64,000 nucleotides of DNA from Desulfomicrobium escambiense DSM 10707. GTDB lineage: Bacteria; Desulfobacterota; Desulfovibrionia; Desulfovibrionales; Desulfomicrobiaceae. The translations under genes and the position numbers were made by a program. The stretch spans positions 62,001 to 126,000 of the forward strand of contig NZ_AUAR01000004.1 in NCBI RefSeq assembly GCF_000428825.1, written 5' to 3'. Under the pieces are notes generated by a model. The model did no database searches. It was not told where the DNA came from and saw only the letters and a list, made by a program, of their open reading frames with translations. Position 1 is the stretch's first letter. Each line of letters opens with the position of its first letter. Positions 1-64,000 of the stretch are shown one piece after another.

Positions 1-81
1 GCCCCGCATTTCCAGGCGTTCCTGGAGCGTGGTCACGAAGGCCTCTTCGTCGTCGATGAGCAGAATGTTCAGGGCGTCCAT
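1..81 (-). CDS. Response regulator receiver domain, N-terminal fragment (runs off window)
   Basis: Only the first 27 residues lie in the window. They show the beta1 strand and the acidic pair of a CheY-like receiver (LLIDDEEAF), so this is the start of a phosphoacceptor domain. It is the last visible gene of the minus-strand operon that begins at 5856, and its start is 5 bases downstream of the stop of the kinase-like gene. Whether an output domain follows cannot be seen. Confidence 0.75.
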   Translation of the reverse strand, partial: MDALNILLIDDEEAFVTTLQERLEMRG

Positions 82-86
82 GGCGT

Positions 87-719
87 TCAATCCTGACGTG
101 AAACGGGAAAGAAGATTTTGAGCCGCGCGCCGTCCCACTCCATCCGGCCCTGTTCGAGCAGCGCGTTCAGGTCACTCAGGCCGGACAGGTCAGGGGTGGT
201 CCCGCTGGGCGGCGCGACGTTCAGCACGTGGAAATCCGGCCCCTCGTCAATCCAGAGGCGGATCACGCAGTCCTTGGCGCCGTTCCCGACGGCCCACTGC
301 ACGGCCCTGAAGCCGGCCATGAGGACCCAGATGGCGCCGACGGCCACGGGCAGGACCCTGGTAGCCGGGGTGAACTCGACGGACGCGCCCTTGAGGCGCA
401 CCATGCGCTCGGAGAGCAGGGCCAGGGTCCGAGCGTGCACGCCCAGATCGCAGGCTTCGAGCATGTCCGCGTCAGCGGAGTGGGCCAGTCGGCTGGTGGC
501 TTCCAGAAGCCCCTTGCCGCGGTCGACCTGGGACGAGATGTGCCCGAGGGTCCGTTCCAGGGTGGGCTTGTGCTTGAAGTCCACCCTGGCGTTGACCTTC
601 ATGATGTCGCCCAGAAGGCCTGCCGACTCGCGGATGATGGCCAGGATGTTCTGCATCTCGTGCATGCTCATGGCCGTGACCGTCCCCATGAACCGTGTTT
701 CGCGGGCGACTTCAGGCAT
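87..719 (-). CDS. Small histidine-kinase-like protein (DHp-type, degenerate ATPase part)
   Basis: A 210-residue protein. Residues 19-40 (HEMQNILAIIRESAGLLGDIM) resemble the phosphoacceptor helix of histidine kinases, with the candidate His at about 20. The C-terminal half looks like a shortened, degenerate kinase ATPase fold: I see no clear N, G1 or G2 boxes. It overlaps the upstream receiver gene by 8 bases and is followed by another receiver, so a phosphotransfer (Hpt-like) or docking role between the two receivers is plausible. That role is inference. No membrane segment is visible. Confidence 0.6.
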   Translation of the reverse strand: MPEVARETRFMGTVTAMSMHEMQNILAIIRESAGLLGDIMKVNARVDFKHKPTLERTLGHISSQVDRGKGLLEATSRLAHSADADMLEACDLGVHARTLALLSERMVRLKGASVEFTPATRVLPVAVGAIWVLMAGFRAVQWAVGNGAKDCVIRLWIDEGPDFHVLNVAPPSGTTPDLSGLSDLNALLEQGRMEWDGARLKIFFPVSRQD

Positions 720-1104
720 GGTGCGTTCCTTGGCCGGCGGCGACCGCTTCCGAGAGGGTGCGGATGAGCTCCTCGATGTCGAGGGGCTTGGTCAGGTAGG
801 CGAAGGCGCCGTGGCGCATGCCCTCGATGCCGTCGCGGGTCTTGCCCTGGCCCGTCAGCATGACGACCTGCACGGCCGGGTGCTGCTCCCTGACGCGCTG
901 CAGGACCTCGATGCCCTTCATGCCTGGCATCATGACGTCGAGAACCATGACGTGGGGCTCGGCGTCGGCCACGGCCTTCAGCGCCGATTCCCCGTCGTGG
1001 GCCACGCGGGCCGCGATGCCCCGGAGGTCGAGCCGTTCGGCCAGGGTGGTGACGAATTCGACCTCGTCATCGACCAGCAGGATGTTCCATTCGTTTATAT
1101 CCAT
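712..1104 (-). CDS. Stand-alone response regulator receiver (CheY-like)
   Basis: A 130-residue single receiver domain with the acidic pair DD at 12-13, a phosphoacceptor Asp in VLDVMMPG (about 55), a conserved Thr in MLTGQG and a Lys in YLTKPLD. There is no output domain. It lies 4 bases after the sensor kinase, which makes it the likely phosphoryl acceptor of that kinase, and it overlaps the next gene. Its role is probably signal relay rather than direct DNA binding. Confidence 0.85.
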   Translation of the reverse strand: MDINEWNILLVDDEVEFVTTLAERLDLRGIAARVAHDGESALKAVADAEPHVMVLDVMMPGMKGIEVLQRVREQHPAVQVVMLTGQGKTRDGIEGMRHGAFAYLTKPLDIEELIRTLSEAVAAGQGTHHA

Positions 1105-1108
1105 ATCG

Positions 1109-2824
1109 TTACCCTTCCACAGAGCGTTTGGGCAGCAGGATGGTCATGGTCGTCCCCTCGTTGAGTTTGGTCTTGACCTGGATCTCGCCGCCCAGGCGCT
1201 TGACGATGCCGTAGGTGATGGACATGCCCAGCCCCGTGCCTTTTTCCTTCTTGGTGGTGAAGAACGGTTCGAACATGTTCTTGGCGGTCTCTTCGGACAT
1301 GCCGCAGCCGTTGTCCTGGACCGAAACCCCGATGAAGCCCTCGCTCTCGTCCCACGACCTGACGACGATCTGCCCTCCGTCGGGCACCGCTGCCAGGGCG
1401 TTGTTCAGGATGTTCAGGAAGACCTGCTGGATCTGGCCGTGGTCCGTAGGGATCTGCGGGAGGTTGTGGGCCAGTTCGCGCCTGAGCTCGACGTTGCGGT
1501 ACTGGGCCTCGCGCTCCAGGAATCCCAGCGTCTCCACCAGGACCGCGTTCACGTCCAGGACCTCGATCTTGACGTCCATGCGCTTGGCGAAGCTGAGCAT
1601 GCGGTGGGTGATGCCCCTGCAGCGCTCCACGGAGCGCAGGATGGCTTCGATCTGGCGGCCGAACTTGTCCTTGTCCGGGAAGTCCGGGCGCAGGTTCATG
1701 ATGTCGCGCATGAGCCCGGCCTTCTCGTTGATGATGGCCAGGGGGTTGTTGATCTCGTGGGCCACGCCGGCCGCCAGGCGCCCGATGGAGGACAGCTTCT
1801 GCGAGTGCTCCATCTGGTGGATGGCGCCCATGCGCTGTTCGTCGCTTTCCTGCAGCCGCGAGATCAGCAGGCTCGTCACCCTGTAGACGGCCAGGAAAAT
1901 GAGGATGACGCTCGAGACGAAGATGAAGAGCAGGTCCAGGCGCACCGTGTACCATGTGCTGAAGGCCGTGGGCTTGGGCTTCACGGCGACCAGGGCGAAA
2001 TCCGTGTTGGCGATGAAGGCCGAGGCGATGAAATTGTTCTGCCCCTTCTGGTCCCGGAAGGACTGCACGTTGGATTCGCCGCTGGTGGAGGGCATTTCGA
2101 AGGGCAGGATGTCGAGCACCTTCCCGTAGCGGCGGGATTCCGTCTGGAGGATGCCGTTTCGGTTGACCAGGAACGCGTCGCTGCCGGGCTCCAGACCCAT
2201 GGCCGAGATGATGCGGTCGAAGTGCATGGTGTCGAGGGTGGCCCGGAGGATCCAGGACCGGCCGCTCTCCGTGGTGTGCCGCACGGCGATGACCACGTGG
2301 GGGAACTTGCGGAAGCCCAGGAACACGTCGCTGACGTAGGTGCCCTTGAACTGGACCTGGTGGAACCAGGCCTGTTCGGTGTAGTTGCGTCCCTTGAGGT
2401 CGTACGGGCCGGCGTAGCTGACCTGGTTGCCGGCGACGTCGATGAGCCCGAGGTCTACGAACCCGGTGAACTCCCGGCGCATGACCTGGAAGATGCGCTG
2501 CAGATTTGCGTCGTCGGAGAGTTCGTCGAAGGAGTAGGCCGAGGCGATGAAGCTCACGGCCGAGGTGCGCTCGGCCAGGAACAGCTCGAAGGAATGCTTG
2601 GCCTTGCCCACCAGGGCCCGCAGGGGAGCCTGGATTTCGGCCGCCATGGTGTTCTGGTGCTCGTAGTAGTTGAGCCCGGCCAGGGACAGCAGGGGAATGA
2701 GGGTGACCAGCGCCATGAGCGAGACGATCTTGCGCCGCAGGAGATGGTACCGCTTGGGCGAATTGATCTCCGTGCCGATGTCGGCCTCGATGTTGCTGAT
2801 GGGGGCGGACAGGATGTTCTTCAT
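1109..2824 (-). CDS. Membrane sensor histidine kinase with periplasmic Cache-like domain
   Basis: 571 residues. The order is a cytoplasmic start, TM1 (residues about 35-52), a long periplasmic sensor of about 260 residues (Cache-like), TM2 (LLFIFVSSVILIFLAVY), a dimerisation helix with phosphoacceptor His in GVAHEINNPLAI, then an ATPase with NILNNAL, DNGCGM and KGTGLGMS. All catalytic boxes are present. The chosen ATG overlaps the stop of the NifX-like gene (ATGA), so an upstream start would lie inside that gene. It is cotranscribed with TauE/SafE, so it may sense a sulfur or redox compound handled by that transporter (inference). Confidence 0.88.
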   Translation of the reverse strand: MKNILSAPISNIEADIGTEINSPKRYHLLRRKIVSLMALVTLIPLLSLAGLNYYEHQNTMAAEIQAPLRALVGKAKHSFELFLAERTSAVSFIASAYSFDELSDDANLQRIFQVMRREFTGFVDLGLIDVAGNQVSYAGPYDLKGRNYTEQAWFHQVQFKGTYVSDVFLGFRKFPHVVIAVRHTTESGRSWILRATLDTMHFDRIISAMGLEPGSDAFLVNRNGILQTESRRYGKVLDILPFEMPSTSGESNVQSFRDQKGQNNFIASAFIANTDFALVAVKPKPTAFSTWYTVRLDLLFIFVSSVILIFLAVYRVTSLLISRLQESDEQRMGAIHQMEHSQKLSSIGRLAAGVAHEINNPLAIINEKAGLMRDIMNLRPDFPDKDKFGRQIEAILRSVERCRGITHRMLSFAKRMDVKIEVLDVNAVLVETLGFLEREAQYRNVELRRELAHNLPQIPTDHGQIQQVFLNILNNALAAVPDGGQIVVRSWDESEGFIGVSVQDNGCGMSEETAKNMFEPFFTTKKEKGTGLGMSITYGIVKRLGGEIQVKTKLNEGTTMTILLPKRSVEG

Positions 2825-3174
2825 GCGGACTCCCCGGCCCGGTCGAAAAGGATGTCCCCGGCCTTGAGCTCGCCTGCGGCCAGACGTGGAATGACGCGCT
2901 CCAGGGGACCCATGACCGAGTCGATTACTTCGATGCGTTTCCAGCGCAGATAGTGGAAGTATTCGTCCTCGATCCCTCCGCAGACGATGGTTCCGACATC
3001 CCTGGACAGGGCCAGGTCGCACAGTTCGTCCCCGGAGGCGTCGGCCAGCAGGAAGGACTTCCTCTGGACGATTTCCCCACTCTCCGAAATGGACAATAGC
3101 AGGGCTTCCTTGGTCAGGTCAAAGCGCGGGGCGACTTCGTCCCTGGCGATGGCGATGAGTGCTCTTCGTTCCAT
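2821..3174 (-). CDS. NifX/NifB-type dinitrogenase cofactor-binding family protein
   Basis: 117 residues with the fold signature of the dinitrogenase iron-molybdenum cofactor family: MERRALIAIARDEVAPRFDLTKEAL at the start, then GTIVCGGIEDEYFHYLRWKRIEVIDSVMG. Members bind metal-sulfur clusters or act as small sensors. It lies 2 bases after the AAA regulator gene and overlaps the kinase gene by 4 bases, so it is part of the regulatory operon. A sensory metal/redox role is inference, and no nitrogenase genes are nearby. Confidence 0.7.
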   Translation of the reverse strand: MERRALIAIARDEVAPRFDLTKEALLLSISESGEIVQRKSFLLADASGDELCDLALSRDVGTIVCGGIEDEYFHYLRWKRIEVIDSVMGPLERVIPRLAAGELKAGDILFDRAGESA

Positions 3175-3176
3175 GG

Positions 3177-4412
3177 CTAGTTCCCCTCCGCGCCCTTGCG
3201 CGGGGCCTTGCGGGCCTTTTCGGCTGGACGGGAGGCCGGGCCGGCGCCGGCGGAATCCACCACCAGATGGCCGGGGAGATGGCCGGTGCGGATCGTGTCG
3301 CCGGAGCAGACCATGGCCGCAAATTCCATGATGTTTCTCAGTTCGCGGACGTTGCCCGGGAAGTCGTGTTCGCTGACGATGCGCAGGGCACGGGGGCTGA
3401 TGCCGGTGATCTGCTTCTTGAAGCGGGCGGCGTACTGCGACATGAAGTGGTGCAGCAGGAAGCCCAGGTCCTCGCCGCGGTCCTTGAGCCGCGGCAGGTG
3501 CAGGCGGATGGTCGAGATGCGGTGGAAGAGGTCCTCGCGCAAACGCCCCTCCTGCACGAGCCTTTCCGGCGATTCCGCCGTGGAGACCATGAGCCGCGCG
3601 TTGATCCGCATGGGTTTGGTCGCCCCCACGGGCAACACGGTCCCTTCGTCCAGGAACTGCACCAGCCTGCTCTGGTGCGGCAGGGGCAGGTCCGAGATCT
3701 CGGACAGGTAGAGCGTGCCGCCGTGGGCCTGCTGAAAGCGGCCGGGCCTGAGTTCCCCATCGTCCGCCTGGACCCGCCCGAAGAGTTCGGCGTCCAGCAG
3801 TTCCGAAGGCATCGGGCCGCAGCTGAAGCGGATGAAGGGTTCGCGCGATCTGGGCGAGGCCTTGTGCACGGATTCGGCCAGGAGATCCTTGCCCGTGCCG
3901 GTGTCCCCAGTGATGAGCACCGGGGAGTCATGCTGCGCGATGACCGGCACGAGGTTCAGGATCTTCTGCATGGCCTGGCTGCGGCCGATGAACTGGCCCT
4001 GGCCCGTGGCCTGGGACAGGCGGGATTCGATTTCGCGCAGGGCGGTCAGGTCCTCGACGATGTCGAGAATGCAGACCGGCCTGTTCTCGCCGTCCCGGAC
4101 GCGGACGGGCGTGATGCGCACGGGGATCTTGCGGTGGTGCCGGTTGATGCAGTCCGTCTCGATACCCTTGTCCGCAGCTTCCTCCCGCCCGTGGGGGCAG
4201 CCCTGGATGCAGGCGCGGCTGCGCAGGACATGCCTGCACGGTAGGCCGCGCACTTCCTCCCGGCTGTAGCCGGTCAGCGCCTCCAGGGCCTTGTTGAGCA
4301 TGAGGACCCGCCCGTCGCCATCCAGCAGAGCCACGCCCATGGGCAGCCCGTCGAGGAGTGATGGCAGGTCCGGACACTCGCCGCGGACCAGATCTTCGAT
4401 GCGTTTCAGCAC
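3177..4412 (-). CDS. PAS-AAA+ regulator of the NtrC family lacking the GAFTGA loop
   Basis: 411 residues. A PAS domain (about 18-120) with several Cys (CRHVL, CIQGCPHG, DCINRHH) is followed by an AAA+ domain with Walker A GDTGTGKD. The L1 loop that should read GAFTGA, the sigma-54 contact, is replaced by VQADDGEL. The Walker B acidic residue is also altered (LYLSEI in place of LFLDE). R-finger-like and FPGNVREL motifs remain. There is no helix-turn-helix at the basic C-terminal tail. It therefore probably cannot open sigma-54 promoters and may be an inhibitor, anti-activator or sensor partner of the intact activator encoded at 6125. Confidence 0.82.
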   Translation of the reverse strand: MLKRIEDLVRGECPDLPSLLDGLPMGVALLDGDGRVLMLNKALEALTGYSREEVRGLPCRHVLRSRACIQGCPHGREEAADKGIETDCINRHHRKIPVRITPVRVRDGENRPVCILDIVEDLTALREIESRLSQATGQGQFIGRSQAMQKILNLVPVIAQHDSPVLITGDTGTGKDLLAESVHKASPRSREPFIRFSCGPMPSELLDAELFGRVQADDGELRPGRFQQAHGGTLYLSEISDLPLPHQSRLVQFLDEGTVLPVGATKPMRINARLMVSTAESPERLVQEGRLREDLFHRISTIRLHLPRLKDRGEDLGFLLHHFMSQYAARFKKQITGISPRALRIVSEHDFPGNVRELRNIMEFAAMVCSGDTIRTGHLPGHLVVDSAGAGPASRPAEKARKAPRKGAEGN

Positions 4413-4424
4413 TTCAGATACCGC

Positions 4425-4844
4425 CTAGTGCGCGCCGCCCCCGACGATGCCGGATGCGGCAAAGCAGAGCACGAGGACTTCGAGCAGGGAGATGATGGCG
4501 AAGGCCATGTCCTTTTTCTTCAGGTACGCAAAGATGATCGGGATGTAGCATATGATGGTCAGGCCGCCCAGGAGCGCGATGCCGATGAAGTTCAGGAAGT
4601 CTCCCTTGTTCAGGAGGGTAGCCCAGCCCCAGCCGGTGGGCACGTTGTTCTGGGTCAGGTATTCTCCAACGGGTTGGGACCAAAACTTGGTCACCAGTTC
4701 CATGGAAACGTAGGGATCCATGATGCCGGTGACATACAGGAAGTACGTCACGATCATGAGGGCCAAGCCGCTCCAGCATCCGTAGAAGAGGAGGTTGGCG
4801 TAGGCGATCTGTTCGGCCGGGGCGTTGGTATCGGGTCTGTTCAT
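4425..4844 (-). CDS. Small inner-membrane protein, partner of TauE/SafE (DUF1634-like)
   Basis: 139 residues with about three hydrophobic segments (LALMIVTYFLYVTGIM, IGIALLGGLTIICYIPIIF, AFAIISLLEVLVLCFAASGIV). It follows TauE/SafE after 25 bases in the same operon. DUF1634 proteins are often found beside TauE/SafE permeases. Assignment to that family is from context and topology, not from a motif I can point to. Likely an accessory subunit of the transporter. Confidence 0.65.
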   Translation of the reverse strand: MNRPDTNAPAEQIAYANLLFYGCWSGLALMIVTYFLYVTGIMDPYVSMELVTKFWSQPVGEYLTQNNVPTGWGWATLLNKGDFLNFIGIALLGGLTIICYIPIIFAYLKKKDMAFAIISLLEVLVLCFAASGIVGGGAH

Positions 4845-4869
4845 GGTTGTTCTCCTTGCGATCTGAAAG

Positions 4870-5856
4870 TTAGAAGCCGAGGCCCTTGGCCAGTGCCTTG
4901 CCGCCCGCGAAGAGCAGGACGCCGATGACCATGTAGCGGATGAAGGCCGGCTTGGCCTTGGCCAGCAGGCGCACGCCCACGAAGGAGCCCATCATCAGGC
5001 CGATGATGGAGGGGATGGCCATGAGGGGGATGACGCAGCCCTGGTTCAGGTAGACCCAGGCGGCGGATGTGTCGGTGATGGACAGCAGGAACTTGCTGGT
5101 GCCGACGGCGACCTTGAGCGGCGCGCCCATGAGCAGGTTCAGGACCGGGACGTTGGCCCAGCCGGCGCCCAGGCCGAACATGCCGGCCATGATGCCGATG
5201 ATGATGAAGAGCAGCAGGCCCGGCAGGGTGCGGTGGGTCTTCCACTCGACGATCTCGCCGTTGGCTTCCATGTAGGCGCCGTTGATGCCCAGGGCCAGGC
5301 CCAGGGCGTCCTGCTTGGTGACCACGGGACGGGCCGTGTTCTTGGAGGTCAGCAGCAGGATGGCGATGCCCATGATGGTGCCGCCCAGGCAGATCTGGAC
5401 CACGTTGCCCGGCAGGGCCAGGCCCAGGAAGGCGCCGACGATGGCGCAGCTGGAGGCGATCAGCGCCACGGGCAGGGCCAGGCGCAGGCTCGCCAGGTTG
5501 CGCTTCAGGAGGCCCGGTCCGGCGGCCAGGGCTCCGGCCAGGGCGACGAGCAGGCCCGCGCCGCGCACGAAGTCGAGGTGGAAGGGGAAAAATCCGCTGA
5601 CCAGGGGCACGAAGAGCACGCCGCCGCCGACGCCGGCCAGCACGGCGATAATGCCGAGCACGAAGCAGAAGAAAAGCAGGATCGTCGGCCATGCCCACCA
5701 CGGCATGGAAGACGGGGAGCCCGTCGCTTCGGCCATCTGTTTGGCCGCTTCATTGGCGATGTCGGTGTTGTTGTCGGCCCAGGCCAAAGTTGCCAACAGG
5801 AGCGCGGCCAGTCCGACCCCTCCCAGAATTCGCATCCACGTTTTGTTCAGTTTCAT
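4870..5856 (-). CDS. TauE/SafE family anion permease (sulfite/organosulfonate exporter type)
   Basis: 328 residues. An N-terminal signal-like segment ends near TLAWADN, followed by about eight membrane segments with the family's glycine-rich repeats (LAGVGGGVLFVPLV and FGLGAGWANVPVLNLLMG). The family moves sulfite, sulfoacetate or related anions across the inner membrane. The start at 5856 lies 84 bases downstream of a -24/-12 promoter and opens the operon that runs to the window edge. Link to sulfite or sulfonate metabolism is a family-level inference; the substrate is not known. Confidence 0.85.
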   Translation of the reverse strand: MKLNKTWMRILGGVGLAALLLATLAWADNNTDIANEAAKQMAEATGSPSSMPWWAWPTILLFFCFVLGIIAVLAGVGGGVLFVPLVSGFFPFHLDFVRGAGLLVALAGALAAGPGLLKRNLASLRLALPVALIASSCAIVGAFLGLALPGNVVQICLGGTIMGIAILLLTSKNTARPVVTKQDALGLALGINGAYMEANGEIVEWKTHRTLPGLLLFIIIGIMAGMFGLGAGWANVPVLNLLMGAPLKVAVGTSKFLLSITDTSAAWVYLNQGCVIPLMAIPSIIGLMMGSFVGVRLLAKAKPAFIRYMVIGVLLFAGGKALAKGLGF

Positions 5857-5939
5857 TCCTGTCTCTCTCCAGTTTACACGGTTCCTTGCCTGAATTGTTG
5901 CCATAGCACGATGCGAAGCGCATTCGGGTTGCTGTCTTC

Positions 5940-5954
5940 GCAAGGAACATGCCA
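5940..5954 (-). promoter_or_regulatory. Sigma-54 (-24/-12) promoter of the TauE operon
   Basis: The minus strand reads TGGCATGTTCCTTGC, an excellent match to the RpoN consensus with GG and GC ten bases apart. It leaves a leader of roughly 70 bases before the TauE start. A dyad GCCAGT-N5-ACTGGC (5951-5967) overlaps its upstream edge. Confidence 0.85.
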
Positions 5955-6006
5955 GTCGAGAACTGGCGGTATTTGCGCATTGACGGGGTGTCGGCCAAGG
6001 AGTAAT

Positions 6007-6022
6007 CGGCAAGAAATTGCCG
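6007..6022. promoter_or_regulatory. Probable activator-binding dyad CGGCAA-N4-TTGCCG
   Basis: A perfect 6-base inverted repeat about 60 bases upstream of the -24/-12 promoter and about 105 bases upstream of the divergent activator gene. Near-identical copies occur inside the activator gene (6184-6199) and in the dyad at 7261-7302. This is the position expected of an enhancer site for a sigma-54 activator. Confidence 0.6.
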
Positions 6023-6124
6023 GATCGGCAAGTTTGTGCCTTTTTTCTCAAAAAGGCGGTGCGACAGAGAACTCTTCCGGTGGCCGCTTTCTGAAGCGCA
6101 GCGTCATGGAGAAAGGAAGTATTG

Positions 6125-7204
6125 ATGTCGAAAAATCAAGGTGTTGGTTCTGAAGTTGGTCTGCGTGCGCAATCGGAGTCGCTCGGCAGAAAATTGCCGC
6201 GTGGTGCCGGGGAGCTTGAAGCGGAGATCCTCGAACTGGGGACCGAGGAGGGGCTTGGCAAGTTCGTGATCCAGTCGCGGGCCATGCGCGACCTCTATCG
6301 TCTGGCCATGCAGGTGGCCGGTTCCGACGCCACCATCCTGGTCTACGGCGAGTCCGGCACGGGCAAGGAACTCTTCGCCCGCCTCGTGCATCAGCTCTCG
6401 GGGCGCCGGGCCAAGCCGTTCATTCCCGTCAACTGCGGCGTGCTCAAGGGGGAGCTGTTCGCCGACAAGTTCTTCGGCCACGAGGCCGGGGCCTTCACCG
6501 GCGCCCAGCGGCAGCGCAAGGGCAGCTTCGAGATGGCCGCCGACGGGACGCTGTTCCTGGACGAGGTGGGCGAGATTCCTCCCACCAACCAGGTCGACTT
6601 TCTGCGCGTGCTGGAAGAGAAGACCTTCCGCCGCCTGGGCGGAGAGAGGACGCTGCCCTTCGACGCGCGCATCGTGGCCGCCACCAACCGCCTGCTGCAC
6701 AAGATGGTCGCGGTCGGCGAGTTCCGGGCCGACCTTTACTACCGCCTGAACGTCATCCCCGTGACCCTGCCTCCCCTGCGCGAACGGGCCGACGACATCC
6801 CGCCCCTGGCCGAGTACTTCCTGGCCATGTACCGCCACCGCTACCACAAGCCCGACGTCCGCCTCGCCCCCGCCACCCTGGCGACCCTGTGCAAGTATTC
6901 CTGGCCCGGCAACGTCCGCGAGCTCAGGAACCTCATGGAGCGCCTGGTGCTCCTGACGGCCGAAAACGTCATCGAGCCGGGCCACCTGCCCCTGGAGATG
7001 CGCATCGCGACGGGCCTGCCCGCCGTCGAGTGCGGCCAGGGCGTCATGACCCTGGAGGCGGCCGTGCGCCAGGCCGAGGTCTCCGCCATCGTCCGCGCCT
7101 GGTCCGAGGCCGGCGGCAGCAAGGCGCGATTGGCCGAAATCCTGGCCGTCAGCCCGCGCACCCTGCGCTACAAGCTGGCCGAATACGAACTGAAGCTGGC
7201 CTGA
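6125..7204 (+). CDS. Sigma-54-dependent transcriptional activator (no receiver domain)
   Basis: 359 residues. A short N-terminal region (about 1-45) is followed directly by a complete AAA+ domain with Walker A GESGTGKE, an intact GAFTGA loop, Walker B TLFLDEVGEI and FSWPGNVRELRN-type sensor II (KYSWPGNVREL), then a Fis-type helix-turn-helix (SKARLAEILAVSPRTLRYKL). The ATG at 6125 has AAGGAAG upstream and is preferred over an in-frame TTG just before it. It is divergent from the TauE operon, with a -24/-12 promoter between them, so it is the likely activator. Lacking its own sensor domain, it may be controlled by the operon's PAS-AAA or kinase proteins (inference). Confidence 0.9.
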   Translation: MSKNQGVGSEVGLRAQSESLGRKLPRGAGELEAEILELGTEEGLGKFVIQSRAMRDLYRLAMQVAGSDATILVYGESGTGKELFARLVHQLSGRRAKPFIPVNCGVLKGELFADKFFGHEAGAFTGAQRQRKGSFEMAADGTLFLDEVGEIPPTNQVDFLRVLEEKTFRRLGGERTLPFDARIVAATNRLLHKMVAVGEFRADLYYRLNVIPVTLPPLRERADDIPPLAEYFLAMYRHRYHKPDVRLAPATLATLCKYSWPGNVRELRNLMERLVLLTAENVIEPGHLPLEMRIATGLPAVECGQGVMTLEAAVRQAEVSAIVRAWSEAGGSKARLAEILAVSPRTLRYKLAEYELKLA

Positions 7205-7260
7205 CAGGCGCGGCGTTTTTCGTTTTTCCCCGCATTCGGCATCACTGTGCACCCGTGACC

Positions 7261-7302
7261 GCGAAACGAGGTGCGGCAATTTTTTGCCGCACCTCGTTTC
7301 GC
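7261..7302. terminator. 19-bp perfect inverted repeat downstream of the sigma-54 activator
   Basis: Two 19-base arms are separated by TTTT. The centre of the dyad contains the CGGCAA-N4-TTGCCG core also seen at 6007. It follows the activator stop by about 57 bases, but no run of T follows the second arm. It may be a terminator for the activator gene, an operator, or both. Confidence 0.6.
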
Positions 7303-7462
7303 AGTTCCTGCCGCAGTCCCATCCTATTTCCCGAAAAGAAGACTGAATTAATATGAATATCAAAATAGTAACTTAAAAATAGCATGATTTTTATATTGAT
7401 CACACGATTGCTTTGGGATATTTCGAACCTGCCAGAAAACATGACTTTCTTCAGCCGCGAGC
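7303..7462. other. AT-rich intergenic leader of the metal-uptake locus
   Basis: A 160-base segment that is strikingly AT-rich for this region (7335-7420), placed before the TonB-like gene remnant. It probably holds the promoter and a metal-responsive operator of the uptake locus. I cannot fit a convincing Fur box by eye. Confidence 0.35.
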
Positions 7463-8087
7463 ATGAGCACCATTATCGATACGACCGATCCCTGCTGTCT
7501 CGACCTGTCTCTCCCACTGACGGGGACGCAGGGTTCCGGCCCTATCCGGGTCGAGGAGGCAGTCCGGGCGTCGGCGAGGTTGGGGTCCGTGCTGTCGTAA
7601 CCCTCGCCTCTTCCCACGCGCAGGCCGCCGAGACGGTGCAGCCTTCGCTGAGTGCGGCCGAACCGGGCCCTCACCAGGGAGCTGCCCTGAATTCCACGGT
7701 CCTGGCGACCGCGGGCGGACTGGGACAGGATTTCGGCGGGGGCGCATCAGAGCCGGGCCATTCCACGATCGGTGGGGGATCGGCACGGCTCTGGTCAATG
7801 CCGCCTTCGGCGACTCCGACGGTCCCCGCTTCGTGCGTCGGGTCCTGCCGCAGTACCCCGAGGCCGCCAGACGTAAGGGGCGGGAAGGGCGGGTCGTCCT
7901 GCGCCTGGTCATCGGCGCCTGCGGGGAGCTCAAGGACGCGGCGGTGGTCGAGGGCGGTGGGCACGGCTTCGAGGAGGCGGCCCTGGAGGCGGCCAGGGCT
8001 TCCGCGTACGCCCCGGCCGTGCGCGGCGGGCGAGCCGTGGAGTGCGCGGCCATGCTGCCCATTCGCTTCTCCCTCAAGGGGGGCTGA
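7463..8087 (+). pseudogene. TonB-like energy transducer, reading frame broken
   Basis: The last 84 codons (from 7833) encode a good TonB C-terminal domain (VLPQYPEAARRKGREGRVVLRL, then AALEAARASAYAPAVR). Upstream, the family-typical Gly/Pro linker is read in another frame (GGLGQDFGGGASEPGHSTIGGGS, about 7707-7780), and the linker-to-domain match GTALVNAAFGDSDGPRF is in the third-domain frame. A shift at the GGGGG run near 7774-7778 would join them. A further break is likely near 7600, because the segment beginning MSTIIDTTDP at 7463 stops there. I see no usual N-terminal membrane anchor. It is either a decayed gene or carries sequencing errors in G runs. Confidence 0.6.
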
Positions 8088-8158
8088 AGTACGCGCATCA
8101 GTCTCATGCCGCCCTGGCGGGCGGTCCGGATTTACATCTCAACCTTTGCGAGCGGACC

Positions 8159-9247
8159 ATGCCGAGAATCGCGTTCTTCCTTGCTCTTTTCCTCCTGATC
8201 ACCGGACCGGCCGGGGCCCGGACCGTGACCGACGCCACGGGGCGCGTCCAGACCATCCCCGACAGCGTCGAGCGCGTGATCTGCTCGGGTTCGGGCTGTC
8301 TGCGCCTGCTGACCTATCTTCAAGCCCAGGGGCTGGCCGTGGCCGTGGACGACATCGAGGCCAAGGCCAACCGCTTCGACGCAAGGCCCTACGCCCTGGC
8401 CAACCCGCAGTTCAAGACCATGCCCATTTTCGGACAGTTCCGCGGCCAGGACAACCCCGAGCTTATCCTGACCCTGGAGCCGCAGCCGCAGGTCATCTTC
8501 AAGACCTTTGCCACCATGGGCCACGACCCGGTGGAGTTGCAGGCCAAGACCGGACTGCCCGTAATCGTCCTCGACGCCGGCGACCTCGGCGCCGCGCGGG
8601 AAAGCTTCTACGCCTCCCTGCGCCTCATGGGCGTGGTTGTCGGGAGACACGAACGGGCGGAACAGCTCATCGCCTATTTCGACGCGCTCATCGCCGACCT
8701 GGCGGCCCGCACCGCCGGCATCCAGGACAGGCCCTCGGCCTACCTGGGCGGGGTGGCCTACAAGGGCCCCCACGGCTTCCAGTCCACGGAACCGGGCTAC
8801 CCGCCCTTCGCCTTTGTCGGCGCCCGCAATCTGGCCCACGAGCAGGGCGGCGCGGCCCGTGACGTCAGCACCACGAGCGTGGCCAAGGAGCAGATCGTGG
8901 CCTGGGACCCGGACTACCTCTTCCTGGACCTTTCGACCCTGCAGATAGGCGAGGAGGCGGGCGGCCTGCACGAGCTGCGCACCGACCCGGCCTATGCGAC
9001 CCTGACGGCCGTGCGCGAGGGGCGGGTCTTCGGCGTGCTGCCGTATAACTGGTACGCCCAGAACTACGAGTCCATCCTGGCCAACGCCTATTTCGTCGGC
9101 AAGACCCTGTACCCCGACCGATTCGCGGACATCGACCCTGCGGCCAAGGCCGACGAGATCTACGCCTTCATCGTCGGCAGGCCCGTGTTCGGGGCCATGA
9201 ACGAGGCCTTCGGGAACATGGCCTACACGCGGATTCCGGTGCGCTGA
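8159..9247 (+). CDS. Periplasmic metal-chelate binding protein of a FecBCD-type ABC importer
   Basis: 362 residues with a signal peptide (RIAFFLALFLLITGPAGA) and a mature start RTVTDATGRVQTIPDSVERVICSG, typical of type III (BtuF/FecB) binding proteins. The operon order is binding protein, permease, ATPase, FmdE, and the stop overlaps the next start (TGATG). The family delivers ferric siderophores, haem, cobalamin or other metal chelates. The close FmdE gene hints at a different metal such as molybdenum or tungsten, but the sequence does not settle the cargo. Confidence 0.85.
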   Translation: MPRIAFFLALFLLITGPAGARTVTDATGRVQTIPDSVERVICSGSGCLRLLTYLQAQGLAVAVDDIEAKANRFDARPYALANPQFKTMPIFGQFRGQDNPELILTLEPQPQVIFKTFATMGHDPVELQAKTGLPVIVLDAGDLGAARESFYASLRLMGVVVGRHERAEQLIAYFDALIADLAARTAGIQDRPSAYLGGVAYKGPHGFQSTEPGYPPFAFVGARNLAHEQGGAARDVSTTSVAKEQIVAWDPDYLFLDLSTLQIGEEAGGLHELRTDPAYATLTAVREGRVFGVLPYNWYAQNYESILANAYFVGKTLYPDRFADIDPAAKADEIYAFIVGRPVFGAMNEAFGNMAYTRIPVR

Positions 9248-10314
9248 TGCACGCCGATCACGGCCGCGTTCCCGAGGAGTACCGGCGCTACCTGGCCTGG
9301 AAGACGGGGGTGGTACTCCTGGCCGCCCTGGCCCTGGCCGGGTGCCTGGTTCTGTCCCTGGGTGTCGGGCCGGCCGGGCTGTCCGTGGGCGACGTCCTGT
9401 CGAGCCTGGCCGGGGTTTCGGACAACCCGCGGGTTGACGCCATCGTGCGCGGCATCCGCCTGCCCCAGGCTCTGGCGGCCATGGTCGCCGGCGGCGGCCT
9501 GGCCGTGGCCGGGGCGGTCATGCAGGCCATCCTGCGCAACCCCCTGGGCTCGCCCTTCACCCTGGGCATCTCCCACGCCGCCGCTTTCGGCGCGGCGTTC
9601 GCCGTCATGGTTCTGGATTCGGGCCTGACGACCTCGGGGCGAGTCGCCGCGACCATCACCGACCCGTATCTGACGACGATTGCCGCCTTCGTCGCCAGCC
9701 TTGCCGCATCGGGGATCATCGTGGCCATCTCGCGGCTGCGCGGGGCGCGTCCCGAGACCATGGTCCTGACGGGCGTGGCCCTGGGCGCCCTGTTCACGGC
9801 CGCGACCATGTTCCTGCAGTACTTCGCCACGGACGTGCAGCTGGCGGCCATGGTCTTCTGGACATTCGGGGACACGTCCCGGGCCACCTGGGGCGAACTG
9901 GGGCTCATGGCCGCGGTCGTGGCCCCATGCTTCCTCTATTTCTGGGCGGGAAGCTGGAGCTACAACGCCATGGACGCCGGGGACGAGACGGCCAGGGGGC
10001 TGGGCGTGCGCGTGGAGCGGGTGCGCATGGCCGGCATGTTCCTGTCCAGCCTGGTCACGGCCGTGCTCATCGCCTTTCTGGGCATCATCGGCTTTGTCGG
10101 CCTGGTGGTGCCGCACATGTTCCGTCGGCTCATCGGCGCGGACCACCGCTTTCTCCTGCCCGCCTCCCTGGTCGGCGGTGCCCTGCTTCTGCTGGCCTCG
10201 GACACCGCGGCCCGCCTGGTCCTGGCTCCGCATCTCCTGCCCGTGTCCGTGCTGACGGCCTTTCTCGGGGCGCCGACCTTCCTCTGGCTCATCATCCGAG
10301 GAGGCAGGTCATGA
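9247..10314 (+). CDS. FecCD-type ABC transporter permease
   Basis: 355 residues with about ten hydrophobic segments and the family motifs RGIRLPQALAAMVAGGGLAVAGAVMQAILRNPL-like (near residues 75-105) and RPETMVLTGVALGALF. It forms the transmembrane pore of the importer with the adjacent ATPase. The start codon overlaps the stop of the binding protein, and its own stop overlaps the ATPase start, indicating translational coupling. Confidence 0.92.
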   Translation: MHADHGRVPEEYRRYLAWKTGVVLLAALALAGCLVLSLGVGPAGLSVGDVLSSLAGVSDNPRVDAIVRGIRLPQALAAMVAGGGLAVAGAVMQAILRNPLGSPFTLGISHAAAFGAAFAVMVLDSGLTTSGRVAATITDPYLTTIAAFVASLAASGIIVAISRLRGARPETMVLTGVALGALFTAATMFLQYFATDVQLAAMVFWTFGDTSRATWGELGLMAAVVAPCFLYFWAGSWSYNAMDAGDETARGLGVRVERVRMAGMFLSSLVTAVLIAFLGIIGFVGLVVPHMFRRLIGADHRFLLPASLVGGALLLLASDTAARLVLAPHLLPVSVLTAFLGAPTFLWLIIRGGRS

Positions 10315-11066
10315 TGCTCTCGGTCTGCGACCTCCATTTCTCCTACAACGGCCGATCCGTGCTGGGAGACATCGATTTCCGGCTGGAGCGGGGCGAACTG
10401 CTGGCCATCCTCGGCCCCAACGGGGTGGGCAAGACCACGTTGCTCAAGTGCATGAACGCCATCCTGCGCCCCAAGGGCGGCGCCGTGCTCGTGGAGGACC
10501 GGGACGTCCTGACCATGTCCCCGTCCGAGATCGCCCGGGACGTGGCCTACGTCTCCCAGAAGAGCGAGACTTCGCGCCTGACGGTCTTCGATGCCGTGCT
10601 CATGGGCCGCGCCCCGCATATCCGCTGGCGCACCGGACCCGACGACCTGCGCAGGACCGAGGCCGTCATCCATACCCTGGGCCTTTCGTCCATGACCATG
10701 CGGCACATCGACACCCTGAGCGGCGGCGAGCTGCAGAAGGTCTGCATCGCCCGGGCCCTGGTTCAGGAGCCGTCCCTTCTGCTCCTGGACGAGCCGACCA
10801 GCGCCCTGGACCTCAAGAACCAAGTAGAGATCATGTCCCTCGTGCGCCGCGTTGTGGACGAGCACCGCATCGCCGCGGTCATGAGCATGCACGACCTGAA
10901 CATGGCCCTGCGCCATGCCGACAAGGCCATTTTTCTGAAAGGCGGAACCATCCACGCCATGACCCATGTCGCCGGCGTGACCGCCGACATCATCAGCGAC
11001 GTCTATGGGCTGCCGGTCGCCATCCACCATCTCGACGGCCAACCCGTCATCATTCCAACAACCTAA
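10311..11066 (+). CDS. ABC transporter ATPase (FecE/BtuD type)
   Basis: 251 residues with Walker A GPNGVGKTT, Q-loop in AYVSQKSE, signature LSGGELQKV, Walker B LLLLDEPTSALD and the switch His in MHDLNMAL. All catalytic motifs are intact. It overlaps the permease gene by 4 bases and is the energy-coupling subunit of the 8159-11066 importer. Confidence 0.93.
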   Translation: MMLSVCDLHFSYNGRSVLGDIDFRLERGELLAILGPNGVGKTTLLKCMNAILRPKGGAVLVEDRDVLTMSPSEIARDVAYVSQKSETSRLTVFDAVLMGRAPHIRWRTGPDDLRRTEAVIHTLGLSSMTMRHIDTLSGGELQKVCIARALVQEPSLLLLDEPTSALDLKNQVEIMSLVRRVVDEHRIAAVMSMHDLNMALRHADKAIFLKGGTIHAMTHVAGVTADIISDVYGLPVAIHHLDGQPVIIPTT

Positions 11067-11077
11067 GGAGAGAAGTC

Positions 11078-11689
11078 ATGTCCTGTCAGTTTCCCCAGGA
11101 ACGCATCGACGCAACCATCGCCTTTCACGGGCACAGCTGCCCCGGTCTGGCCATCGGCATCCGTGCCGCCGAGCTGGCCTTGCGCGAATTGGACAACCCC
11201 AGGGATTCCGAGATCGTGGCCGTGGTCGAGACCGATATGTGCGGCGTGGACGCCATCCAGTTCCTGACGGGAGCGACCATGGGCAAGGGCAACCTCATCC
11301 ACCGCGACCACGGCAAGATGGCTTTCTCCTTCTTCCGACGCGAGAGCGGTCAGGGCTTCCGGGCGCTGCTCAACCCGGCGGCCCGCGGCGGCATGGACGA
11401 CGAACTGGCCGAACTGATGCGCAAGAGCGGCGACGGCTCGGCCACGGAGGAGGATCGTCGGCGCATGGCCGACCTGCGTTCCGGCCTGCAGCGGCGGTTC
11501 ATGGAACTGCCCTTGGACGAGATGTTCCTCATAACGCCCATGGAAAAGGGCGCCCCCCGCCCACCGAAGATCCTGCAGAGCCTGGTCTGCGACCACTGCG
11601 GCGAGAAGACCATGGAGTCGCGCACGCGGCGCTTCGCCGGGGCCACGCTGTGCATCCCGTGCTTCCGGATGGTCGAGCAGAAGATCTGA
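11078..11689 (+). CDS. FmdE family protein
   Basis: 203 residues with a clear AAGGAGA ribosome site. The N-terminal FmdE domain has FHGHSCPGLAIGIRAAELAL and the Cys in VETDMCGVDAIQFLTGATMGKGNL, and a C-terminal zinc-ribbon-like part has CDHCGEK and CIPC. FmdE was named from formylmethanofuran dehydrogenase operons, and bacterial members occur beside metal-chelate importers. It follows the ATPase after 11 bases, so it is probably part of the uptake operon and handles the imported metal (inference). Confidence 0.85.
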   Translation: MSCQFPQERIDATIAFHGHSCPGLAIGIRAAELALRELDNPRDSEIVAVVETDMCGVDAIQFLTGATMGKGNLIHRDHGKMAFSFFRRESGQGFRALLNPAARGGMDDELAELMRKSGDGSATEEDRRRMADLRSGLQRRFMELPLDEMFLITPMEKGAPRPPKILQSLVCDHCGEKTMESRTRRFAGATLCIPCFRMVEQKI

Positions 11690-11807
11690 TCCGCGGCACC
11701 GCCGCCCACTCGTCGATTTGTGTCCCTGCACCGCGGCGCGCCATACGGCCCGCCGTTCGGGCGACGCGTGGGCCGGTGCGCTCAATAGTGTTACGAATAT
11801 TAAAAAA

Positions 11808-11829
11808 GTATTTATTAAATAATAAATAC
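11808..11829. promoter_or_regulatory. AT-rich perfect dyad upstream of the outer-membrane receptor
   Basis: GTATTTATT-AAAT-AATAAATAC, two perfect 9-base arms, in an AT-rich segment 29 bases upstream of the receptor start, with GAGGAGGG as ribosome site. Position and symmetry fit an operator for a metal-dependent repressor. It does not match the canonical Fur box. Confidence 0.5.
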
Positions 11830-11857
11830 CATAAATAAATATACTGAGGAGGGTGTC

Positions 11858-12545
11858 ATGGGTGTCCGGGGATTCGCGGCGGCGCTGTGCGTCGGCGGCG
11901 CTGGCAGGCGCCGCCTGGGCCGGGGAAGGGGACGTCGTCTTGGAAGAAATGAAGGTGGTGGAGGAGAGGCTGGTCACGCCGACGCGTCAGGCCAACGAGC
12001 AGGTCTACACGGGCACGGAGATCACCCGCAGCGGCCTGGAGTTGTCCGGGACCAGGGCCGAGACCAGCGTGTACGAGGCCATGGGCACCCTGCCGGGCGT
12101 GCAGGTGGAGAGCGTCGACCCCTACGGCCTGACGGCCGAGCAGAAGAACACGCGCGTGCGCGGCGTACGCGGGTTCCTGGGGTCCATGACGCTGGAGGGC
12201 GTGCCGAACTGGGGCGGCAACCCCATGGGTCCGCGCGAGTACATCTACGACATGGAGAATTTCGAAAGCCTTGCCATCTACAAGGGTGCCATCCCGGCCG
12301 GGCTGGGCACGGGTGTGGGCGCACGCTGCGGCGCAGTGGAACTGCGGCCGCGCTGGCCCGATGAGGATCCGGGCCTGGACCTGAATCTCTCCGTGGGCGG
12401 CAACACCTACAGCCGAGCCTACTCGCGGGTGGACAGCGGGCGGCTGTGGGCCTCGGACACGGCCTTCAGCACCAGGGAAGGCGGGGCTGGCTACTATGTC
12501 GGGGCGCCCTTCACGGCTGTCTTCAGCGTGGGGGTCGAGTTCTGA
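11858..12545 (+). pseudogene. TonB-dependent outer-membrane receptor, internally deleted and frameshifted
   Basis: The plug domain is recognisable (EEMKVVEERL, then YEAMGTLPGVQVESVDPYG, MENFESLAIYKGAIPAG). After only the first barrel strands (LDLNLSVGGNTYSRAYSR), the frame jumps to a final strand-like end (YYVGAPFTAVFSVGVEF). About 230 residues remain of the usual 650-700, so most of the barrel is missing. The start MGVRGFAAALCV at 11858 is one frame away from the rest of the signal peptide (ASAALAGAAWAGEGD), a second lesion. A functional pore is unlikely. The upstream importer is intact. Confidence 0.75.
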
Positions 12546-12568
12546 GGCCGGGAGGACGACAGCCATCC

Positions 12569-12602
12569 GGGCCCCGCTTTTCCGCAAGGGATCGCGGGGC
12601 CC
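12569..12602. terminator. Bidirectional terminator between receptor remnant and nitroreductase
   Basis: Arms GGGCCCCGC and GCGGGGCCC separated by 16 bases, lying between the convergent ends of the receptor remnant and the nitroreductase gene. Confidence 0.7.
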
Positions 12603-12609
12603 TGTCTTG

Positions 12610-13125
12610 TCAGCCGTTCCAGGTCTCCCGGTGTACGAGTTCCGGCCGGAAGCGGTCCAGGGCTTCGAAGGGCGTGGCGGGCCAGCCTATGGGGACGAGG
12701 GAGAAGGGGAGGATGTGGTCGGGGAGGCCGAAGAGCCTGCGAAAGCCGTCCATGCGGTCCTGTTCCGGGTAGATGCCGACCCAGACGCTTCCAAGCCCCA
12801 GGCCGCGGGCAGCCAGGAGCATGTTCTGGGTGGCGGCGCTCAGGTCCTGGACCCAGAAGGTCGGCCATTTTTTGCCGTCGGGGTCGCCGCAGACGAGGAC
12901 GGCCAGCGGCGCCTGGGCGACCATCTTGGCGTAGGGGTGGAACGCGGGAATCGCTTCGAGCCGGGCCTTGCCCGTGACGACGACGAAGTGCCAGGGCTGC
13001 TGGTTGCCGGCCGAGGGCGCGGCCATTCCGGCCCGCAGGATGGTTTCGATCATCGTCTCGTCCACGGGCGTGTCGGTGTATTTGCGGATGCTGCGTCGGG
13101 TGTGGATGGCGTCGAGGAGTTCCAT
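12610..13125 (-). CDS. Nitroreductase family FMN-dependent oxidoreductase
   Basis: 171 residues with the family start LLDAIHTRRSIRKYTDTPV, the flavin-contact segment MAAPSAGNQQPWHFVVVT and GLGLGSVWVGIYP. The family reduces nitro compounds, quinones or flavins with NAD(P)H. It is monocistronic here, in the cytoplasm, with no signal peptide. The exact substrate cannot be read from the sequence. Confidence 0.9.
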   Translation of the reverse strand: MELLDAIHTRRSIRKYTDTPVDETMIETILRAGMAAPSAGNQQPWHFVVVTGKARLEAIPAFHPYAKMVAQAPLAVLVCGDPDGKKWPTFWVQDLSAATQNMLLAARGLGLGSVWVGIYPEQDRMDGFRRLFGLPDHILPFSLVPIGWPATPFEALDRFRPELVHRETWNG

Positions 13126-13256
13126 GATTTTTCTCCGTGTTGCTCGTTGCGTTGCGTGCCTGTTATTTCATAGGGGGAATCCATGAACCGCGCAATCGTT
13201 CCCTGCCCGCCGCGGCATCGCACCGACCCTGCCTCTCGCGACGGGATGCGAAGGCC

Positions 13257-14261
13257 ATGACGACCGCATGTCTGATTTACGAGGATGGGCGGCATTTCGA
13301 GTTGCCTGCGTCCATGAGATCGTTTTTTAAGAACTGCTCCGGGCACGGCAGGGCGGATTTCTTTCTCGACGCGTGGCACGCATCCACCGGCGATGGCCTG
13401 GTGCGCGTCGACGACCCGCGGCGGGCCGACTTCATCCTCTTTCCCTACGACATAGGCTGGCTTGTCGACGCCCTCGGAGTCGGGGAATCTCTGGCTTTCC
13501 TGCACCGGTTGCCGCACTTCAGCCGCTTCGAGTCGCGGCATGTGCTGGTCGACCATGGAGACAGCCAGAGCGTCGTTGGAACGGAGGCGCTGCTTTTCAA
13601 GGTCAGCCTGCCCTGCGGGTTTGAACGGCCCGGCGTGACGCAGATATGGTACAGACTGCCCGAACACGTGGCCGCGAGCGGCTATGCCTTTTCGCTGGAG
13701 AAAACCCGCTACGACATTTCGTTCGTCGGGACGAACACCAACAGGCTGCGCAGGCTGGTCCTGTCCATGCTGGAACGGGACAGGCGCTTGCGCACGTGTT
13801 TCGACCTCGTTGAAGGGGAGGTGAGGGACGGGAGTTTTCTGGCCTCGGCCCCGGCCGGCGGGGCCGACAGGCAGGCTCTCTTCAGGCGGGTGACGCGGGA
13901 TTCCTTGGCTGTTCTCTGCCTGCCGGGCATTGGCCCCCTGTCCGTGCGCTTCTTCGAGACCCTGTTCTTCGGCCGTATACCCGTGGTGCTGCAGGGTTTC
14001 GGGCGATTGCCCTTTCAGGACACGATAGACTACGACCGGTTCTGCATCTTCATTCCGCGGCACGAACTGGGGGACGTCGGTCAGGCGCTGTGGAGCAGGC
14101 TGCAGGCCAGGCGCTCCGACTTCGGGCGGATGTGCCGGGAGGCGTGCGCGACATGGCATCGCCATTTTTCCGAGGAGGCTCTGCACAGGCACATGTGCAG
14201 AGCCATCATCACTTTCCTGAGCCGGCCGGCACGGACGACTGCCGTGCGGGAGGACGCATGA
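13257..14261 (+). CDS. Exostosin-family glycosyltransferase-like protein
   Basis: 334 residues. The C-terminal half carries the exostosin signature: YDISFVGTNTNRLRRLVL, then SLAVLCLPGIGPLSVRFFETLFFGRIPVVL. The N-terminal half resembles the family's RADFILFPYD segment. The ATG at 13257 is preferred because upstream codons lack a ribosome site and similarity. Such proteins transfer sugars in bacterial surface polysaccharide synthesis. No other glycan genes are adjacent, so its product is open. Confidence 0.7.
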   Translation: MTTACLIYEDGRHFELPASMRSFFKNCSGHGRADFFLDAWHASTGDGLVRVDDPRRADFILFPYDIGWLVDALGVGESLAFLHRLPHFSRFESRHVLVDHGDSQSVVGTEALLFKVSLPCGFERPGVTQIWYRLPEHVAASGYAFSLEKTRYDISFVGTNTNRLRRLVLSMLERDRRLRTCFDLVEGEVRDGSFLASAPAGGADRQALFRRVTRDSLAVLCLPGIGPLSVRFFETLFFGRIPVVLQGFGRLPFQDTIDYDRFCIFIPRHELGDVGQALWSRLQARRSDFGRMCREACATWHRHFSEEALHRHMCRAIITFLSRPARTTAVREDA

Positions 14262-14336
14262 CGACCCCGACCCATCCCGCGTGTCCGCCTGCGCCGTCGT
14301 CATGGGTGCGGGGCGCGGCGGTCCTGAACGGCTTCC

Positions 14337-14939
14337 TTACGGCTTCAATTCCTGCATGGCCTTGACCAGCGGCCCCAGGTCGGGCCTGGAGTTGATGTCG
14401 TGCACGTCAATGTAGCGGATAACGCCCTGCTTATCGATCAGAAACAACGACCGTTCGGCCTCGCCCGTCGAGCGCAGGATGCCCAGGGCGTCGGCCAGCC
14501 TGCCGTGGGGGAAGAAGTCCGAGGCCACCGGGAACCACACGCCGCCCATTTCCTGCACCCAGGCGTGCAGCGTGGGCACGTTATCCACGCTCACGCCGAT
14601 GAGCTGCGTGTCCGTCTGGTCGAACAGGTCCTGCACGATGTTGTAGCCGGGCCACTGTCCCGAGCAGACCGGGGTCCAGGCTGCGGGCACGAAGGACAGG
14701 ACCACGTTCTTTTTCCCGCGGAACTGGGCAAGGCTGACCGTGCCCCCGTCTATGGTCGGCAGGCTGAAGTCCGGGGCCGGGTCCCCGATCTTGACTTTCA
14801 GGGTGCTGTCCACGGGCTTGAGTTCACCCACCTGGAAGAGGTGGTTCTGTGGGATGCCCGAGTTCTGGGCCATGGCGTACAGCGGCGCGATGCACACGAG
14901 AGCCGCGGCCAGGACGAAGGGGATCAGATGTCGTGACAT
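14337..14939 (-). CDS. Exported AhpC/TSA-family peroxiredoxin-like protein
   Basis: 200 residues with a signal peptide (FVLAAALVCIAPLYAMAQ) and a thioredoxin-fold redoxin domain beginning KIGDPAPDFSLPTIDGGTV. The peroxidatic Cys lies in PAAWTPVCSGQWPGY, the usual PxxxTxxC setting. It probably removes peroxides in the periplasm. It lies 4 bases downstream of the TlpA-like gene, suggesting an envelope redox operon. Confidence 0.82.
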   Translation of the reverse strand: MSRHLIPFVLAAALVCIAPLYAMAQNSGIPQNHLFQVGELKPVDSTLKVKIGDPAPDFSLPTIDGGTVSLAQFRGKKNVVLSFVPAAWTPVCSGQWPGYNIVQDLFDQTDTQLIGVSVDNVPTLHAWVQEMGGVWFPVASDFFPHGRLADALGILRSTGEAERSLFLIDKQGVIRYIDVHDINSRPDLGPLVKAMQELKP

Positions 14940-14943
14940 GTGG

Positions 14944-15534
14944 CTACCTCGCGGCTTTGCTTGCTTTCAGGGCATCGTCCAGAAATGTGGCGGCGGAGTC
15001 CAGGCGGCCGAGTTGGGTGTCGGCCACGATGATTTTCTTCTGCTGCGCGTCGAGGTCGAGGACATAGAAGAAGGGGGTGCCGACTTCGCCGATCTCCTTG
15101 TTGACCTTGAAATCGGGGTCCGAAAACAGGGGGAAGGTCACGGCGTACTTGTCCCGGAAAACCTGCACCTCGAAATCCGAATTGCCGATGCCTACGCCGA
15201 TGAGCTTCACGTCGTCGGCCAGCCCGCGGCTTTTGATCAGGGCGTTCAGCTCGTTGAGGACCGGCGCCTCGCGCTGGCAGTGGGGGCAGTACATGCTGAA
15301 AGCCACGAGAATGACGGTCTTGGCCTGGATATTGGACAGGCTGTGAGGCTCCGCGCCGGTCAATCCCAGGTGCTTGAGGTGTTCGGGGGCCAGTTCGCCC
15401 CGCAGTTGCAGGTCTGGCATGGCGCTGCCCGCAGGCAGGGGGTGTGAAGCGGGGCTTTCCGACGCTTCCATGGCCAGCGCGCTTCCCGCCTGGAGGGACA
15501 GGAGCAGGCCGAGCAGGATGATGACGAGGCGCAT
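14944..15534 (-). CDS. TlpA-like periplasmic thioredoxin-fold protein
   Basis: 196 residues with a signal peptide (RLVIILLGLLLSLQAGSALA) and a thioredoxin fold with the active site SMYCPHCQREAP, plus the cis-Pro in GTPFFYV. The CPHC dithiol suggests a thiol oxidoreductase. It is the first gene of a two-gene operon with the peroxiredoxin and probably supplies it with electrons (inference). Confidence 0.82.
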   Translation of the reverse strand: MRLVIILLGLLLSLQAGSALAMEASESPASHPLPAGSAMPDLQLRGELAPEHLKHLGLTGAEPHSLSNIQAKTVILVAFSMYCPHCQREAPVLNELNALIKSRGLADDVKLIGVGIGNSDFEVQVFRDKYAVTFPLFSDPDFKVNKEIGEVGTPFFYVLDLDAQQKKIIVADTQLGRLDSAATFLDDALKASKAAR

Positions 15535-15700
15535 GGTGGACTCCGTGAAGGGTACGGACCCAGGGAGGGCCGCACGCAGATGTTGTGCGCGTGCCGCTGC
15601 GGCACGTAAGCAGAGAATGGGACGCCTCTATGTAACAGGCCGGCATACGGCCCGCAACCGGTGTCCTAATACTCACGTTCTGACACAGGAAAAGAAGCGC

Positions 15701-15736
15701 AAAACGCCCCGCAGGCAGGATCCTGCGGGGCGTTTT
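15701..15736 (-). terminator. Strong intrinsic terminator after the GlcD-GlcF fusion gene
   Basis: A 15-base perfect stem (AAAACGCCCCGCAGG and its complement) with a 6-base loop, ending in T on the minus strand, immediately after the dehydrogenase stop. Confidence 0.88.
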
Positions 15737-15739
15737 CGG

Positions 15740-18553
<2,814 letters not shown>

Positions 18554-18569
18554 GGGACCTCCGTATTAT

Positions 18570-18590
18570 AAGAACAATTCTTATTAAATA
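18570..18590. promoter_or_regulatory. AT-rich dyad upstream of the dehydrogenase gene
   Basis: ATAAGAA-CAA-TTCTTAT, a perfect 7-base inverted repeat in a short AT-rich island about 20 bases upstream of the minus-strand start at 18553. It overlaps where a promoter must lie, so it may be an operator. The regulator is unknown. Confidence 0.45.
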
Positions 18591-18752
18591 TATCCGATTT
18601 TATGGCTGTCCACAAGCCGAAAACATGTTTTGTGATGAAGATAACCGGACACCGGACGAAATCGTCGGGATTCGACGTGGCTGCAGGGGAGAGACGTGCG
18701 GCCGTGGTGGGGACGGTCGCGTCCGTCGCAGGGGAAGGGAAGTATTGCGGAA

Positions 18753-19961
18753 TCAACTGTCCCGGCGTCTGCGACCCAGAACGAGCCCTGCGACGAGACA
18801 GACCGCGCCGCACAGGCCCAGGGTGGGGCCGACGCCGATGAACTCGGCCGTCAGACCCGCCCCGAGGGAGCCGAAGGGCGACATGCCCATGAACATCATG
18901 GCGAAAAGGGCCATGACCCGGCCGCGCATCTCGTCGGGGGTGAGGGTCTGGACCAGCGTGTTGGACGTGGCCATGAGCAGGATCATGAACAGCCCGCAGG
19001 GCACGGCCAGCAGGGCCGAGAGCCAGAAGGTCCGGGACAGCGAGAAGAGGATCAGCGTCAGGCCGAAGGCCAGGGACGCCACGGAGCGCAGGACCCACAG
19101 ACCCGTGTTTTTGCGCAGGGTCAGGATGAGGGCGCCCATGAGGCTGCCCACTCCGGCGGCCGTCATGAGCAGACTGTAGCCGTCGGCCCCGCGTCCCAGA
19201 ACTTCCCTGGCCACCACGGGCATGAGCACCAGGAAGGAGGAGCCGAAGAGGCTGGTCACGGCCACCAGGGCCAGGAGGCTGCGGATGGCAGGGTTCGTCC
19301 AGGCGAAGGCGACGCCGGCCTTGATGCGGGACAGGAATTGTCCCTGGGTTGCGGGTCTGGGCGTGTCGGGCAGGCGCATGAGGGCCAGGCAGGCGATGAC
19401 GGCCAGAAAGGACAACCCGTTCAGGGTAAAGCACCAGGCCTCCCCGACGGTGGCCAGCAGCGCCCCGGCCACGCCGGGCCCGATGATGCGGGCCGCATGG
19501 AACATGGAGGAGTTGAAGCCGATGGCGCTGGGGAGATCTTCCTTGCCGACCATCTCGACGACAAAGGACTGCCGGGTGGGGTTGTCGATGGCGTTGACCA
19601 CGCCGAGCATGGCCGCCAGCAGGACGATGATCCAGACCCGGGCCTGCTCCGTGAAGCACAGCGCGGCCAGGATGAAGGCCAGGACCATGGCCGCGGTCTG
19701 GGTCCCGATGAGGATAGCGCGGCGGTTGGCGCGGTCGGCCCAGTCCCCGCCCACCAGGGCCAGGACGAAGACGGGCGCCAGCCCCGCGAAACGCACCAGG
19801 CCCAGGGCGGCGCTCGATCCCGTCAGGCGGTACACGAGCCAGGCCTCGGACACGTTCTGGACCCAGGTGCCGACGAGGGAGATGATCTGCCCCGAGGCGA
19901 AGAGGCGGAAGTTGCGGTGCCGCAGGGGGCGGGTCAGCGTGGTCCAGGCTGAAGAGGACAT
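18753..19961 (-). CDS. MFS transporter, EntS/DUF894-like exporter
   Basis: 402 residues with about twelve membrane segments. The start HRNFRLFASGQIISLVGTWVQNVSEAWLVYRLTGS and the loop GGDWADRANRRAILIGTQT are typical of the MFS_3 group that includes the enterobactin exporter EntS. It probably exports a small molecule from the cytoplasm. No biosynthetic genes adjoin it, and the megasynthase at 51.7 kb is far away, so a link to that product is only a possibility. Confidence 0.85.
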   Translation of the reverse strand: MSSSAWTTLTRPLRHRNFRLFASGQIISLVGTWVQNVSEAWLVYRLTGSSAALGLVRFAGLAPVFVLALVGGDWADRANRRAILIGTQTAAMVLAFILAALCFTEQARVWIIVLLAAMLGVVNAIDNPTRQSFVVEMVGKEDLPSAIGFNSSMFHAARIIGPGVAGALLATVGEAWCFTLNGLSFLAVIACLALMRLPDTPRPATQGQFLSRIKAGVAFAWTNPAIRSLLALVAVTSLFGSSFLVLMPVVAREVLGRGADGYSLLMTAAGVGSLMGALILTLRKNTGLWVLRSVASLAFGLTLILFSLSRTFWLSALLAVPCGLFMILLMATSNTLVQTLTPDEMRGRVMALFAMMFMGMSPFGSLGAGLTAEFIGVGPTLGLCGAVCLVAGLVLGRRRRDS

Positions 19962-20221
19962 GGTGGTTCCGGGGTTTGCGGTGCGGTTCGACGCAGGAGA
20001 GAAAAGGCGCGATCCAGGTAAAAGTCAACCGGCAGACTTGTACCGGTCCGCCGGTAGGGGATGTGGAGAATGGATCTCGCGCGTTGCCCGACCAGGCCGC
20101 GCTGCGCTCGCGATGACGTTTGGGTGAGTCGCTCTTTTTTCTTGATCAAGCCGCCTCCGTCCCGGTAGCCATGATCCCGGCCGCTGACGGGCCGATCATA
20201 CCCTATCCGAGGAGCCGACGC

Positions 20222-21574
20222 ATGAACCTTTCCTGCTTCAAAGCCTACGACATCCGCGGCCGCGTGCCCGACGAACTCGACGAGAACCTGGCCTGGCGCA
20301 TCGGCCGGGCCTACGCCGCCTGGCTCAAGCCGTCCCGCGTGGTGGTCGGCCACGACATCCGCCTGTCCAGCCCGGCCATGGCCGCGGCCCTGACCCGCGG
20401 GCTCGTCGAATCCGGCGTGGACGTCTACGCCCTGGGCGAGTGCGGCACCGAGGAAGTCTATTTTGCCGTCTTCGATCAGCGCATGGACGGCGGCATCATG
20501 GTCACGGCCAGCCACAACCCCAAGGACTACAACGGCATGAAGTTCGTGCGCGAGGAGTCGAAGCCCATAAGCGGCGACACGGGCCTCTTCGCCATCCGCG
20601 ATCTGGCGGCGACCGGCGAGTTCCCGGCGGCCGAGCGCATCGGCCGTGAACAGTCCCTGGATGTGCGGGAGCGCTACCGCGACCATCTGCTGTCCTACAT
20701 CGACCGCTCGGCCCTGCGGCCCCTGTCCATCGTGGTCAATGCGGGCAACGGCGGGGCCGGGGCCGTCGTCGACCTGCTGGAGCCCAAGCTGCCATTCACC
20801 TTTAAAAAGATCCTGCACGAAGCTGACGGCAATTTTCCGAGCGGCGTGCCAAACCCGCTCCTGCCGGAATGCCGCGACATGACCGCCCGTGCCGTGGTCG
20901 AGACGGGCGCGGACTTGGGCCTGGCCTGGGACGGGGACTTCGACCGCTGCTTCTTCTTCGACGGAACCGGCCGCTTCATCGAGGGCTACTACCTCGTCGG
21001 CCTGCTGGGCGAGGCCTTCGCCCGCAAGCATCCGGGCGCCGGCATCATCCACGACCCGCGCCTGACCTGGAACACGATAGCCGCCGTCAGCGCGGCCGGG
21101 GGACGGCCCATCATGTCCAAGACCGGCCACGCCTTCATCAAGGAGCGCATGCGCCTGGAGGACGCGGTCTACGGCGGCGAGATGAGCGCTCATCACTATT
21201 TTCGCGATTTCGCCTACTGCGACTCGGGCATGATCCCTTGGCTGCTGGTGGCCGAACTGGTCTGCGTGACCGGCAAGTCCCTGGCCGAACTGGTCGACGA
21301 CGCCATGCGCGCCTTCCCGGCCAGCGGAGAGATCAACCGCAGGGTCAAGGACGCCAAGGCCGCCATCGCCGCCGTGGAGGCGCGCTTCGGCGCGGAGGCC
21401 CTGGTCCGCGACACGACGGACGGTTTGAGCCTGGAGTATGCCGACTGGCGCTTCAACCTCCGCTCCTCCAACACCGAGCCCGTGCTGCGCCTGAATGTGG
21501 AATCGCGCGGGGACAGGGCGCTCATGGAGGAGAAGACGAAGGAAATTCTGGGGGTTGTGGACGGGATGGACTGA
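20222..21574 (+). CDS. Phosphomannomutase/phosphoglucomutase
   Basis: 450 residues, full length for the family. The phosphoserine loop is [13 protein letters not shown], the metal loop [12 protein letters not shown], the sugar loop [11 protein letters not shown] and the phosphate-binding loop [14 protein letters not shown]. It interconverts hexose 1- and 6-phosphates for lipopolysaccharide and exopolysaccharide precursors in the cytoplasm. The ATG at 20222 ([13 protein letters not shown]) is the family start. Confidence 0.93.
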
Positions 21575-21617
21575 GTGGACCGAGTGGGCGGGATGGACCT
21601 GGGGGTGCCCGGGGCGG

Positions 21618-21648
21618 GTGAGGGCGAGGCCGGGGGCTTCGCCCTCAC
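21618..21648. terminator. Terminator between convergent phosphomannomutase and DUF4197 genes
   Basis: Arms GTGAGGGCGA and TCGCCCTCAC with an 11-base loop, followed on the plus strand by a T-rich stretch. It is shared by the two convergent genes. Confidence 0.7.
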
Positions 21649-21658
21649 GTTGTTTGGG

Positions 21659-22402
21659 CTATTTGCCGAAGACCTTTTTCAGCAGGTCCGTGGTTCTCGC
21701 GGCCGGGTTGGTGCGGATGGCGGCTTCCTCCTTGGCCACGTAGTGGAAGATGCCGTCCATGCCCTTCTCCACCACGTAGTCCGTCAGGTTGGCCTTGGCG
21801 TCGGGCATGAAGGGCAGGGCCTTGTACTGGCCCATCATGGCGTCGTAGGCTTGCACCGCCCCGGCCTCGGCCAGGGTGGCATCGACGATGGGTTTCATTT
21901 CGGTGCCCAGGCCAGGTCCCATGGACTTGCGGAAATACTGGGTGGCCGCGTCGTCGGGGCCGTTCAGGATCTTCTGGGCGTCCTGGATGGTCATGGCCGC
22001 GATGGCGTCCACGAAGAGGGCCTTGGCCTTGGGCGTGGCCTGTTCGGCGGCGCGGTTGAGCTTCAGTTCCAGGTCGTCCACCAGGTTCGAATAGCCGGCC
22101 GCCTTGAGGGCCTTCTGCACCGTGGCCAGCTGGCCCGGCAGCGGGATGTGGATGGCCTTGTCGCCGTTGAATCCGTCGGTCTTCCCGAGTTGCGACACAA
22201 CGGCTTCTGTGCCGACGCGCAGGGCCTCCTTGAGGCCGTCGCCCATCTCGCCTTGGGTCAGGGACGAAGACCCGGAGCCGCCGGAGGACATCAGGCCGAG
22301 CCCCTGCTTGAGGAGATCGGACTGGCCCATGGCCGGTCCTGCTCCCGCCAGCAAGGCCATGGACAGGAGGATGGTCGCGAAAACAGATCTGGTCTTGGTC
22401 AT
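21659..22402 (-). CDS. DUF4197 family exported protein
   Basis: 247 residues with a signal peptide (FATILLSMALLAGAGPAMG). The mature protein carries the DUF4197 pattern: GLKEALRVGTEAVVSQLGKTDGF, IHIPLPGQLATVQKALKAAG, and DAMMGQYKALPFMP. It is a helical periplasmic protein of unknown function, found widely in proteobacteria, and is monocistronic here. Confidence 0.85.
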   Translation of the reverse strand: MTKTRSVFATILLSMALLAGAGPAMGQSDLLKQGLGLMSSGGSGSSSLTQGEMGDGLKEALRVGTEAVVSQLGKTDGFNGDKAIHIPLPGQLATVQKALKAAGYSNLVDDLELKLNRAAEQATPKAKALFVDAIAAMTIQDAQKILNGPDDAATQYFRKSMGPGLGTEMKPIVDATLAEAGAVQAYDAMMGQYKALPFMPDAKANLTDYVVEKGMDGIFHYVAKEEAAIRTNPAARTTDLLKKVFGK

Positions 22403-22545
22403 GAGAACCTCCGGGGTGAATGGAACGGATGCGTCAGAGGATATGACCGATGAAAAGCCGTATCAAGGAAAAAGCGAAATGTTCCTGCATGGCCGCGCTG
22501 GGGTCTGACCGACCATGATCCGGGCGCCATGGGACCAATGGGCGT

Positions 22546-23388
22546 TCAGGTCAGTTCGTCCATGAGCGTCCCCGTGTCCCGTAGCAGCAGGCGCACCAGG
22601 ATTTCCTCCAGGGACAGGGTCGGCGACTGGCGGCGGGCCTCCACGGCCTGATCGAGCAGATCGGCCTGGGATTCGAGGGCCGTGGCCTGGTAGGCGAGGC
22701 CGCTTTGGCGTTCCGCGTACAGCGACTCCTGGGTGGCCATGTCTCCGATGTAGCCGGACAGCCTGTCGAGCTGGGTCTGCAGGGTGGTCGCGTTGTTCAG
22801 GTCCGTGCCCGAAAGGTCGGTGGACCAGGGCACCGTGTCCAGGGCGCGGAAGGTCACGTCGAAGCCGCCGTACTGCGGGTTGCCGCTCAGGTTGGACTGG
22901 ATGTGCACGTTGCCGGCCGCGTCGATCTGCTCCGTTCCCCAACGGCTGCCGTCGAGAAGGGCAATGCCGTTGTAGCCCGTGGACGCGACGATGCCGACGA
23001 TCTTGTCGCGCAGGGCGTCGTATTCCGCGGCCACGGATGCGGAGTAGGCCAGGTCGCCGTCCTTGACCTGCTTGGCGATGCTCTCCATCTCCTGCAGGGT
23101 GCCCTTGATGGTGCCCACGGCCTCGGCCGCGATGCCGACCATGGATGCGGCCTCCGTCACGTTGCGCGCACCCTGCCGGATGGTGGCGCTGTCGGCGCGC
23201 AGGCGGCCGGTGATGGCCTGGTCGTAGGGGTTGGTCAGAGGCTTGACCGCCGGTCGTCCCAGGACCATCTCGCGCAGGTTGGCGCCTACGCTTGAGCCCT
23301 GGAAGTAGGCGTTCATGAGCAGGTCCTGCTGCCAGGTCTGGTTGGCGGTGGTGTAGACGAAAAGTTTTTCCAGGTCGGTCAGGGCCAC
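22546..23388 (-). CDS. Flagellin-like protein with only the N-terminal helical domain
   Basis: 280 residues. The middle (about 60-150) has the flagellin-type pattern ITGRLRADSATIRQGARNVTEAASMVGIAAEAVGTIKGTLQEMESIAKQ and YNGIALLDGS, while the C-terminal polymerisation helices are not the usual sequence. It lies near truA, motE and fliJ. It could be a filament cap, junction or minor flagellin-like protein. The role is inference from similarity and neighbours. Confidence 0.7.
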   Translation of the reverse strand: MALTDLEKLFVYTTANQTWQQDLLMNAYFQGSSVGANLREMVLGRPAVKPLTNPYDQAITGRLRADSATIRQGARNVTEAASMVGIAAEAVGTIKGTLQEMESIAKQVKDGDLAYSASVAAEYDALRDKIVGIVASTGYNGIALLDGSRWGTEQIDAAGNVHIQSNLSGNPQYGGFDVTFRALDTVPWSTDLSGTDLNNATTLQTQLDRLSGYIGDMATQESLYAERQSGLAYQATALESQADLLDQAVEARRQSPTLSLEEILVRLLLRDTGTLMDELT

Positions 23389-23452
23389 GGCGTTCTCCCT
23401 CGGGCTGCAGACAGGGGCGTTTCGAATGTATTCGGCCGTTCCCGGCTTTTGT

Positions 23453-24193
23453 TTAGTAGATGACCTCTTCCAGGGTCAGCCCCTGCGGGGGAGCCGTGGC
23501 CGGGGCCAGGCGACGGTCGCGGCTTTCGAGGACGGCCCGGGCCTCGTCCGGGCTCATGCCGCCGCGGCCGACCTCGACCAGGAGGCCCATGAGGTTGCGG
23601 ACCATCTGCTTCAGGAATCCGTCGGCCTGGAAGCGGAAGACCCATTCGCACGGGTGCTGGCCCGGTTCGCGGCGGATGGGCTCCAGGGTGCGCACCGTGC
23701 CCTTGACCTCGGTGCCCGCGTTCTGGAAGGCGGCGAAGTCGTGGGTTCCGGCCAGGAACGCCGCGGCCCGGTCCATGGACTCCAGGTCGAGGTTCCGCAC
23801 GGGCCAGACGAAGGGCGCGCGCTGGGGCAGGGTGAAATCCGGTTCGGTCCACAGGGTGTAGGCGTAGCGCTTGGAGCGGACCGAGAAGCGGGCGTGGAAG
23901 CTGGGCTCGGCCTCGCGCGCGTCGAGGATGGCGATGTCGTCCGGGAGCATGGAGTTGAGCGCCTTTTGCCAGGGGATGCGGGCCTTGGAGTCGGGCGCGT
24001 CGAAGTGGGCCACCTGCCCCAGGGCGTGCACGCCCGAGTCCGTCCGGCCGGAGCCGTGTACCCGCACTGGCTCTTGGCAGATGCGCGCCAGCTTTTCCTC
24101 CAGGGTCCCCTGGACCGTCTGCCCCCGGCCCTGGATCTGCCAGCCCAGGTAGCGCGTGCCGACGTAGGCCACGGTCAGGCGGATGCGCGGCAT
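23453..24193 (-). CDS. truA: tRNA pseudouridine synthase A
   Basis: 246 residues, normal length. The catalytic Asp lies in GSGRTDSGVHALGQVAHFD; other family blocks are YVGTRYLGWQIQGRGQTVQG, FHARFSVRSKRYAY, FQNAGTEVKGTVRTL and FLKQMVRNLMGLLVEVG. It converts uridines 38-40 of tRNA anticodon arms to pseudouridine. It is 2 bases downstream of the MotE-like gene. Confidence 0.95.
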   Translation of the reverse strand: MPRIRLTVAYVGTRYLGWQIQGRGQTVQGTLEEKLARICQEPVRVHGSGRTDSGVHALGQVAHFDAPDSKARIPWQKALNSMLPDDIAILDAREAEPSFHARFSVRSKRYAYTLWTEPDFTLPQRAPFVWPVRNLDLESMDRAAAFLAGTHDFAAFQNAGTEVKGTVRTLEPIRREPGQHPCEWVFRFQADGFLKQMVRNLMGLLVEVGRGGMSPDEARAVLESRDRRLAPATAPPQGLTLEEVIY

Positions 24194-24195
24194 GG

Positions 24196-24876
24196 TCAGT
24201 TGGTCCCGGTCTGCAGGCGGGTCAGGGCCTCGGACAGGAAGGCGGCCCGGTCCGGCCGCACCGAGGACAGGATTTCGCCGGCCTTGCGGCCGCTCATGCC
24301 CGCCAGGATTCTGACGGCGATGCCCTCCTCCAGGGTTTCGAGAACCTGCGCCGCCTGCTTGGGCTTCATGTTGGAGTAGACGTCGACCAGATGGGCCATC
24401 TTCTCGTCCTGGATGGTGCCGGCGGAATCGATGAGCTTCTGCATCCGGATTTCCAGGGCGCGCAGGTTCTCGAGTTTCCCGTCGAGTTCCGCCTCCAGGG
24501 CCTTCAGTTCGGCCTCCTTCCTGTCCAGAGCCTGTTCGCGGGTGTTCAGGGCCTGGGTCCGCTCCGCGTCGGTCGTCGGCGCGGCGGCGGTGGCGTTTTC
24601 CGCCTGACTGTCGCTGTTTGCCGGGCTCTCTGCCGCCGGTGCAGGCGCTTGGGCCGCGGCGGGCGGGGTCTGGGCCATGGCCGGACGGATGGCCACGGGC
24701 TGCAGCAGCAGGCTGTCCGGCTCGGATGCCGGCATCCACAGCATGCCGATGGCCGCCAGCTTGATCGCGGCCAGGACGGCCGTGGCCTGGACCAGCCTAA
24801 TAAGGCGCGCGCCCGTAGCGGAGGGTGGCTGTTTCGTCGAAAGCGCTCTGTTCTTTTCGCTGTTCTTCCTGCCCAT
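24196..24876 (-). CDS. MotE-like flagellar stator/chaperone protein (MgtE_N domain)
   Basis: 226 residues: one N-terminal membrane helix (LVQATAVLAAIKLAAIGMLW), an Ala/Pro-rich periplasmic stretch, a coiled coil (about 120-165), and a C-terminal MgtE_N-type domain (MAHLVDVYSNMKPKQAAQVLETLEEGIAVRILAGM). This layout matches MotE, which stabilises the flagellar stator in epsilon- and deltaproteobacteria. The start overlaps the 3' end of fliJ, so the pair is translationally coupled. Confidence 0.75.
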   Translation of the reverse strand: MGRKNSEKNRALSTKQPPSATGARLIRLVQATAVLAAIKLAAIGMLWMPASEPDSLLLQPVAIRPAMAQTPPAAAQAPAPAAESPANSDSQAENATAAAPTTDAERTQALNTREQALDRKEAELKALEAELDGKLENLRALEIRMQKLIDSAGTIQDEKMAHLVDVYSNMKPKQAAQVLETLEEGIAVRILAGMSGRKAGEILSSVRPDRAAFLSEALTRLQTGTN

Positions 24877-25240
24877 GTCTGACTGCCTGTTTGGCCCGGA
24901 GTTTCTCCAGGAGTTTACGGTCCTTGGCCTTGGCCACGAGATCGAGGCGGCGTTCCTCGACCAGCCGTTCAAGTCCGGCCAGTTTGGCCTGCGCCTGTTT
25001 TTTGTCAAGTTCCAGACGGTTGCGCCAGCCGGACCACAGCCACAGCTCGGGCTGCGTCATCTGTTTGATCCGGCTCATCTCATCCAGGCACGCCGCCAGG
25101 TCCCTTTCCAGCTTTTCGACGCGCGCGGCCTGCTCCTGCATGTCCTGCAGGGCCTTGCTCAGGGCCAGTTTCGCCTGGTCCTCCAACTGCGTCCGGTACT
25201 CCAGGACTTTTTCGAGCTTGAAAACGAAAGGGCGCGCCAT
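24797..25240 (-). CDS. fliJ: FliJ-type flagellar export chaperone
   Basis: 147 residues, almost wholly coiled coil, beginning with the family pattern PFVFKLEKVLEYRTQLEDQAKLAL. FliJ links the flagellar export ATPase FliI to the export gate. The 80-base overlap with the MotE-like gene is unusual but in a different frame. The short terminator at 25276-25297 precedes it. Confidence 0.75.
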   Translation of the reverse strand: MARPFVFKLEKVLEYRTQLEDQAKLALSKALQDMQEQAARVEKLERDLAACLDEMSRIKQMTQPELWLWSGWRNRLELDKKQAQAKLAGLERLVEERRLDLVAKAKDRKLLEKLRAKQAVRHGQEEQRKEQSAFDETATLRYGRAPY

Positions 25241-25275
25241 GGCCCGAGCCAAGCAAGAAGCGTGCGCAAAAAAGA

Positions 25276-25297
25276 AAGCCCGGCGCGGGCCGGGCTT
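25276..25297 (-). terminator. Terminator of the nitronate monooxygenase-like gene
   Basis: A 9-base perfect stem (AAGCCCGGC and its complement) followed on the minus strand by TTCTTTTTT, located 24 bases after the stop at 25321. Confidence 0.8.
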
Positions 25298-25320
25298 GTC
25301 ATGGTCGGTCGTGGATGCGT

Positions 25321-26412
25321 TTACGCCGCGCCGGCCGCCGTGGCGGCTTCGATGTAGCCCTGGCGCAGGGACTCGATCAGCTCCTTCACGGAGACGATGG
25401 CGCTTACCCGGTAGGCGTTGGCTCCGGCAAAGGCAAAGCCGTGTTTCAGCAGGCCCTTCTTGGCGTTCACCAGGGCCAGGGCGATGCAGTACGGGCTCTT
25501 GGTGAAGTCGCAGGAGCTGATGCAGTGGAAGGGGCACTTGAAGGGCTTCTTGAGGCCCGCCTTCACGTCCTGCAGGAAAGGCCCGTCCACCGCACGGCCG
25601 GGCAGGCCCACGGGGCTCTTGATGATCTGGATGTCCTCTTCCTTGGCGCTGATGTAGGACTCTTTGAACTTGATGTCCGCGTCGCACTCGTGGGTGGCCA
25701 CGAAGCGGGTGCCCATCTGCACGCCGGCGGCGCCGAGCTGCATGAACTTGTAGATGTCCGCGCCGTCCCAGACGCCGCCTGCGGCGATGACCGGAATGGG
25801 CCGTCCGGCCTTGCTTTCGAACTCCTTCACCGCCTCGACGACTTCGGGCACGGTCTTTTCGAGGGAGAACTCGGGGTCGTCGATCTGCTCGGGCTTGAAG
25901 CCCAGGTGTCCGCCGGCCTTGGGGCCTTCGACCACGAAGGCGTCGGGCAGGTAGTCGAATTTCGACAGCCACTTCTTGCAGATGATGGTCGCGGCGCGGG
26001 CCGAGGAGATGATGGGCACGAGCTTGGTCTTGGCGCCGTCCTTGAGGTAGGAGGGCAGGTCCAGGGGCAGGCCTGCTCCAGCGAAGATGATGTCCGCGCC
26101 TTCCTTGATGGACGTCTTGACCAGGTCGCTGAAGTTGGTCAGGGCGACCATGATGTTCACGCCCAGGATGCCGCTCGTCTTCTCGCGGGCCTTGCGCAGT
26201 TCGGTGGCCAGGGCGCGCATGTTGGCCTCGCGGTAGTTGGATCCGATGTCCGGCTCGCCCATGCCGATCATGGCGCCGGCGATGACGCCGATGCCCCCTT
26301 CCTTGGCCACGGCCGAGGCCAGCCCCGAAAGGGAGATGCCGACACCCATGCCGCCCTGGATGATGGGAATTTTTGCAACAAGATCGCCGATCTTGAGATG
26401 TGGAAAGTCCAT
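25321..26412 (-). CDS. Nitronate monooxygenase/FabK-like FMN enzyme
   Basis: 363 residues of the FMN TIM-barrel family: IPIIQGGMGVGISLSGLASAVAKEGGIGVIA at the start, FVVEGPKAGGHLGF, IPVIAAGGVWDGADIYKFMQLGAAGVQMGTRF. The C-terminal insertion has several Cys (CPFHCISSCDFTKSPYC), which could bind a metal or Fe-S centre and is not seen in classical nitronate monooxygenases. The family contains nitronate oxidases and FabK enoyl-ACP reductases, and the sequence does not choose between them. Confidence 0.8.
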   Translation of the reverse strand: MDFPHLKIGDLVAKIPIIQGGMGVGISLSGLASAVAKEGGIGVIAGAMIGMGEPDIGSNYREANMRALATELRKAREKTSGILGVNIMVALTNFSDLVKTSIKEGADIIFAGAGLPLDLPSYLKDGAKTKLVPIISSARAATIICKKWLSKFDYLPDAFVVEGPKAGGHLGFKPEQIDDPEFSLEKTVPEVVEAVKEFESKAGRPIPVIAAGGVWDGADIYKFMQLGAAGVQMGTRFVATHECDADIKFKESYISAKEEDIQIIKSPVGLPGRAVDGPFLQDVKAGLKKPFKCPFHCISSCDFTKSPYCIALALVNAKKGLLKHGFAFAGANAYRVSAIVSVKELIESLRQGYIEAATAAGAA

Positions 26413-26627
26413 GGTGATCTCCTGTATGATTTTCGCCGCGCGGCCCGGCAAACGGGAATGCCTTGAGCGGGCGCTTAATCGCGGCGTCCAAGGGCTGCTA
26501 CGCGAAAAAAAATCAGGGGTCAATGAACCCGGCAATACATTGATATACGTAGCTATAATGGCTGAATTCTCCGTGAAATCACGGACCTTCGGCAGCGTTC
26601 AGAGCATATGTCCAGGCAGGCTTTTGG

Positions 26628-27353
26628 TCAGAAATGGAATGCGAGAGGCAGGATGGCGCAGATTTCCCCGGCGATGATCGCCGCGCCCAGGAAGTCTCCG
26701 TTCATGGCGCCCTCGCGGCGGGCCAGGGACAGCAGACCGGCCAGTGGCGCGATGGAGATGATCGCTGCGGGCAGGACGTGTCCTGCGGGCAGGGTCAGGG
26801 CCGCAGTCGCGGCGGTGAGGCCACCCACGGCCAGGGCCGTGGGCGTCGCCCCCAGCAGGGCGTTTTGTCCCAGACCCGGCCGCGCGAAGGTGCGCCCCGC
26901 TCGGGCCAGGACCAGGCAGCACAACCGGCCGAAGACTGGGGCGAAGAGCAGGGCGTTCCAGGCCCCGAGGGCGACGGCGCGCTCGAACAGCGCAGTCTGC
27001 GCCCCGAGGCCCAGCACGAGTCCCATGACCCCGAAGGCCCCGCTCCGGCTGTCCTTGACGATGGCCCAGAAGCGCTCCCCCGTGGCGCCGCTGCCCCAGC
27101 CGTCCCAGAGGTCGGCCCAGCCGTCCCAGTGCAGGCCGCGGGTGACCCAGATGTTCAGGCCCGTCAGGATCCAGGCCAGAACCCAGGGCGTCAGGGGCAG
27201 CAGGGAGGCCAGGGCGAGGACAAGGCCGATGAGCCCCCCGACCAGGGGATACATGCCCATGGAGCGGCTGATCTCTTCGTTGGAGGAGATGCGGGCCCGG
27301 CCCAGGCGGGTCAGGAAGGTCAGGGCGACGAGGAAGTCGTGCAGCGGGTTCAT
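26628..27353 (-). CDS. cobS: Adenosylcobinamide-GDP ribazoletransferase (cobalamin synthase)
   Basis: 241 residues with six to seven membrane segments and the family motifs FLVALTFLTRLG, THGLHWDGWADLWDGWG-type (RGLHWDGWADLWDGWG), KDSRSGAFGVMG and GAMNGDFLGA. It joins adenosylcobinamide-GDP to alpha-ribazole in the last step of B12 assembly at the inner membrane. The start overlaps the stop of the preceding gene. No cobalamin riboswitch is visible upstream. Confidence 0.92.
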   Translation of the reverse strand: MNPLHDFLVALTFLTRLGRARISSNEEISRSMGMYPLVGGLIGLVLALASLLPLTPWVLAWILTGLNIWVTRGLHWDGWADLWDGWGSGATGERFWAIVKDSRSGAFGVMGLVLGLGAQTALFERAVALGAWNALLFAPVFGRLCCLVLARAGRTFARPGLGQNALLGATPTALAVGGLTAATAALTLPAGHVLPAAIISIAPLAGLLSLARREGAMNGDFLGAAIIAGEICAILPLAFHF

Positions 27354-28129
27354 GGGCGTTGCTCCGTGCAGGTCAGGCGCAACGTCCGGCCCGGTGCGAG
27401 GCCGAGGAGGTCGGCGCAGGAACCGCCGTTCACGGCCAGCTCCATGACGCCCTGGCTGCCCGCCAGCAGCCCGACCTGGCCCGGCGCGAGGTCGGCGTAG
27501 GTCGGGACACGGGCGATACGGCGGCCGTCGTCCAGCATCCAGGCCCGGCCTCGGGCGGGCAGGGCCTCAATGCGCAGGTTGAGCAGACAGTTGCCGAAGC
27601 GGTCCACATGCAGCACGGCGCAGTCCAGGCATCCTTCGCCGGCCTCGGCCCAGGTCTGTTCAAGGCGCACGATTGACCCGGGGTCGACAGCCCGCCCCAG
27701 TGCGGACGGGTCGGCCCCCAGCGCCAGCCGTGCGGCCAGGGGGGCGAAGAGGTCCCGGCCGTGGAAGGTGCGGCTGGCAGTGGCCGTGTCCAGCTCCGCA
27801 CGCCACCAGGATGCGCCCTGGCCATGCAGGAAGGACAACAGTCCGTTGTCCGGCGCCAGAAAGAGCTGCCCGCCCAGCCGTGCCATGAGGATGGACCGCT
27901 CCGACCCGACTCCGGGGTCGACCACGGCCAGAAAGATGCTGTCGTCAGGAAAGTGGGGCCGACTGGCCTCAAGGAGAAAGCCGGCCTGCAGGATGCAGTG
28001 CGGCCGGACTTCATGGCAGAGATCGACGACGGGAGCCGCAGGCGCCCGGCGCAGCAGCGCCCCTTTCATCTGTCCGACATAGGGGTCCGCAAGGCCGAAA
28101 TCCGTCAGCACGACAATGGGGGGAATCAT
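27350..28129 (-). CDS. SAM hydroxide adenosyltransferase (DUF62 family)
   Basis: 259 residues with VLTDFGLADPYVGQMKG, FLAVVDPGVGSERS, FLAPDNGLLS, and RTFHGRDLFAPLAARLA, the signatures of the S-adenosylmethionine hydrolase (duf-62) family, which splits SAM to adenosine and methionine using water. It is the first gene of the pair with cobS, linking SAM turnover to corrinoid synthesis only by position. Confidence 0.9.
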   Translation of the reverse strand: MIPPIVVLTDFGLADPYVGQMKGALLRRAPAAPVVDLCHEVRPHCILQAGFLLEASRPHFPDDSIFLAVVDPGVGSERSILMARLGGQLFLAPDNGLLSFLHGQGASWWRAELDTATASRTFHGRDLFAPLAARLALGADPSALGRAVDPGSIVRLEQTWAEAGEGCLDCAVLHVDRFGNCLLNLRIEALPARGRAWMLDDGRRIARVPTYADLAPGQVGLLAGSQGVMELAVNGGSCADLLGLAPGRTLRLTCTEQRP

Positions 28130-28183
28130 GCAGCAAGCTCATACGGCCAAGCCCCGACCCTGTCCAGCCAAGCCAGAAAGCTG

Positions 28184-28213
28184 TTGACAGTGCAAAGCGC
28201 GGCTGTGTAGAAA
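28184..28213 (+). promoter_or_regulatory. Sigma-70 promoter of tRNA-Pro
   Basis: TTGACA at 28184-28189 and TAGAAA at 28208-28213 with an 18-base spacer, ending 10 bases before the tRNA. Confidence 0.75.
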
Positions 28214-28223
28214 CTGCGCTCTT

Positions 28224-28300
28224 CGGGGCGTAGCGCAGTTTGGTAGCGCATCGGTTTTGGGAACCGAGGGTCGCATGTTCGAATCATGTCGCCCCGACCA
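28224..28300 (+). tRNA. tRNA-Pro (anticodon UGG)
   Basis: A complete cloverleaf: acceptor CGGGGCG/CGCCCCG, D stem GCGC/GCGC, anticodon arm TCGGT-TTTGGGA-ACCGA with anticodon TGG, T arm with TTCGAAT and an encoded CCA. The C1-G72 pair is typical of bacterial tRNA-Pro. The island inserts into its 3' half, so the 3' half here is island-borne; the displaced original lies at 51377-51424. A terminator stem (28311-28343) with a T run follows. Confidence 0.97.
28253..28270 (+). repeat. Left attachment site core (attL) in tRNA-Pro
   Basis: 18 bases spanning the anticodon arm (GGTTTTGGGAACCGAGGG) are identical to 51377-51394. Beyond this core the T-stem sequences differ while pairing is preserved, as expected when an integrated element restores the tRNA. 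Confidence 0.9.
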
Positions 28301-28357
28301 GAATGAAAACAAGGGCTTGGATGTAAAATCCAGGCCCTTTTTTCTTGCTGATTTTTG

Positions 28358-28381
28358 GTCTGCCCAACACTATGCCCAACA
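28358..28381 (+). repeat. 24-base direct repeat just inside the left island end (arm site)
   Basis: Identical, in the same orientation, to 51237-51260. It contains TGCCCAACA twice with a short spacer. One copy inside each end of the island is the arrangement expected of integrase arm-type binding sites. Confidence 0.75.
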
Positions 28382-28950
28382 GGACGGTCAATATTTCTGT
28401 TATCTCTTGGGAAGCAAAGTAGTTGGGGCCGCCGGGAAATGATGTGATGAGTTCGGAATGGAGCGGTAGGTAATGCGCTCCGGATTAGACAGGTAGCTGT
28501 GGTGAATCCGCTTGAAGCTTGCTCCGCATCCGACAAGAGAGTGCATCTTGGGCCAGATGTCATCGTCGTTCGGTGGGTTTCGATCTCTGTATTAGTATTA
28601 GTTTGGCCGATTCGGTTGGCGAGCAGTTCGCTTAGTTCGCGCGGCCTTGTATTGATTTTCAATTACCCCAGGAACCGAGGGGCGTACGTTCGAATAATTT
28701 CGCCACGATTATTAAGAAAACGAGGGGGATGTAGATTCCAGATCGTTTTTTCTTGTCGACTTTTGCTCTGCCCCACACTCTGCCTAACATCTTGACGGTG
28801 TTATGGCGCTGTTCTCCGAAATTCTTGATTCTTACAGTTGATTATGTATAAAATATATTTCATAAAACTTGAATATTGCGATATCAGTTGTAATTTTTTT
28901 GTGTTAAGAATATTTATTTAAAACAATAACTTTATATTAATTAGAATAAA
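28382..28950. other. Non-coding island left end with a decayed second attachment site
   Basis: No gene is supported. The segment 28671-28800 is a degenerate copy of 28261-28390: GGAACCGAGGG, a T-arm-like GTTCGAAT, a G-rich terminator-like stretch, TTTTTTCTTG and CTGCCCCACACTCTGCCTAACA-like words occur in the same order and spacing. The rest, from 28800, is AT-rich leader of the next gene. Confidence 0.7.
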
Positions 28951-30237
28951 ATGGACAACAATTTTAAGTTTATTTATTTTATTCATAGAGAATATTCACT
29001 TAGGCACATATTTAAAAGTGAATTTTATGACGAATTGAGTATTAATATAGAAAATTTGGTTGATTTTTGCAGGGAATATTTTAGTAAAAATAAGCTTGAT
29101 GAGCTTTTTATTGTTGAGGATGAAACAAAAAGATTTGATATAAATTTTGAAATAGATGTTATTGATTTAATTTTAGATATTTATGTAGCTAAAATTAATA
29201 ATGAAAAATATTATTGTGGAATTTCGGATTATTACTACAATAAAAATTTTAATGATAGCGGAGATGATTTGGGTATTACAGGATATTTAGATGATTTTTA
29301 TATGAAGTTGATGTCTGAAAAATCAAGGAAAGAGTCTTTAAAATTCATATATAAGATATCTGCTAAATATAATATTTATGCATCTCACGCTAAATATTTG
29401 CATAAAAAGAAATATTGTATCAAAAATATATTTTCAGATATTGACAGTGTAAGTGAGAAGAGATTTTTCTGTTTTAAAAAATTTGATGATTACTATAAAT
29501 ACTTTAGTCCAAGCGAGGTTATATGTGGGCTAGATGTTGATGAATGCAGTTGTGTTAAGGGTTCATATGCAATGTTTGTAGATTTTGCATCTCCAGATTT
29601 TGATATTGATAGGACATTAGATTATATTCAAACGAGTATTGTTGATACGCTGCTTATGATGGGCGAAGTTGATGGTAGAGAGTTGTCTGTGCGTGAACTA
29701 GAATACCTTTCAAGAAATTGTAAAGTTATTCGGCAAAGTTCTTTTGATATTTCAGGATTGCAAAATAGGGTATTTGGTTTGATAATGTGGGATCTTGTTA
29801 ATATACGTGGTTGTAGTCCGAGAGATGCGTTTGGTTTTTTAATAAAAAATAATGATTATTTAGAGTATGTCAGGAGGCGGTATTCTTATTTGTCAGAAGA
29901 TGAATTCATTGGCGAGCATATGTGTGATAGTAAAAAAATATATATAAATGCATTAAAGGCATTGGATAATGCAGATGAGTGTGTTAATAAGTGTATGATT
30001 ATTTCTACAAATAGCAGAGTGAATAGCAAAAATAAAAATATTGAAAATTTTGATGCTTATGTGGAAGATACGTCGTTTGATTTTAAAAACGATGGAGTTG
30101 TGCGTAGTGAAATAGATCGTGACTTGTTGCAAACTATTTATAGAAAAACAAAAAAAAATAGTGTCATTTGTTATGAAAAAGATGATGAAGTTGGATCAGT
30201 TAAAGATTTAGCGAAAATGGTTTGTAAAAAGAAATAG
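28951..30237 (+). CDS. AT-rich orphan protein, unknown function (island cargo)
   Basis: 428 residues. No family is recognised. It is rich in Asp, Tyr, Lys, Phe and Ile, with many Cys and no obvious signal peptide or membrane segment. The middle holds a WDLVNIRGCSPRDAFGFL-type helical stretch, and the tail (about 375-428) is lysine-rich. Base composition is very AT-rich, unlike both the host and the rest of the island, so it came from a different source. No clear ribosome site precedes the ATG. The single cargo-like position next to the attachment site fits accessory genes such as phage defence, but nothing in the sequence shows this. Confidence 0.7.
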   Translation: MDNNFKFIYFIHREYSLRHIFKSEFYDELSINIENLVDFCREYFSKNKLDELFIVEDETKRFDINFEIDVIDLILDIYVAKINNEKYYCGISDYYYNKNFNDSGDDLGITGYLDDFYMKLMSEKSRKESLKFIYKISAKYNIYASHAKYLHKKKYCIKNIFSDIDSVSEKRFFCFKKFDDYYKYFSPSEVICGLDVDECSCVKGSYAMFVDFASPDFDIDRTLDYIQTSIVDTLLMMGEVDGRELSVRELEYLSRNCKVIRQSSFDISGLQNRVFGLIMWDLVNIRGCSPRDAFGFLIKNNDYLEYVRRRYSYLSEDEFIGEHMCDSKKIYINALKALDNADECVNKCMIISTNSRVNSKNKNIENFDAYVEDTSFDFKNDGVVRSEIDRDLLQTIYRKTKKNSVICYEKDDEVGSVKDLAKMVCKKK

Positions 30238-30298
30238 TTTTTAGAAATGCCCCCTCCCCAGTTTGAGCGGCTTCTTAAGAAGAATCTCTCCGCCTTTC

Positions 30299-30910
30299 TT
30301 ACTTGCCTATATTGTCCCGGTTTGGTGCCATAGGGGGGCTGATTAACATTCGGAACAACACGCTAATCCCAATACTGTTGCCTGAGATCATGCTTGTGGG
30401 CACTACGCGGAGTCCCGCTCGGGCCACCAATTGGTCCCGGAGCGCTTGAGTTCCTATGAATAGGAACTCAAGATGTTCGTCAATGCTACGTATGAGCACT
30501 AGGTCGGCGGAATTTGTCGGCTGGGGCCGATTATGCACGTTGTCGTTGCTTGTCCCGACGAGTTCAGCCTGACATCATGATTGAGACTTCGTGTTCGCGG
30601 TCGATCATCTTTTTGCGCTCAGTAATCCCACCTTGCTGAGTGTGCTTTCTAAAAAATGTTCTCCAGCGTCAGTTGGCCGATCTTGGCGTGGAGAACCTTC
30701 AAGCCCTCCTCGGGCTCGCTGGCGGATGGTTTGCCGAAGACATCACCGGCAGTCCGCTCGCTGAGTTGCGGTTTCCATTCTGTGATCTGGTTCGGATGCA
30801 CCTCAAATCGTTGCGCCAACTTGGTATGGGTCTAGTCGCCTACATCTCGCGACCAAGGTCACCTTGTCCTTGAATTCCGCGGAATGCTTCCGTCTCGTCT
30901 TCTTTGTCAT
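30299..30910 (-). pseudogene. IS3-family transposase remnant (orfA plus 5' part of orfB)
   Basis: Reading from 30910, the frame begins MTKKTRRKHSAEFKDKVTLVAR and later shows KLAQRFEVHPNQITEWK after a frame break, the OrfA helix-turn-helix. Then ALSKVGLLSAKKMIDREHEVS and NSADLVLIRSIDEHLEF match the start of IS3 OrfB. Stop codons and shifts interrupt it, and the catalytic DDE part is absent, so it is an inactive fragment. The flanks 30238-30298 and 30911-31255 hold no supported gene. Confidence 0.75.
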
Positions 30911-31255
30911 TCTCTGCTCCCTGATCATCTGCGTTTGAAGGGGTCGGGACTAGCAGATTGCCCACCTAAAGACTTGTGCAAACTTTCGGGGTCAGTTCTG
31001 TATCGCCCAAGTCAATGAGGATTACCAAAATTCAGAACTGGTATTCATGTTCGTCTGCACACTTGCGTCAGGATATCAGAGAGCTGTTTTTAAGCAATGA
31101 ATCCAGCAGGAGGTGCGATGATGGAAAAAATTCGATTGGCAGAGTGACTAGTGTCTCTAGTCGAGGGGTAGCAGCAGGGCATGAGGCTTGTTGTTGAGAT
31201 TGTCGAAGATCAACGCATATGGCTTCAACTCATTTTTAACAGGATCGATACGAGT

Positions 31256-31471
31256 ATGCACGGGCAATGTCAAAATAATAATCTGGGATATCAATGGCTG
31301 AATGAGAAGGAAGTCGCAATCCTTATTGGCGTGAGTGTTTATACACTCCGCCAACATCGCTTTAAGGGGGTCGGTTTGCCGTACGTGAAGTATGGAAAGT
31401 CTGTCAGATATTCTACTGCTGACATTACTGCATACTTGGAATCAATGAAGATTAATCATTATAGGTCATAG
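31256..31471 (+). CDS. AlpA/excisionase-type helix-turn-helix protein
   Basis: 71 residues with one winged HTH: YQWLNEKEVAILIGVSVYTLRQHRFKGVGLPYVKYGKSVRYSTADITAYLES. This is the MerR-like HTH of AlpA and Xis proteins that control integrase or bend attachment DNA. The ATG at 31256 is preferred because the upstream codons lack similarity. It precedes the primase/helicase gene by 9 bases, so it likely opens the island replication operon. Confidence 0.8.
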   Translation: MHGQCQNNNLGYQWLNEKEVAILIGVSVYTLRQHRFKGVGLPYVKYGKSVRYSTADITAYLESMKINHYRS

Positions 31472-31480
31472 GAGGTTAAT

Positions 31481-33682
31481 ATGTCGAATGCAGAGACTAC
31501 AATTTTTTGGACTTATGGAGCGGCAGATAGCGCTTCTGAAGAGCTTGAACGTGATCTGATCAATAGGAAAACGCAGGATCCATTAACATTGCTTCCCATG
31601 CTGAAGGTTTTTCATCCGAATGGTCATCTTGAAGGGAATGTGTTTTGCTCTGATTGGCTTAGGGTGTTCTTAGGTGAAGGCCAGTGTGGTTTCTGGACCA
31701 TGAAGAGACCGGGTGAGAAATCCACGCCTATGGATGGACGGTTGGCGCAAATCGCCGGGACGATGAGCTTTGAAAGTTACGGGTGTCGGCACTTAGGCTT
31801 TATTAAAAATATGGCCTATAAAGAACTTGCCAGACGTGGAAACGTCAGTACTTCTAAGGCTGAGCGTTACAAATATGGTTATAAGCCAGGATGCTCCCGT
31901 GTTCATTCGTTTGATAAATCGATGTTGGATAGAACGCCCCGAGAGAAAAATCCTGTGCAGGATCATGGTTTTACTCTTAAGTCGGTGTACTTCTATCCTA
32001 CTCTGGATAACAAAGTTACTTTTTGTACGTGCTATTTTCAGTCACCAGAGGGGGAGATTGAAAAATTGCCCCTTACTCTCTGGAAAACCGCTTCCGGACG
32101 ATTTATTTTTGACTGGCTTCATCCGTTGGATCCGTTTCCGCTGTATCGATGGGATTTGTTGTATAATGACAAACGTCCAGTCATAATTTGCGAGAACGAG
32201 GCGCAGGTTGAGTATCTTCGAGAGAAGCACTCTTGGTTGCTGAAGAGCGTGGGGCTGACGACATGGTCGGGGGGGGAGTCGACTACGATCGACGGAACAG
32301 ATTGGGGTGCGTTGAATGGTCGTTTGGTAGTTATAATTGTATCCCCAGGAGCAGAAGGCTACAAAAGGGCCAACAAGTTATACCGTGCGATGAAGCGCTT
32401 GGGTGTAGGCCCAATCGGCTTCTTGATGCCCCGGGCTAGACTGCAGGCTGATCAAACGTCTGCGAGCGCGATGCTGTCGGCCTTGGATGAGGACATCACG
32501 GAATCATTGCTTCAGAAAAACGAGGTCGCGGATAGGGCTGAATTTGTCAAAGATGCGAAGGAACGCTTTGGTTTGGACTTTGACCCGGATTTCGTTGCAT
32601 CCGCGATCAGCGGAAGCGAATTGGTTGCGTTGCCCTTGTCCGATGCAGAAGTTGTTCTTGGTCCGATGATCATGAAGGGCGACAGGGTTTTGGTTTATGC
32701 GCACAGAGGGTCGGGGAAGACGTGGCTGATTTGTTTTATTGCAGTTGCATGTGTGTCAGGAGGATCATTGTTTGTTGGACGCCTTGAAGCTCCTCGCCCA
32801 CTTCGAGTTCTTGTCATTGATGGTGAGATGGGGGGGAGAGAGTTGCAGAAGCGTTACTCCATGATCTTCAAAGCCATGGGGACCCCGGAGCATTTGCAGG
32901 ATAATCTCAGGATTATCGCGGCTAGGATTCAGGGAAGAGAGATTCAGCTCGAAACTCCTGAGGAAAGAGAGCGCTTCAAGGAGGACATAGCATGGGCTGA
33001 TGTGATCATTGCTGACAGCATGTTCTGCCTGTTCCCGAATGCAATGGGGTCTCAGCTTGATGGTGCACGGGGTTTCAATGAGTTCATGCGCGCGAATAGT
33101 CTGCAAGGTAAAACGACAATCGTCGTTGACCACACCGGGAAGAATAAGCGCAATTCTTATGGGACGATCGGCAAGGAACTGGGCCTTGAACTTGTTTTGA
33201 AGCTCGAAAAGGTGAAGAATCAAGAACTGTTTAGGCTGTCTGTTGAAAAGCACCGGAATCTCGGAAGCAAGGATGTCCAGCCGATAGAGTTCATGCTGAA
33301 CGTCGATGAAGACGCTGGTATCGCGGAATTGAAATCCTTGTCTGAGATGGAAGAGGACACAGATTCCGAAGGAAAGGATGTGCCCTGCATGACCCGCAAA
33401 GATATGCCTTCCAGTGGTGGAGATTGCGATGCTGGGCGCATGCCTTCCGTGTCAACAGATTGTCATGATGCTCCTATCAAACTCGATGACCAGAACTCGA
33501 AAATTATTGCAGCCCGGACGGAGAATCCGAATCTAAGCGTCAGGAAACTGGCTTCAATAGTCGGAGTATCCAAGGGGACGGCACATAATCGTCTAAAGAA
33601 ACTCCAGCAGGCTGGTCTTTTGAGGCCGAAAGGGGCATCTGTCGAGGAGGGTGAGTTCGGAGTTGATGACGATGAAGCTTAG
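31481..33682 (+). CDS. Primase/helicase-like RepA-family AAA ATPase
   Basis: 733 residues with a good AGGAGG site. Residues about 100-340 resemble the primase-like half of phage and plasmid primase-helicases, with a degraded TOPRIM-like stretch (PVIICENEAQVEYL, TWSGGESTTIDGTDWGALNGRLVVI) that lacks the usual DxD acidic pair. Residues about 385-620 are a RecA/RepA-type ATPase with Walker A AHRGSGKTWL and Walker B RVLVIDGEMGG, plus the hexamer-family ADVIIADSMF and VVDHTGKN. The C-terminus (about 675-720) is a winged HTH (NLSVRKLASIVGVSKGTAHNRLKKL). It probably drives autonomous replication of the excised island. Confidence 0.8.
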   Translation: MSNAETTIFWTYGAADSASEELERDLINRKTQDPLTLLPMLKVFHPNGHLEGNVFCSDWLRVFLGEGQCGFWTMKRPGEKSTPMDGRLAQIAGTMSFESYGCRHLGFIKNMAYKELARRGNVSTSKAERYKYGYKPGCSRVHSFDKSMLDRTPREKNPVQDHGFTLKSVYFYPTLDNKVTFCTCYFQSPEGEIEKLPLTLWKTASGRFIFDWLHPLDPFPLYRWDLLYNDKRPVIICENEAQVEYLREKHSWLLKSVGLTTWSGGESTTIDGTDWGALNGRLVVIIVSPGAEGYKRANKLYRAMKRLGVGPIGFLMPRARLQADQTSASAMLSALDEDITESLLQKNEVADRAEFVKDAKERFGLDFDPDFVASAISGSELVALPLSDAEVVLGPMIMKGDRVLVYAHRGSGKTWLICFIAVACVSGGSLFVGRLEAPRPLRVLVIDGEMGGRELQKRYSMIFKAMGTPEHLQDNLRIIAARIQGREIQLETPEERERFKEDIAWADVIIADSMFCLFPNAMGSQLDGARGFNEFMRANSLQGKTTIVVDHTGKNKRNSYGTIGKELGLELVLKLEKVKNQELFRLSVEKHRNLGSKDVQPIEFMLNVDEDAGIAELKSLSEMEEDTDSEGKDVPCMTRKDMPSSGGDCDAGRMPSVSTDCHDAPIKLDDQNSKIIAARTENPNLSVRKLASIVGVSKGTAHNRLKKLQQAGLLRPKGASVEEGEFGVDDDEA

Positions 33683-33707
33683 ATTGGCTGTCGACTGAAC
33701 AACATGG

Positions 33708-33745
33708 TGGCACGTATCCTTTCGCGGGTGCGTGCCATCTTTCTT
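33708..33745 (+). terminator. Terminator of the primase/helicase gene
   Basis: Arms TGGCACG and CGTGCCA with a 16-base loop, followed by TCTTTCTTTT. Confidence 0.75.
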
Positions 33746-33962
33746 TTGTGCAGGTTATGGTCGTCGGTAACAGCGCACATGCAGCCTGTGCAACCTTGAA
33801 ATCTGTATCCGATCTAGAACGTGTAAGCTTCTTGGGCCGTACGACTGGAAACTACGGCCTCCACCCATATTGGGATCTGGCCGACGCCGATCGCGAGCTC
33901 CACAATGGGGCCTGGGCAGGGCCGGAAGTCGCATCTATGGCACCATGAGGCAGTGGTAGAAA

Positions 33963-34586
33963 TCTCTGGTTCGCTTCGCCGAGATGGAGAGGGATTTCCT
34001 GCGGCCCCTACCGGACATCCCGCCCGAGCTGGCAACCTGGGCGTCGGTGAAGCTGCACGGTAACAGCCATGTCCAGTTCGAAAAATCGTTCTATTCCGCG
34101 CCGTTCACGCTGGTGCACAAGTCGCTCTGGTTGCGGGCCACCGAATAGACGGTGCAGATCTTCCACGAACAACAGCTCGTGGCCAGCCACCCCAGAATGT
34201 ACAAACCCGGCGCACGGAGCACGGTGCAGGACCACCTGCCGCCGGAGGCCAAGGCCTATCTGATGCGTGACCCGCAGTGGTGTCTCGCGCAGGCGGAAAA
34301 GGTCGGTGAGCGCTGCCTGGAACTGGTCCACGGTCTCTTTGCACACCGCGTCCTCGACAACCTGCGTGCCGTTCAAGGCCTGCGGCAACTCGGCGGTCGT
34401 TACGGCAAACGACGACTGGAGGCGGCCTGCGCCAGAGCCTTGGATCACGAGGCCGGCACGTATCGTAGCGTGAAGAACGTCCTGGAGAAGGGTCTGGATC
34501 AGCAAGGCCTGCCCCTGCCCATCGCCTTGCCTGATGCCTACGGCGGAAAATCCCGCTTCTCCCGCAACCCTGAACTGCTCAACTGA
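33963..34586 (+). pseudogene. IS21-family istA transposase, 3' remnant
   Basis: The frame encodes the C-terminal part of IstA: EMERDFLRPLPDIPPELATWASVKLHGNSHVQFEKSFYSAPF-type (33981-34100), then VASHPRMYKPGARSTVQDHLPPEAKAYL. A TAG at 34146-34148 interrupts it. The catalytic DDE part is missing, so the gene is 5'-truncated. Composition is much higher in GC than the flanking island. The 33746-33962 stretch before it shows nothing recognisable. Confidence 0.85.
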
Positions 34587-34597
34587 AGGACGCATTC

Positions 34598-35384
34598 ATG
34601 AATCCCATCCCCCAGCTTACGCCTCATCTGAAACAGCTCCGTCTCTCCGGCATCCTGGACTCTCTGGAGGTCCGCAACCGGCAGACCGTGGAGTAGAAGC
34701 TCGCCTACGTGGATTTCCTGGCCTTGCTCATCGAGGACGAGATCGCCCGCCGCGAACAGCGTAAACTCGTCATGCGGCAACGCAGGGCCGGTATCAACAC
34801 GCATAAGACACTCGAAGGCTACGACTTCACCTTCAACCTCGGAGTGAACCAGGCGCAGATCATGGATCTGGCCACCTGCCGCTACCTGGAGGAGAAAGTC
34901 CCGGTGCTCATCGTCGGCCCCTGCGGTACCGGCAAAAGCCACATCGCCCAGGCATTGGGGCGCATCGCCGTACGTCGCGGCTACGACACGGTGTTCTCCT
35001 CCCACGCCAAGCTCTTGGGCACAACTCGCCTCGGCGCGGGCAGTGGGCACGTTCGAGCGCAAGCTGGCGGCGCTGACTAAAGCCGATCTGCTCATCATCG
35101 ACGACTTCAGTCTCAAGCCCATGCGCTCCGGGCAGGATGAGGACTTCCACGACATCATCGCGGACCGCTACGAGCGGCGGCCGACGATCATCAAAAGCAA
35201 TCTGGACTTCTGGGAGTGGAACGACGCCTTCCACAACAAGCTGTTCGGCGCGGCCACCCTCGACCGGATCAGCCGCATCAAACTGGGCAAATTTTTGTCC
35301 GTCCGAAGCCGTCCTAGTGCTCCCCTTAAGGGGAGCACTAGTAATGTCCAGTGGACAGGACAGTGGACAGGTTGGACGGGAAAA
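34598..35384 (+). pseudogene. IS21-family istB ATPase, broken
   Basis: The start MNPIPQLTPHLKQLRLSGILDSLEVRN is typical of IstB, but TAG at 34694-34696 stops it. The frame then resumes with FLALLIEDEIARREQRK and Walker A GPCGTGKSHIAQALG. A frameshift near 35035 separates the Walker B part (ADLLIIDDFSLKPM). It lies 11 bases after the istA remnant in the normal IS21 order. Inactive. Confidence 0.88.
35315..35342. repeat. 28-bp perfect palindrome near the IS21 remnant end
   Basis: CTAGTGCTCCCC-TTAA-GGGGAGCACTAG without a mismatch, at the 3' end of the istB remnant, followed by short direct repeats of CAGTGGACAGG. It may be a terminator, a recombination scar or a target of the next element. Confidence 0.8.
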
Positions 35385-35399
35385 ATGAAATTTGAAATT

Positions 35400-36033
35400 T
35401 TGGGTTTGGAGAGCTGTTTAAAGTGATCGTTAATAGCCCGAGAGGGTTCCTCTTTGGCAAGTCTGGTGGATGTCAACTTTTCCACCAAGATTATTATATG
35501 GCAGATTCAAGAATTTTTTTCAGATGAGACAGGAATTTCAACTATTATTCTATTAGTAAATTTAGGTAATATGGTATTACCTTCTTATTTAATATGATTA
35601 TTGTTAATAGATTTTTTAATTAGTATACTTAAATAAAAAATAAATACATAATTAATAAATTCACTTTGTAATAAATTATTTGATTAGTATAATATACAGA
35701 GAGACAGAGTCAAACTAAGTTAAATATATTCACTCTCATGACAATGAGAAGAATAACAGTCAATCATAAACACATACACGAAAGTGTGAAACAAGACAGT
35801 CAGTATCAGTGAGACACGCCACCAGTGTGTCATCAAAATAAAATCAATCATAATCATCCAGAAGAAAACAAGTTTTCAGAATAACTCTCAGAGAGACACG
35901 TTAGTGCTCAAACATTGATATCGATATTAGCACACACACGACAATGTGCAAACAGATATATTGGGATTGATATACGCAGAGTGTGTCAGTCTCTTTTTCA
36001 TTTCAACAAACATAAACAGTATAGGAGGCAGAT
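35400..36033. other. AT-rich, hairpin-dense segment; candidate replication origin or operator array
   Basis: No gene. The first half (35,500-35,700) is extremely AT-rich. The second half holds a series of short inverted repeats, mostly with a CAC...GTG core: TCTCAT-GACA-ATGAGA (35734-35749), ACAC-GAAA-GTGT (35776-35787), GACAC...GTGTC (35813-35831), GAGACAC-GTTA-GTGCTC (35893-35909) and GCACA...TGTGC (35930-35949). AGGAGG at its end serves the Gp2-like gene. AT-rich DNA next to repeats in front of a replication-protein-like gene fits an origin, but an operator array is equally possible. Confidence 0.5.
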
Positions 36034-36672
36034 ATGAGAAGACAGAAAGTCATATATGAGAACGAGTATAAGGATCTTCCTATTAACACCAACAAAGAGA
36101 AAGGACTAGGATGTCTTAGTTCCTCTCTTCAGAGCTATAGAGAGAAGTTGGACTATATGACTGAGAACCACTCCAAGGTTCAACAAGTCAGATTCGATCT
36201 CAGATATCCTTGTGATGACTCTGTTCCATATGACAAGAAGCACATCTCTAGATTCTGCGAGTATATGAAACGATCATTTGATCGAATGGAGACTGGTGGT
36301 CACTTGGTGGATATGAAATTAGAATGGGTGCCTGATAAGAAAGATAAATCCTCTCATCCTCACTATCATTGCTTAGCTTTGGTCAATGGAAATGCTATTC
36401 AGTCCGAGTATACGGTTTTGAAAAAAGCTGAGCATTATTGGGGAATAGTTTTGAAAAATGATCAGGACGGATTGGTGCACTATTGCAACAAGGACAGGGG
36501 TGGCAATAAGCAGGAGAATGGCTTGATGTATCGTCGTGGATCGGCGGATGCTGAGGAAACTTTGGAGAAGATGCAGTATCAGGCTAGCTATATTGCCAAG
36601 GCTAGGGACAAGGACGGCTTGCCAAAAGGATCTTGGATCAGAGGAGGATCTCGTATTCCTAAAAACAGATAG
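36034..36672 (+). CDS. Inovirus Gp2-like / YagK-YfjJ domain protein
   Basis: 212 residues. Early VQQVRFDLRYPC and then SSHPHYHCLALVNG (His at 108, 110 and 112), HYWGIVLKNDQDGLVHYC, and YQASYIAKARDKDG match the YagK/YfjJ (inovirus Gp2) family, whose members resemble rolling-circle replication proteins of filamentous phages. A catalytic role at the upstream hairpin array is inference. Its AT-rich codon use differs from the genes downstream, so it may have joined the island separately. Confidence 0.75.
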   Translation: MRRQKVIYENEYKDLPINTNKEKGLGCLSSSLQSYREKLDYMTENHSKVQQVRFDLRYPCDDSVPYDKKHISRFCEYMKRSFDRMETGGHLVDMKLEWVPDKKDKSSHPHYHCLALVNGNAIQSEYTVLKKAEHYWGIVLKNDQDGLVHYCNKDRGGNKQENGLMYRRGSADAEETLEKMQYQASYIAKARDKDGLPKGSWIRGGSRIPKNR

Positions 36673-36852
36673 TATTCTTGCCTTCATTTCGCTTGGTTCA
36701 AATATCCTGCTGAATTCTCTCTTTCGTAATTTCACGTCTATATTTCCCCTGGAATAGATATTTTTTGAGGTCTGCTCAGAGCTATTATTGGCGATCCAGT
36801 AGTAGCTGTCTGGGTCGTATATTTTTTTTCACCATTTTACATGGAGGTCGTT

Positions 36853-37485
36853 ATGAGTGATGACAAAAAGAAGGCTAAGGTCAAGCAGAGTGGCATCATG
36901 AACATTCGTGGCAAGGAAGTCGCCACCTATCCGGCCATGATCGACTACGCCCACCAGTGTGGGATGCAGAGTCTGGAGGTCGCCGTGCTCCAGTTTCCGC
37001 AGGCCTCAAACGAGATGCGCGCCATTTGTGCGGCGCGTCTGGTTACATCCGGTGGACAGGTGTTCGCGGACATCGGAGACGCGAGTCCCGACAATGTCCC
37101 CAAGGGGTGCGTGGACAGTTTTGTGCGCATAGCCTCTACTCGTGCCAAGTCACGTGTCCTCTCTGACGCCTTCAATATTCGTAATGCCTTGGAAGGCGGT
37201 CAGGAGCAAGATTCAGAGCCTATTCTGCTCACAGCAGTTCAGGATGCGGACAATGTCTATGGCCTGCCGGAAGGCCAGTCTCAGGATAAGAGCGCCTTGA
37301 ACGGGGGTGGCAACAAGCCTCGTTCAGACAAACAGGTTAACTTGCTGCATCAATGTGCTTCAGGTCGTGGACTAGACCCGGAGGATGTGGTCAGGAATAT
37401 GTATGGGAAATCGATCGATGATTTGACGGGCAGTGAAGCAAATTTTGCTATTAGGGCGATTAAGAATGGTCAAGTCAGTCTCTGA
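36853..37485 (+). CDS. Rad52-motif-like / ssDNA-binding recombination accessory protein
   Basis: 210 residues. Residues 15-110 (IMNIRGKEVATYPAMIDYAHQCG, then GGQVFADIGDASPDNVPKGCVDSFVRIASTRAKSRVLSDAFNI) resemble a domain found with phage annealases, in which a conserved ADIGDA...RxAxTRAKxRAL stretch folds with single-strand annealing proteins. The C-terminal part (about 150-205) is a small helical domain (RSDKQVNLLHQCASGRGLDPEDVV). The GGAGG at 36844-36848 selects the start at 36853. It heads the recombination block. The assignment rests on motif resemblance. Confidence 0.6.
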   Translation: MSDDKKKAKVKQSGIMNIRGKEVATYPAMIDYAHQCGMQSLEVAVLQFPQASNEMRAICAARLVTSGGQVFADIGDASPDNVPKGCVDSFVRIASTRAKSRVLSDAFNIRNALEGGQEQDSEPILLTAVQDADNVYGLPEGQSQDKSALNGGGNKPRSDKQVNLLHQCASGRGLDPEDVVRNMYGKSIDDLTGSEANFAIRAIKNGQVSL

Positions 37486-37795
37486 GCAATGTCCCGAAGA
37501 ACGATGAATTGTTGCCGATAATAGCTCAATATTGTTGCTGCGATAAGGGTAAAGTCATCGTCATCAGATAGAAGTTACTGAATCTGATATTTTCGAGTAC
37601 TTTGATAAAAATTGGTGACTGGCAGGTGATCGCGTCCAGCCAGCCACCATCATTGCTCCAGATAACCGCAGTAGACTGATTGCCCAAAAAAGCAAAAACT
37701 TGAGTGGTTCGAAATTTTCCGGCAGGTCACACCTGTCAAGGGTATCAAGCTTGATCAGTGCTCTCTACTTTTCTGGAACGGTGAGAGCGCCCATT
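37486..37795. other. Intergenic stretch, nothing recognised
   Basis: I see no gene, repeat or convincing terminator between the Rad52-like gene and the small minus-strand frame. An intrinsic terminator might lie near 37610-37660, where GGCTGG-rich repeats occur. Confidence 0.4.
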
Positions 37796-38080
37796 TTATT
37801 GTAGTGTACGTGGGGGTCGCTTAGATTTTGGTTCTTGAATGCTAGATTTAAAAATCTCATATTCTTCTTTGCTCTTGAATATACAGCAATTCCTTTGATC
37901 TGCTCTTGATTCTTTAATTTTAGTCCAAAATTTATCGCGTTCTTTAATATTTGGTACATATCCTTCAAAAATACTTCTTCTTTGTCCATTCTCGTCCATT
38001 TTCACACATCCAGAAGCGATATAAACGCCTTCTTCAACGGAAAATGCATAACTTTTTGATAGTTTATTGCAAATAATCAT
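37796..38080 (-). CDS. Small hypothetical protein
   Basis: 94 residues on the strand opposite its neighbours: KSYAFSVEEGVYIASGCVKMDENGQRRSIFEGYVPNIKERDKFWTKIKES. It reads like a real soluble protein, but no family is recognised, and the ribosome site (AGGATAGGG) is weak. A false call is possible. Confidence 0.45.
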   Translation of the reverse strand: MIICNKLSKSYAFSVEEGVYIASGCVKMDENGQRRSIFEGYVPNIKERDKFWTKIKESRADQRNCCIFKSKEEYEIFKSSIQEPKSKRPPRTLQ

Positions 38081-38312
38081 GTTTCCCTATCCTGTTTTGC
38101 TCTTGTTGATATTGTTCAGTTCCGTGAATTTGCAGAAAATGTTCGCTTATGGAACAATTTTGAATATTAGTCTTTGGTTTTATTTTGTTACGCACTTGAA
38201 GGCCTGTTAATCAAATTAATACAGTCATATATTACTTCTTTGAGAGTCCGAAGGAATCCTCACAGAAGCACTTTTGTGGAGATCATTTTTTCCTGCCAAC
38301 AAAGGAGTGGTC

Positions 38313-38981
38313 ATGCACGATCAAAGTTACTGCTCATCCGAAACAATCAAACTAGCTAAAGCCTTAATACAAGTGCAACGTGTCTTGCAACCTGCAACTA
38401 AGGATCGGCTGAACCCTTTCACACATTCTAACTACGCCACCCTCAACAGCGTCATGGATTCCTGCCGTGAAGCGCTGCTTACCAACGGTATCTGGCTTAC
38501 CCAGTACCCGGTACCCGCCGAGCCTGGGCATCTGGGCTTGGTCACAAAGCTGGTCCACGCCGAATCCGGGCAGTGGCAGTCCTCGCACGCGGTTGTCCCC
38601 TTGCCGAAGAACGACCCCCAGGGCCTTGGCATCGCCATGACCTACATTCGGCGCTACTCAATCTCCGCCATGCTCGGCATCGTGACCGAGGACGACACCG
38701 ACGGGAACTTGCCCAAGGACTCCGGCAAGGGTGGGCAGCGCCAGAAAAGGAATCCCGCCATGCAGGACTCTGCACCTTCTCCGCATCCTTCCGGTCGATC
38801 ACAGCCAACCCAACTCCCGAAACTCGACGGCATCACCTACCAGGAGATCACCGCCACAGACGGGCAGGTGTGCATCGTGGCCACCGGCAATACCCAGGCC
38901 AAGAAGGATCTCCTGGCCGGCGCCGGGTTCAAATGGAATCCTCAACGGAAAATGTGGTGGAAATATGCGCAAGCATCATGA
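38313..38981 (+). CDS. ERF-family single-strand annealing protein with a C-terminal add-on
   Basis: 222 residues after AAAGGAG. Residues about 10-130 are ERF: LAKALIQVQRVLQPATKDRLNPFTHSNYATLNSVMDSCREALLTNGI, AESGQWQSS, NDPQGLGIAMTYIRRYSISAMLGI. The C-terminal segment (about 170-222) ends AKKDLLAGAGFKWNPQRKMWWKYA, a short domain seen at the ends of unrelated phage and plasmid proteins. ERF anneals complementary single strands in phage recombination; the next gene supplies the nuclease. Confidence 0.85.
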   Translation: MHDQSYCSSETIKLAKALIQVQRVLQPATKDRLNPFTHSNYATLNSVMDSCREALLTNGIWLTQYPVPAEPGHLGLVTKLVHAESGQWQSSHAVVPLPKNDPQGLGIAMTYIRRYSISAMLGIVTEDDTDGNLPKDSGKGGQRQKRNPAMQDSAPSPHPSGRSQPTQLPKLDGITYQEITATDGQVCIVATGNTQAKKDLLAGAGFKWNPQRKMWWKYAQAS

Positions 38982-39003
38982 AATTCAATATACAAAAAAC
39001 AAG

Positions 39004-39032
39004 CGAAGGCTGCTCCACTCGGGCGGCCTTCG
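39004..39032 (+). terminator. Hairpin in the ERF-nuclease junction
   Basis: Arms CGAAGGC and GCCTTCG, then ATTTTGGAGGG, so the T-rich base runs straight into the ribosome site of the next gene. It is one of five such junction hairpins (39004, 40271, 41985, 43045, 44857). Confidence 0.7.
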
Positions 39033-39049
39033 TCATTTTGGAGGGTAGC

Positions 39050-40246
39050 ATGAACGATCCCGCCCAAGCTCAAGTGGACAGGTCCCACGGTCTCATGGCG
39101 CTTCTGGCCAAGGGGCTTATCGAATCCTCGGCGCAAAGAACCGCGTCTTCACTGGGTGACCGGAGCCGGTATATCGGCATGTCGGACATAGGTCGCGCCC
39201 TAGAGTGCCCTCGTGCAGCCGTGGGTCGCAAGCTCTTCGGGCATGGCGACGACCTTCACCAACACGACCTTGCGGCTGTGCTGGCCAGGCAACTGCGCCT
39301 GCAACGCGGCCATTGGTTCGAGGCTGGTATTACCCAAGTCTTCAGGCAGCAACGACTGCCCGTTATTGAGCAACTCGAAATCGTGACGAGCCACCAAGGG
39401 GTGCCGATTCGAGCGCACTTGGACTTCGTATTCGCAAGCGAAGTAGGGCAACCCACGGTGCGGATTCTTGAGCTGAAAAGCTGCGAGCAAATCCCACCAA
39501 CGCTGTATTCTTCGTACGAAACGCAGGTCTACGGTCAGGTCGGGCTGTTGCATGCGCTTTGGGGCCAGCCGGCATTCGGCGTCCATGTTGAAGATAGTCA
39601 CGGGAAGGCCGGGCTCACGTTTCCGCAGATTTGCAGGGCGAAGCTTGGCATCGAAATGCCCGCCCATCCTTCTACGGTCGACATCGAGGCCTGGGTGCTC
39701 TGCCTCTCCATGTCGGATGCCAATGCGTTTGGGCCATACCTGCCGGATGACACCATGCTGGGCCTCTGCCTCAAGGCAGCAGAGGACCTCTGGAACGACG
39801 TCGAAGCATCCAGGGATAAGGGCGCTGACCTCGACGACCTGCCCACGGCCCAGGGGTTTCATCCCCTGTGCTCGTGGTGCGAATTCAACGCCGATTGCCC
39901 GAAATTTGATGGGCTCGATCAGCCGCAGTGGAGCGATACGCTGGACCTGCTCAAAGATTTGAAGGCCAGACAGGGCGAGTTTGAAGTCGAGATATCGGAA
40001 ATCGAGGAGGGACTCAGGACCGCTTATGCCTTGAGCGATGTCGGCGGATCCTGGATCAATGCAGGCAGCCATCGCTTCCGGGTCTCGGCGCAAAATGGCA
40101 GGCGCACCCTGAACAAGGAGCAATTGCGCTTGGAACTCTCGACTGTCCTTGGTGAGGAGAAGGCGGACGCGATTATCGCCAGGTGCGAGTGGGAGGGAAA
40201 GCCCTTTGACCGGCTGACCATCAGCAGGATTAACAAGCGATCGTAG
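39050..40246 (+). CDS. Cas4/RecB-like PD-(D/E)XK nuclease with a Cys cluster
   Basis: 398 residues. The nuclease core reads PIRAHLDFVFASEVGQPTVRILELKSCEQ (about residues 120-150), giving the D...ExK motif, and a Cys is conserved upstream (IGRALECPRAAVG). The C-terminal GFHPLCSWCEFNADCPKF supplies three further Cys of a likely Fe-S cluster as in Cas4 and AddB-type nucleases. The ATG at 39050 has GGAGGG in front. Next to ERF, it is probably the 5'-3' resecting exonuclease of a two-component recombination system. Confidence 0.8.
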   Translation: MNDPAQAQVDRSHGLMALLAKGLIESSAQRTASSLGDRSRYIGMSDIGRALECPRAAVGRKLFGHGDDLHQHDLAAVLARQLRLQRGHWFEAGITQVFRQQRLPVIEQLEIVTSHQGVPIRAHLDFVFASEVGQPTVRILELKSCEQIPPTLYSSYETQVYGQVGLLHALWGQPAFGVHVEDSHGKAGLTFPQICRAKLGIEMPAHPSTVDIEAWVLCLSMSDANAFGPYLPDDTMLGLCLKAAEDLWNDVEASRDKGADLDDLPTAQGFHPLCSWCEFNADCPKFDGLDQPQWSDTLDLLKDLKARQGEFEVEISEIEEGLRTAYALSDVGGSWINAGSHRFRVSAQNGRRTLNKEQLRLELSTVLGEEKADAIIARCEWEGKPFDRLTISRINKRS

Positions 40247-40270
40247 TTCAGAAAATTATCAGCCAAGAAA

Positions 40271-40300
40271 TCCCGGCTACCTGTAACAGGGCGGCCGGGA
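40271..40300 (+). terminator. Hairpin in the nuclease-AAA junction
   Basis: Outer arms TCCCGGC and GCCGGGA, with an inner stem CCTGT/ACAGG, followed by TGTCTATTTTATGGAG and the next start. Confidence 0.65.
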
Positions 40301-40322
40301 TGTCTATTTTATGGAGCAGAAA

Positions 40323-41309
40323 ATGACCAACACCATTCACGACGAACTTGAAAAACTCCAGGCCGTGGAACTGGACGCAGGGACAGTTTTCAGCGGCAGC
40401 CCGTCGGGCAGGATCATCCGGGGCTATGCCAGCTCCTGCAGCTATACACCGACCCCGGATCCTGGCTACATTTTCCACGAGACGAGCCGAGATATCGCAG
40501 TTTGGCTGATGAACATTTCCGACCCGCTGTATATCTTCGGTCCCACAGGTAGTGGGAAAACGAGCGCCCTCAAGCAGCTGGCCTCCAGGCTTAACTATCC
40601 CGTCTTCGAGGTCACTGGGCACAGCCGCCTGGAGTTCCCCGACCTGGTGGGGCACCTGTCGGTTCGCAACGGCAACATGGAATTCGAATACGGCCCTCTG
40701 GCCTTGGCCATGAAATTTGGCGGGTTGTTTCTTCTCAATGAGATCGACCTGCTCGAACCGGCTACGGCCACGGGCCTCAACGGCGTTCTCGATGGTGAGG
40801 CGCTGTGCATCGCGGAGAATGGCGGTGAACTCATCATCCCTCACCCAATGTTCCGTTTCGCAGCCACGGCCAATACCAACGGAGGATCCGACGAGACGGG
40901 CCTGTATCAGGGAACCCTTCGGCAGAACCTCGCCTTTCTCGATCGCTTCTGGCTGTGCGAGATGGGGTATCCTGCTCGCGACGCCGAGGAGAAGCTCTTG
41001 GGCGGATGCTGTCCGAAACTTCCCGAGACCATCCGCAAGAAAATGGTCGAATACGCCAACGAGGTCCGTCGGCTTTTCATGGGCGAGGCCGGTGTCGGAA
41101 TCGCCAACAGCATCGAGGTCACATTCTCGACTCGGACCCTTCTGCGCTGGGCTGATCTGACCGTGCGATTCCAGCCATTATCCCGGCAAGGAGTGCAGCC
41201 GGTGACATACGCTCTGGACCGCGCCCTGGGCTTTCGAGCCACCAGGGAAACCAGGGCCATGCTCCATGAACTCGCCCAGCGCGTCTTCCCGCAGTCCATG
41301 GGGGAGTAG
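40323..41309 (+). CDS. MoxR/CbbQ-type AAA+ ATPase
   Basis: 328 residues: Walker A GPTGSGKTS (about 72-80), TGHSRLEFPDLVGHLSV, Walker B GLFLLNEIDLLEP, sensor I FRFAATANTNGGSDETG and a C-terminal helical lid. This is the AAA_5 branch that works with VWA proteins as a chaperone-like remodeller (NorQ-NorD, CbbQ-CbbO, CobS-CobT). The start at 40323 is chosen because GGAG sits 8 bases upstream; an in-frame ATG at 40311 overlaps that site. The VWA partner is encoded at 43092. Confidence 0.88.
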   Translation: MTNTIHDELEKLQAVELDAGTVFSGSPSGRIIRGYASSCSYTPTPDPGYIFHETSRDIAVWLMNISDPLYIFGPTGSGKTSALKQLASRLNYPVFEVTGHSRLEFPDLVGHLSVRNGNMEFEYGPLALAMKFGGLFLLNEIDLLEPATATGLNGVLDGEALCIAENGGELIIPHPMFRFAATANTNGGSDETGLYQGTLRQNLAFLDRFWLCEMGYPARDAEEKLLGGCCPKLPETIRKKMVEYANEVRRLFMGEAGVGIANSIEVTFSTRTLLRWADLTVRFQPLSRQGVQPVTYALDRALGFRATRETRAMLHELAQRVFPQSMGE

Positions 41310-41368
41310 AAAGGAGTGCTGCTGCTGAAACACAAAAAGATGCGCCCACTCCCGACGACCTGACCAAA

Positions 41369-41668
41369 GTGCGCCAAGCCATGACCTCGGTCCTTCAGGC
41401 CATGGTTGCCAACCCCTCCTACCTGACAACCTGCGCCCATCCTCCATCCGTTCTCCTGGAAAAACCCACGCCACATGGTGGCAAGTTCTGGAAAGCCGTG
41501 ACGCACCCAAACGACTTGGCCCTGCAGTGGGGACGACTCAACACCGCCGGTCAAGGCCGCGTCCTGGAACTGGCCAGATGCGCCAGGGGCAATCCGGTGC
41601 AGGAGATGATGGATAGGGCTCTGGCCAAGATCCATGAAGGATACCGGCTTTGCTGGGTCACATTTTGA
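41369..41668 (+). CDS. Small WGR-like domain protein (A)
   Basis: 99 residues from a GTG start. GGKFWKAVTHPNDLALQWGRLNTAGQ followed by MMDRALAKIHEGYRL matches the WGR domain pattern (aromatic-rich start, WGR, GQ, C-terminal K..GY). WGR domains bind nucleic acids or DNA-protein complexes in PARPs and in some bacterial defence and MoxR-associated proteins. The frame is open upstream to the AAA gene, so the true start (non-ATG) is uncertain. It has a short paralogue at 41702. Confidence 0.65.
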   Translation: MRQAMTSVLQAMVANPSYLTTCAHPPSVLLEKPTPHGGKFWKAVTHPNDLALQWGRLNTAGQGRVLELARCARGNPVQEMMDRALAKIHEGYRLCWVTF

Positions 41669-41701
41669 AAATCAACATAACTAACCAAAGTGAGCATTTA
41701 T

Positions 41702-41983
41702 ATGAATAGAGCTCAATCGGATTTCCCTTTCCACCGGTCCATCGAACTGGCCAAGCAGGTTCCCGAGACTGGGTTTCGCTATCACTGGAAAGCCGAGGTC
41801 AACACCTTGGGGCTGACCATCCGCATGTGGGTGGGAGGTTTTGATAGCAAGCCATTTGAGACCTGCGTCACCCGGACCATCAAAAGCCGGGAGTGCAAGA
41901 ACGAATGCCCCATCCAGGAGATGTGGCGTAGGGTGCTGGTCAAGATCGACCGGCAGGACTTCATCATCGTGAACGGAAATTAG
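41702..41983 (+). CDS. Small WGR-like domain protein (B), divergent paralogue
   Basis: 93 residues. FRYHWKAEVNTLGLTIRMWVGGFDSKPFE and CPIQEMWRRVLVKIDRQDF align with protein A: NPVQEMMDRALAKI corresponds to CPIQEMWRRVLVKI. The WGR tripeptide has become WVG. It sits 33 bases after protein A, an apparent tandem duplication that has diverged. Function unknown. Confidence 0.6.
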   Translation: MNRAQSDFPFHRSIELAKQVPETGFRYHWKAEVNTLGLTIRMWVGGFDSKPFETCVTRTIKSRECKNECPIQEMWRRVLVKIDRQDFIIVNGN

Positions 41984-41984
41984 G

Positions 41985-42006
41985 GCGCCACACCAGGCGC
42001 TCTTTT
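41985..42006 (+). terminator. Hairpin in the WGR-DUF3150 junction
   Basis: Arms GCGCC and GGCGC around ACACCA, then TCTTTTTATTT and the ribosome site GAGGAG. The stem begins next to the upstream stop codon. Confidence 0.75.
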
Positions 42007-42023
42007 TATTTGAGGAGAAGAAC

Positions 42024-43022
42024 ATGAACACGCAAACCGACATCAAGGTCTTGGACAGCCTCCTGGCCCTGCACCTTGAGGTGAATATCTGGACGGCACG
42101 CAAGAAATTGAGCCCCGAGGACTTTGCCGGGGCCACGTTACCCCCCGAGGATCTGGCGTCCCTGGGCAGCAAGAGGGTCTGCGATCCGGAAGCCCTGCGG
42201 GTCTTCGGGACCTTGAAGGCCAGGGCCGTGAGCCTTCTGGACAGGCATGGTATCCGCTTCCTTGGCGGATGGGCCATCCCCGAGAGCCAGGCGGACGCCA
42301 TCGTGACCGAGCTTGATCAGATCCTGCAGGACTTCAACGCTGCCAAGGAGGATTTCCTGTCGCGCTACGATGAATCCGTTCGGGACTGGATCGCTAAACA
42401 CTCGGGCTGGGAGCAGATCATCGCCGATTCGACCGTCAGCGCTGACTATGTCCGAAGCCGAATGGGCTTCATCTGGCGGCTTTACCGCATCGTTCCCCCC
42501 AATGCGGCAGACCCGGTCATGAAAGGACTCAAGGACGAGGTCGCGAGCCTGGGTCAGACCCTGTTCGGCGAGGTTTCCAAGGCGGCCACGGAGGCCTGGC
42601 ACAAATGTTTTGCCGGAAAGACCGAGATCACCCGTAAGGCTCTCTCGCCCCTGCGGACCATCCATCAGAAACTCTCGGGCCTGAGCTGCGTCGAGCCGAG
42701 GGTATCTCCGGTTGCGGACCTCATTCACACTGCGTTCGAACACTTGCCCAAACGCGGCAGGATCGAAGGTGCGAACCTGCTCATGCTTCAGGGCCTCGTC
42801 TCCCTGCTGCGGGACACGGACGCCCTCATCGAGCATGGACAGAAGATAATGGACGGAACGACTTCCAAGAACCTTCTGTCGCTTCTGGTCGAAGGGCAGG
42901 GGGAGATGCCGGAGTTGGATGTCCAGGAGGAAGTGGACATCCTGCCCACGGTGGACGATTTGCCGCCGATATTCCCGGACATTCCCATGCAACCGGTACT
43001 GCCCAACTGCGGGCTTTGGTAA
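42024..43022 (+). CDS. DUF3150 family protein
   Basis: 332 residues, soluble and mostly helical: LGSKRVCDPEALRVFGTLKARAVSLLDRHGIRFLGGWAIPESQADAIVTELDQILQDFNAAKEDFLSRYDESVRDWI is typical of DUF3150. The family co-occurs with CobS-like AAA+ and CobT-like VWA proteins in phages, plasmids and ICEs, as here. GAGGAGAAG precedes the ATG. The biochemical role is unknown; an adaptor for the AAA-VWA pair is the simplest guess. Confidence 0.82.
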   Translation: MNTQTDIKVLDSLLALHLEVNIWTARKKLSPEDFAGATLPPEDLASLGSKRVCDPEALRVFGTLKARAVSLLDRHGIRFLGGWAIPESQADAIVTELDQILQDFNAAKEDFLSRYDESVRDWIAKHSGWEQIIADSTVSADYVRSRMGFIWRLYRIVPPNAADPVMKGLKDEVASLGQTLFGEVSKAATEAWHKCFAGKTEITRKALSPLRTIHQKLSGLSCVEPRVSPVADLIHTAFEHLPKRGRIEGANLLMLQGLVSLLRDTDALIEHGQKIMDGTTSKNLLSLLVEGQGEMPELDVQEEVDILPTVDDLPPIFPDIPMQPVLPNCGLW

Positions 43023-43044
43023 TGATGAACATATTCACCCGATC

Positions 43045-43069
43045 AGCCCTGGAGTCACAAGCTCCGGGG
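43045..43069 (+). terminator. Hairpin in the DUF3150-VWA junction
   Basis: AGCCC-GGAG paired with CTCC-GGGGCT around CACAAG, followed by TTTT and then TTGGAGG for the next gene. Confidence 0.75.
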
Positions 43070-43091
43070 CTTTTCGCATTTGGAGGCACAG

Positions 43092-44831
43092 ATGATCGAC
43101 ACACGGGCCGTAATGCGCTCGCTGCCCTTGGTGGCAAGCGTGCTCGGCAGAAAATACGGAGTGAAAGTCGAGATAGGAGGTACTGACGCCTATACGGACG
43201 GCACGGTCATCCGTCTGCCGTCCTTGCCGGGCGATGTACCGGAAACCCTTCTGGCCATGGCTCGCGGATACCTGGACCACGAGGCCGGACATGTTCGGGA
43301 TACGGATTTCCAGGCCTTGAAGGACGCTTCGCTCATGCCGATCGAAAAACATGTGTGGAACACCTTGGAGGATTGGCGCGTTGAGCACAAACTCGCGTCC
43401 ATATTCCCTGGATGCCGCCAGAACTTCGATTGGCTGATCTCGCATGTTTTCGGCACGGAGACGGAAGACGAGCCTGCCCAACCTGCGGCTATCATTCTTA
43501 ACTGGCTCCTGCTCGAAATCCGGTCCTGGGATGTCCAGGCCCTGTCAAGCAAGCGGGACATTCTGGCTGGACAGTTGGACACGGTTTTTCCGGGGATAAG
43601 GCCGAAGATTGGACGCGTGCTCACCGTGGTTCGAACCAGATGCCGTTCGACCCAGGACGCCATAGACTTCGCCCGTGAAATTGTGCGTATTCTGGATCAG
43701 TACGCGAATTCAACCGAACAGCCAGTGTCGCCTAATCAGGACGAACCTGGGGACGCCAGGTTCGAACCGGATGCGCGGAACACCTTAGAGCGTTCTGAAC
43801 GAAATGCCCCCGGAGCCCAAGATGAAAAAAGCGACCAGTCCGAATGGGGAGGGGAGGTGCAGGATGACGCCCCTGAGGGAGACGGCAGCCATGACGGCCG
43901 TGACAGCTCAGATGATGCCGACGCTTCAGGGGCTTTCCCAGGCAGAGAGGATCAGGACCAGGCAAAGGAGCATGTCCGTGATCTGGTCGGGGCAGGGGAG
44001 GACGTCCTCCCGCAAAGCCTCGGCGATATCCTGGCGGACACCCTGCAGGCCACGTCTCGGCAGTCCCAGGAAGGAGCCGTCACCGTGGCCATCCCCACGG
44101 AGAAAAGTGCAGCCCCCCTGACCGAGACGGATATCTTGGAGGCACGGATGGCGTCCATGGCGCTGCGGACTAGGATGCAAGGGCTTCTCCAAACCAAGAT
44201 CCTGGCACGCGCTTCCAGCGGAAGAAGGGGTCGTCTGGATACCGGGCAGCTCCATCGTCTGGCAGTTTCGGATCCCAGGCTTTTCCGGGTCAAGGCCGAG
44301 CGAACCGGGATCGATACCACCGTGCACATCCTGCTCGACTGCTCCGGATCAATGGTTCGCAGGATCCGCTTGGCCTGTTGCTCCTGCTATGCCGTCGCCT
44401 CTGCCTTGGAAGCATCAAAGATCAACGTCGCCGTGACCGCGTTTCCCAGTTCGCAGTTGCAAAATGGCTCGTATTCAACCGTCGCCCCCGTCATCACGCA
44501 CGGCCAGAAGGTGCACGCAAATCTGGACCTCGTCCCCGCAGGCGGCACGCCAATGGGGGAAGCCTTGTGGTGGGTCATGCAGGATATGTTGCCTTTGGGC
44601 GAGCTGCGAAAGCTCATTCTCGTCGTGACGGATGGGGAGCCGGATTCTCTGGAGTGCGCGACTCAGGCGATCGAGCAGGGATGCAAGGCGGGCTTCGAGA
44701 TATACGGCATCGGGATCACCAGCCCCGGCATCAACGTGCTCCTGCCAGGGCGCAGCGCCGTGGTGAACTCCATGACGGAGCTAGCCCCAGCGATGTTTAC
44801 TCTGCTGGAGGGCGCGATTCTTGGGTGCTGA
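43092..44831 (+). CDS. CobT-like protein: N-terminal HExxH metallopeptidase-like and C-terminal VWA domain
   Basis: 579 residues. Residues 63-67 are HEAGH in YLDHEAGHVRDTDF, followed about 30 residues later by NTLEDWRVEHKL, a plausible third zinc ligand: a gluzincin-like pattern. A long acidic, low-complexity linker (about 215-310) leads to a VWA domain with MIDAS DCSGSM (Asp416, Ser418, Ser420), TPMGEALWW and VTDGEPD. The family is called CobT-like, but cobalt chelation is not implied here. Partner of the MoxR-type ATPase (40323) and DUF3150. The ATG at 43092 has GGAGG 8 bases upstream; an in-frame TTG is weaker. Confidence 0.82.
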   Translation: MIDTRAVMRSLPLVASVLGRKYGVKVEIGGTDAYTDGTVIRLPSLPGDVPETLLAMARGYLDHEAGHVRDTDFQALKDASLMPIEKHVWNTLEDWRVEHKLASIFPGCRQNFDWLISHVFGTETEDEPAQPAAIILNWLLLEIRSWDVQALSSKRDILAGQLDTVFPGIRPKIGRVLTVVRTRCRSTQDAIDFAREIVRILDQYANSTEQPVSPNQDEPGDARFEPDARNTLERSERNAPGAQDEKSDQSEWGGEVQDDAPEGDGSHDGRDSSDDADASGAFPGREDQDQAKEHVRDLVGAGEDVLPQSLGDILADTLQATSRQSQEGAVTVAIPTEKSAAPLTETDILEARMASMALRTRMQGLLQTKILARASSGRRGRLDTGQLHRLAVSDPRLFRVKAERTGIDTTVHILLDCSGSMVRRIRLACCSCYAVASALEASKINVAVTAFPSSQLQNGSYSTVAPVITHGQKVHANLDLVPAGGTPMGEALWWVMQDMLPLGELRKLILVVTDGEPDSLECATQAIEQGCKAGFEIYGIGITSPGINVLLPGRSAVVNSMTELAPAMFTLLEGAILGC

Positions 44832-44856
44832 TACATCCAACCAGTCAACAACCGTG

Positions 44857-44876
44857 CGGGGGCCAATGGTCCCCCG
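44857..44876 (+). terminator. Terminator-like hairpin after the VWA gene
   Basis: CGGGGGCC-AAT-GGTCCCCCG followed by TTTTGTTT. The next small gene's ribosome site AAAAGGAG follows 14 bases on. Confidence 0.8.
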
Positions 44877-44903
44877 TTTTGTTTCAACCAAAAAGGAGCC
44901 GAT

Positions 44904-45023
44904 ATGAAAGCAAGGAGATTACAAGGCCCGATCCTCGGACCGCCTGACAGGATCATCATTCGTTTGAGCCATGTTCGCCGCATTCGTTCTCTTGAGCACT
45001 ACAAGGGAGGGAAATTCATATGA
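44904..45023 (+). CDS. Micro-ORF 1, basic 39-residue peptide
   Basis: MKARRLQGPILGPPDRIIIRL, then SHVRRIRSLEHYKGGKFI, behind AAAAGGAGCC at the right distance. Strongly basic, no family recognised. Its stop overlaps the next start (ATGA), so it is translationally coupled to micro-ORF 2. Confidence 0.6.
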   Translation: MKARRLQGPILGPPDRIIIRLSHVRRIRSLEHYKGGKFI

Positions 45024-45091
45024 GTTGGGGACCAGCCATAGCTATCGCGATCGCTGTACTGGAAATTGTAAGGGAGACACTTGATGACTAA
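45020..45091 (+). CDS. Micro-ORF 2, 23-residue hydrophobic peptide
   Basis: MSWGPAIAIAIAVLEIVRE followed by TLDD. The core AIAIAIAVL is short and hydrophobic with an acidic tail. The AAGGGAGG of micro-ORF 1 serves as its ribosome site, and it overlaps the start region of the third small gene. It could be a small membrane peptide or merely a coupling leader. Confidence 0.45.
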   Translation: MSWGPAIAIAIAVLEIVRETLDD

Positions 45092-45116
45092 TGAAATTAT
45101 GCCCAGGGAGGACAGA

Positions 45117-45269
45117 ATGGGAAAAATACTGAGTTTTATTGGCGGGTGCATCGCCGGAGTTGCCGGCGTGTTCGCGGTGGCGGTGATGTCGGAATTGTCA
45201 ACATCTGAGGAAAGTAACGAAGACGCTCCTACGGGCGTTGCTCAGGATGAGGAGATTGACATCTTGTAA
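45117..45269 (+). CDS. Micro-ORF 3, small single-pass membrane protein
   Basis: 50 residues from the ATG preceded by GGGAGG: MGKILSFIGGCIAGVAGVFAVAVMSEL, then an acidic tail (EESNEDAPTGVAQDEEIDIL). One glycine-rich membrane helix and an acidic cytoplasmic or periplasmic tail. An upstream in-frame ATG (45084) would add 11 residues. The stop codon lies in the first arm of the palindrome at 45268. Confidence 0.65.
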   Translation: MGKILSFIGGCIAGVAGVFAVAVMSELSTSEESNEDAPTGVAQDEEIDIL

Positions 45270-45307
45270 CGGTTATGGAGGGAGGCGAACCTCCCTCCAT
45301 AACCGTT
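45268..45307. terminator. 18-bp perfect hairpin closing the micro-ORF cluster
   Basis: Two 18-base arms without mismatch around CGAA, starting in the stop codon. No T run follows, so it is not a standard intrinsic terminator. It may protect the 3' end of the message or be a processing or recombination site. Confidence 0.75.
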
Positions 45308-46117
45308 CGTACGAGAAGGTTATGTTGGGGGGATAAAAAAATATCTATATATATTAATAATTTTTTCAACTAGTTACAAAAAAATAATCTCGTTTATTGC
45401 ATTTTACGAGTAAAATTAGATGCTAAAACGAGATAAGAAATTAAATAATTAGATAAATAAAAAAAATATAAGGCAAAAAAATCATGTTACTAATTAAATG
45501 AGAAATATTTCTTCATAAAAATATTAGAAACGAAATAAATCAGTAAAAAAAGGGATAGCTCCCTTTCGGTCTGGCAGTTTAAAATATAACTAAAAAACTT
45601 AGTGTGTTACTATGATGCGAGGGATAGCGGCGAGTCCGGTTCAATTTTCTTAATTTGGCTGAGGCACTTCTTGTGTTGGTGGTGAGGAGTGAGTGTTGTC
45701 ATGTCACGCTCCCTCCGCACTTTCATTTGTCCACGTTCGTGGTGCGTAAGATGTTTTTCCAAGTCCGAAGCTGGAATTCAATGATCCTGCGATCAGGATT
45801 TGTGGTTGATCAAAGTGGGTCAAAAAGGTAGGTCAAAATTCCGTAGGAAAAGTGTTTGTTTGAAAAATAGTATCGTGATTTCAGGCTATTGACTTTTATA
45901 GGGCACCGAGTCCCCCCTTCGACACCAGGAAAAGATAAGCCGCTGAAGTGAAAGCTTCAACGGCTTTTTCTTTGTGCGCCCGGCGGGGCACATTCACTTG
46001 GAGGTGCAAGTCCTCTACGCGCCCGACAGGGGGAAGCGTTAGCCGGACGGCAAGGGTGTCCACCACTCTGGCATGATTTCCGGCCGCCTGAACGGGCGTG
46101 ACGGCTTCCTTGCCGCA
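45308..46117. other. Non-coding segment with attachment-like repeat
   Basis: No gene is supported. 45340-45560 is very AT-rich. A small stem AAAGGGA-TAGC-TCCCTTT lies at about 45550-45567. From 45818 onward lies the first attachment-like repeat (entry at 45816-45966). Confidence 0.55.
45816..45966 (+). repeat. Attachment-like repeat, left copy (flanks metR-metE)
   Basis: In order: GGGTCA, GGTAGGTCAAAATT, CGTAG, then 83 bases after GTAGG the core GTCCCCCCTTCGACAC, then a hairpin reading AAGCCG...CGGCTTTTTC. The same words occur with the same spacing at 49877-50030. The core plus CC resembles the 3' end of a tRNA (T-arm end, acceptor, CCA) followed by its terminator, so it looks like an attachment site of another element. 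Confidence 0.65.
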
Positions 46118-47041
46118 TCATCCGACCGCATTTCTCCCTCTCCCGACGGCGTCGCGGTGCTCGCGCGCCAAGTTCAGGAAGGCCCGCAGATAGTCGGTGT
46201 CCGCATCGGCCTCGCGGATGCCGAGGTGGATCTGCTTGTCGATTCCGTCCTTGCCCAGCCTGACCGGGACAACGGCAAACCTGTCGGCCCACTCCTCGAT
46301 CAGCCAGCGCGGCATGGCCGACACTCCCCGTCCGCTGGCGACCATCTGCAGCAGGATGTCCGTGGTCTCGATCAGCTTGTGCTGCCTGGGACTGACTCCC
46401 GCCGGGGTCAGGAATCGGGTGAAGACGTCCAGCCGGTCAACGCTGACCGGATAGGTGATCAGGACCTCTCCGGCGAGCTGTTCCGGCCGGACGTGGTCCG
46501 CTTGGGACAGAGTGTGTCCCGCGCTTACCACCAGCACCTGTTCGTAGTCGAATACGGCCTCGTAAAGCAGACCCCGTACGTACAGCGGGTCGGGCGTGAC
46601 CAGCAGGTCGATCTCGTATCCCGTCAGAGCTCCGATGCCGCCAAACTGAAACTTCTGCCTCACGTCCAGGTCCACGGCCGGCCAGGCCGCCAGGTACGAC
46701 GCGGCGATCTTCAGCAGCCACTGGTAGCACGGATGACATTCCATGCCGATGCGCAGAGTGCCGCGTTCACCTTGGGCGAACTGCCTCAGGCGTTCCTCGG
46801 CTTGGGCGAACTGAGGCGCCAGGCGGTCGGCCAGATTCAGGAGGTATTCGCCGGCCTGGGTCGGGCGCAGGCTGCGTCCCTCACGATGCCAGATCTCCAC
46901 CCCGAGCCGGTCCTCCAGCTTCCGGATGCTGTGGCTCAAGGCGGACTGCGTGAGGTTCAGGGCTGAGGCCGCCGCGGTCAGCGAGCCGTGTCGCTGCACG
47001 GCCCTCAGGATTTCCAGGTGAATGCGTTCGATGCCTGCCAT
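46118..47041 (-). CDS. metR: LysR-family regulator of methionine synthesis
   Basis: 307 residues: an N-terminal HTH ([53 protein letters not shown]) and a LysR effector domain typical of MetR ([11 protein letters not shown]). MetR binds homocysteine and activates metE, glyA and others. It is divergent from metE, the classic arrangement, so it should act on the shared 47042-47158 region. Confidence 0.88.
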
Positions 47042-47158
47042 GCGGTTTCCTTATCTATGAATTCTGCTCATGCGATTCTGAAAAATTACCATTTTCATTC
47101 ATGAATGCAAGCAGGTAATCACGGCGTCATCTTTGCAACTCAACAAGAGGATACCGTC
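47042..47158. promoter_or_regulatory. metR-metE divergent control region
   Basis: It holds a perfect 12-base palindrome CATTCATGAATG (47096-47107) and TGAA/TTCA half-sites (TGAATTCTGCTCA at 47058; TGAA...TTCA around 47080-47098), in keeping with MetR operators (TGAA-N5-TTCA type). No cobalamin riboswitch is visible. Confidence 0.6.
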
Positions 47159-49441
47159 ATGGCATACACGCATAATCTGGGCTATCCGCGCGTTGGCGCC
47201 CGCCGGGAACTGAAGGCCGCGCTCGAAGCCCACTGGAAGGGGCAGTTGTCCGCATTCGACCTCGAGGAGGCCGCCCGCGAGATCCGCACCGCCAACTGGC
47301 GGCGGCAGTCCGGGCTCGATCTGGTTCCGGTGGGGGACTTTTCGCTCTATGATCAGGTTCTGGATATGAGCTTCGCCCTGGGCAACGTCCCCGAGCGGGC
47401 CGAAGCCTGTCAGGGGACCGTCCTGGACCGCTATTTCCGTGTGGCTCGCGGCCGCACCGCGGGTGACGCTGCGGGCGTGGCGGCAGGTGAGATGACAAAG
47501 TGGTTCGACACCAACTACCACTACATCGTCCCCGAGTTCACATCCGGGACGGAGTTCACCCTTCATCCGCAGCGCATCCTCGAACAGGTGGACGAGGCCC
47601 GGGACGCTGGCGTATCGGCCAAGCCGGTGCTCATCGGACCCATGACCTATCTGTGGCTTGGCAAGGAAAAGGACGGCTCCGACAAATGGGGCCTCCTGGA
47701 CCGCCTGCTCCCGGTCTACGTCGAACTGCTCGGCCTTCTGGCCGGGCGCGGGGTGGGCTGGGTGCAGATGGATGAACCCGTGCTGGTCACCGATCTGGAG
47801 CCCCGTCAGCGCGACATGTTCGCCGGGGCCTACGCAGCCTTGTCGGGGCGCGGCGTCAGGCTGCTGCTGACCACGTTCTTCGGAGGCCTGGGTGAGAACC
47901 TCGATCTGGCCCTCGGCCTGCCGGTGGACGGCGTGCACGTGGATGCCGTGCGGGGCCGGGAAGAGTTGCCCGCCGTGGTGGACAGGCTGCCGAAGGGAAA
48001 AGTGCTGTCCGTGGGCATCATCGATGGCCGCAACATCTGGAAGACGGATCTGGCAGCCGCTCTTGATGTCCTCGAACCCCTGGACGCCCGCCTGGGGGAC
48101 CGGCTCTGGATCGCCCCGTCGTGTTCTCTGCTGCACGTGCCCGTGGATCTCGACCTGGAAACGGACATGGACGGGGAGATCCGTTCGTGGCTGGCCTTTG
48201 CCGCGCAGAAACTCGACGAGCTGAGGCTGCTCGGCCGGGCCTTGGACAGGGGGCGTGCGGCCGTGGCCGGGGAACTCGCCGCCAACGCTAAGGCCTTGGC
48301 GGGACGCCGATCCTCGACCCGCGTGCACGACCCGATCGTAAAGGCGCGCCTCGACGCCATCGAGCCATCCTGGGGAAACCGCCGGTCGCCGTATCCCGTT
48401 CGCTCGGCCCTGCACAGACGGCGGTTCGGCCTTCCCCTGTATCCCACCACAACCATCGGTTCCTTTCCGCAGACTGCGGAAATCCGCACGGCGAGGAGGC
48501 AGTACCGGGCCGGCGAGCTGAAACGGGAAGCTTATGTCCAGGCCATGCAGGACCAGATAAGGCGCGTGGTCTCGGCGCAGGAGGATCTGGGCCTCGATGT
48601 CCTTGTGCATGGCGAGGCCGAGCGCAACGACATGGTCGAATACTTCGGCGAGCAACTACGGGGCTATGTCTTTAGCGGTTTCGGCTGGGTGCAGTCCTAC
48701 GGTTCGCGTTGCGTCAAACCACCAATCATCTTCGGAGACATCTCCCGCCTTGGCCCGATGACCGTGGAGTGGATCACCTTTGCCCAGTCACTGACGGACA
48801 AGCCCATGAAAGGCATGCTGACCGGCCCGGTGACCATTCTGAACTGGTCCTTCGTGCGCGACGACCAGCCCCGTTCCCGGACCTGCCTGCAACTGGCCCT
48901 GGCCGTTCGTGATGAGGTGCTGGATCTGGAAAAGGCCGGCATCGGCATCATCCAGATCGACGAGGCGGCTCTGCGCGAGGGGCTGCCGTTGCGGACATCG
49001 CAGTGGCGGGAATACCTGGACTGGGCCGTGGGCGCGTACCGCATCGCGGCCAACGGAGTCAGGGACGAGACGCAGATACACACCCACATGTGCTATTCGG
49101 AATTCAACGACATCATCGCGGCCATCGCGGACATGGATGCCGACGTCATCACCATCGAGACCTCGCGTTCGGGCATGGAACTGCTCGATGTCTTCGACAG
49201 CTTCAGCTACCCCAACGAGATCGGGCCGGGCGTGTACGATATCCATTCACCCAACGTTCCGGAAGCGCAGGCCATGGTCGATTTGCTGCGTAAGGCAGCC
49301 CGGCACATCCCGCCGGAACGGCTGTGGGTCAACCCGGACTGCGGTCTGAAAACTCGTCAGTGGGGCGAGGTCCTCCCATCTCTCTCCGCAATGGTCGCCG
49401 CCGCGAAGACGATGCGGACCTCCACGGTCATCGACGTATAA
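47159..49441 (+). CDS. metE: Cobalamin-independent methionine synthase
   Basis: 760 residues, full length. Start [23 protein letters not shown]-terminal Zn ligands are seen in [13 protein letters not shown] (His and Cys), [13 protein letters not shown] (Glu) and [15 protein letters not shown] (Cys). It transfers the methyl of 5-methyltetrahydropteroyl-glutamates to homocysteine without B12. The last residues after MVAAAKTMR are supplied by the abutting IS256 remnant, which also gives the stop. GC content is host-like, unlike the AT-rich island core. The host has cobS (27 kb) and so probably makes B12; the island gene gives a B12-free route. Confidence 0.95.
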
Positions 49442-49668
49442 AGGGCCTTCAGATCGGCGGCGACATATTTGCCCTGCTTTCGGTTCGCGAACTTGAGGCT
49501 GTGACGCGCCATGTGCACTAGGCAGCGTTGGACATCGGCATGTGGGAAGACCGCTGCAGTAGTATAAGGAAAGCCTTTGAGGACGTCTACGGAGACAACG
49601 AAGATGCCGTTCCATGCCGCGTCTCTTGATTTTCGTGACAACATGTCGCAAGAATCCCCGCACCACAA
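49420..49668 (-). pseudogene. IS256-family transposase remnant abutting metE
   Basis: The minus-strand frame reads [62 protein letters not shown], the central part of an IS256 (mutator-type) transposase. Both ends are missing and no catalytic triad is complete. Its last codons run antisense into the end of metE. Confidence 0.8.
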
Positions 49669-49676
49669 TCGACACC

Positions 49677-49725
49677 CAAAATAAAACGAGGGTTACAGTA
49701 ACATGCTGTAACCCTATTTTATTTT
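49677..49725. terminator. Bidirectional terminator downstream of metE
   Basis: A 10-base stem (AGGGTTACAG with its complement around TAACATG) flanked by AAAATAAAA and TTTTATTTT, so it can terminate on either strand. It lies between metE/IS256 remnant and the second attachment-like repeat. Confidence 0.85.
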
Positions 49726-50033
49726 GTTCAGTCGGTTTGTTTGTCGGGGGGGGGACGCACCTAAAAGCGCCCAGGTGCTACAAAACCTAGTACGAAACCA
49801 AGGTGTCCCCGATGGCCATGTAAACCTCCCCAAAAGCAATTGCTGATGAGTTTTCATTTTTTTTGCTTGATTCTGCGGGGTCAAGAATGTAGGTCAAAAA
49901 TTACGTAGTGTTTTTGTGCTTAAGTAGCTAAATTTAATTGATTTTGAAGAATTAGCTGCGACGCCTCCGCTAGTCCCCCCTTCGACACTAATTATAAAGC
50001 CGCTACAGATGTTTCTGTAGCGGCTTTTTCGAT
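49726..50033. repeat. Attachment-like repeat, right copy, and integrase terminator
   Basis: It contains GGGGTCA, GTAGGTCAAAA, ATTACGTAG (from about 49877), then 85 bases on, AGTCCCCCCTTCGACAC (49972-49988), then a 13-base stem AAGCCGCTACAGA...TCTGTAGCGGCTT followed by TTTTTC. The same order and spacing occurs at 45816-45966. The hairpin also ends the integrase gene from the other side. No gene is supported. Confidence 0.65.
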
Positions 50034-51194
50034 TTATGCAGTTTTTGGATTTTCAACATCTATCGAAGTATTTTGCTTTTCAATATTCGCAAATAAATTT
50101 CCTGCCACTTCAGCTGCTCGTTTTAGAGCGTCATCACGAAGATGTGCGTAGCGCTGTGTCATTTGCGGAGATTTGTGTGTCAATAGCTTTTGTAGTGTAT
50201 AGATATCAACTTGACCAGAGCTGGCTAGCATTGAAGCATACACATGCCTGAGTCCATGCAAAGCTCGAAAATCTTCAGGAAGTCCGGCGCGGCGTTTTAT
50301 CCGTGCTGTTTGATGTTTGACATCTTTTCTCAAGCCTCCATTTCGGCCTGGGAAGACGTATTCACTGCCTGTTCTGGGGTGGTCCAGAAACAGTTGTCTG
50401 GCCGCTTCGTTCATTGGGATCCGCTGGTCCTTTCCGCCTTTGGGATCGCGGATAAAAATGAAACCTTTATCGAAATCTAAATCAGACCATTTCAGCTTGA
50501 ATATTTCTCCACGGCGCATGCCTGTGAAAAGGGCTGCTTTCATTATCCCTGCTGCTTGTATGTTCGTATCTTCAGCAATCGCTTTGAAAAGACGCTCCAT
50601 TTCATCTGGTGTCAGATCTTCAGTCTTGTGATTATCTGGTTTTGGAAACTCAATGGTAAAGGGCAAGCGAGAGCATAAGTGCATTTTAACGCCAAAATTG
50701 ATAATACGTCGAAACAATTCAAGTGTGTTTTTGACAGTCTGCGGACTCTTTGATTTGAGCATCATCACTCGAACCCTATCCACATCCAGTGGAGCAATTT
50801 CCTCGGGCTCCTTGTGACCGAAAGGAACTTCGAGATAGCGTATGAATCGGCTCTCGTCAGTCTTGATTCCTTTGAAATCAACTTTGCTTTTTTTGTACTC
50901 AGTCCACAGTTTGGAGAGCGTCCAGCGACTGTCGTCCGCCTCTTTCTCTGCCTTGATTTTGTTGCGCCGGGTTTTGTTCGAATCGGACTTTCCGTCTATG
51001 CGCTCGGCCCTTAAGCGGGCTGCCCTGGCTTCGGTCATGTCGTCACGGCCTTGGTAGCCAGCTTTCTCTTCGATCAGCTTTCCATCCCTGCGGTATACGA
51101 TGTAATAGACTCGTTCCGGTTTTCCATCCGCGCCAGTGCCGATGACGAAATAGACGCCTGGATAGCGCGTTTTTTCGCGTTTTCGTGATGGCAT
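50034..51194 (-). CDS. Tyrosine-type site-specific integrase
   Basis: 386 residues. An N-terminal arm-binding part is followed by a core-binding SAM-like domain (WTEYKKSKVDFKGIKTDESRFIRYL) and a catalytic domain with Arg in TGMRRGEIFKL, Lys in DPKGGKDQRIP, HGLRHVYASML (His/Arg) and HKSPQMTQRYAHL with the nucleophile Tyr. The protein is complete. It is placed between the right arm site and attR and points inward, the usual arrangement for an element that enters tRNA 3' ends. It is the likely driver of integration of the 28.25-51.39 kb island. Confidence 0.93.
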   Translation of the reverse strand: MPSRKREKTRYPGVYFVIGTGADGKPERVYYIVYRRDGKLIEEKAGYQGRDDMTEARAARLRAERIDGKSDSNKTRRNKIKAEKEADDSRWTLSKLWTEYKKSKVDFKGIKTDESRFIRYLEVPFGHKEPEEIAPLDVDRVRVMMLKSKSPQTVKNTLELFRRIINFGVKMHLCSRLPFTIEFPKPDNHKTEDLTPDEMERLFKAIAEDTNIQAAGIMKAALFTGMRRGEIFKLKWSDLDFDKGFIFIRDPKGGKDQRIPMNEAARQLFLDHPRTGSEYVFPGRNGGLRKDVKHQTARIKRRAGLPEDFRALHGLRHVYASMLASSGQVDIYTLQKLLTHKSPQMTQRYAHLRDDALKRAAEVAGNLFANIEKQNTSIDVENPKTA

Positions 51195-51236
51195 TTTTCC
51201 TCCAAACCAAGGGCTGGTGGGCTTAAACCGAGGATC

Positions 51237-51260
51237 GTCTGCCCAACACTATGCCCAACA
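51237..51260 (+). repeat. 24-base direct repeat just inside the right island end (arm site)
   Basis: Identical to 28358-28381. Three AGGTGAAAA words follow (51265, 51275 and 51357), probably additional integrase or Xis sites between the arm site and the core. Confidence 0.75.
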
Positions 51261-51376
51261 TTCGAGGTGAAAATAGGTGAAAAATGAGAAAAGTCAATGA
51301 AAGTCGACTTTGCTTAACTATCTGAAAAATAATAAATAATGCAAAGTGATGCAAATAGGTGAAAATGGTAGGATTA

Positions 51377-51394
51377 GGTTTTGGGAACCGAGGG
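51377..51394 (+). repeat. Right attachment site core (attR)
   Basis: 18 bases identical to 28253-28270. It is followed directly by the displaced tRNA-Pro 3' half. Confidence 0.9.
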
Positions 51395-51424
51395 CCGCTG
51401 GTTCGAGTCCAGTCGCCCCGACCA
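51377..51424 (+). tRNA. Displaced 3' half of tRNA-Pro (fragment)
   Basis: From the anticodon arm through T arm (TTCGAGT) to CCA, with no D arm or acceptor 5' strand. It differs from the intact gene at compensating T-stem positions and keeps a terminator stem (51433-51468) with seven T, so it is the original chromosomal 3' end left by the insertion. Confidence 0.9.
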
Positions 51425-51561
51425 GGAAAAACAAAGGCTTACAGGAAAATCACCTGTAGGCCTTTTTTTGCGCTCAGGCGATACAGTTTTTCCTATGCCG
51501 TTTGACATACGGAACCAAGCGAACTATGTACCCATTTTTCCAATAATATCAGCCTGTGAGC

Positions 51562-51592
51562 TTGTGCCGTCCTGACTCCGGGACGGTATATT
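51562..51592 (+). promoter_or_regulatory. Candidate MerR-type promoter of the megasynthase gene
   Basis: TTGTGC and TATATT separated by 19 bases, with a perfect dyad CCGTCC-N8-GGACGG filling the spacer. Long spacers with a dyad between -35 and -10 are the hallmark of MerR-family control. The -35 is a weak match, and the dyad could instead be an RNA hairpin. Confidence 0.35.
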
Positions 51593-51730
51593 TTAGGTGG
51601 TATTGTGGGGTTCTTGAGCCATTCTTACAGGAAAATCATTACGAGGCGTTCCAATTCTTTGCCAAAGATTGAGTACGCTTGAACCCTTCGGAATGATTGC
51701 ATCGGAACTTGAGACCGTATGGGGAATCAT

Positions 51731-54700
51731 ATGCCGCAGAGTGTGTCTGAGAAGGCTTTTTTCACCAGTTTTCAGAAAGAAGTATGGATTTCTCAGCACT
51801 ATTCCGGGCATGAAGACAATGCATGCATTTTGGCAAAATTTCGAATACTGCGGCGTATCGACAGGGATGTATTGCTGGAGGTCATACGTATTGCGCTGAT
51901 GCATCACGTTTTGATGACGGGGAAGATGCATCTGGATGAAAAGGAACCGTTCTTTGCTTTGCACAGCTACGATGATGTCGATATCTCGTTTGTCGATCTG
52001 CCAGGCGGGAGCGACACCCAGGATGAGATCGAGCGTGAACACGACAGGTTTTTCGAGCAGTCGCTGGGGGAGCGCCCTGTACGCTTTCTTCTCATCCGTT
52101 CGGACGCAGAAAGTTTCTTCGCCCTGAAATGCACGCACATCGCCCTCGACGGGTTCGGGACCTTCTGTTTTGTCGGCTTCATCGCCGACATCTACACCAG
52201 CCTGATGCGCGGCGAGAACGTTCCCATTGACGAGCATCCAGTCTGGCTGGACGTGTACCGGGAGGATCGGGAGCATTTCGCCTCGGCCAAGTTCACGCGG
52301 GACATGGAATTCTGGAAACGCCATCTCGAGCGGATCCCGGAGAAGCGGATTTTCCGGGCCCGGCCGGGGCATGCGGATGTGCTCGGAAATTCCCGGCACA
52401 GGAAATTTCATCTCGGCGAGGAAACGAGCCGGATCATCGACCGCGTCATCCTCCGCCACGGCATCAGCCCCAACATCTATTTCACGGCCCTGCATGCCCT
52501 GATCGTCGCCTTCATGTGCGACGAGAAGCAGTTCGTCATCCTCAACCCCGTCGCCTTCGGCGAGCGCAAGGTGCTGCACAGGCGGCAGGGGTATCAGGTG
52601 GCGATGCCGCCCGTGCTGATCGACCTGAACGAGCACGGTAGCATCGCCGGTCTCTTCGAGGACATTTCCGCCCAGGGGCGGTCGTTCTACCGCCATATCC
52701 GCACCCCGCACCAGGTCGCCATGCGCGAGCTCCCGCACAAGAACTTCTCGTGCCTGGGCGACATGTTCGTAAACTTCATCCCCGGCATGCCGAGCGGGTC
52801 GCCCGAGTTTCCCATCAAGACCGCCGAACAGGTCCACGGCAGGCATGAGGATCTCGTCCTGGGCATGATGGTGCTGCGTGAAGCGGAGACGGATACGTTC
52901 TCCCTGACCGTGCGCAGCAGTTGCAACCATCTGAGCGAGCAGGATGTAGAGCGCTACGTACGCAGGGTGGAGCACCTTTCCCGGCAGTTGGACGCAGGTG
53001 CGGATCTGGCGGACCTGTCCATGCTGCTCGACGAGGAGGAGCGCGAGCTGCGCGTTTGGCAGAACGGGCCGCGCAGGGAATACCCGCTGTCGTCGATCCC
53101 GGACCTGTTCGACGCCGTTGCCGGGAGGTACCGGGATCGGCCAGCGGTCAGGGACGAGGCGGGGGAAGAATTGTCCTACGCGACGCTCGGGGAGCGCTCC
53201 CTGCGGTGCGCGAAGTGGCTTCTGGACAAGGACGTCCGCCGCGGGGACCGCGTCGCCGTGCACGCCCGGCGGGTGCGTTGCCTGCCGGAGATCATCCTGG
53301 GGATCATGCGCATCGGGGCTGTCTATCTCCCGCTGGACCCGGCCTCCCCCCCGGAGCGCCTGCGCCTCATCTTGGACGACGCCGAACCCTCCCTGGTCAT
53401 GGATGCCGCCCGGCCGGAACACGAAAACGCGGCCCCCGCGGAGGTGAGGGAGACAATCGATCCCGCGGAAGGCGCCTACCTGATCTACACGTCCGGTTCC
53501 ACGGGCAGGCCGAAGGGCGTTCTCGTGCCCCACCGTGGTTTCACGAACATGATCCAGGGCCAGATAGAGATCTTCGGCGTGCGTCCCGAGGATCGTGTGC
53601 TGCAGTTCGCCTCTCCGGCCTTCGACGCGTCGCTGTCCGAAACATTCATGGCCCTTCTGGCCGGGGCGAGCCTGTATCCCGTCGGCGAAACCCTGCGCAG
53701 CGAACCCTGGAATCTGCAGGCGTACATGGCCGGCAACGCCGTTTCGGTCGCGACGCTGCCCCCTTCCTACCTGCACCTCCTGGACCGCGACGGGTACTGC
53801 CCGCGGGTGCTCATCACGGCGGGGGAGGCCCCCATCTCCCGGGACGCCCTGCATCTCGCCCGACGCTGCGCATATTTCAACGCCTACGGGCCGACCGAGA
53901 CGAGCGTCTGCGCCACCATCAAACGGGTGCTGCCCGATTCGTCCCAGCCCATCGGCTGCGGCCGTCCGATCCCCAACGTCCGGGCTCATGTCCTCGATTC
54001 CGGGCGCAGGCCCCTGCCGGCCGGCATGGTGGGGGAGCTGCATGTCGGCGGGGCCGGCCTGGCCCTCGGCTACCACGGCAACGCCGAGATGACGGCCCGG
54101 CGCTTCTTTCCGCTCTCCAGCGCCGGCGGCGAGATGGTCTACGCCACCGGCGATCTCGCCTCCTGGTCCGAAGACGGCGATCTCATGCTGGTCGGGCGGA
54201 CCGACGATCAGGTCAAGGTCAGGGGCAACCGCGTCGAACTCGGGGAGGTGACCGCGCTGCTCGAAACGTGCGACGCCGTCAGCCAGGCCTTTGTCCTGGC
54301 CAGCCGGGACGCCGCGGACCAGACCACGCTCGCCGCCTTTCTGGTGCTGCGACCCGGAGGCGCCATCGACTCCGTCGTGCGCTGGAGCAAGGACAACCTG
54401 CCCGGGTACATGATTCCCTCCTTCTGGCATGAGCTCGGCGCCATGCCGGTGACCGTGACCGGCAAGATCGACCGCGAGGCCCTGCGGGCCATCGTCGGCA
54501 GGGCCGAGGCCGCGTCCTCGGGCGGGGCGGACCTGGATCCCCGGCTGTTGAGGATTTTCGAACGGACTCTCGGCTACGCCTACGATCCGCAGCGGGATTT
54601 CTTCGCCCAGGGCGGGGACAGCCTGAAGGCCATGGCCCTTCTGCACGAGATCCGGGCCGCGTATTCGGTGGACGTGGCGTTCCGGGAATTCGTGCGCTGC

Positions 54701-54760
54701 GAATCGCTCCACGACGTGGCGAAGCTGTTGCGGGAGAAGCGTCCTGCGGCCGAGGCGGCG
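51731..54760 (+). other. Megasynthase module 1: C-A-T, tyrosine/aromatic-like pocket
   Basis: The N-terminal C domain has Thr in place of the first His of HHxxxDG but keeps the catalytic His136 and Asp140. The A domain has YTSGSTGRPKGV (586), NAYGPTET, YATGDL, TDDQVKVRGNRVELGE and Lys912. Aligning FDASLSETF, VATLPP, LITAG and NAYGPTETSVC to the phenylalanine-activating GrsA pocket gives D-A-S-T-I-A-A-V-C-K, close to a known tyrosine code (DASTVAAVCK, from memory). An N-terminal C domain on a first module often adds an acyl starter. Confidence 0.75.
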
Positions 54761-57700
54761 TTTTGCGACCAGGCCCCCCTGAACCGCAACCAGTTCCAGC
54801 TGTGGGCCTATCAGCAGGCCAACGACGGTTCCATCGACTACAACATGCCTCTGCTGATGAGGGTTAGCGGGGAGAGGGCGGCGGCGTTTGTCGACGCCCT
54901 GGCCGAGGCCATCGGCCGTCAGGAGCTTCTGGGCTGCACCGTGCAGGGCCCAATCGACGCCCCGTTTTTCCGTCGCGACCCCGACGTCGCCATCCCTGTC
55001 GGGCGCTCCGCCTTCCCGGATTTCGACTCGGCCCAGCGGCACATGCAGGAGTTGATCCACACGCCTTTCGACCTGCGCGCGCAATGCCCTGTGCGGCTGG
55101 AAATCGCCGAGGCGGGCGACGCTTTCGCGGTGCTGCTGCTCCTGCACCATATCGCCGGTGACGCGGACAGCATCGAACTTCTCCTGACGGGCGCCCTGCG
55201 CGGCATGCGCGGGGAACGGGGCGCCGCAGGGCGGCTGGCGACCCAGGCGGCGTTCTGTGCGCGCGAGGAGGCGTATCGGCGCTCGGCCGATTTCGCGGCG
55301 GACAAGGCCTTCTGGGACGCTGTCTTCGCGCCTCCGGCGGCGGTGCTGCATGCCTCGCCCAGGCGCAAGGGCGCCATGGTCGCCCTGGAGCTCACGCCCG
55401 CCATGACCGAGAGCCTTGAAGCGCTGGCCGGCCGGGCAGGCGCCTCGCTCCTGTCGTGTTTCGCGGCCCTGGTTGCGGCCTTTTTGCGGGACAGGTACGC
55501 CCGGCCGGAGCTCCTGGTCGGCGTCCCGGTGGGGCTGCGAGAAAGCGGCGAAGAGTTCGGCACCGTCGGTTTTTTTGTCAACACCGTCGCCCTGCGCCTG
55601 CGCGGGAGGGACCGGGACATGGTCGGGGCCGTGGAGGAAAGCGCCGCCCGGCTCAAGGAGGCCGTGGCGCACAGCCGGTACTGCGACGGCAGGGCGGTTG
55701 ACGTCCTGGCGACCCACGCCCCTGTCCCCCGCGTCGAGGACGACGGGCTCTCCGTGGACATGCTGGCCCCGGAACTCAGGGCCAGCAAGCTGACGGCCAG
55801 TTTCACCCTGGAAACGGGGCCGCGCTGCCGGCTCGTGCTCGAGTACGACGCGCTGTTCATCGAGGACGGCGCCGCGTTGCTGGAGGATTTCCGGGGCTTT
55901 ATCGAAACGGCCTGCGGCGGGAACGAGGTCCCGGACGGGACGCGGACGCTGGTTCGGGCCTGGACGGAGATGCTGGGCCGGGCGCCGGGAGGGGACAGCG
56001 ACTTCTTCATGGACGGCGGCGATTCCATCAAGGCCATCCAGATGACCGGGATGCTCCATCGGCGGGGCGTCACGGCTCTCGGGGCCGCCGATTTCCTGCG
56101 CACGCCGCGGTTCGCGGACCTCTGCGCCCTGGTCGCGGCCGGGAACGCCCCCTTGCAGACCGTACGCTTTGCGCCAGTGGAGGGCGGGCAGCGCGTGCCG
56201 CTGCTGCCCCTGCAGGCCGACCTCCTGCGGAACCACCCGCGGCACTGGACACGCTTCTGCATGGCGCTGCCCCTGGAACTGGACGCGCGGGTGGACGAGG
56301 GCGCCCTGGAGGAATGGCTGCGCACGCTGCCGGACAGGCACGAGGCGCTGCGGCTCGCCTTCTTTGACGGCGCGGCCACGATGCTGTCGCAGCCCCAACG
56401 CCCCTGCCTGACGCGCTGCTCCGTCGACGCTGGCCTGCCGCCGGAAGAGGCGGTGCGCACGGTGGCGCGGGCCGTACTGGCCGGAATCGACCCCGAGCGC
56501 GGCGCGACGTTCGGGGCGGGGCTGGCGGAACACGGGGGCAGGCGCCTGCTGCTGCTGGCCGGGCACCATCTGGTCCTGGATGCCGTGTCCCTTGATCGCC
56601 TGCGGCAGGATCTGACAGCCTGCTGCCTGGGCGCCGGCCGTGCGGCGGAAACCCTCGGCATGGCGACCAGGGCCGTCGAGATGCACAGATTGACGGAGTT
56701 CGGCGATTTTCCCGGCCGGGAGGAGCGCGATTTCTGGGAAGCGGTGTGCAGTACGCCCGGAGCGCGCCTCGTGGGTGTGGCGACCGAAGGGCCGGACCTG
56801 GCTTCGGAGCGTGTTTTCCTGCAGCGCCGGGTGGACGAGCCGCATCGGGGCCGGTCGCGTACCGTGCTGAAGGAACTGCTGACGGCCCTGGCCATGGCCC
56901 TTCACGCCCAAGGTCAGCGGGAGCCGATCTTTGTGACCCTCGAAAGTCACGGACGCGACTCCCTTCTCCCCGGGGCCGACATGAGCCAGAGCGTGGGCTG
57001 GTTCACCGCCGTCTGTCCGCTGCTGCTGCGTCCCGTCGCCGCATGCGAGGACGCGGCCCTGGGCTACGACCCGGACGCACACTTCACGCCGGGCAGCTGT
57101 ACGGCCTACGGGTATCTGCGCCAAGCGCATCCCGACGTGTTTCGTTACGATTCGCAGATCAGCTTCAATTATCTCGGGATGTTGAGTGTCACGGCGGACG
57201 CCGTATGCTGCGCACTCCCCGCCCTGGCCCTGCCGGGAGCGATTCCCGATCTGCTGCATCCCGAGTTCCGGCCGGACAATCCCCTCGATGTCATCGCCTT
57301 TGCCGACGAAGAGGGCGTCCTGCACCTCGGGGCGTATTTCAGCCCGGCCATCCTCGCCGGGGAGTGGGTGTCCGGGCTGTTGGAAGGCTGGGCCGACGTG
57401 CTGGCCGCGAGGGCGAAGAGGCGCCTGGGCGCGTCCGAGGACGTTCTGGCCATGGTCATGGAGAAAAGCGGCTGCCGCCGGGAAGACGTCGAACGCGTCA
57501 CCGCTCCGGACGACTGCCACGAGCCCATGCTCTACCAGTATCTGGCCGGGGACGACGGCGTCTACACGCAGCAGGTCGCCTTTCATTTCCGGGGCCGGAT
57601 CGACGATTTTCTGCTGCTTGGGGCCTGGAGGGGCGTGGTGGCCCGGCATGAAAGCCTGCGCTCCCTCTTTCCCATGACCTTCGAGGGGGAATTCCACCGC

Positions 57701-60700
57701 CTTGTCTTGCGGCAGGCCAGGACCAGCACGGCGTTTCATGACTTTTCCCATCTGCCGCAGGCCCTTGGCGCCGAAAAAATGGACGCGCTCCTCGACGCGG
57801 CGAGGCGCGAGGGCTTCGACCCTCAGACCGGTCCGCTGCTGCGCGCCCAGCTTTTCCGCCTCGGCCCGGATACCTTCACCTTCAGTTGGTGTTGCCATCA
57901 CCTGCTCATGGACGGCTGGTGCATCGGCATCCTGTTGCGGGAGATGTTCGCGCTGCACGACAGTCTTCGGGACGGGGTCTCGGCGGAACTGCCGCAACCG
58001 GCCGACCTGTCAGCCTACACCCGGTGGTTGTCGGCCTTCGACCGGCAGGATGCCAGGCGGTATTGGGCCGCGCTGCTGGCCGACGCGCCCGCGACCCGCA
58101 TCTGCGGACAGGAGACTCCCGGAGTGGCGGGCGACCCGGCCACGGTGGAACTGGCTCTGGACCCGGCCTGTGCCATGGGCCTGCAGGCCGCGGCGCGCGC
58201 AGGCTCCGTGACCCTGTCGGTGCTGGTACAGGCTCTGTGGGCCGTTCTGCTCGGCGCGGAAAGCGGCGGGAGCCGCGATGTCGTCTACGGCATAGTCACC
58301 TCCGGTCGGCCGGCCGAGGTCGACGGCATGGACCGGGCCGTGGGGCTGTTCATCCGCACGCTGCCGCTACGGGTGCGCTGGGCCGAAGGGGATTGTCTGG
58401 GCGGGCTGCTGCGCGGCCTGAAGGAGCAGCACCTCCAGCAGCTGCGCCACGGGTATCTGCCCCTGGCGGACATCGGGCGGGACCTGTTCGATCACCTCAT
58501 GGTCGTGGAGAACTACCCCGCGGACAATCTTTTCGACGCCGACCGGATGGAACTGCTGCGCGTCCAGGGGTTTGAGAAGATCCCTTACCCTCTCGGCATT
58601 TCCGTTATCCCCGGGGACACGTTGCGCGTGCGCTTCCTGTATGATCCGTCCCGCATGGACCATGGACGCGTGCGCGGCCTGGGCGAACGCCTCTTGGGGC
58701 TGGCGCGGGCCGTTGCGGCGGATGGGGCGGTGTCCTGCGCCGCGCTCGAAGCCCTGGCCGCCGGTGCCGGAGGGGTCGCGCCCCATGTGCGGCAAGCGCC
58801 TGCCGCCGCGACCAGCGGCGCGGCCCGGCCGTCGGGGGACTTTTCCGTCGGCGCGGCGGCGCCGGACGTGGAGGATGTCGTCAGGGACATTTACGAGTCC
58901 GTCCTGCAACGCCCGGTGCCGTCCGCGGATGCCGATTTCTTCCGGCTCGGCGGGCACAGCCTGCTGGCCATGCGTGTCCTGGCCCAAATAGGCAGGCGGC
59001 TTCACGTTCGTCTGACCATCGAGGACATCCTGACCCATTCCAGCGTACGGGCCCTGTCAATCCGAGTGCGCACAGCGGCCTCGTCCGCCGTGCGCATCGC
59101 CCGCGCGCCTCGCCGGGACCGCTACCCGCTGTCGGCAAGCCAGAAGCGCATCTGGTTTCTGCAGCGGCTGCACGAGGACAGCGGGGTATACCTGATACCA
59201 TTTGCTGCCCGCCTGGGCGCCGACGTGGACCCGAATCTGCTGCAGGACGCCCTGGGATTGCTGGAAGCGCGGCATGACGCCCTGCGCCTGCGCGTCCTGG
59301 CCGACGAGCCGGAGCAGATGCTCGTCGAGCCGGGCGCCCTGCGGCTCGAACTCCACGACGGTCCCTTCGCTCCGGACGCCTTCGGCGCCATGCCCTTCGG
59401 TCCGGACCGTCCCCTGGTCCGCGCGGCCCTGTTCCGGGAGCCAGACGGCGGGCAGGTCCTGGCCATGTGCCTGCACCACATTGTGTTCGACGGCTGGTCC
59501 GCGGAAATCCTCCTGCGCGAGTTGAACCAGGCCTGCGCGGCCGTGCTGCGCGGGACCGCGCCTGTCTGGGATCCCCTCGACCTCGACTATGTGGACTATG
59601 TCCAATGGGAGCTGGCGCAGGAGCCCGCGGATCTCGAAGCGTTGCGTGCGCGTCTGCTGCCCCTGCCCGAGAGCCTGCGGCTGCCGCTCGATTTTCCCAG
59701 GCCCGCCGTGCAGAGTCTCGACGGGGCCGTGGTCGCCTTCTCCCTGGGCAGGGAGCGAAGCCAGGGCCTCAGACGGCGGGCCGCGGACATGGGTGCGACC
59801 CTCTTTCCGACGCTTCTGGCTCTGGTCCAGACCTTCGTGTACCGGCACACCGGGCAGAACGACATGATCGTCGGATGCCCCGCGGCCAACCGCGAGCTGG
59901 AGCAGGTGCAGAACATGGTCGGCCTGTTCGTCAACACTCTGGCCATTCGCACGACACTGGCCACGGAAATGGGGTTTGCAACTCTGGTCCGCGCCGCACA
60001 GGAGGCGTTCCAGGAATCGCTGGCCCACCAGAACTGTCCGTTCGAGAAGGTGCTGGATGCCCTGAAGCTGGAGCGCAACCCCTCCCGCAACCCGCTTTTC
60101 GACGTTTTCGTGGCACTGGAGGACGCGAGCTGGGCCGATTACGACCAGCTTCCGCTGCGCCTTGAGCCCCTGTCCATGCAGCACGCGGGCAGCAAATTCG
60201 ATCTGAGCTTCTATTTCCGCGAAGGGCGTGACGGCGACATGTCCGTGCACATCGAATACTGCGCGGCCCTGTTCCGCGAAGAGACGATCCTGCTGATGCG
60301 CGAGCGGCTATGCGTGCTCGTTGACGACGTGCTGCAGGGGGGGGACGTCCCTCTGTCCCGCTTGGCCATCCTGCCGGAACATGAACGGGCCGCCATCGAC
60401 GCCTGCAACGACACGGCCGAGGAACTGGACATCGAGCGGGATATCGACGGCTGCTTCCGCGCGCAGGTGCGCCAAAGCAAAGCCGCCGTGGCGCTGCGCG
60501 ACGCCGCTGGGGCGTCCTGCACCTACGGGGAGCTGGACGCCAGAGTGTCGCGCCTCGCGGCCCAGTTGCAGGCCGGCGGCCTTTCGCGGGGCGATTTCGC
60601 CGGAGTCTGCTTCGAGCGCTCCATGGACATGATCGTCGCCGTCTTCGCCGTGCTGCGCGTCGGTGCGACGTACGTGCCCCTGTCGCCGTCACTGCCACAG

Positions 60701-63700
60701 TCGCGGCTTGCTTCGATGCTCGAGGATCTCGGCGCGTGCGCCGTGGTCTGCGAGGCCAGGTTCGCCGACGTGTTCGCCGGACCGGGCCGGACCGTGTTGA
60801 GCCCAGACCCGTTCGCGGCCCATGGCGAATTCGTCCCGGTTCCCGTGGCTCCGGACTCCGTGGCTTACGTCATCTTCACTTCCGGCTCCACCGGCAAGCC
60901 CAAGGGCGTGCCCATCGAGCACCGCAGCCTGGTCAACCGCATCCTCTGGATGCAGTCCCGTTTTCCCATCGGTGAGGGCGACGTCATTCTGCAGAAGACG
61001 ACCGTGTCCTTCGACGTCTCGGTCTGGGAGCTGTTCTGGTGGTCCTGGACCGGTGCGTCCCTGGCTCTGCCGGAACCGGGAGCGGAGCGGGATCCCGGCG
61101 GCATCGTCGCGGCCATCGAGACCAACCGCGTGACCGTGCTCCATTTCGTGCCGTCCATGCTGCGGACCTTCCTCGATCATCTCGAAGTCCGCCCCCGCGA
61201 GGTTCGCAGACTGAAAAGCCTGCGCTACGTGTTCACCAGCGGAGAGGCACTGACGAGTGACCTGGTCGCGCGCTTTCAGGCCCTGGTACCCTGCGAGCTG
61301 CACAACCTCTACGGCCCTACGGAGGCCGCCATCGACGTGACCTGGTTCCCCTGCCGGGGGTTTTCCGGGCATGCCGTGCCCATCGGGAGGCCAGTCAGCA
61401 ACACCCGGATTCACGTGCTCGCCGCGGACCTGCAGACCGTGCCCCTGGGCGTGACCGGCGAACTGTACATCAGCGGTGTGCAGGTTTCTCCCGGATACCT
61501 GCGCCGTCCCGCCCTCACGGCCGCGGCCTTTCTCGACGACCCTTTCCACCCGGGCTGCCGCATGTACCGGACCGGCGACTTGGGGCGCAGGCTCCCCGAC
61601 GGCAACATTGAGTACCTCGGAAGAAACGACGACCAGGTCAAGATTCGCGGTTTCCGCATCGAGCTCGGCGAGGTCGAAAGCGCCTTGGGCCGCTGTGCCG
61701 GCGTGTCGCAGGCCGTGGTGCGCGTCGGGGAGATCGGCGGGCAGTCCGCGCTGGAGGCCTTCGTGCTCCCCCACGAGGGCGTGCGGCTGGCCTACGCGGA
61801 CATCCGCCGCGAACTGGCTGGCCTGCTGCCTGAGTACATGTGGCCCGCGACCCTGGCAGTGGCGGAGGAGATCCCCTTGAGCCCGTCTGGCAAGGCAGAC
61901 CGCAAGAGGGTGACCGGGCGCAGACTGGCGCCCTCCGGCCCGGACGGCGCGGGGGAGACCACGGCGTTGCAGGAGGAGGTCAGGGCCGTGTGGCGCGAGA
62001 TTCTGCCAGAGCTGGAGACCGTCGACCTCGATCAGGGTTTTTTTGAAATCGGCGGCAACTCCCTGCTTCTGGTCAAGCTGCACACGGCTCTGGATGTACG
62101 GTGGCCGGGAGTTTTCAGCCTTGGCGGGCTGTTCGCGGAGAGTACCGTCCGGCAGCAGGCCGCACGCATCGGGGAACGGCCCGGGCCGCGACGTACGGTA
62201 GCGGTCCGAGGCGCGTCCGACGCCCCGGTCGCGGTCATCGGCATGGCCGTTCGCCTCGGCGACTACGAGGACCTGGACAGCTTTTGGGACGACCTGGCCC
62301 AGGGCCGCGACAAGAATGTGCCCCTGCCCACCGGGCGGCGTCAGGAAGTCCGGCAGATTTTCGAGGCTGTGGGCCTGCACTTCGACCCGTCACGGCTGCG
62401 CGAGGCCTCCTATCTGTCCGATGTCTCGTCCTTCGACCCCAGGCGGTTCGGCATGTCGCCGGGCGACGCGGCCATGCTTGACCCCAGGCAGCGCCTCTTC
62501 CTGCAGACGGCCCTGCAGGCCCTCGACGACGCCGGGTACGGTGGTGCGGCCCTGGAGGACGCGCCGGTCGGCGTGTTCGTCGGCGCAAGCCCCTACCGGC
62601 TGTTTCAGGACGCCGTGACGCGCGCGTTTCCGGAGCAGGCCGAACAGACGTATCTGCTGAACGTACCCTCCAATGTCGTGGCCAGGATTAGCTATCTCAA
62701 GAACTGGACAGGGCCGGGGGAAACCGTCGACACTGCCTGCTCCTCTGTCCTCAAGGCGGTCCATGACGCCTGCCGGAGCCTGCGCGCGGGCGATTGCGGC
62801 GTCGCCGTGGTCGGCGGGGCGCATATCATCGACCTGCCGGTCAGGACCGACGCGACCTTCGCCATAGAATCCGGCTCCGGACAGACCAAAACCTTCGACG
62901 CGCGGGCCGACGGCGTCGGGGCGGGCGAGGGGGCGGCCGTCTTCGTGCTCAAGCTTCTGGAACAGGCCGAGCGCGACCGCGACGCCATCCATGCAGTCAT
63001 CGTCGGCAGCGCCGTCAATCAGGACGGCAAATCCTCCAGCATGGCCGCGCCCAACCCCAAAGCGCAGGCCGAGGTCATCGCCCTGGCGGCCGCCAGCGCC
63101 TCCATCGGCCTGGCCGACATCGACGTCTTCGAGGCGCACGGCACGGCCACCGTGCTCGGCGATCCGGTGGAGATCGAGGGTTTGACCCAGGCATTCGCCC
63201 GTTCCGGGGCATCCCCGGCCCGCAAGGCCCCCATCGGGTCCGTCAAGGGCAACATCGGGCACCTCGATGCGGCGGCCGGCGCCCTGGGGTTGGCCAAGGC
63301 CGTGATGTGCCTCAAGCGAGGCGAGGTCCCGCCGCAGCCCCATTTTCAGACGCCCAACCCGCATATCGATTTTGAAGCCGCACCGGTGCGGGTGCCCCGC
63401 GTCTTGGAGCCGCTGCCGCCTGGCGGCAGACCCTGGCATTGCGGAGTCAGTTCCTTCGGCCTGAGCGGCATCAACGTCCACGTCGTGCTCCGGGGGCATT
63501 CCGGCCAGGCGTTGCCGGGGGACGACGGGAGCTGGCACTGCGTGCCCCTGTCCGCGGGCAGCGAGGAGCAGTTGGCGGCCTACTGCCGCCGGGTCCGCGA
63601 CATCGTGGCCCGGCATGAACATTGGCCCTTGCATGCCATCGCGGGCACGCTCACGGCCGGGCGCGAGCATCTCGACGTGCGGATCGCGGTCTGCGCCTCG

Positions 63701-64000
63701 TCCCGACAGGAACTGCTCGACGGCCTCGATGCCGGTCCGCGGCCCGAACGGGTCGGCCGCCCCCTCAGCGGAAGCGTGACAGGGGCCGGCTTCGCCACGC
63801 GGTCCGAAGCCGTCGCGGCCGCCGAGGAATTTCTGCGCGGGCGGTGCCTGCTGTGGCCCGCAGAGCGGCCCCTGCACAGGGTCCATCTGCCCGCGACGCC
63901 CTTCGAGCACAGCCCCATGTGGCCCAGATTCAGGTCCCGCTTCCTTTCCACTCCGGTGCCCACGCCCGGCGGCAGCGCGTTCGCGCTGGACATCGGCCGG
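51731..64000 (+). CDS. Giant hybrid nonribosomal peptide / polyketide synthase (3' end beyond window)
   Basis: One open frame of about 4,090 codons without a stop to the window edge. It starts at ATG 51731 (MPQSVSEKAFFTSFQKE) behind a weak GGGGAA site. Domains: C1 (1-430), A1 (451-945), T1 (Ser964); C2 (1015-1395), T2 (Ser1432), E (1489-1890); C3 (1929-2330), T3 (Ser2410); C4 (2465-2880), A2 (2907-3400), T4 (Ser3444); KS (3498-3925, Cys3670, His3803, His3844). Condensation sites: C1 THIALDG, C2 HHIAGDA, C3 HHLLMDG, C4 HHIVFDG. Modules 2 and 3 have no A domain, and no acyltransferase is seen after KS. The gene makes a peptide-polyketide with at least one D-residue. GC content matches the host. 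No tailoring, thioesterase or MbtH gene lies in the window. Confidence 0.93.
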   Translation, partial: MPQSVSEKAFFTSFQKEVWISQHYSGHEDNACILAKFRILRRIDRDVLLEVIRIALMHHVLMTGKMHLDEKEPFFALHSYDDVDISFVDLPGGSDTQDEIEREHDRFFEQSLGERPVRFLLIRSDAESFFALKCTHIALDGFGTFCFVGFIADIYTSLMRGENVPIDEHPVWLDVYREDREHFASAKFTRDMEFWKRHLERIPEKRIFRARPGHADVLGNSRHRKFHLGEETSRIIDRVILRHGISPNIYFTALHALIVAFMCDEKQFVILNPVAFGERKVLHRRQGYQVAMPPVLIDLNEHGSIAGLFEDISAQGRSFYRHIRTPHQVAMRELPHKNFSCLGDMFVNFIPGMPSGSPEFPIKTAEQVHGRHEDLVLGMMVLREAETDTFSLTVRSSCNHLSEQDVERYVRRVEHLSRQLDAGADLADLSMLLDEEERELRVWQNGPRREYPLSSIPDLFDAVAGRYRDRPAVRDEAGEELSYATLGERSLRCAKWLLDKDVRRGDRVAVHARRVRCLPEIILGIMRIGAVYLPLDPASPPERLRLILDDAEPSLVMDAARPEHENAAPAEVRETIDPAEGAYLIYTSGSTGRPKGVLVPHRGFTNMIQGQIEIFGVRPEDRVLQFASPAFDASLSETFMALLAGASLYPVGETLRSEPWNLQAYMAGNAVSVATLPPSYLHLLDRDGYCPRVLITAGEAPISRDALHLARRCAYFNAYGPTETSVCATIKRVLPDSSQPIGCGRPIPNVRAHVLDSGRRPLPAGMVGELHVGGAGLALGYHGNAEMTARRFFPLSSAGGEMVYATGDLASWSEDGDLMLVGRTDDQVKVRGNRVELGEVTALLETCDAVSQAFVLASRDAADQTTLAAFLVLRPGGAIDSVVRWSKDNLPGYMIPSFWHELGAMPVTVTGKIDREALRAIVGRAEAASSGGADLDPRLLRIFERTLGYAYDPQRDFFAQGGDSLKAMALLHEIRAAYSVDVAFREFVRCESLHDVAKLLREKRPAAEAAFCDQAPLNRNQFQLWAYQQANDGSIDYNMPLLMRVSGERAAAFVDALAEAIGRQELLGCTVQGPIDAPFFRRDPDVAIPVGRSAFPDFDSAQRHMQELIHTPFDLRAQCPVRLEIAEAGDAFAVLLLLHHIAGDADSIELLLTGALRGMRGERGAAGRLATQAAFCAREEAYRRSADFAADKAFWDAVFAPPAAVLHASPRRKGAMVALELTPAMTESLEALAGRAGASLLSCFAALVAAFLRDRYARPELLVGVPVGLRESGEEFGTVGFFVNTVALRLRGRDRDMVGAVEESAARLKEAVAHSRYCDGRAVDVLATHAPVPRVEDDGLSVDMLAPELRASKLTASFTLETGPRCRLVLEYDALFIEDGAALLEDFRGFIETACGGNEVPDGTRTLVRAWTEMLGRAPGGDSDFFMDGGDSIKAIQMTGMLHRRGVTALGAADFLRTPRFADLCALVAAGNAPLQTVRFAPVEGGQRVPLLPLQADLLRNHPRHWTRFCMALPLELDARVDEGALEEWLRTLPDRHEALRLAFFDGAATMLSQPQRPCLTRCSVDAGLPPEEAVRTVARAVLAGIDPERGATFGAGLAEHGGRRLLLLAGHHLVLDAVSLDRLRQDLTACCLGAGRAAETLGMATRAVEMHRLTEFGDFPGREERDFWEAVCSTPGARLVGVATEGPDLASERVFLQRRVDEPHRGRSRTVLKELLTALAMALHAQGQREPIFVTLESHGRDSLLPGADMSQSVGWFTAVCPLLLRPVAACEDAALGYDPDAHFTPGSCTAYGYLRQAHPDVFRYDSQISFNYLGMLSVTADAVCCALPALALPGAIPDLLHPEFRPDNPLDVIAFADEEGVLHLGAYFSPAILAGEWVSGLLEGWADVLAARAKRRLGASEDVLAMVMEKSGCRREDVERVTAPDDCHEPMLYQYLAGDDGVYTQQVAFHFRGRIDDFLLLGAWRGVVARHESLRSLFPMTFEGEFHRLVLRQARTSTAFHDFSHLPQALGAEKMDALLDAARREGFDPQTGPLLRAQLFRLGPDTFTFSWCCHHLLMDGWCIGILLREMFALHDSLRDGVSAELPQPADLSAYTRWLSAFDRQDARRYWAALLADAPATRICGQETPGVAGDPATVELALDPACAMGLQAAARAGSVTLSVLVQALWAVLLGAESGGSRDVVYGIVTSGRPAEVDGMDRAVGLFIRTLPLRVRWAEGDCLGGLLRGLKEQHLQQLRHGYLPLADIGRDLFDHLMVVENYPADNLFDADRMELLRVQGFEKIPYPLGISVIPGDTLRVRFLYDPSRMDHGRVRGLGERLLGLARAVAADGAVSCAALEALAAGAGGVAPHVRQAPAAATSGAARPSGDFSVGAAAPDVEDVVRDIYESVLQRPVPSADADFFRLGGHSLLAMRVLAQIGRRLHVRLTIEDILTHSSVRALSIRVRTAASSAVRIARAPRRDRYPLSASQKRIWFLQRLHEDSGVYLIPFAARLGADVDPNLLQDALGLLEARHDALRLRVLADEPEQMLVEPGALRLELHDGPFAPDAFGAMPFGPDRPLVRAALFREPDGGQVLAMCLHHIVFDGWSAEILLRELNQACAAVLRGTAPVWDPLDLDYVDYVQWELAQEPADLEALRARLLPLPESLRLPLDFPRPAVQSLDGAVVAFSLGRERSQGLRRRAADMGATLFPTLLALVQTFVYRHTGQNDMIVGCPAANRELEQVQNMVGLFVNTLAIRTTLATEMGFATLVRAAQEAFQESLAHQNCPFEKVLDALKLERNPSRNPLFDVFVALEDASWADYDQLPLRLEPLSMQHAGSKFDLSFYFREGRDGDMSVHIEYCAALFREETILLMRERLCVLVDDVLQGGDVPLSRLAILPEHERAAIDACNDTAEELDIERDIDGCFRAQVRQSKAAVALRDAAGASCTYGELDARVSRLAAQLQAGGLSRGDFAGVCFERSMDMIVAVFAVLRVGATYVPLSPSLPQSRLASMLEDLGACAVVCEARFADVFAGPGRTVLSPDPFAAHGEFVPVPVAPDSVAYVIFTSGSTGKPKGVPIEHRSLVNRILWMQSRFPIGEGDVILQKTTVSFDVSVWELFWWSWTGASLALPEPGAERDPGGIVAAIETNRVTVLHFVPSMLRTFLDHLEVRPREVRRLKSLRYVFTSGEALTSDLVARFQALVPCELHNLYGPTEAAIDVTWFPCRGFSGHAVPIGRPVSNTRIHVLAADLQTVPLGVTGELYISGVQVSPGYLRRPALTAAAFLDDPFHPGCRMYRTGDLGRRLPDGNIEYLGRNDDQVKIRGFRIELGEVESALGRCAGVSQAVVRVGEIGGQSALEAFVLPHEGVRLAYADIRRELAGLLPEYMWPATLAVAEEIPLSPSGKADRKRVTGRRLAPSGPDGAGETTALQEEVRAVWREILPELETVDLDQGFFEIGGNSLLLVKLHTALDVRWPGVFSLGGLFAESTVRQQAARIGERPGPRRTVAVRGASDAPVAVIGMAVRLGDYEDLDSFWDDLAQGRDKNVPLPTGRRQEVRQIFEAVGLHFDPSRLREASYLSDVSSFDPRRFGMSPGDAAMLDPRQRLFLQTALQALDDAGYGGAALEDAPVGVFVGASPYRLFQDAVTRAFPEQAEQTYLLNVPSNVVARISYLKNWTGPGETVDTACSSVLKAVHDACRSLRAGDCGVAVVGGAHIIDLPVRTDATFAIESGSGQTKTFDARADGVGAGEGAAVFVLKLLEQAERDRDAIHAVIVGSAVNQDGKSSSMAAPNPKAQAEVIALAAASASIGLADIDVFEAHGTATVLGDPVEIEGLTQAFARSGASPARKAPIGSVKGNIGHLDAAAGALGLAKAVMCLKRGEVPPQPHFQTPNPHIDFEAAPVRVPRVLEPLPPGGRPWHCGVSSFGLSGINVHVVLRGHSGQALPGDDGSWHCVPLSAGSEEQLAAYCRRVRDIVARHEHWPLHAIAGTLTAGREHLDVRIAVCASSRQELLDGLDAGPRPERVGRPLSGSVTGAGFATRSEAVAAAEEFLRGRCLLWPAERPLHRVHLPATPFEHSPMWPRFRSRFLSTPVPTPGGSAFALDIGR
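54773..57450 (+). other. Megasynthase module 2: C-T-E without an adenylation domain
   Basis: C2 (HHIAGDA, last Gly replaced by Ala) is followed after about 250 residues, past VNTVALRLRG, directly by the carrier MDGGDSIKAI (the form that precedes E domains), then an epimerization domain: GHHLVLDAVSL (His1612-1613), LESHGRD, QSVGWFTAVCP and SFNYLG. No A motifs lie between C2 and T2. Confidence 0.8.
57515..59090 (+). other. Megasynthase module 3: C-T without an adenylation domain
   Basis: C3 has an intact CHHLLMDGW (His2056-2057, Asp2061) and GRPAEVDGMDRAVGLFIRTLPLRV, fitting a C domain that takes a D-configured donor after E. It is followed directly by the carrier LGGHSLLAMRV (Ser2410). Again no A motifs. 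Confidence 0.8.
59123..62190 (+). other. Megasynthase module 4: C-A-T, serine-like pocket
   Basis: C4 has HHIVFDGW (His2582-2583). A2 has FTSGSTGKPKGV, NLYGPTEA, YRTGDLGR, DDQVKIRGFRIELGE and Lys3388. The pocket read from FDVSVWELF, VLHFVP, YVFTSG and NLYGPTEAAID is D-V-W-H-F-S-L-I-D-K, one conservative change from the serine code of EntF. The carrier is IGGNSLLLVKL (Ser3444). Confidence 0.82.
62222..64000 (+). other. Megasynthase module 5: ketosynthase and post-KS region, cut by window end
   Basis: KS begins APVAVIGMAVRLGD and has all three catalytic residues: Cys in DTACSSV, His in EAHGTATVLGDP and His in KGNIGHLDAAAG. After GVSSFGLSGINVHVVL, a linker of about 150 residues ends VHLPATPFEHSPMWPRF, the kind of post-KS tail that directly precedes modification domains when no cis-AT is present. 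No GHSxG acyltransferase motif is seen to the window end. Confidence 0.8.

Follow-up and report, generated by a model that had tools for sequence, protein, structure and literature searches.

A CobS-like AAA+ ATPase, WGR-type, DUF3150 and zincin-VWA gene set of Desulfomicrobium escambiense as a possible variant of the IncC/SXT hde-type module

Introduction

The locus described here raises the question of what a MoxR-type AAA+ ATPase might do when its gene stands in one run with those for two small proteins, a DUF3150 protein and a VWA protein bearing a metallopeptidase-like motif. It lies in a stretch of 64,000 nucleotides (the window) from Desulfomicrobium escambiense DSM 10707 (contig NZ_AUAR01000004.1, positions 62,001 to 126,000). 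A sequence-only reading had taken these genes for a possible new combination, a remodelling or defence machine in which a protease would be gated by an AAA+ motor and WGR proteins, and had offered recombination as the alternative. The pairs NorQ/NorD, RavA/ViaA, CbbQ/CbbO and CobS/CobT share the AAA+ clade and the VWA docking mode with the window proteins (the VWA fold resembles those of NorD and Rea1-MIDAS), but they remodel metalloenzymes, rubisco or respiratory complexes, and do so without WGR or DUF3150 proteins. A pore-docking mechanism is described for NorQD (PMC13036017), and conflict systems contain further MoxR-vWA sets (PMC7159879). The newness suggested for the combination is not supported, as group 2.2 jumbo phages are reported to encode such a pair, proposed to act in virion assembly (PMC7824862). 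There, too, the AAA+ has a VWA partner with an N-terminal metallopeptidase domain, but DUF3150, WGR and recombination genes go unmentioned in the description of the phage pair as far as it was available (PMC7824862).

Results

The gene run and its setting

All five genes are on the plus strand and, by ORF position, form one tight run with intergenic gaps of 21-72 bp, preceded on the same strand by genes for an ERF annealase and then an exonuclease (Table 1). The gene run is real as described, with Pfam matches to its AAA+, DUF3150 and VWA products. An in-frame TTG is present at 43080, upstream of the ATG of the VWA gene at 43095. For the genes tested from 36034 to 44831, searches with Pfam, PHROG and further profiles gave no SSB family match, and no cobalamin genes were found in the operon region scanned.

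Table 1. Features of the gene run and of the inferred element in the window
Feature	Coordinates	Strand	Evidence or remarks
att-like copy of tRNA-Pro 3' half	28253..28301	+	49-bp imperfect repeat with 51377-51425
ERF-family single-strand annealase (recombination arm)	38274..38981	+	Pfam ERF 8e-31; phrog_155 1e-35
RecE-like exonuclease (recombination arm)	38999..40246	+	phrog_434 RecE-like recombination exonuclease 2e-6; directly after ERF also in relatives
MoxR/CobS-like AAA+ ATPase	40311..41309 (alternative start 40326)	+	Pfam AAA_5 3e-18, CbbQ_C 8e-12; phrog_249 4e-55
W1, divergent WGR-domain protein	41369..41668	+	Pfam WGR 15.4 bits, below cut-off
W2, W1 paralogue without WGR motif	41690..41983	+	hhalign W1 family vs W2 family E = 6e-9
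DUF3150 protein	42024..43022	+	Pfam DUF3150 1e-99; disordered linker and C-terminal GLW tail
VWA protein: N-terminal zincin-like domain, disordered linker, C-terminal VWA/MIDAS	43095..44831	+	Pfam CobT 5e-13, CobT_C 2e-9, VWA 6e-5
Tyrosine integrase of inferred element	50034..51194	-	Pfam Phage_integrase 1e-30
Second att-like copy, far end of inferred element	51377..51425	+	49-bp imperfect repeat with 28253-28301

The run probably sits inside an integrative element at tRNA-Pro of this Desulfovibrionales genome; no repeat pair like the two 49-bp att-like copies is expected in shuffled sequence. The set is widespread on mobile DNA, including IncC resistance plasmids, SXT-type ICEs, environmental plasmids and islands of sulfate reducers. 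DUF3150 occurs in 1,142 plasmid records, 976 of these 1142 plasmids being predicted conjugative, and the same set in near-identical gene order was found in R997, the IncC plasmid pECO17386, pKAZ3 and pQBR55. ERF and exonuclease genes adjoin the set in most loci.

The AAA+ ATPase and the VWA protein

The AAA+ is of the MoxR clade (AAA_5 and CbbQ_C), and the MIDAS of the neighbouring VWA protein is complete, so the MoxR-type AAA+/VWA pair recognized earlier is supported. Its identity to the AAA+ of the IncC plasmids is 47 % over 298 aa (E = 2e-91), and from this similarity we take the two to be orthologous; by gene order, beside the SSB gene, the IncC protein is vcrx089. The VWA protein is 28 % identical end to end to its IncC counterpart (E = 2e-56), with the zinc motif kept.

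The HEAGH...NTLEDWRVE pattern noticed earlier in the VWA protein is indeed there, although the residue numbers then given were one off: with numbering from the start codon ATG at 43095, the residues are H62, E63, H66, E92, D93 and E97. HExxH and ED are identical in all 96 of the 96 homologues that cover the site, so the pattern is not due to chance; the invariance of the HExxH...ED.R.E site is a new observation. In the AF2 model (mean pLDDT 83.9) HExxH and ED fall on confident helices, 50-69 and 82-103. The zincin signature, HExxH followed by an acidic ligand that lies on another helix, is matched at the level of sequence, and the N-terminal half is probably a zincin-like domain with a putative zinc site and a candidate protease. 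The MIDAS is also conserved among the homologues (DxSxS, T, D). Fold searches gave Z scores of 22.2 to Rea1-MIDAS and 19.2 to NorD, in matches filled by VWA domains and covering the VWA half of the protein.

The WGR-type proteins

Of the two small proteins previously called WGR-like, W1 carries the WGR letters LQWGRLNTAGQG yet scores 15.4 against the 22 bits of the Pfam WGR (PF05406) gathering cut-off, and W2, its paralogue, lacks the motif and gives no match at all. Two relatives in the W1 position, L069 and L094, exceed the cut-off (34.3 and 27.6 bits). W1 itself has no significant sequence match in the PDB (best 2ra8, E = 0.12) but is related to the WGR protein of R997 (W1 HMM, 2e-9; hhalign, 1e-6). 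Judged by these comparisons, W1 is a divergent WGR protein and W2 a paralogue of it that has lost the motif. The C-terminal half of the R997 WGR protein is in turn related to vcrx090 (9e-6); this kinship is limited to the C-terminal part of vcrx090, in which no WGR domain was detectable, and no direct similarity was found between W1 and vcrx090.

The proposed survey of co-occurrence bore out the association: in about 58 of the 100 loci surveyed, a WGR-type protein either is encoded between the AAA+ and DUF3150 genes or forms part of an AAA+ fusion, whereas the Pfam WGR profile gave no match in 31 related genomes. The fusions join W1-type relatives to the C-terminus of the AAA+. WGR-type proteins in this position or fused to the AAA+ are newly observed here. 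As a universal part of the set the WGR protein was rejected, about 40 % of loci having no recognizable one; DUF3150 and the zincin-VWA protein are constant members of the set. Some of the loci without a WGR protein have a gene for an 'MGYxSDVxLxL' protein, or small toxin-antitoxin-like genes, in the gap that precedes the AAA+ gene. The two features on which the sequence-only reading had hung its proposal, a zinc site and co-occurrence with WGR genes, both have their counterpart in the sequences.

DUF3150 and the C-terminal tails

The DUF3150 domain (PF11348) of the window protein is complete (positions 1-257 of 257; 333 bits, above the gathering cut-off). Its AF2 model (mean pLDDT 81.5; residues 292-329 mostly below 50) is mostly helical and gave no Foldseek match in the PDB with E < 0.001 and nothing above Z 7.2, so no function can be read from the fold. 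Relatives were found among predicted viral proteins (E = 3e-14), one of them named DUF3150; the literature library searched yielded no mention of DUF3150. The final residue is aromatic in 97 of 101 loci, and in seven other lineages the WGR-position protein ends in the same dipeptide as its own DUF3150 protein. This shared tail is recorded here for the first time.

Relation to the IncC hde operon and SXT/R391 ICEs

The IncC hde operon (vcrx089-vcrx093) and the DUF3150 and zincin-VWA genes that follow it have, like the window, adjacent genes on a mobile element for an orthologous CobS-like AAA+, an annealase and an exonuclease. As in the hde module, annealase and exonuclease genes are next to that of the AAA+, here ERF and RecE-like directly upstream. 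The IncC annealase, however, is Bet rather than ERF, its second protein is vcrx090 where the window has the small WGR pair, and its AAA gene precedes the SSB gene, while in the window AAA-W-W-DUF3150-VWA follows the exonuclease and no SSB was recognized. The window set is therefore called a variant of the hde-type module, not a full member. The SSB of the module is reported to be non-essential and absent from VBR1 plasmids (PMC12753305). Closest in order is the SXT/R391-type ICE R997 (ssb-bet-exo-AAA-WGR-DUF3150-x-VWA-radC). The kinship suspected with the SXT/R391 AAA-DUF3150-VWA set is thereby upheld and the newness of the combination left unsupported, a WGR-type protein already standing there between AAA and DUF3150. 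In R997 the WGR protein is extended by a further C-terminal domain and ends in an aromatic tail, whereas W1 and W2 are short and duplicated.

Joint deletion of vcrx089-vcrx090 from pKAZ3 is reported to raise restriction by EcoKI 906-fold and by EcoBI 424-fold; for EcoRV and EcoVIII the rise was no more than about 10-fold (PMC11602122). Since vcrx091 is the SSB, the deleted pair consists of the gene for the CobS-like AAA+ and the one that follows it. Deletion of the exonuclease gene vcrx093 also raises restriction, by EcoBI 426-fold (PMC11602122), and break repair is reported for vcrx091-093. The genes with a reported anti-restriction effect are thus vcrx089-090 and that of the exonuclease, and the five-gene hde operon as there described does not include DUF3150 and VWA.

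Discussion

We consider, with a probability of roughly one-half, that the window genes are the Desulfovibrionales version of the IncC/SXT hde-type module for evading host defence. The gene set and order, AAA+ orthology, conservation of motif and tail, and mobile setting come from the present analysis; by analogy with the IncC genes, the window copy would also serve anti-restriction and break repair. In one arm, breaks made in the DNA by host nucleases would be rejoined by the annealase and the exonuclease. In the other, WGR-type proteins would place the MoxR AAA+ ring on or near DNA. Coupled to the zincin-VWA protein, the ring may there remodel restriction enzymes, type I enzymes in particular, that sit on the incoming DNA or travel along it. 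Docking in the pore of the ring would fall to the VWA part, in the manner of NorD, and the protein pulled out would be held or cut by the zincin-like domain; DUF3150 could be an adaptor docked through its aromatic tail. In this scheme the restriction enzyme itself may be the substrate, the VWA-zincin may act together with this AAA+, DUF3150 may serve as adaptor and, going by the motif, the zincin-like site may be proteolytic.

The AAA+/VWA proteins may instead only assist recombination, loading, stripping or recycling the annealase, exonuclease or SSB at DNA ends, with anti-restriction a by-product of better break repair that has no restriction-specific target. The adjacent ERF and exonuclease genes and the effect of the vcrx093 deletion favour this. 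However, the vcrx089-090 deletion acts far more on EcoKI and EcoBI than on EcoRV (PMC11602122), which a general defect in repair would not be expected to do; this bias, towards two type I enzymes related to each other, suggests that a protein is recognized, and phages such as T5S1 have CobS and CobT genes with no recognized annealase alongside. We regard this explanation as unlikely, though worth keeping in view; the recombination alternative offered earlier survives as the break-repair arm of the hde-type module, which is half of the picture.

SPRTN and Wss1 are proteases of DNA-protein crosslinks, and a machine of their kind would use WGR to sense DNA ends, the AAA+ to pull off proteins bound there covalently or tightly (relaxase, nucleases) and the zincin to cut them, so that the exonuclease finds the ends clear. 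Such a machine would suit an operon combining these four and the predicted conjugative nature of most DUF3150 plasmids. With no known link to crosslinked substrates, and anti-restriction as the phenotype reported for the IncC relative (PMC11602122), we think it improbable. Cellular anti-phage defence, as first proposed, is very improbable despite the conflict systems that contain other MoxR-vWA sets: the AAA+ drew no PADLOC matches beyond weak P-loop ones and the other proteins tested drew none, so a known system of that type was rejected, the genes lie beside recombination genes on mobile DNA marked by an integrase and an att repeat, and the IncC orthologue is reported to work against host defence (PMC11602122). 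A true CobS/CobT metal chelatase or metalloenzyme maturation pair can hardly be credited: CobS and CobT profiles show similarity and a CobT of known structure is the best PDB sequence match (3e-26), but scores of 72.4 vs 558.6 and 36.9 vs 759.1 bits, far below the equivalog cut-offs of TIGR01650 and TIGR01651, led us to reject cobaltochelatase membership, no cobalamin genes were found in the operon region scanned, and annealase and exonuclease are constant companions.

For the hde-type reading, the analysis links the IncC AAA+ pair, whose large protection against EcoKI and EcoBI is reported with no mechanism in the text available (PMC11602122), to a recurrent machine of AAA+, WGR-type protein, DUF3150 and zincin-VWA. 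The WGR proteins, the protease-like site and the shared tail point to a possible mechanism of that protection, and the Walker lysine, HExxH glutamate, MIDAS aspartate and aromatic tails offer testable residues. In its most specific form, which we hold to be rather doubtful, this would be an ATP-driven anti-restriction protease: WGR-type proteins would bring the MoxR ring to incoming DNA, matched C-terminal aromatic tails would dock proteins to the complex, and the VWA-linked zincin would cut restriction-enzyme subunits at work on this DNA as they are pulled apart. Such a protease would be the mobile-element counterpart of host restriction alleviation by ClpXP. If it exists, DNA mimicry would not be the sole means by which mobile DNA evades restriction, since the enzyme itself would be destroyed or taken apart.

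Results

Seven consecutive plus-strand genes begin with those for an ERF annealase and a RecE-like exonuclease; the gene of a MoxR/CobS-like AAA+ ATPase comes next, then those of the small proteins W1 and W2, a DUF3150 protein and a VWA protein, with intergenic spacing of 21–72 bp among the last five. The sequence-only reading had proposed the latter five as a possible undescribed remodelling or defence machine; the gene set is real and conserved, and lies in a single run with the exonuclease and annealase genes. The host is a member of a sulfate-reducing order, and nearest named matches were mostly Desulfovibrio and Nitratidesulfovibrio records. Four of the 16 genomes searched from the same genus have DUF3150, and genomes elsewhere in the order carry up to six copies each, a patchy distribution such as mobile DNA would be expected to show. 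Two imperfectly matching copies of the 3' half of tRNA-Pro, together with an integrase gene, suggest that the operon lies within a 23-kb integrative element. The T-stem bases that differ between the repeat copies look compensatory.

Features of the operon and surrounding DNA
Feature	Position	Remark
tRNA-Pro 3'-half repeat, copy 1	28253-28301	49 bp
428-aa AT-rich reading frame	28951-30237	Adjoins tRNA-Pro end of inferred element; no Pfam match at E up to 0.01
P-loop (AAA_25) protein, C-terminal HTH	31481-33682	Possible replication gene of element
Frames resembling IS21-type remnants	34152-35426	IstB-like match, 35043-35426
YagK/YfjJ-type replication-initiator-like protein	36034-36672	Possible replication gene of element
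Seven-gene run	38274-44831	Plus strand
W1	41369-41668
W2	41690-41983
DUF3150	42024-43022
VWA protein, ATG	43095	Start of residue numbering
LysR regulator and metE (cobalamin-independent methionine synthase)	46118-49441	Within inferred element; possibly cargo
Integrase	50034-51194	Inferred integrative element
tRNA-Pro 3'-half repeat, copy 2	51377-51425	49 bp

The metallopeptidase-like pattern (HEAGH...ED) noted earlier in the VWA protein is borne out at the sequence level: the motif residues are H62-E63-x-x-H66 and E92-D93-x-R95-x-E97, and HExxH and ED are invariant in 96/96 homologues with pairwise identity as low as 27%, the MIDAS residues being equally conserved. HExxH and ED are likewise kept in the VWA proteins of the SXT-type ICE R997, plasmid pQBR55 and IncC plasmids. 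In the AlphaFold2 model (mean pLDDT 83.9; 92–97 per ten-residue block over residues 51–120), HExxH lies on helix 50–69 and ED on helix 82–103. By fold comparison the C-terminal part resembles Rea1-MIDAS (Z 22.2, rmsd 2.2 over 198 residues) and the NorQ-bound NorD VWA domain (Z 19.2, rmsd 3.9 over 224). In NorQD, a VWA finger lies inside the AAA+ pore and the ring is held by the VWA C-terminus (PMC13036017); a MoxR and metallopeptidase-vWA pair has been described from jumbo phages (PMC7824862). The nearest solved protein by sequence profile is cobaltochelatase CobT; true CobS/CobT identity was rejected, both the AAA+ and VWA proteins falling far under the equivalog cut-offs.

Of the two small proteins described as WGR-like, W1 is a divergent case, marginal at 15.4 bits against the Pfam cut-off of 22, with positional relatives that exceed it (34.3 bits in locus L069, 27.6 in L094); W2, a W1 paralogue (E = 6e-9), lacks the motif. 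R997 has a 255-aa WGR-type protein at the same position (W1 HMM, E = 2e-9), with relatives on Methylomonas plasmids (28% identity, 6e-21) that link by profile to W1 (1e-6). The anticipated co-occurrence with the gene set was found: about 58 of 100 AAA–DUF3150 loci, non-independent and including several duplicates or close relatives, have a WGR-type protein, separate in 14 + 12 + 20 (the 20, from Methylomonas and Desulfuromonadales, counted by profile similarity and position more than by Pfam) and fused to the AAA+ C-terminus in 12 Desulfovibrio-type loci. These fusions tie the domain to the motor. As a background measure, the Pfam WGR model gave no matches in 31 related genomes; the same model also misses W1. 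A Nitratidesulfovibrio liaohensis locus (L075, 1069-2006) has three consecutive W-type genes between AAA and DUF3150. Where no WGR-type protein was detected, the exonuclease–AAA gap often holds a protein beginning 'MGYxSDVxLxL' (L060, L101, L103, L107, L111, L116), perhaps an alternative adaptor; the one member tested had no Pfam match.

Structure searches found no solved relative of DUF3150. Its C-terminal residue is aromatic in 97/101 loci (final dipeptides LW 64, WF 18, FF 7, FW 5); such ends are found in 0/46 ERF, 1/60 exonuclease, 7/99 AAA and 1/97 VWA proteins. A divergent subfamily (L040-L046, L052) lacks the tail, most members ending '...NYKR(L/F)IDLS' or near it. In the window protein a predicted disordered linker precedes the tail. 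Desulfovibrionales DUF3150 proteins, this one included, end in GLW, W1 and W2 having no matching tail. In seven lineages outside this order, the protein at the WGR position shares its final dipeptide with its own DUF3150. The chance of all seven matching under random pairing is 12/5040 = 0.0024, for a pattern noticed post hoc, in lineages not fully independent and with the pQBR55 protein included by position. The shared tail is most simply read as a peptide that docks on a common partner.

C-terminal tails in loci L154, L156, L158, L131, L134, L140 and L153
Lineage	WGR-position protein	DUF3150
Geobacter type	WFF	WFF
Desulfuromonadales	WFW	WFW
Methylomonas	YWF	CWF
L153	EWF	LWF
IncC	YFF	HFF
R997	FYF	YYF
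pQBR55	VWF	VWF

Discussion

IncC plasmids pKAZ3 and pECO17386 carry the order AAA – 302-aa protein – SSB – Bet – exonuclease – DUF3150 – VWA. In the host defence evasion (hde) literature vcrx091 is described as the SSB and vcrx092-093 as annealase and exonuclease (PMC8744291, PMC12753305), and from gene order beside these, vcrx089-090 are the AAA+ and 302-aa proteins. Loss of vcrx089-090 from pKAZ3 is reported to raise EcoKI restriction 906-fold and EcoBI 424-fold, and EcoRV and EcoVIII restriction only about 10-fold; restriction by several enzymes also rises on vcrx093 deletion (PMC11602122). The AAA+ proteins of the window and of IncC share 47% identity, and the last ~95 residues of the 302-aa protein, whose N-terminus has no recognizable WGR, are related to the end of the R997 WGR protein (E = 9e-6). 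From AAA+ orthology, the IncC gene set and this R997 relationship, we take the window set to be a probable variant of the hde-type anti-defence module, although DUF3150 and VWA lie outside the five hde genes as reported. Our current working hypothesis is that the machine would act on the restriction enzyme itself, with the VWA-zincin as partner or protease of the AAA+ machine and DUF3150 as a putative adaptor.

Follow-up and report, generated by a model that had tools for sequence, protein, structure and literature searches.

We analyzed a stretch of 64,000 nucleotides (the window, positions 62001-126000 of contig C4 in G000, a genome of 3.78 Mb in 38 contigs) that ends within the gene of an NRPS-PKS megasynthase. 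The open reading frame runs without a stop from 51719 to the window edge at 64000; an in-frame ATG four codons further on, at 51731, is preceded by a better ribosome-binding site and could reasonably be the start. Pfam profiles recognized in this part five condensation (C) domains, only two AMP-binding (A) domains, four PP-binding (T) domains and both the N- and C-terminal parts of a ketosynthase (KS), and the genome-wide positions concur. Domain mapping gave the order C1-A1-T1-C2-T2-E2-C3-T3-C4-A2-T4-KS, in agreement with a sequence-only reading of the window, and the specificity codes bear out the Tyr-like and Ser-like A domains which that reading had named.

51719..64000, plus strand: NRPS-PKS megasynthase, first 4094 of 5438 aa, continuing to G000:C4:130035 (window-equivalent 68035)
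51746..53053, plus strand: C1, N-terminal condensation domain, (S/T)HxxxDG motif
53090..54493, plus strand: A1, Tyr/Phe-like code DASTIAAVC(K), invariant in 14 homologues
54536..54727, plus strand: T1, from domain mapping
54764..55903, plus strand: C2 of module 2, which lacks an A domain
55934..56128, plus strand: T2 of the same module, GGDS, starting 10 residues past C2
56183..57415, plus strand: E2, epimerization domain
57491..58738, plus strand: C3 of module 3, which lacks an A domain, HHLLMDG
58865..59068, plus strand: T3 of the same module, GGHS, starting 42 residues past C3
59105..60403, plus strand: C4
60446..61930, plus strand: A2, Ser code DVWHFSLID(K)
61952..62164, plus strand: T4, from domain mapping
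62219..63505, plus strand: KS, with the active-site Cys and both His motifs
63521..63928, plus strand: KS-AT-type linker, RhiE/CurL-like, with no AT behind it
63956..64000, plus strand: start of a DH-like domain, HxxxGxxxxV with the Pro replaced; KR, T5 and C5 follow past the window

C1 is probably a starter C domain that provides an acyl cap, and E2 is identified as an epimerization domain by its nearest relatives of solved structure, T-E didomains from GrsA, TycA and PvdL. Past the window the reading frame adds DH-KR-T5-C5 and reaches 5438 aa, and a second frame of 1134 aa (A3[MT]-T6-TE) overlaps it by 4 nt. The full line is C-A-T / C-T-E / C-T / C-A-T / KS-DH-KR-T / C // A[MT]-T-TE. What had been read as a single-gene megasynthase is therefore two reading frames in G000 and a one-protein fusion in one relative. 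Of the components that were to be sought past 64000, the release domain was found, as the TE of the second frame; a free A domain, MbtH and a dedicated AT were not. Behind C5 lies a tail of ~176 residues (L002:16505-17032, plus strand) with a weak, partial likeness to condensation domains (E 0.015). In the fused protein of G684 the spacing from C5 to A3 is ~160 residues less, so the tail may have a role in docking between the two synthases.

An intact tRNA-Pro(TGG) gene on the left (28224-28300) and a partial 3' copy on the right (51377-51423) flank 23 kb of low GC (41-58%), with a phage-type integrase (50034-51194, minus strand) at the right end and an exact 24-bp repeat at both ends. This suggests that an element has integrated here, 0.3 kb upstream of the megasynthase.

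The absence of A domains from modules 2 (C-T-E) and 3 (C-T), proposed by the sequence-only reading, is confirmed by both Pfam and gap lengths: the C2-T2 and C3-T3 gaps fall far short of the ~500 aa that an A domain needs, and there is no room for one. The HHxxxD motifs of C2 and C3 and the carrier serines of T2 and T3 are intact. With their C and T domains complete and no A domain of their own, both modules show the mark of nonlinear (type C) NRPSs.

Using a profile of this region, we found it in 18 of 348 genomes of Desulfovibrionales, distributed over six genera; an even sample of the phylum (395 genomes) confined the carriers to this order. The layout is identical in all 11 species in which both synthases are complete (G000, G007, G030, G034, G046, G385, G498, G475, G584, G590 and G684), the last with both fused as one 6431-aa protein. 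The order is unchanged in G347, where the first protein is split in the KR/T5 region, and agrees wherever it is readable in the truncated G593, G503 and MC09; the relatives include a MAG that bears the label Pseudodesulfovibrio. The active-site motifs of C2, T2, E2, C3 and T3 are retained among homologues at ~50% protein identity, and the A codes are constant (A1 DASTIAAVC, A2 DVWHFSL(I/V)D, A3 Gln-like). The DH domain keeps its catalytic His and Asp, but all homologues with the motif read have Val or Ala in place of the Pro of HxxxGxxxxP. In a single species, G046, residues 4884-5037 of the first synthase form a tandem second copy of the ketide carrier T5. This NRPS-PKS family is a genuine, old and working design. 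Searches of open-access papers turned up no description of this domain order and nothing relevant on Desulfovibrio clusters, and a DNA comparison against plasmid records returned nothing but generic A-domain matches. As far as open-access papers show, the family is uncharacterised, with partial precedents for its two successive modules without A domains.

The KS with an AT-type linker and no AT in cis is typical of trans-AT systems, although a discrete, dedicated trans-AT is missing from the cluster. A dedicated enzyme was also sought genome-wide in G000 and G007 and rejected, the only AT in each being an isolated frame of 339-367 aa on a different contig, assigned to FabD from its size and type. 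Since this sole AT is FabD-sized, the module is likened to that of the barnesin line, where FabD serves an AT-less module in E. coli (PMC13096860); FabD would likewise supply malonate here. In the terminal module, the AMP-binding domain of A3 is split at profile position 98/152 with a methyltransferase (201-312) in between, the a2-a3 position of known interrupted A domains. The known a2-a3 type methylates the Cys side chain on sulfur, whereas the A3 code, DAQDLAVVD, is Gln-like.

Several genes accompany the synthases in their neighbourhoods.

L003:480-1568, plus strand: PF00144 serine hydrolase, directly behind the TE gene
L003:11835-12596: PPTase, by Pfam
L003:13437-14573, minus strand: KamA-family radical-SAM aminomutase, Asp293 replaced by Met

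All 14 flanked neighbourhoods contain both the aminomutase and a type II thioesterase. A PPTase was detected by homology in 11 of the 14, and by Pfam also in G000 and G007; the Pfam match overturned an impression from homology that the window synthase had none nearby. Most clusters add a cyclic-peptide ABC exporter, a periplasmic binding protein, and DUF697 and SPFH proteins. The PF00144 hydrolase, found in roughly half of the clusters, has a signal-peptide-like start and the motifs SVTK and YSN; its position and family are reminiscent of prodrug-cleaving peptidases of the ClbP type, but membrane helices were not apparent by eye.

The aminomutase belongs to the KamA family (TIGR00238, 256.8 bits against a cut-off of 199.2, with CxxxCxxC) and scores well below the cut-off of the AblA equivalog TIGR03820 (259.5 against 525.4). 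Its orthologues (at least 64% identity; next best 47%) are found in 16 of the 18 carriers, the other two being incomplete assemblies, versus none of 330 other genomes (Fisher p ~1e-25, a value not corrected for shared ancestry). Inherited with this synthase alone, the enzyme points to a beta-amino acid as a likely part of the product. Asp293 of lysine 2,3-aminomutase (2A5H), which we take to be the lysine ligand for the epsilon-amino group, aligns to an invariant Met in 9 of 9 aligned homologues; lysine is thus an unlikely substrate, and the enzyme probably acts on another amino acid. Paper searches on aminomutase substrate residues returned nothing relevant.

For the loading of T2 and T3 we searched G000 and its relatives with the PF00501 and TIGR01733 profiles at curated cut-offs. 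No A domain beyond A1 and A2 exceeded the NRPS cut-off (AA-adenylation) in G000, G007, G030 and G046; A3 falls short of it, as its interruption would lead one to expect. Four of the five carrier genomes checked are therefore without another NRPS-grade A domain, and the fifth, G034, has a second, separate NRPS. The five also lack MbtH, no condensation domain lies outside the line in G000, and the neighbourhoods of 14 clusters contain no conserved free A domain, adenylating enzyme or MbtH. A free-standing A enzyme was thus rejected as a candidate, the second NRPS of G034 aside. The expectation of the sequence-only reading that a free A enzyme, MbtH or a dedicated AT would lie nearby failed in the genome search, the sole AT being FabD-like; its other option, re-use of an A domain of the line, gained support from the four genomes with no further NRPS-grade A domain.

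Since neither another NRPS-grade A domain, in these four genomes, nor a conserved adenylating enzyme, in the 14 neighbourhoods, was found, the in-line A domains most likely serve T2 and T3, and a dedicated free A enzyme for these carriers is unlikely. Charging through re-use of A1, A2 or A3 appears to be the best explanation: an A domain would load its own carrier and also reach those without one, for which mannopeptimycin (re-use for a C-T-E module) and AMB (loading in trans) offer precedents. For T2 the leading candidate would be A1, for T3 either A1 or A3. In a carrier tree T2 joins T1 and T3 joins T4/T6, a grouping weakly supported, with T1-T6 only 15-29% identical to one another; we rejected the tree as a guide to A-T pairing. 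The predicted product, freed by the terminal TE, would be an N-acylated peptide with the order acyl - Tyr/Phe - D-X2 - X3 - Ser - (C2 ketide) - methylated Gln/Glu-like residue; the starter acyl group, methylation, level of ketide reduction, export and the product itself are predictions from domain content. Taken whole, this explanation (a two-protein line of trans-AT type, re-use of in-line A domains, malonate from FabD and an N-acylated peptide) is one that we consider rather probable.

Against in-line re-use, the beta-amino acid suggested by the co-inherited aminomutase is not an obvious prediction from any of the three A codes. It is conceivable, if unlikely, that T2, T3 or both receive a beta-amino acid made by the KamA-family enzyme through a non-classical adenylating enzyme (acyl-CoA-ligase-like or aminoacyl-tRNA-synthetase-like) encoded elsewhere. 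The aminomutase of all 14 flanked neighbourhoods, with orthologues limited to carriers, would be accounted for, and G000 encodes further AMP-binding proteins under the NRPS cut-off; yet the neighbourhood is without a conserved adenylating enzyme, and the substrate of E2 is an alpha-aminoacyl unit, epimerized at its alpha-carbon, so that an alpha-residue at T2 fits better. The more specific proposal that a non-NRPS adenylating enzyme loads these carriers with a non-lysine beta-amino acid, as yet undescribed, from the aminomutase is improbable; if true, it would be a new way to feed an assembly line.

We also doubt strongly that T2 and T3 merely relay the chain or are skipped, modules 2 and 3 adding no residue. 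In favour of this, neither carrier has an A domain to load it in cis; however, the HHxxxD motifs of C2 and C3, the E2 motif and the serines of T2 and T3 are retained in every covering homologue from six genera, and at such divergence relic modules would be expected to decay, which argues strongly against vestigial modules. The sequence-only reading had held that no frame break was at work; an assembly or sequencing artefact, or a recent loss of two A domains in one strain, is ruled out for practical purposes, since independent genomes from six genera share identical junctions.

Two consecutive modules without A domains, unchanged in six genera, offer a natural set for the question of how one A domain serves several carriers, and four near-complete genomes with just three NRPS A domains keep the list of loading candidates short. 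One A domain serving several carriers breaks the collinearity rule behind genome-based peptide prediction. The co-inherited aminomutase and the PKS step, probably served by FabD, represent testable chemistry in anaerobes, from which few such products are known.

Among known systems, lysine 2,3-aminomutase (2A5H) shares with the aminomutase CxxxCxxC, the KamA-family radical-SAM profile and a C-terminal motif with a Lys, a potential PLP-binding site, but differs at Asp293, the lysine ligand, which is Met here. TioN and MarQ likewise carry a methyltransferase between motifs a2 and a3, whereas A3 is Gln-like rather than Cys-specific, and T-TE comes next to it on the terminal protein. The barnesin A cluster (brn) of Sulfurospirillum barnesii, also an anaerobe, has an N-terminal C domain followed by a Tyr-type A domain, an AT-less KS/DH/KR module behind an NRPS module with FabD as trans-AT, a dedicated PPTase and a cyclic-peptide transporter; its description mentions neither modules without A domains nor an aminomutase, an E domain or an interrupted A domain, and reports a single further homologous cluster (PMC13096860). 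The brnE/brnF architecture is not reproduced here, the likeness to that family being one of function in the PKS step. Carriers without a working A domain in cis are loaded in trans in AMB (AmbB/AmbE), syringomycin (SyrB1/SyrE), WS9326A and albicidin, with AmbB loading T2 of AmbE in vitro (PMC4357302), but these systems use an A domain or A-T unit on another protein, of which none was found here. The mannopeptimycin NRPS (C-A-T-E-C-A-T-C-T-E) shares the C-A-T-C-T-E block, whose two carriers are reportedly both fed by one A domain (PMC8949500), whereas in the line described here a second module without an A domain (C-T) follows directly, then a PKS module, and the substrates are different.

Follow-up and report, generated by a model that had tools for sequence, protein, structure and literature searches.

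Near the end of a 64,000-nucleotide stretch of DNA from Desulfomicrobium escambiense DSM 10707, here called the window, a ketosynthase (KS) follows a module predicted to carry serine, and no acyltransferase (AT) core lies between the KS and the window edge. The locus raises the question of how a polyketide module without an AT obtains its extender unit, which amino acid it extends and how the modules in front of it, two of which have no A domain, are loaded. The original prediction, made from the letters of the window, saw in this region a trans-AT-style tail and suggested that two kinds of in-trans loading may feed one enzyme. The window corresponds to bases 62001-126000 of contig C4 (246,769 bases) in a 3.78 Mb genome of 38 contigs with a completeness of 100, and the assignment of the host as a sulfate reducer is supported by a single dsrA match (604.9 bits), which lies over the cut-off. 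We consider it probable that the KS belongs to the serine-extending PKS module of an AT-less hybrid NRPS-PKS, which would be fed by FabD and would produce a Michael-acceptor peptide.

Anatomy and conservation of the assembly line

The KS is part of a mega-ORF of 5438 aa on the + strand, which starts with an ATG at 51719 and extends past the window edge to window coordinate 68035. A second ORF outside the window (ORF2; 1134 aa, 68032-71436) overlaps the end of the mega-ORF by four bases. Pfam matches and motifs give the domain order C-A-T / C-T-E / C-T / C-A-T / KS-DH-KR-T / C for the mega-ORF, whilst ORF2 encodes an A domain (A6) split by an inserted methyltransferase (MT), followed by T6 and TE. 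All domains of the mega-ORF lie on the + strand. The line begins with an N-terminal and possibly starter (acyl-accepting) C domain, C1 (51752..53068, aa 12 to ~450, PF00668, motif THIALDG), followed by A1 (53132..54466) and the carrier T1 (54542..54730; Pfam, motif GGDSL). Module 2 consists of C2 (54812..55918; Pfam, motif HHIAGDA), the carrier T2 (55946..56134; Pfam and motif) and an epimerisation-type domain (56321..57613) of the Pfam Condensation family, which we take to be an E domain on account of its HHLVLDA, LESHGRD and FNYLG motifs. Module 3 is made up of C3 (57671..58750; Pfam, motif HHLLMDG) and the carrier T3 (58877..59059; Pfam and motif). Modules 2 and 3 contain no A domain by Pfam, as the original prediction had noticed, and the joint between C2 and T2 is short in the alignment of all ten lines compared. 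C4 (59114..60397; Pfam, motif HHIVFDG), A4 (60455..61894) and the predicted serine-bearing carrier T4 (61973..62170; Pfam and motif) then lead directly into the KS.

The KS with its C-terminal extension (62222..63733; PF00109 and PF02801, Pfam E-value 5e-52) begins at aa 3502. It carries the complete Cys-His-His set that had been predicted for it, with the Cys in DTACSS at 62738-62740 and the two His residues in EAHGT at 63137-63139 and in GHLDAAA at 63260-63262, and this set is kept in 10/10 homologues. The predicted LPxxPF-type element after the KS is likewise present, as LPATPF at 63887-63904; the exact string occurs in 4/10 homologues and LPxxP in 9/10. It is followed by a DH of the double hot-dog type (from 63920 to ~64711, crossing the window edge; Pfam and predicted fold) and then, outside the window, by KR, T5 and C6 (Pfam and motifs) up to 68035. 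Neither between KS and DH nor 3' of the KS in the mega-ORF is there an AT, as judged by Pfam, an HMM and the sequence across the window edge. A cis-AT past the window edge, with the GHSxG acyltransferase that the original prediction had named as the finding that would speak against it, is excluded, because the downstream sequence shows the linker, DH, KR, T and C domains instead.

After C6, the mega-ORF ends in a tail (aa ~5268-5438, window coordinate ~67520-68035) with a weak likeness to the C-lobes of C domains. The BLAST matches of this tail are weak (best E 3e-4 to Tistrella, and 0.012 inside the mega-ORF protein itself), and it may possibly be the remnant of a lost module or C domain.

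A search of 150 relatives gave ten strong homologues of the post-KS region, our own included, in ORFs of ~5440-5716 aa. The ten lines are colinear over their full length without large insertions, and their KS cores are 68-82% identical per 100-residue block. The dN/dS ratio (omega, computed with a custom NG86 script) is 0.03-0.27 in every domain except the tail, where it is 0.37-0.39; the Pfam E-values, the colinearity of the ten homologues and these ratios together exclude a chance or decayed locus. One homologue (G063) has its mega-ORF broken by an in-frame TAG, and every other mega-ORF compared is open. At a threshold of E 1e-150 or better, the KS is found in 17/348 genomes of the order and in 6/59 genera. 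The remark of the original prediction that trans-AT lines are rarely reported from sulfate reducers is right as regards the host, but the line is not unique to it, and a shared, undescribed product is implied across several sulfate-reducer genera. Open-licence PMC papers yielded no report that places a line of this type in Desulfovibrio or Desulfovibrionaceae; neither of the two that name both Desulfovibrio and thalassospiramide ties it to sulfate reducers, nor do the papers on barnesin, calpain and strain SS-5 cited below.

Among the 80 loci of a scan of named genomes, KS identity is 70-72% for Desulfovibrio sp. A2, Pseudodesulfovibrio, Desulfocurvus, other MAGs, Magnetospirillum fulvum MGU-K5 and a Verrucomicrobia MAG, 51-52% for two Pleomorphomonas and a soil proteobacterium and 40% or less for the rest. 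A separate search gave 47.8% for a locus on the Tistrella mobilis plasmid pTM1; a DNA search of E. coli gave no family match. The copy on the contig of Magnetospirillum fulvum MGU-K5 is 55% identical to our line over 4327 aa, and in the KS tree it branches within the Desulfovibrionales; it reflects either horizontal transfer or assembly contamination.

Malonyl supply, descent of the KS and probable fate of the serine

The free AT for which the original prediction had proposed a downstream search was not found: there is none in the 43.7 kb read beyond the end of the mega-ORF, in which Pfam covered the cluster ORFs up to 87.1 kb. A PF00698 search of the whole genome returned a single match, on contig C17, and the protein carries GQGSQ, GHSLGE and AFHS, which we read as FabD motifs, taking the protein to be FabD. 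Among the 16 line-bearing genomes, six have exactly one AT match, in an ORF of 317-480 aa, and eight have two to four; one has its single match in a 1296-aa ORF, and one, which is 86% complete, has none. FabD is the sole AT-family candidate donor in this genome and in five relatives. Additional AT-containing ORFs occur in 4/10 of the compared genomes (G034, G067, G046 and G030), so that FabD is not the sole candidate there. The module is thus trans-AT in the broad sense, as a KS module with no AT in the same protein. It has neither the dedicated trans-AT gene in the cluster that marks the classical type nor the adjoining malonyl-CoA transacylase gene of the iturin type, the one AT of the genome being the FabD encoded elsewhere. 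It is very probable that the module is AT-less and receives malonyl in trans, and probable that FabD is the malonyl donor for T5.

The descent of the KS was followed in a tree of 74 rows, i.e. 10 family rows and 64 of 156 KSs chosen by locus, a choice that left out near-duplicates and the majority of Streptomyces and PUFA-type KSs; each KS was labelled by whether an AT follows it (AT HMM on the 156 KSs). Fifteen family KSs (support 100) form one group with the Tistrella and Pleomorphomonas types (100), and the next branch holds BamA and a Paenibacillus KS (support 92, not starred), both of which are AT-less and adjoined by a malonyltransferase gene. The cis-AT KSs of hybrid lines surround the family together with BamA and Paenibacillus, and the main B. 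velezensis trans-AT KSs lie elsewhere. A second tree without two long rows (L067_1 and L157) gave the same picture. Forcing the 18 family-type KSs together with the 11-row B. velezensis/Methylosinus clade was rejected by an AU test (p = 0.000866), a value that applies to a group named after the tree was seen, a classical clade sampled through the B. velezensis record and a small set. An earlier AU test (p 2e-14) was set aside, as its B. velezensis set was not one clade in the free tree. In the tree, the KS thus groups with the AT-less NRPS-to-PKS KSs of Alphaproteobacteria and, less firmly, with iturin-type KSs. Together with the AU rejection, the tree makes the loss of the AT in this line look separate from the classical trans-AT radiation; the trans-AT style of the original prediction holds for the missing AT, but not for the position of the KS, which lies outside the classical clade. 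In Pleomorphomonas-type loci, a PKS module that contains an AT precedes an AT-less serine module like ours, so that a cis-AT and an AT-less module adjoin each other.

The DH match is weak in Pfam, where PS-DH covers the second half alone, and the domain was therefore folded together with its nine relatives. The model has a mean pLDDT of 76.7, and its best structural match is the DH of RzxB (5il6, a trans-AT PKS dehydratase; Z 29.1, rmsd 2.2, 252 residues). The Gly-rich motif, Ser, Tyr and Lys of the KR are conserved. The usual DH motif is HxxxGxxxxP; its proline is replaced by Val or Ala in the ten homologues, and full DH activity is therefore not certain.

Two alternatives bear on this module. 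A dedicated trans-AT encoded elsewhere and missed by the family search would make the line a classical trans-AT PKS, and such ATs are indeed the rule for trans-AT PKSs, with BamA and the Paenibacillus plasmid line each having one adjoining. This is very improbable, however, as the 100% complete genome gave one PF00698 match in a search that was positive in 10/14 control genomes, no AT is present among the annotated cluster genes and the KS was placed outside the classical clade by the AU test. The other alternative concerns the DH, which could be inactive or programmed not to act, leaving a KR-only module and a statine-like 4-amino-3,5-dihydroxypentanoyl unit. The altered motif proline speaks for it, as does the omega of the DH, which at 0.18-0.27 marks the least constrained of the catalytic domains, and thalassospiramide G, according to the abstract of PMC3705361, bears both unsaturated and dihydroxy forms. 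Against this stand the catalytic His4103 and Asp4256, which are invariant in 10/10 sequences, and the intact predicted fold. We regard the dihydroxy unit as rather unlikely and, with reasonable though not strong confidence, favour the vinylogous serine unit over a hydroxy unit.

Loading of the carriers, neighbouring genes and the proposed product

The specificity codes of all three A domains are identical or, for A4, nearly so in 10/10 lines. We take the A1 code, DASTIAAVC, to be Tyr/Phe-like and the A6 code, DAQDLAVVD, to be Gln-like. The A4 code, DVWHFSL(I/V)D, presumably denotes serine by its anchors, in agreement with the original prediction of serine as the last amino acid before polyketide extension. 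In the genome, TIGR01733 exceeds 200 bits in the three A domains of the line alone (439, 348 and 261 bits), and the next matches, at <=195 bits, are acyl-CoA or acyl-ACP ligase-like. A free-standing NRPS A domain was sought and rejected, the next-best candidates being proteins that resemble a benzoate-CoA-ligase, an MbcS-type acyl-CoA-synthetase and an acyl-ACP phospholipid acyltransferase. At E 1e-60 or better, 8/10 genomes have exactly three NRPS-type A domains, all in the line, and G034 and G067 have seven. As no NRPS-type A domain lies outside the line in our genome, the A-less modules must be loaded by its own A domains or by a non-NRPS ligase. It is unlikely that a free-standing NRPS A domain charges them, and of the two in-trans loadings of the original prediction the one at the PKS module probably stands, whilst the other does not in the form of such a domain. 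Inter-modular loading, in which the A domains of the line charge more than one T, is somewhat favoured; alternatively, T2 and T3 could be charged by an adenylating enzyme of non-NRPS type.

Several genes surround the line. Those downstream encode a cyclic-peptide-type ABC exporter (74721-76496; TIGR01194 282.8 bits, just under the cut-off of 286.2), a Band_7/SPFH protein (76894-78063) within an export block kept in 8/9 relatives, which could be a clue to resistance or target, two ABC substrate-binding-like proteins and an MFS protein. The minus strand downstream encodes a formyltransferase-like protein, a phosphopantetheinyl transferase, a type II thioesterase, a KamA-like radical SAM protein (84434-85573; TIGR00238 256.8, over the cut-off of 199.2) and FemAB (86079-87146), which is absent from the list of shared neighbours and was rejected as part of the line. 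ORF2, the KamA-like gene and thioesterase II are neighbours in 9/9 relatives; the exporter, both substrate-binding-like proteins, Band_7 and DUF697 proteins in 8/9; and the MFS and formyltransferase genes in 7/9. The G078 contig ends 3 kb after ORF2, and most shared neighbours are missing there. Upstream of the mega-ORF lie a LysR-type gene, a gene that we take from its translation to be MetE-like and, at a distance of 0.5 kb, a tyrosine recombinase (50034-51194, minus strand). The recombinase was not seen among the shared neighbours of the relatives and coincides with a GC dip at ~49000-52500; the two could possibly mark the edge of an island. No tRNA was found in the window apart from a tRNA-Pro at 28224-28300.

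The role of the A-less modules and that of the KamA-like enzyme can each be read in another way. Modules 2 and 3 might be skipped or dead, the product being just acyl-Tyr-vinylSer-X, as would suit modules without A domains in lines of which 8/10 come from genomes that have no free-standing NRPS A domain. All ten lines, however, keep the motifs of their C and E domains and every T serine, including those of T2 and T3, and an omega of 0.05-0.25, measured in two pairs of relatives, puts C2, T2, E2, C3 and T3 under purifying selection; the A-less modules are therefore not decaying, and we consider their being idle improbable. That the KamA-like enzyme supplies a beta-amino acid for T2/T3 or T6, and is thereby central to the product, is a more open but still doubtful proposal. 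The gene adjoins the line in 9/9 relatives with 66-73% identity of its product, and among the conserved genes we recognised no further one that might supply a building block. Its GK near the C-terminus is kept, but a Met stands in ten sequences in the column of Asp293 of 2a5h, which, by our own count, we take to be the lysine-binding residue of lysine 2,3-aminomutase (LAM); by that residue, its substrate would not be lysine, and the Asp expected of a true KamA is lacking. The gene is also absent from the Tistrella and Pleomorphomonas stretches read, which are partial neighbourhoods.

We propose that FabD, the housekeeping enzyme of fatty acid synthesis, would load malonyl onto the ACP of the line in trans, and that the KS would condense this unit with the peptidyl-seryl-T4. 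The KR and DH would then convert the beta-keto group into an alpha,beta-unsaturated 4-amino-5-hydroxypent-2-enoyl (vinylogous serine) unit, after which one further amino acid (Gln-like code, possibly methylated) would be added. The TE would release or cyclise the chain, and the adjacent cyclic-peptide-type ABC exporter would secrete it. The A-less carriers T2 and T3 would be charged by the line's own A domains in the multitasking manner proposed for thalassospiramide. The product would be a Michael-acceptor peptide and may, as we suggest tentatively, act as a protease inhibitor; the warhead type in related compounds hits cysteine proteases or the proteasome. The more elaborate combination of three A domains serving five carriers, a shared FabD and a KamA-derived beta-amino acid beside the vinylogous serine in a small macrocyclic Michael acceptor, whose ring would have 9 or 10 members on esterification of the serine hydroxyl, is rather improbable as a whole. 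Because the genome encodes a single AT-family protein and no more than three A domains of the NRPS type, it offers a simple background for testing directly whether the FabD of primary metabolism supplies a type I PKS module and whether several carrier proteins share an A domain.

Comparison with known systems

With classical multimodular trans-AT PKSs, the line shares the lack of a cis-AT and a DH whose predicted fold is nearest to trans-AT dehydratases; in contrast to them, as represented by the B. velezensis KSs, its KS lies outside the main clade, it has no dedicated AT and it contains a single PKS module. Iturin-type BamA (bacillomycin D) is likewise an AT-less KS in an NRPS hybrid and lies on the neighbouring KS branch, but it has the dedicated malonyl-CoA transacylase gene bamD alongside and occupies another chain position.

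The closest sequence found is the Tistrella mobilis pTM1 NRPS WP_014747683.1 with the AMP-binding protein that follows it. The pTM1 line is 41.5% identical over 2029 aa and colinear from T3 to DH (T-C-A-T-KS-DH), and the AMP-binding protein, across the record origin after the NRPS, is 37% identical to ORF2. The record names the genes non-ribosomal peptide synthetase and AMP-binding protein, and we infer that they are the thalassospiramide cluster. Both our line and the thalassospiramide type of Thalassospira and Tistrella, which stands for protease-inhibitor producers among marine bacteria and is compared here through a review, have a Ser A-T followed by an AT-less KS-DH-KR-T and a terminal A(MT)-T-TE. 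The thalassospiramide type starts as a lipopeptide at a starter C domain; in our line, the N-terminal C1 may be of this subtype. The line of the anaerobic sulfate reducers differs in its epimerisation module, the two A-less modules in front and the KamA-like gene, and its terminal A code is DAQDLAVVD, as opposed to DAIDVGAVG in Tistrella. In thalassospiramide, two residues follow the extended serine, the last being N-methyl-Tyr, and the ring is 12-membered; here, the PKS module is followed by no more than C6 and a single A(MT)-T-TE, and Pfam on the cluster ORFs found no further A or T after the latter. For thalassospiramide and didemnin, a trans AT from primary metabolism is reported in PMC5577590, as is A-domain multitasking for the thalassospiramide type. 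The unsaturated amide of thalassospiramides undergoes Michael addition to calpain Cys115 (PMC4350077), and the magnetotactic strain SS-5 has a 5128-aa ORF resembling ttcB (PMC4306944).

According to PMC13096860, the anaerobe Sulfurospirillum barnesii produces barnesin A with an AT-less KS-DH-KR, for which FabD is the donor. When barnesin's own FabD was omitted in an E. coli host, the yield was slightly lower, and the authors ascribe this mild drop to the FabD homologue of the host (same paper). Likened by the description in PMC13096860 rather than by sequence, the brn cluster and our line have in common an anaerobic host, an AT-less KS-DH-KR making a vinylogous amino acid, a starter C (possible in our line), an aromatic first A domain, and a cyclic-peptide transporter and phosphopantetheinyl transferase nearby. 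As described there, brn encodes two proteins, PKS last, for a lipodipeptide with an extended Arg, whereas here Ser is extended mid-chain. Our best reading of the locus is a conserved serine-homologating NRPS-PKS of the Desulfovibrionales, a variant of the thalassospiramide/barnesin type that presumably depends on FabD.
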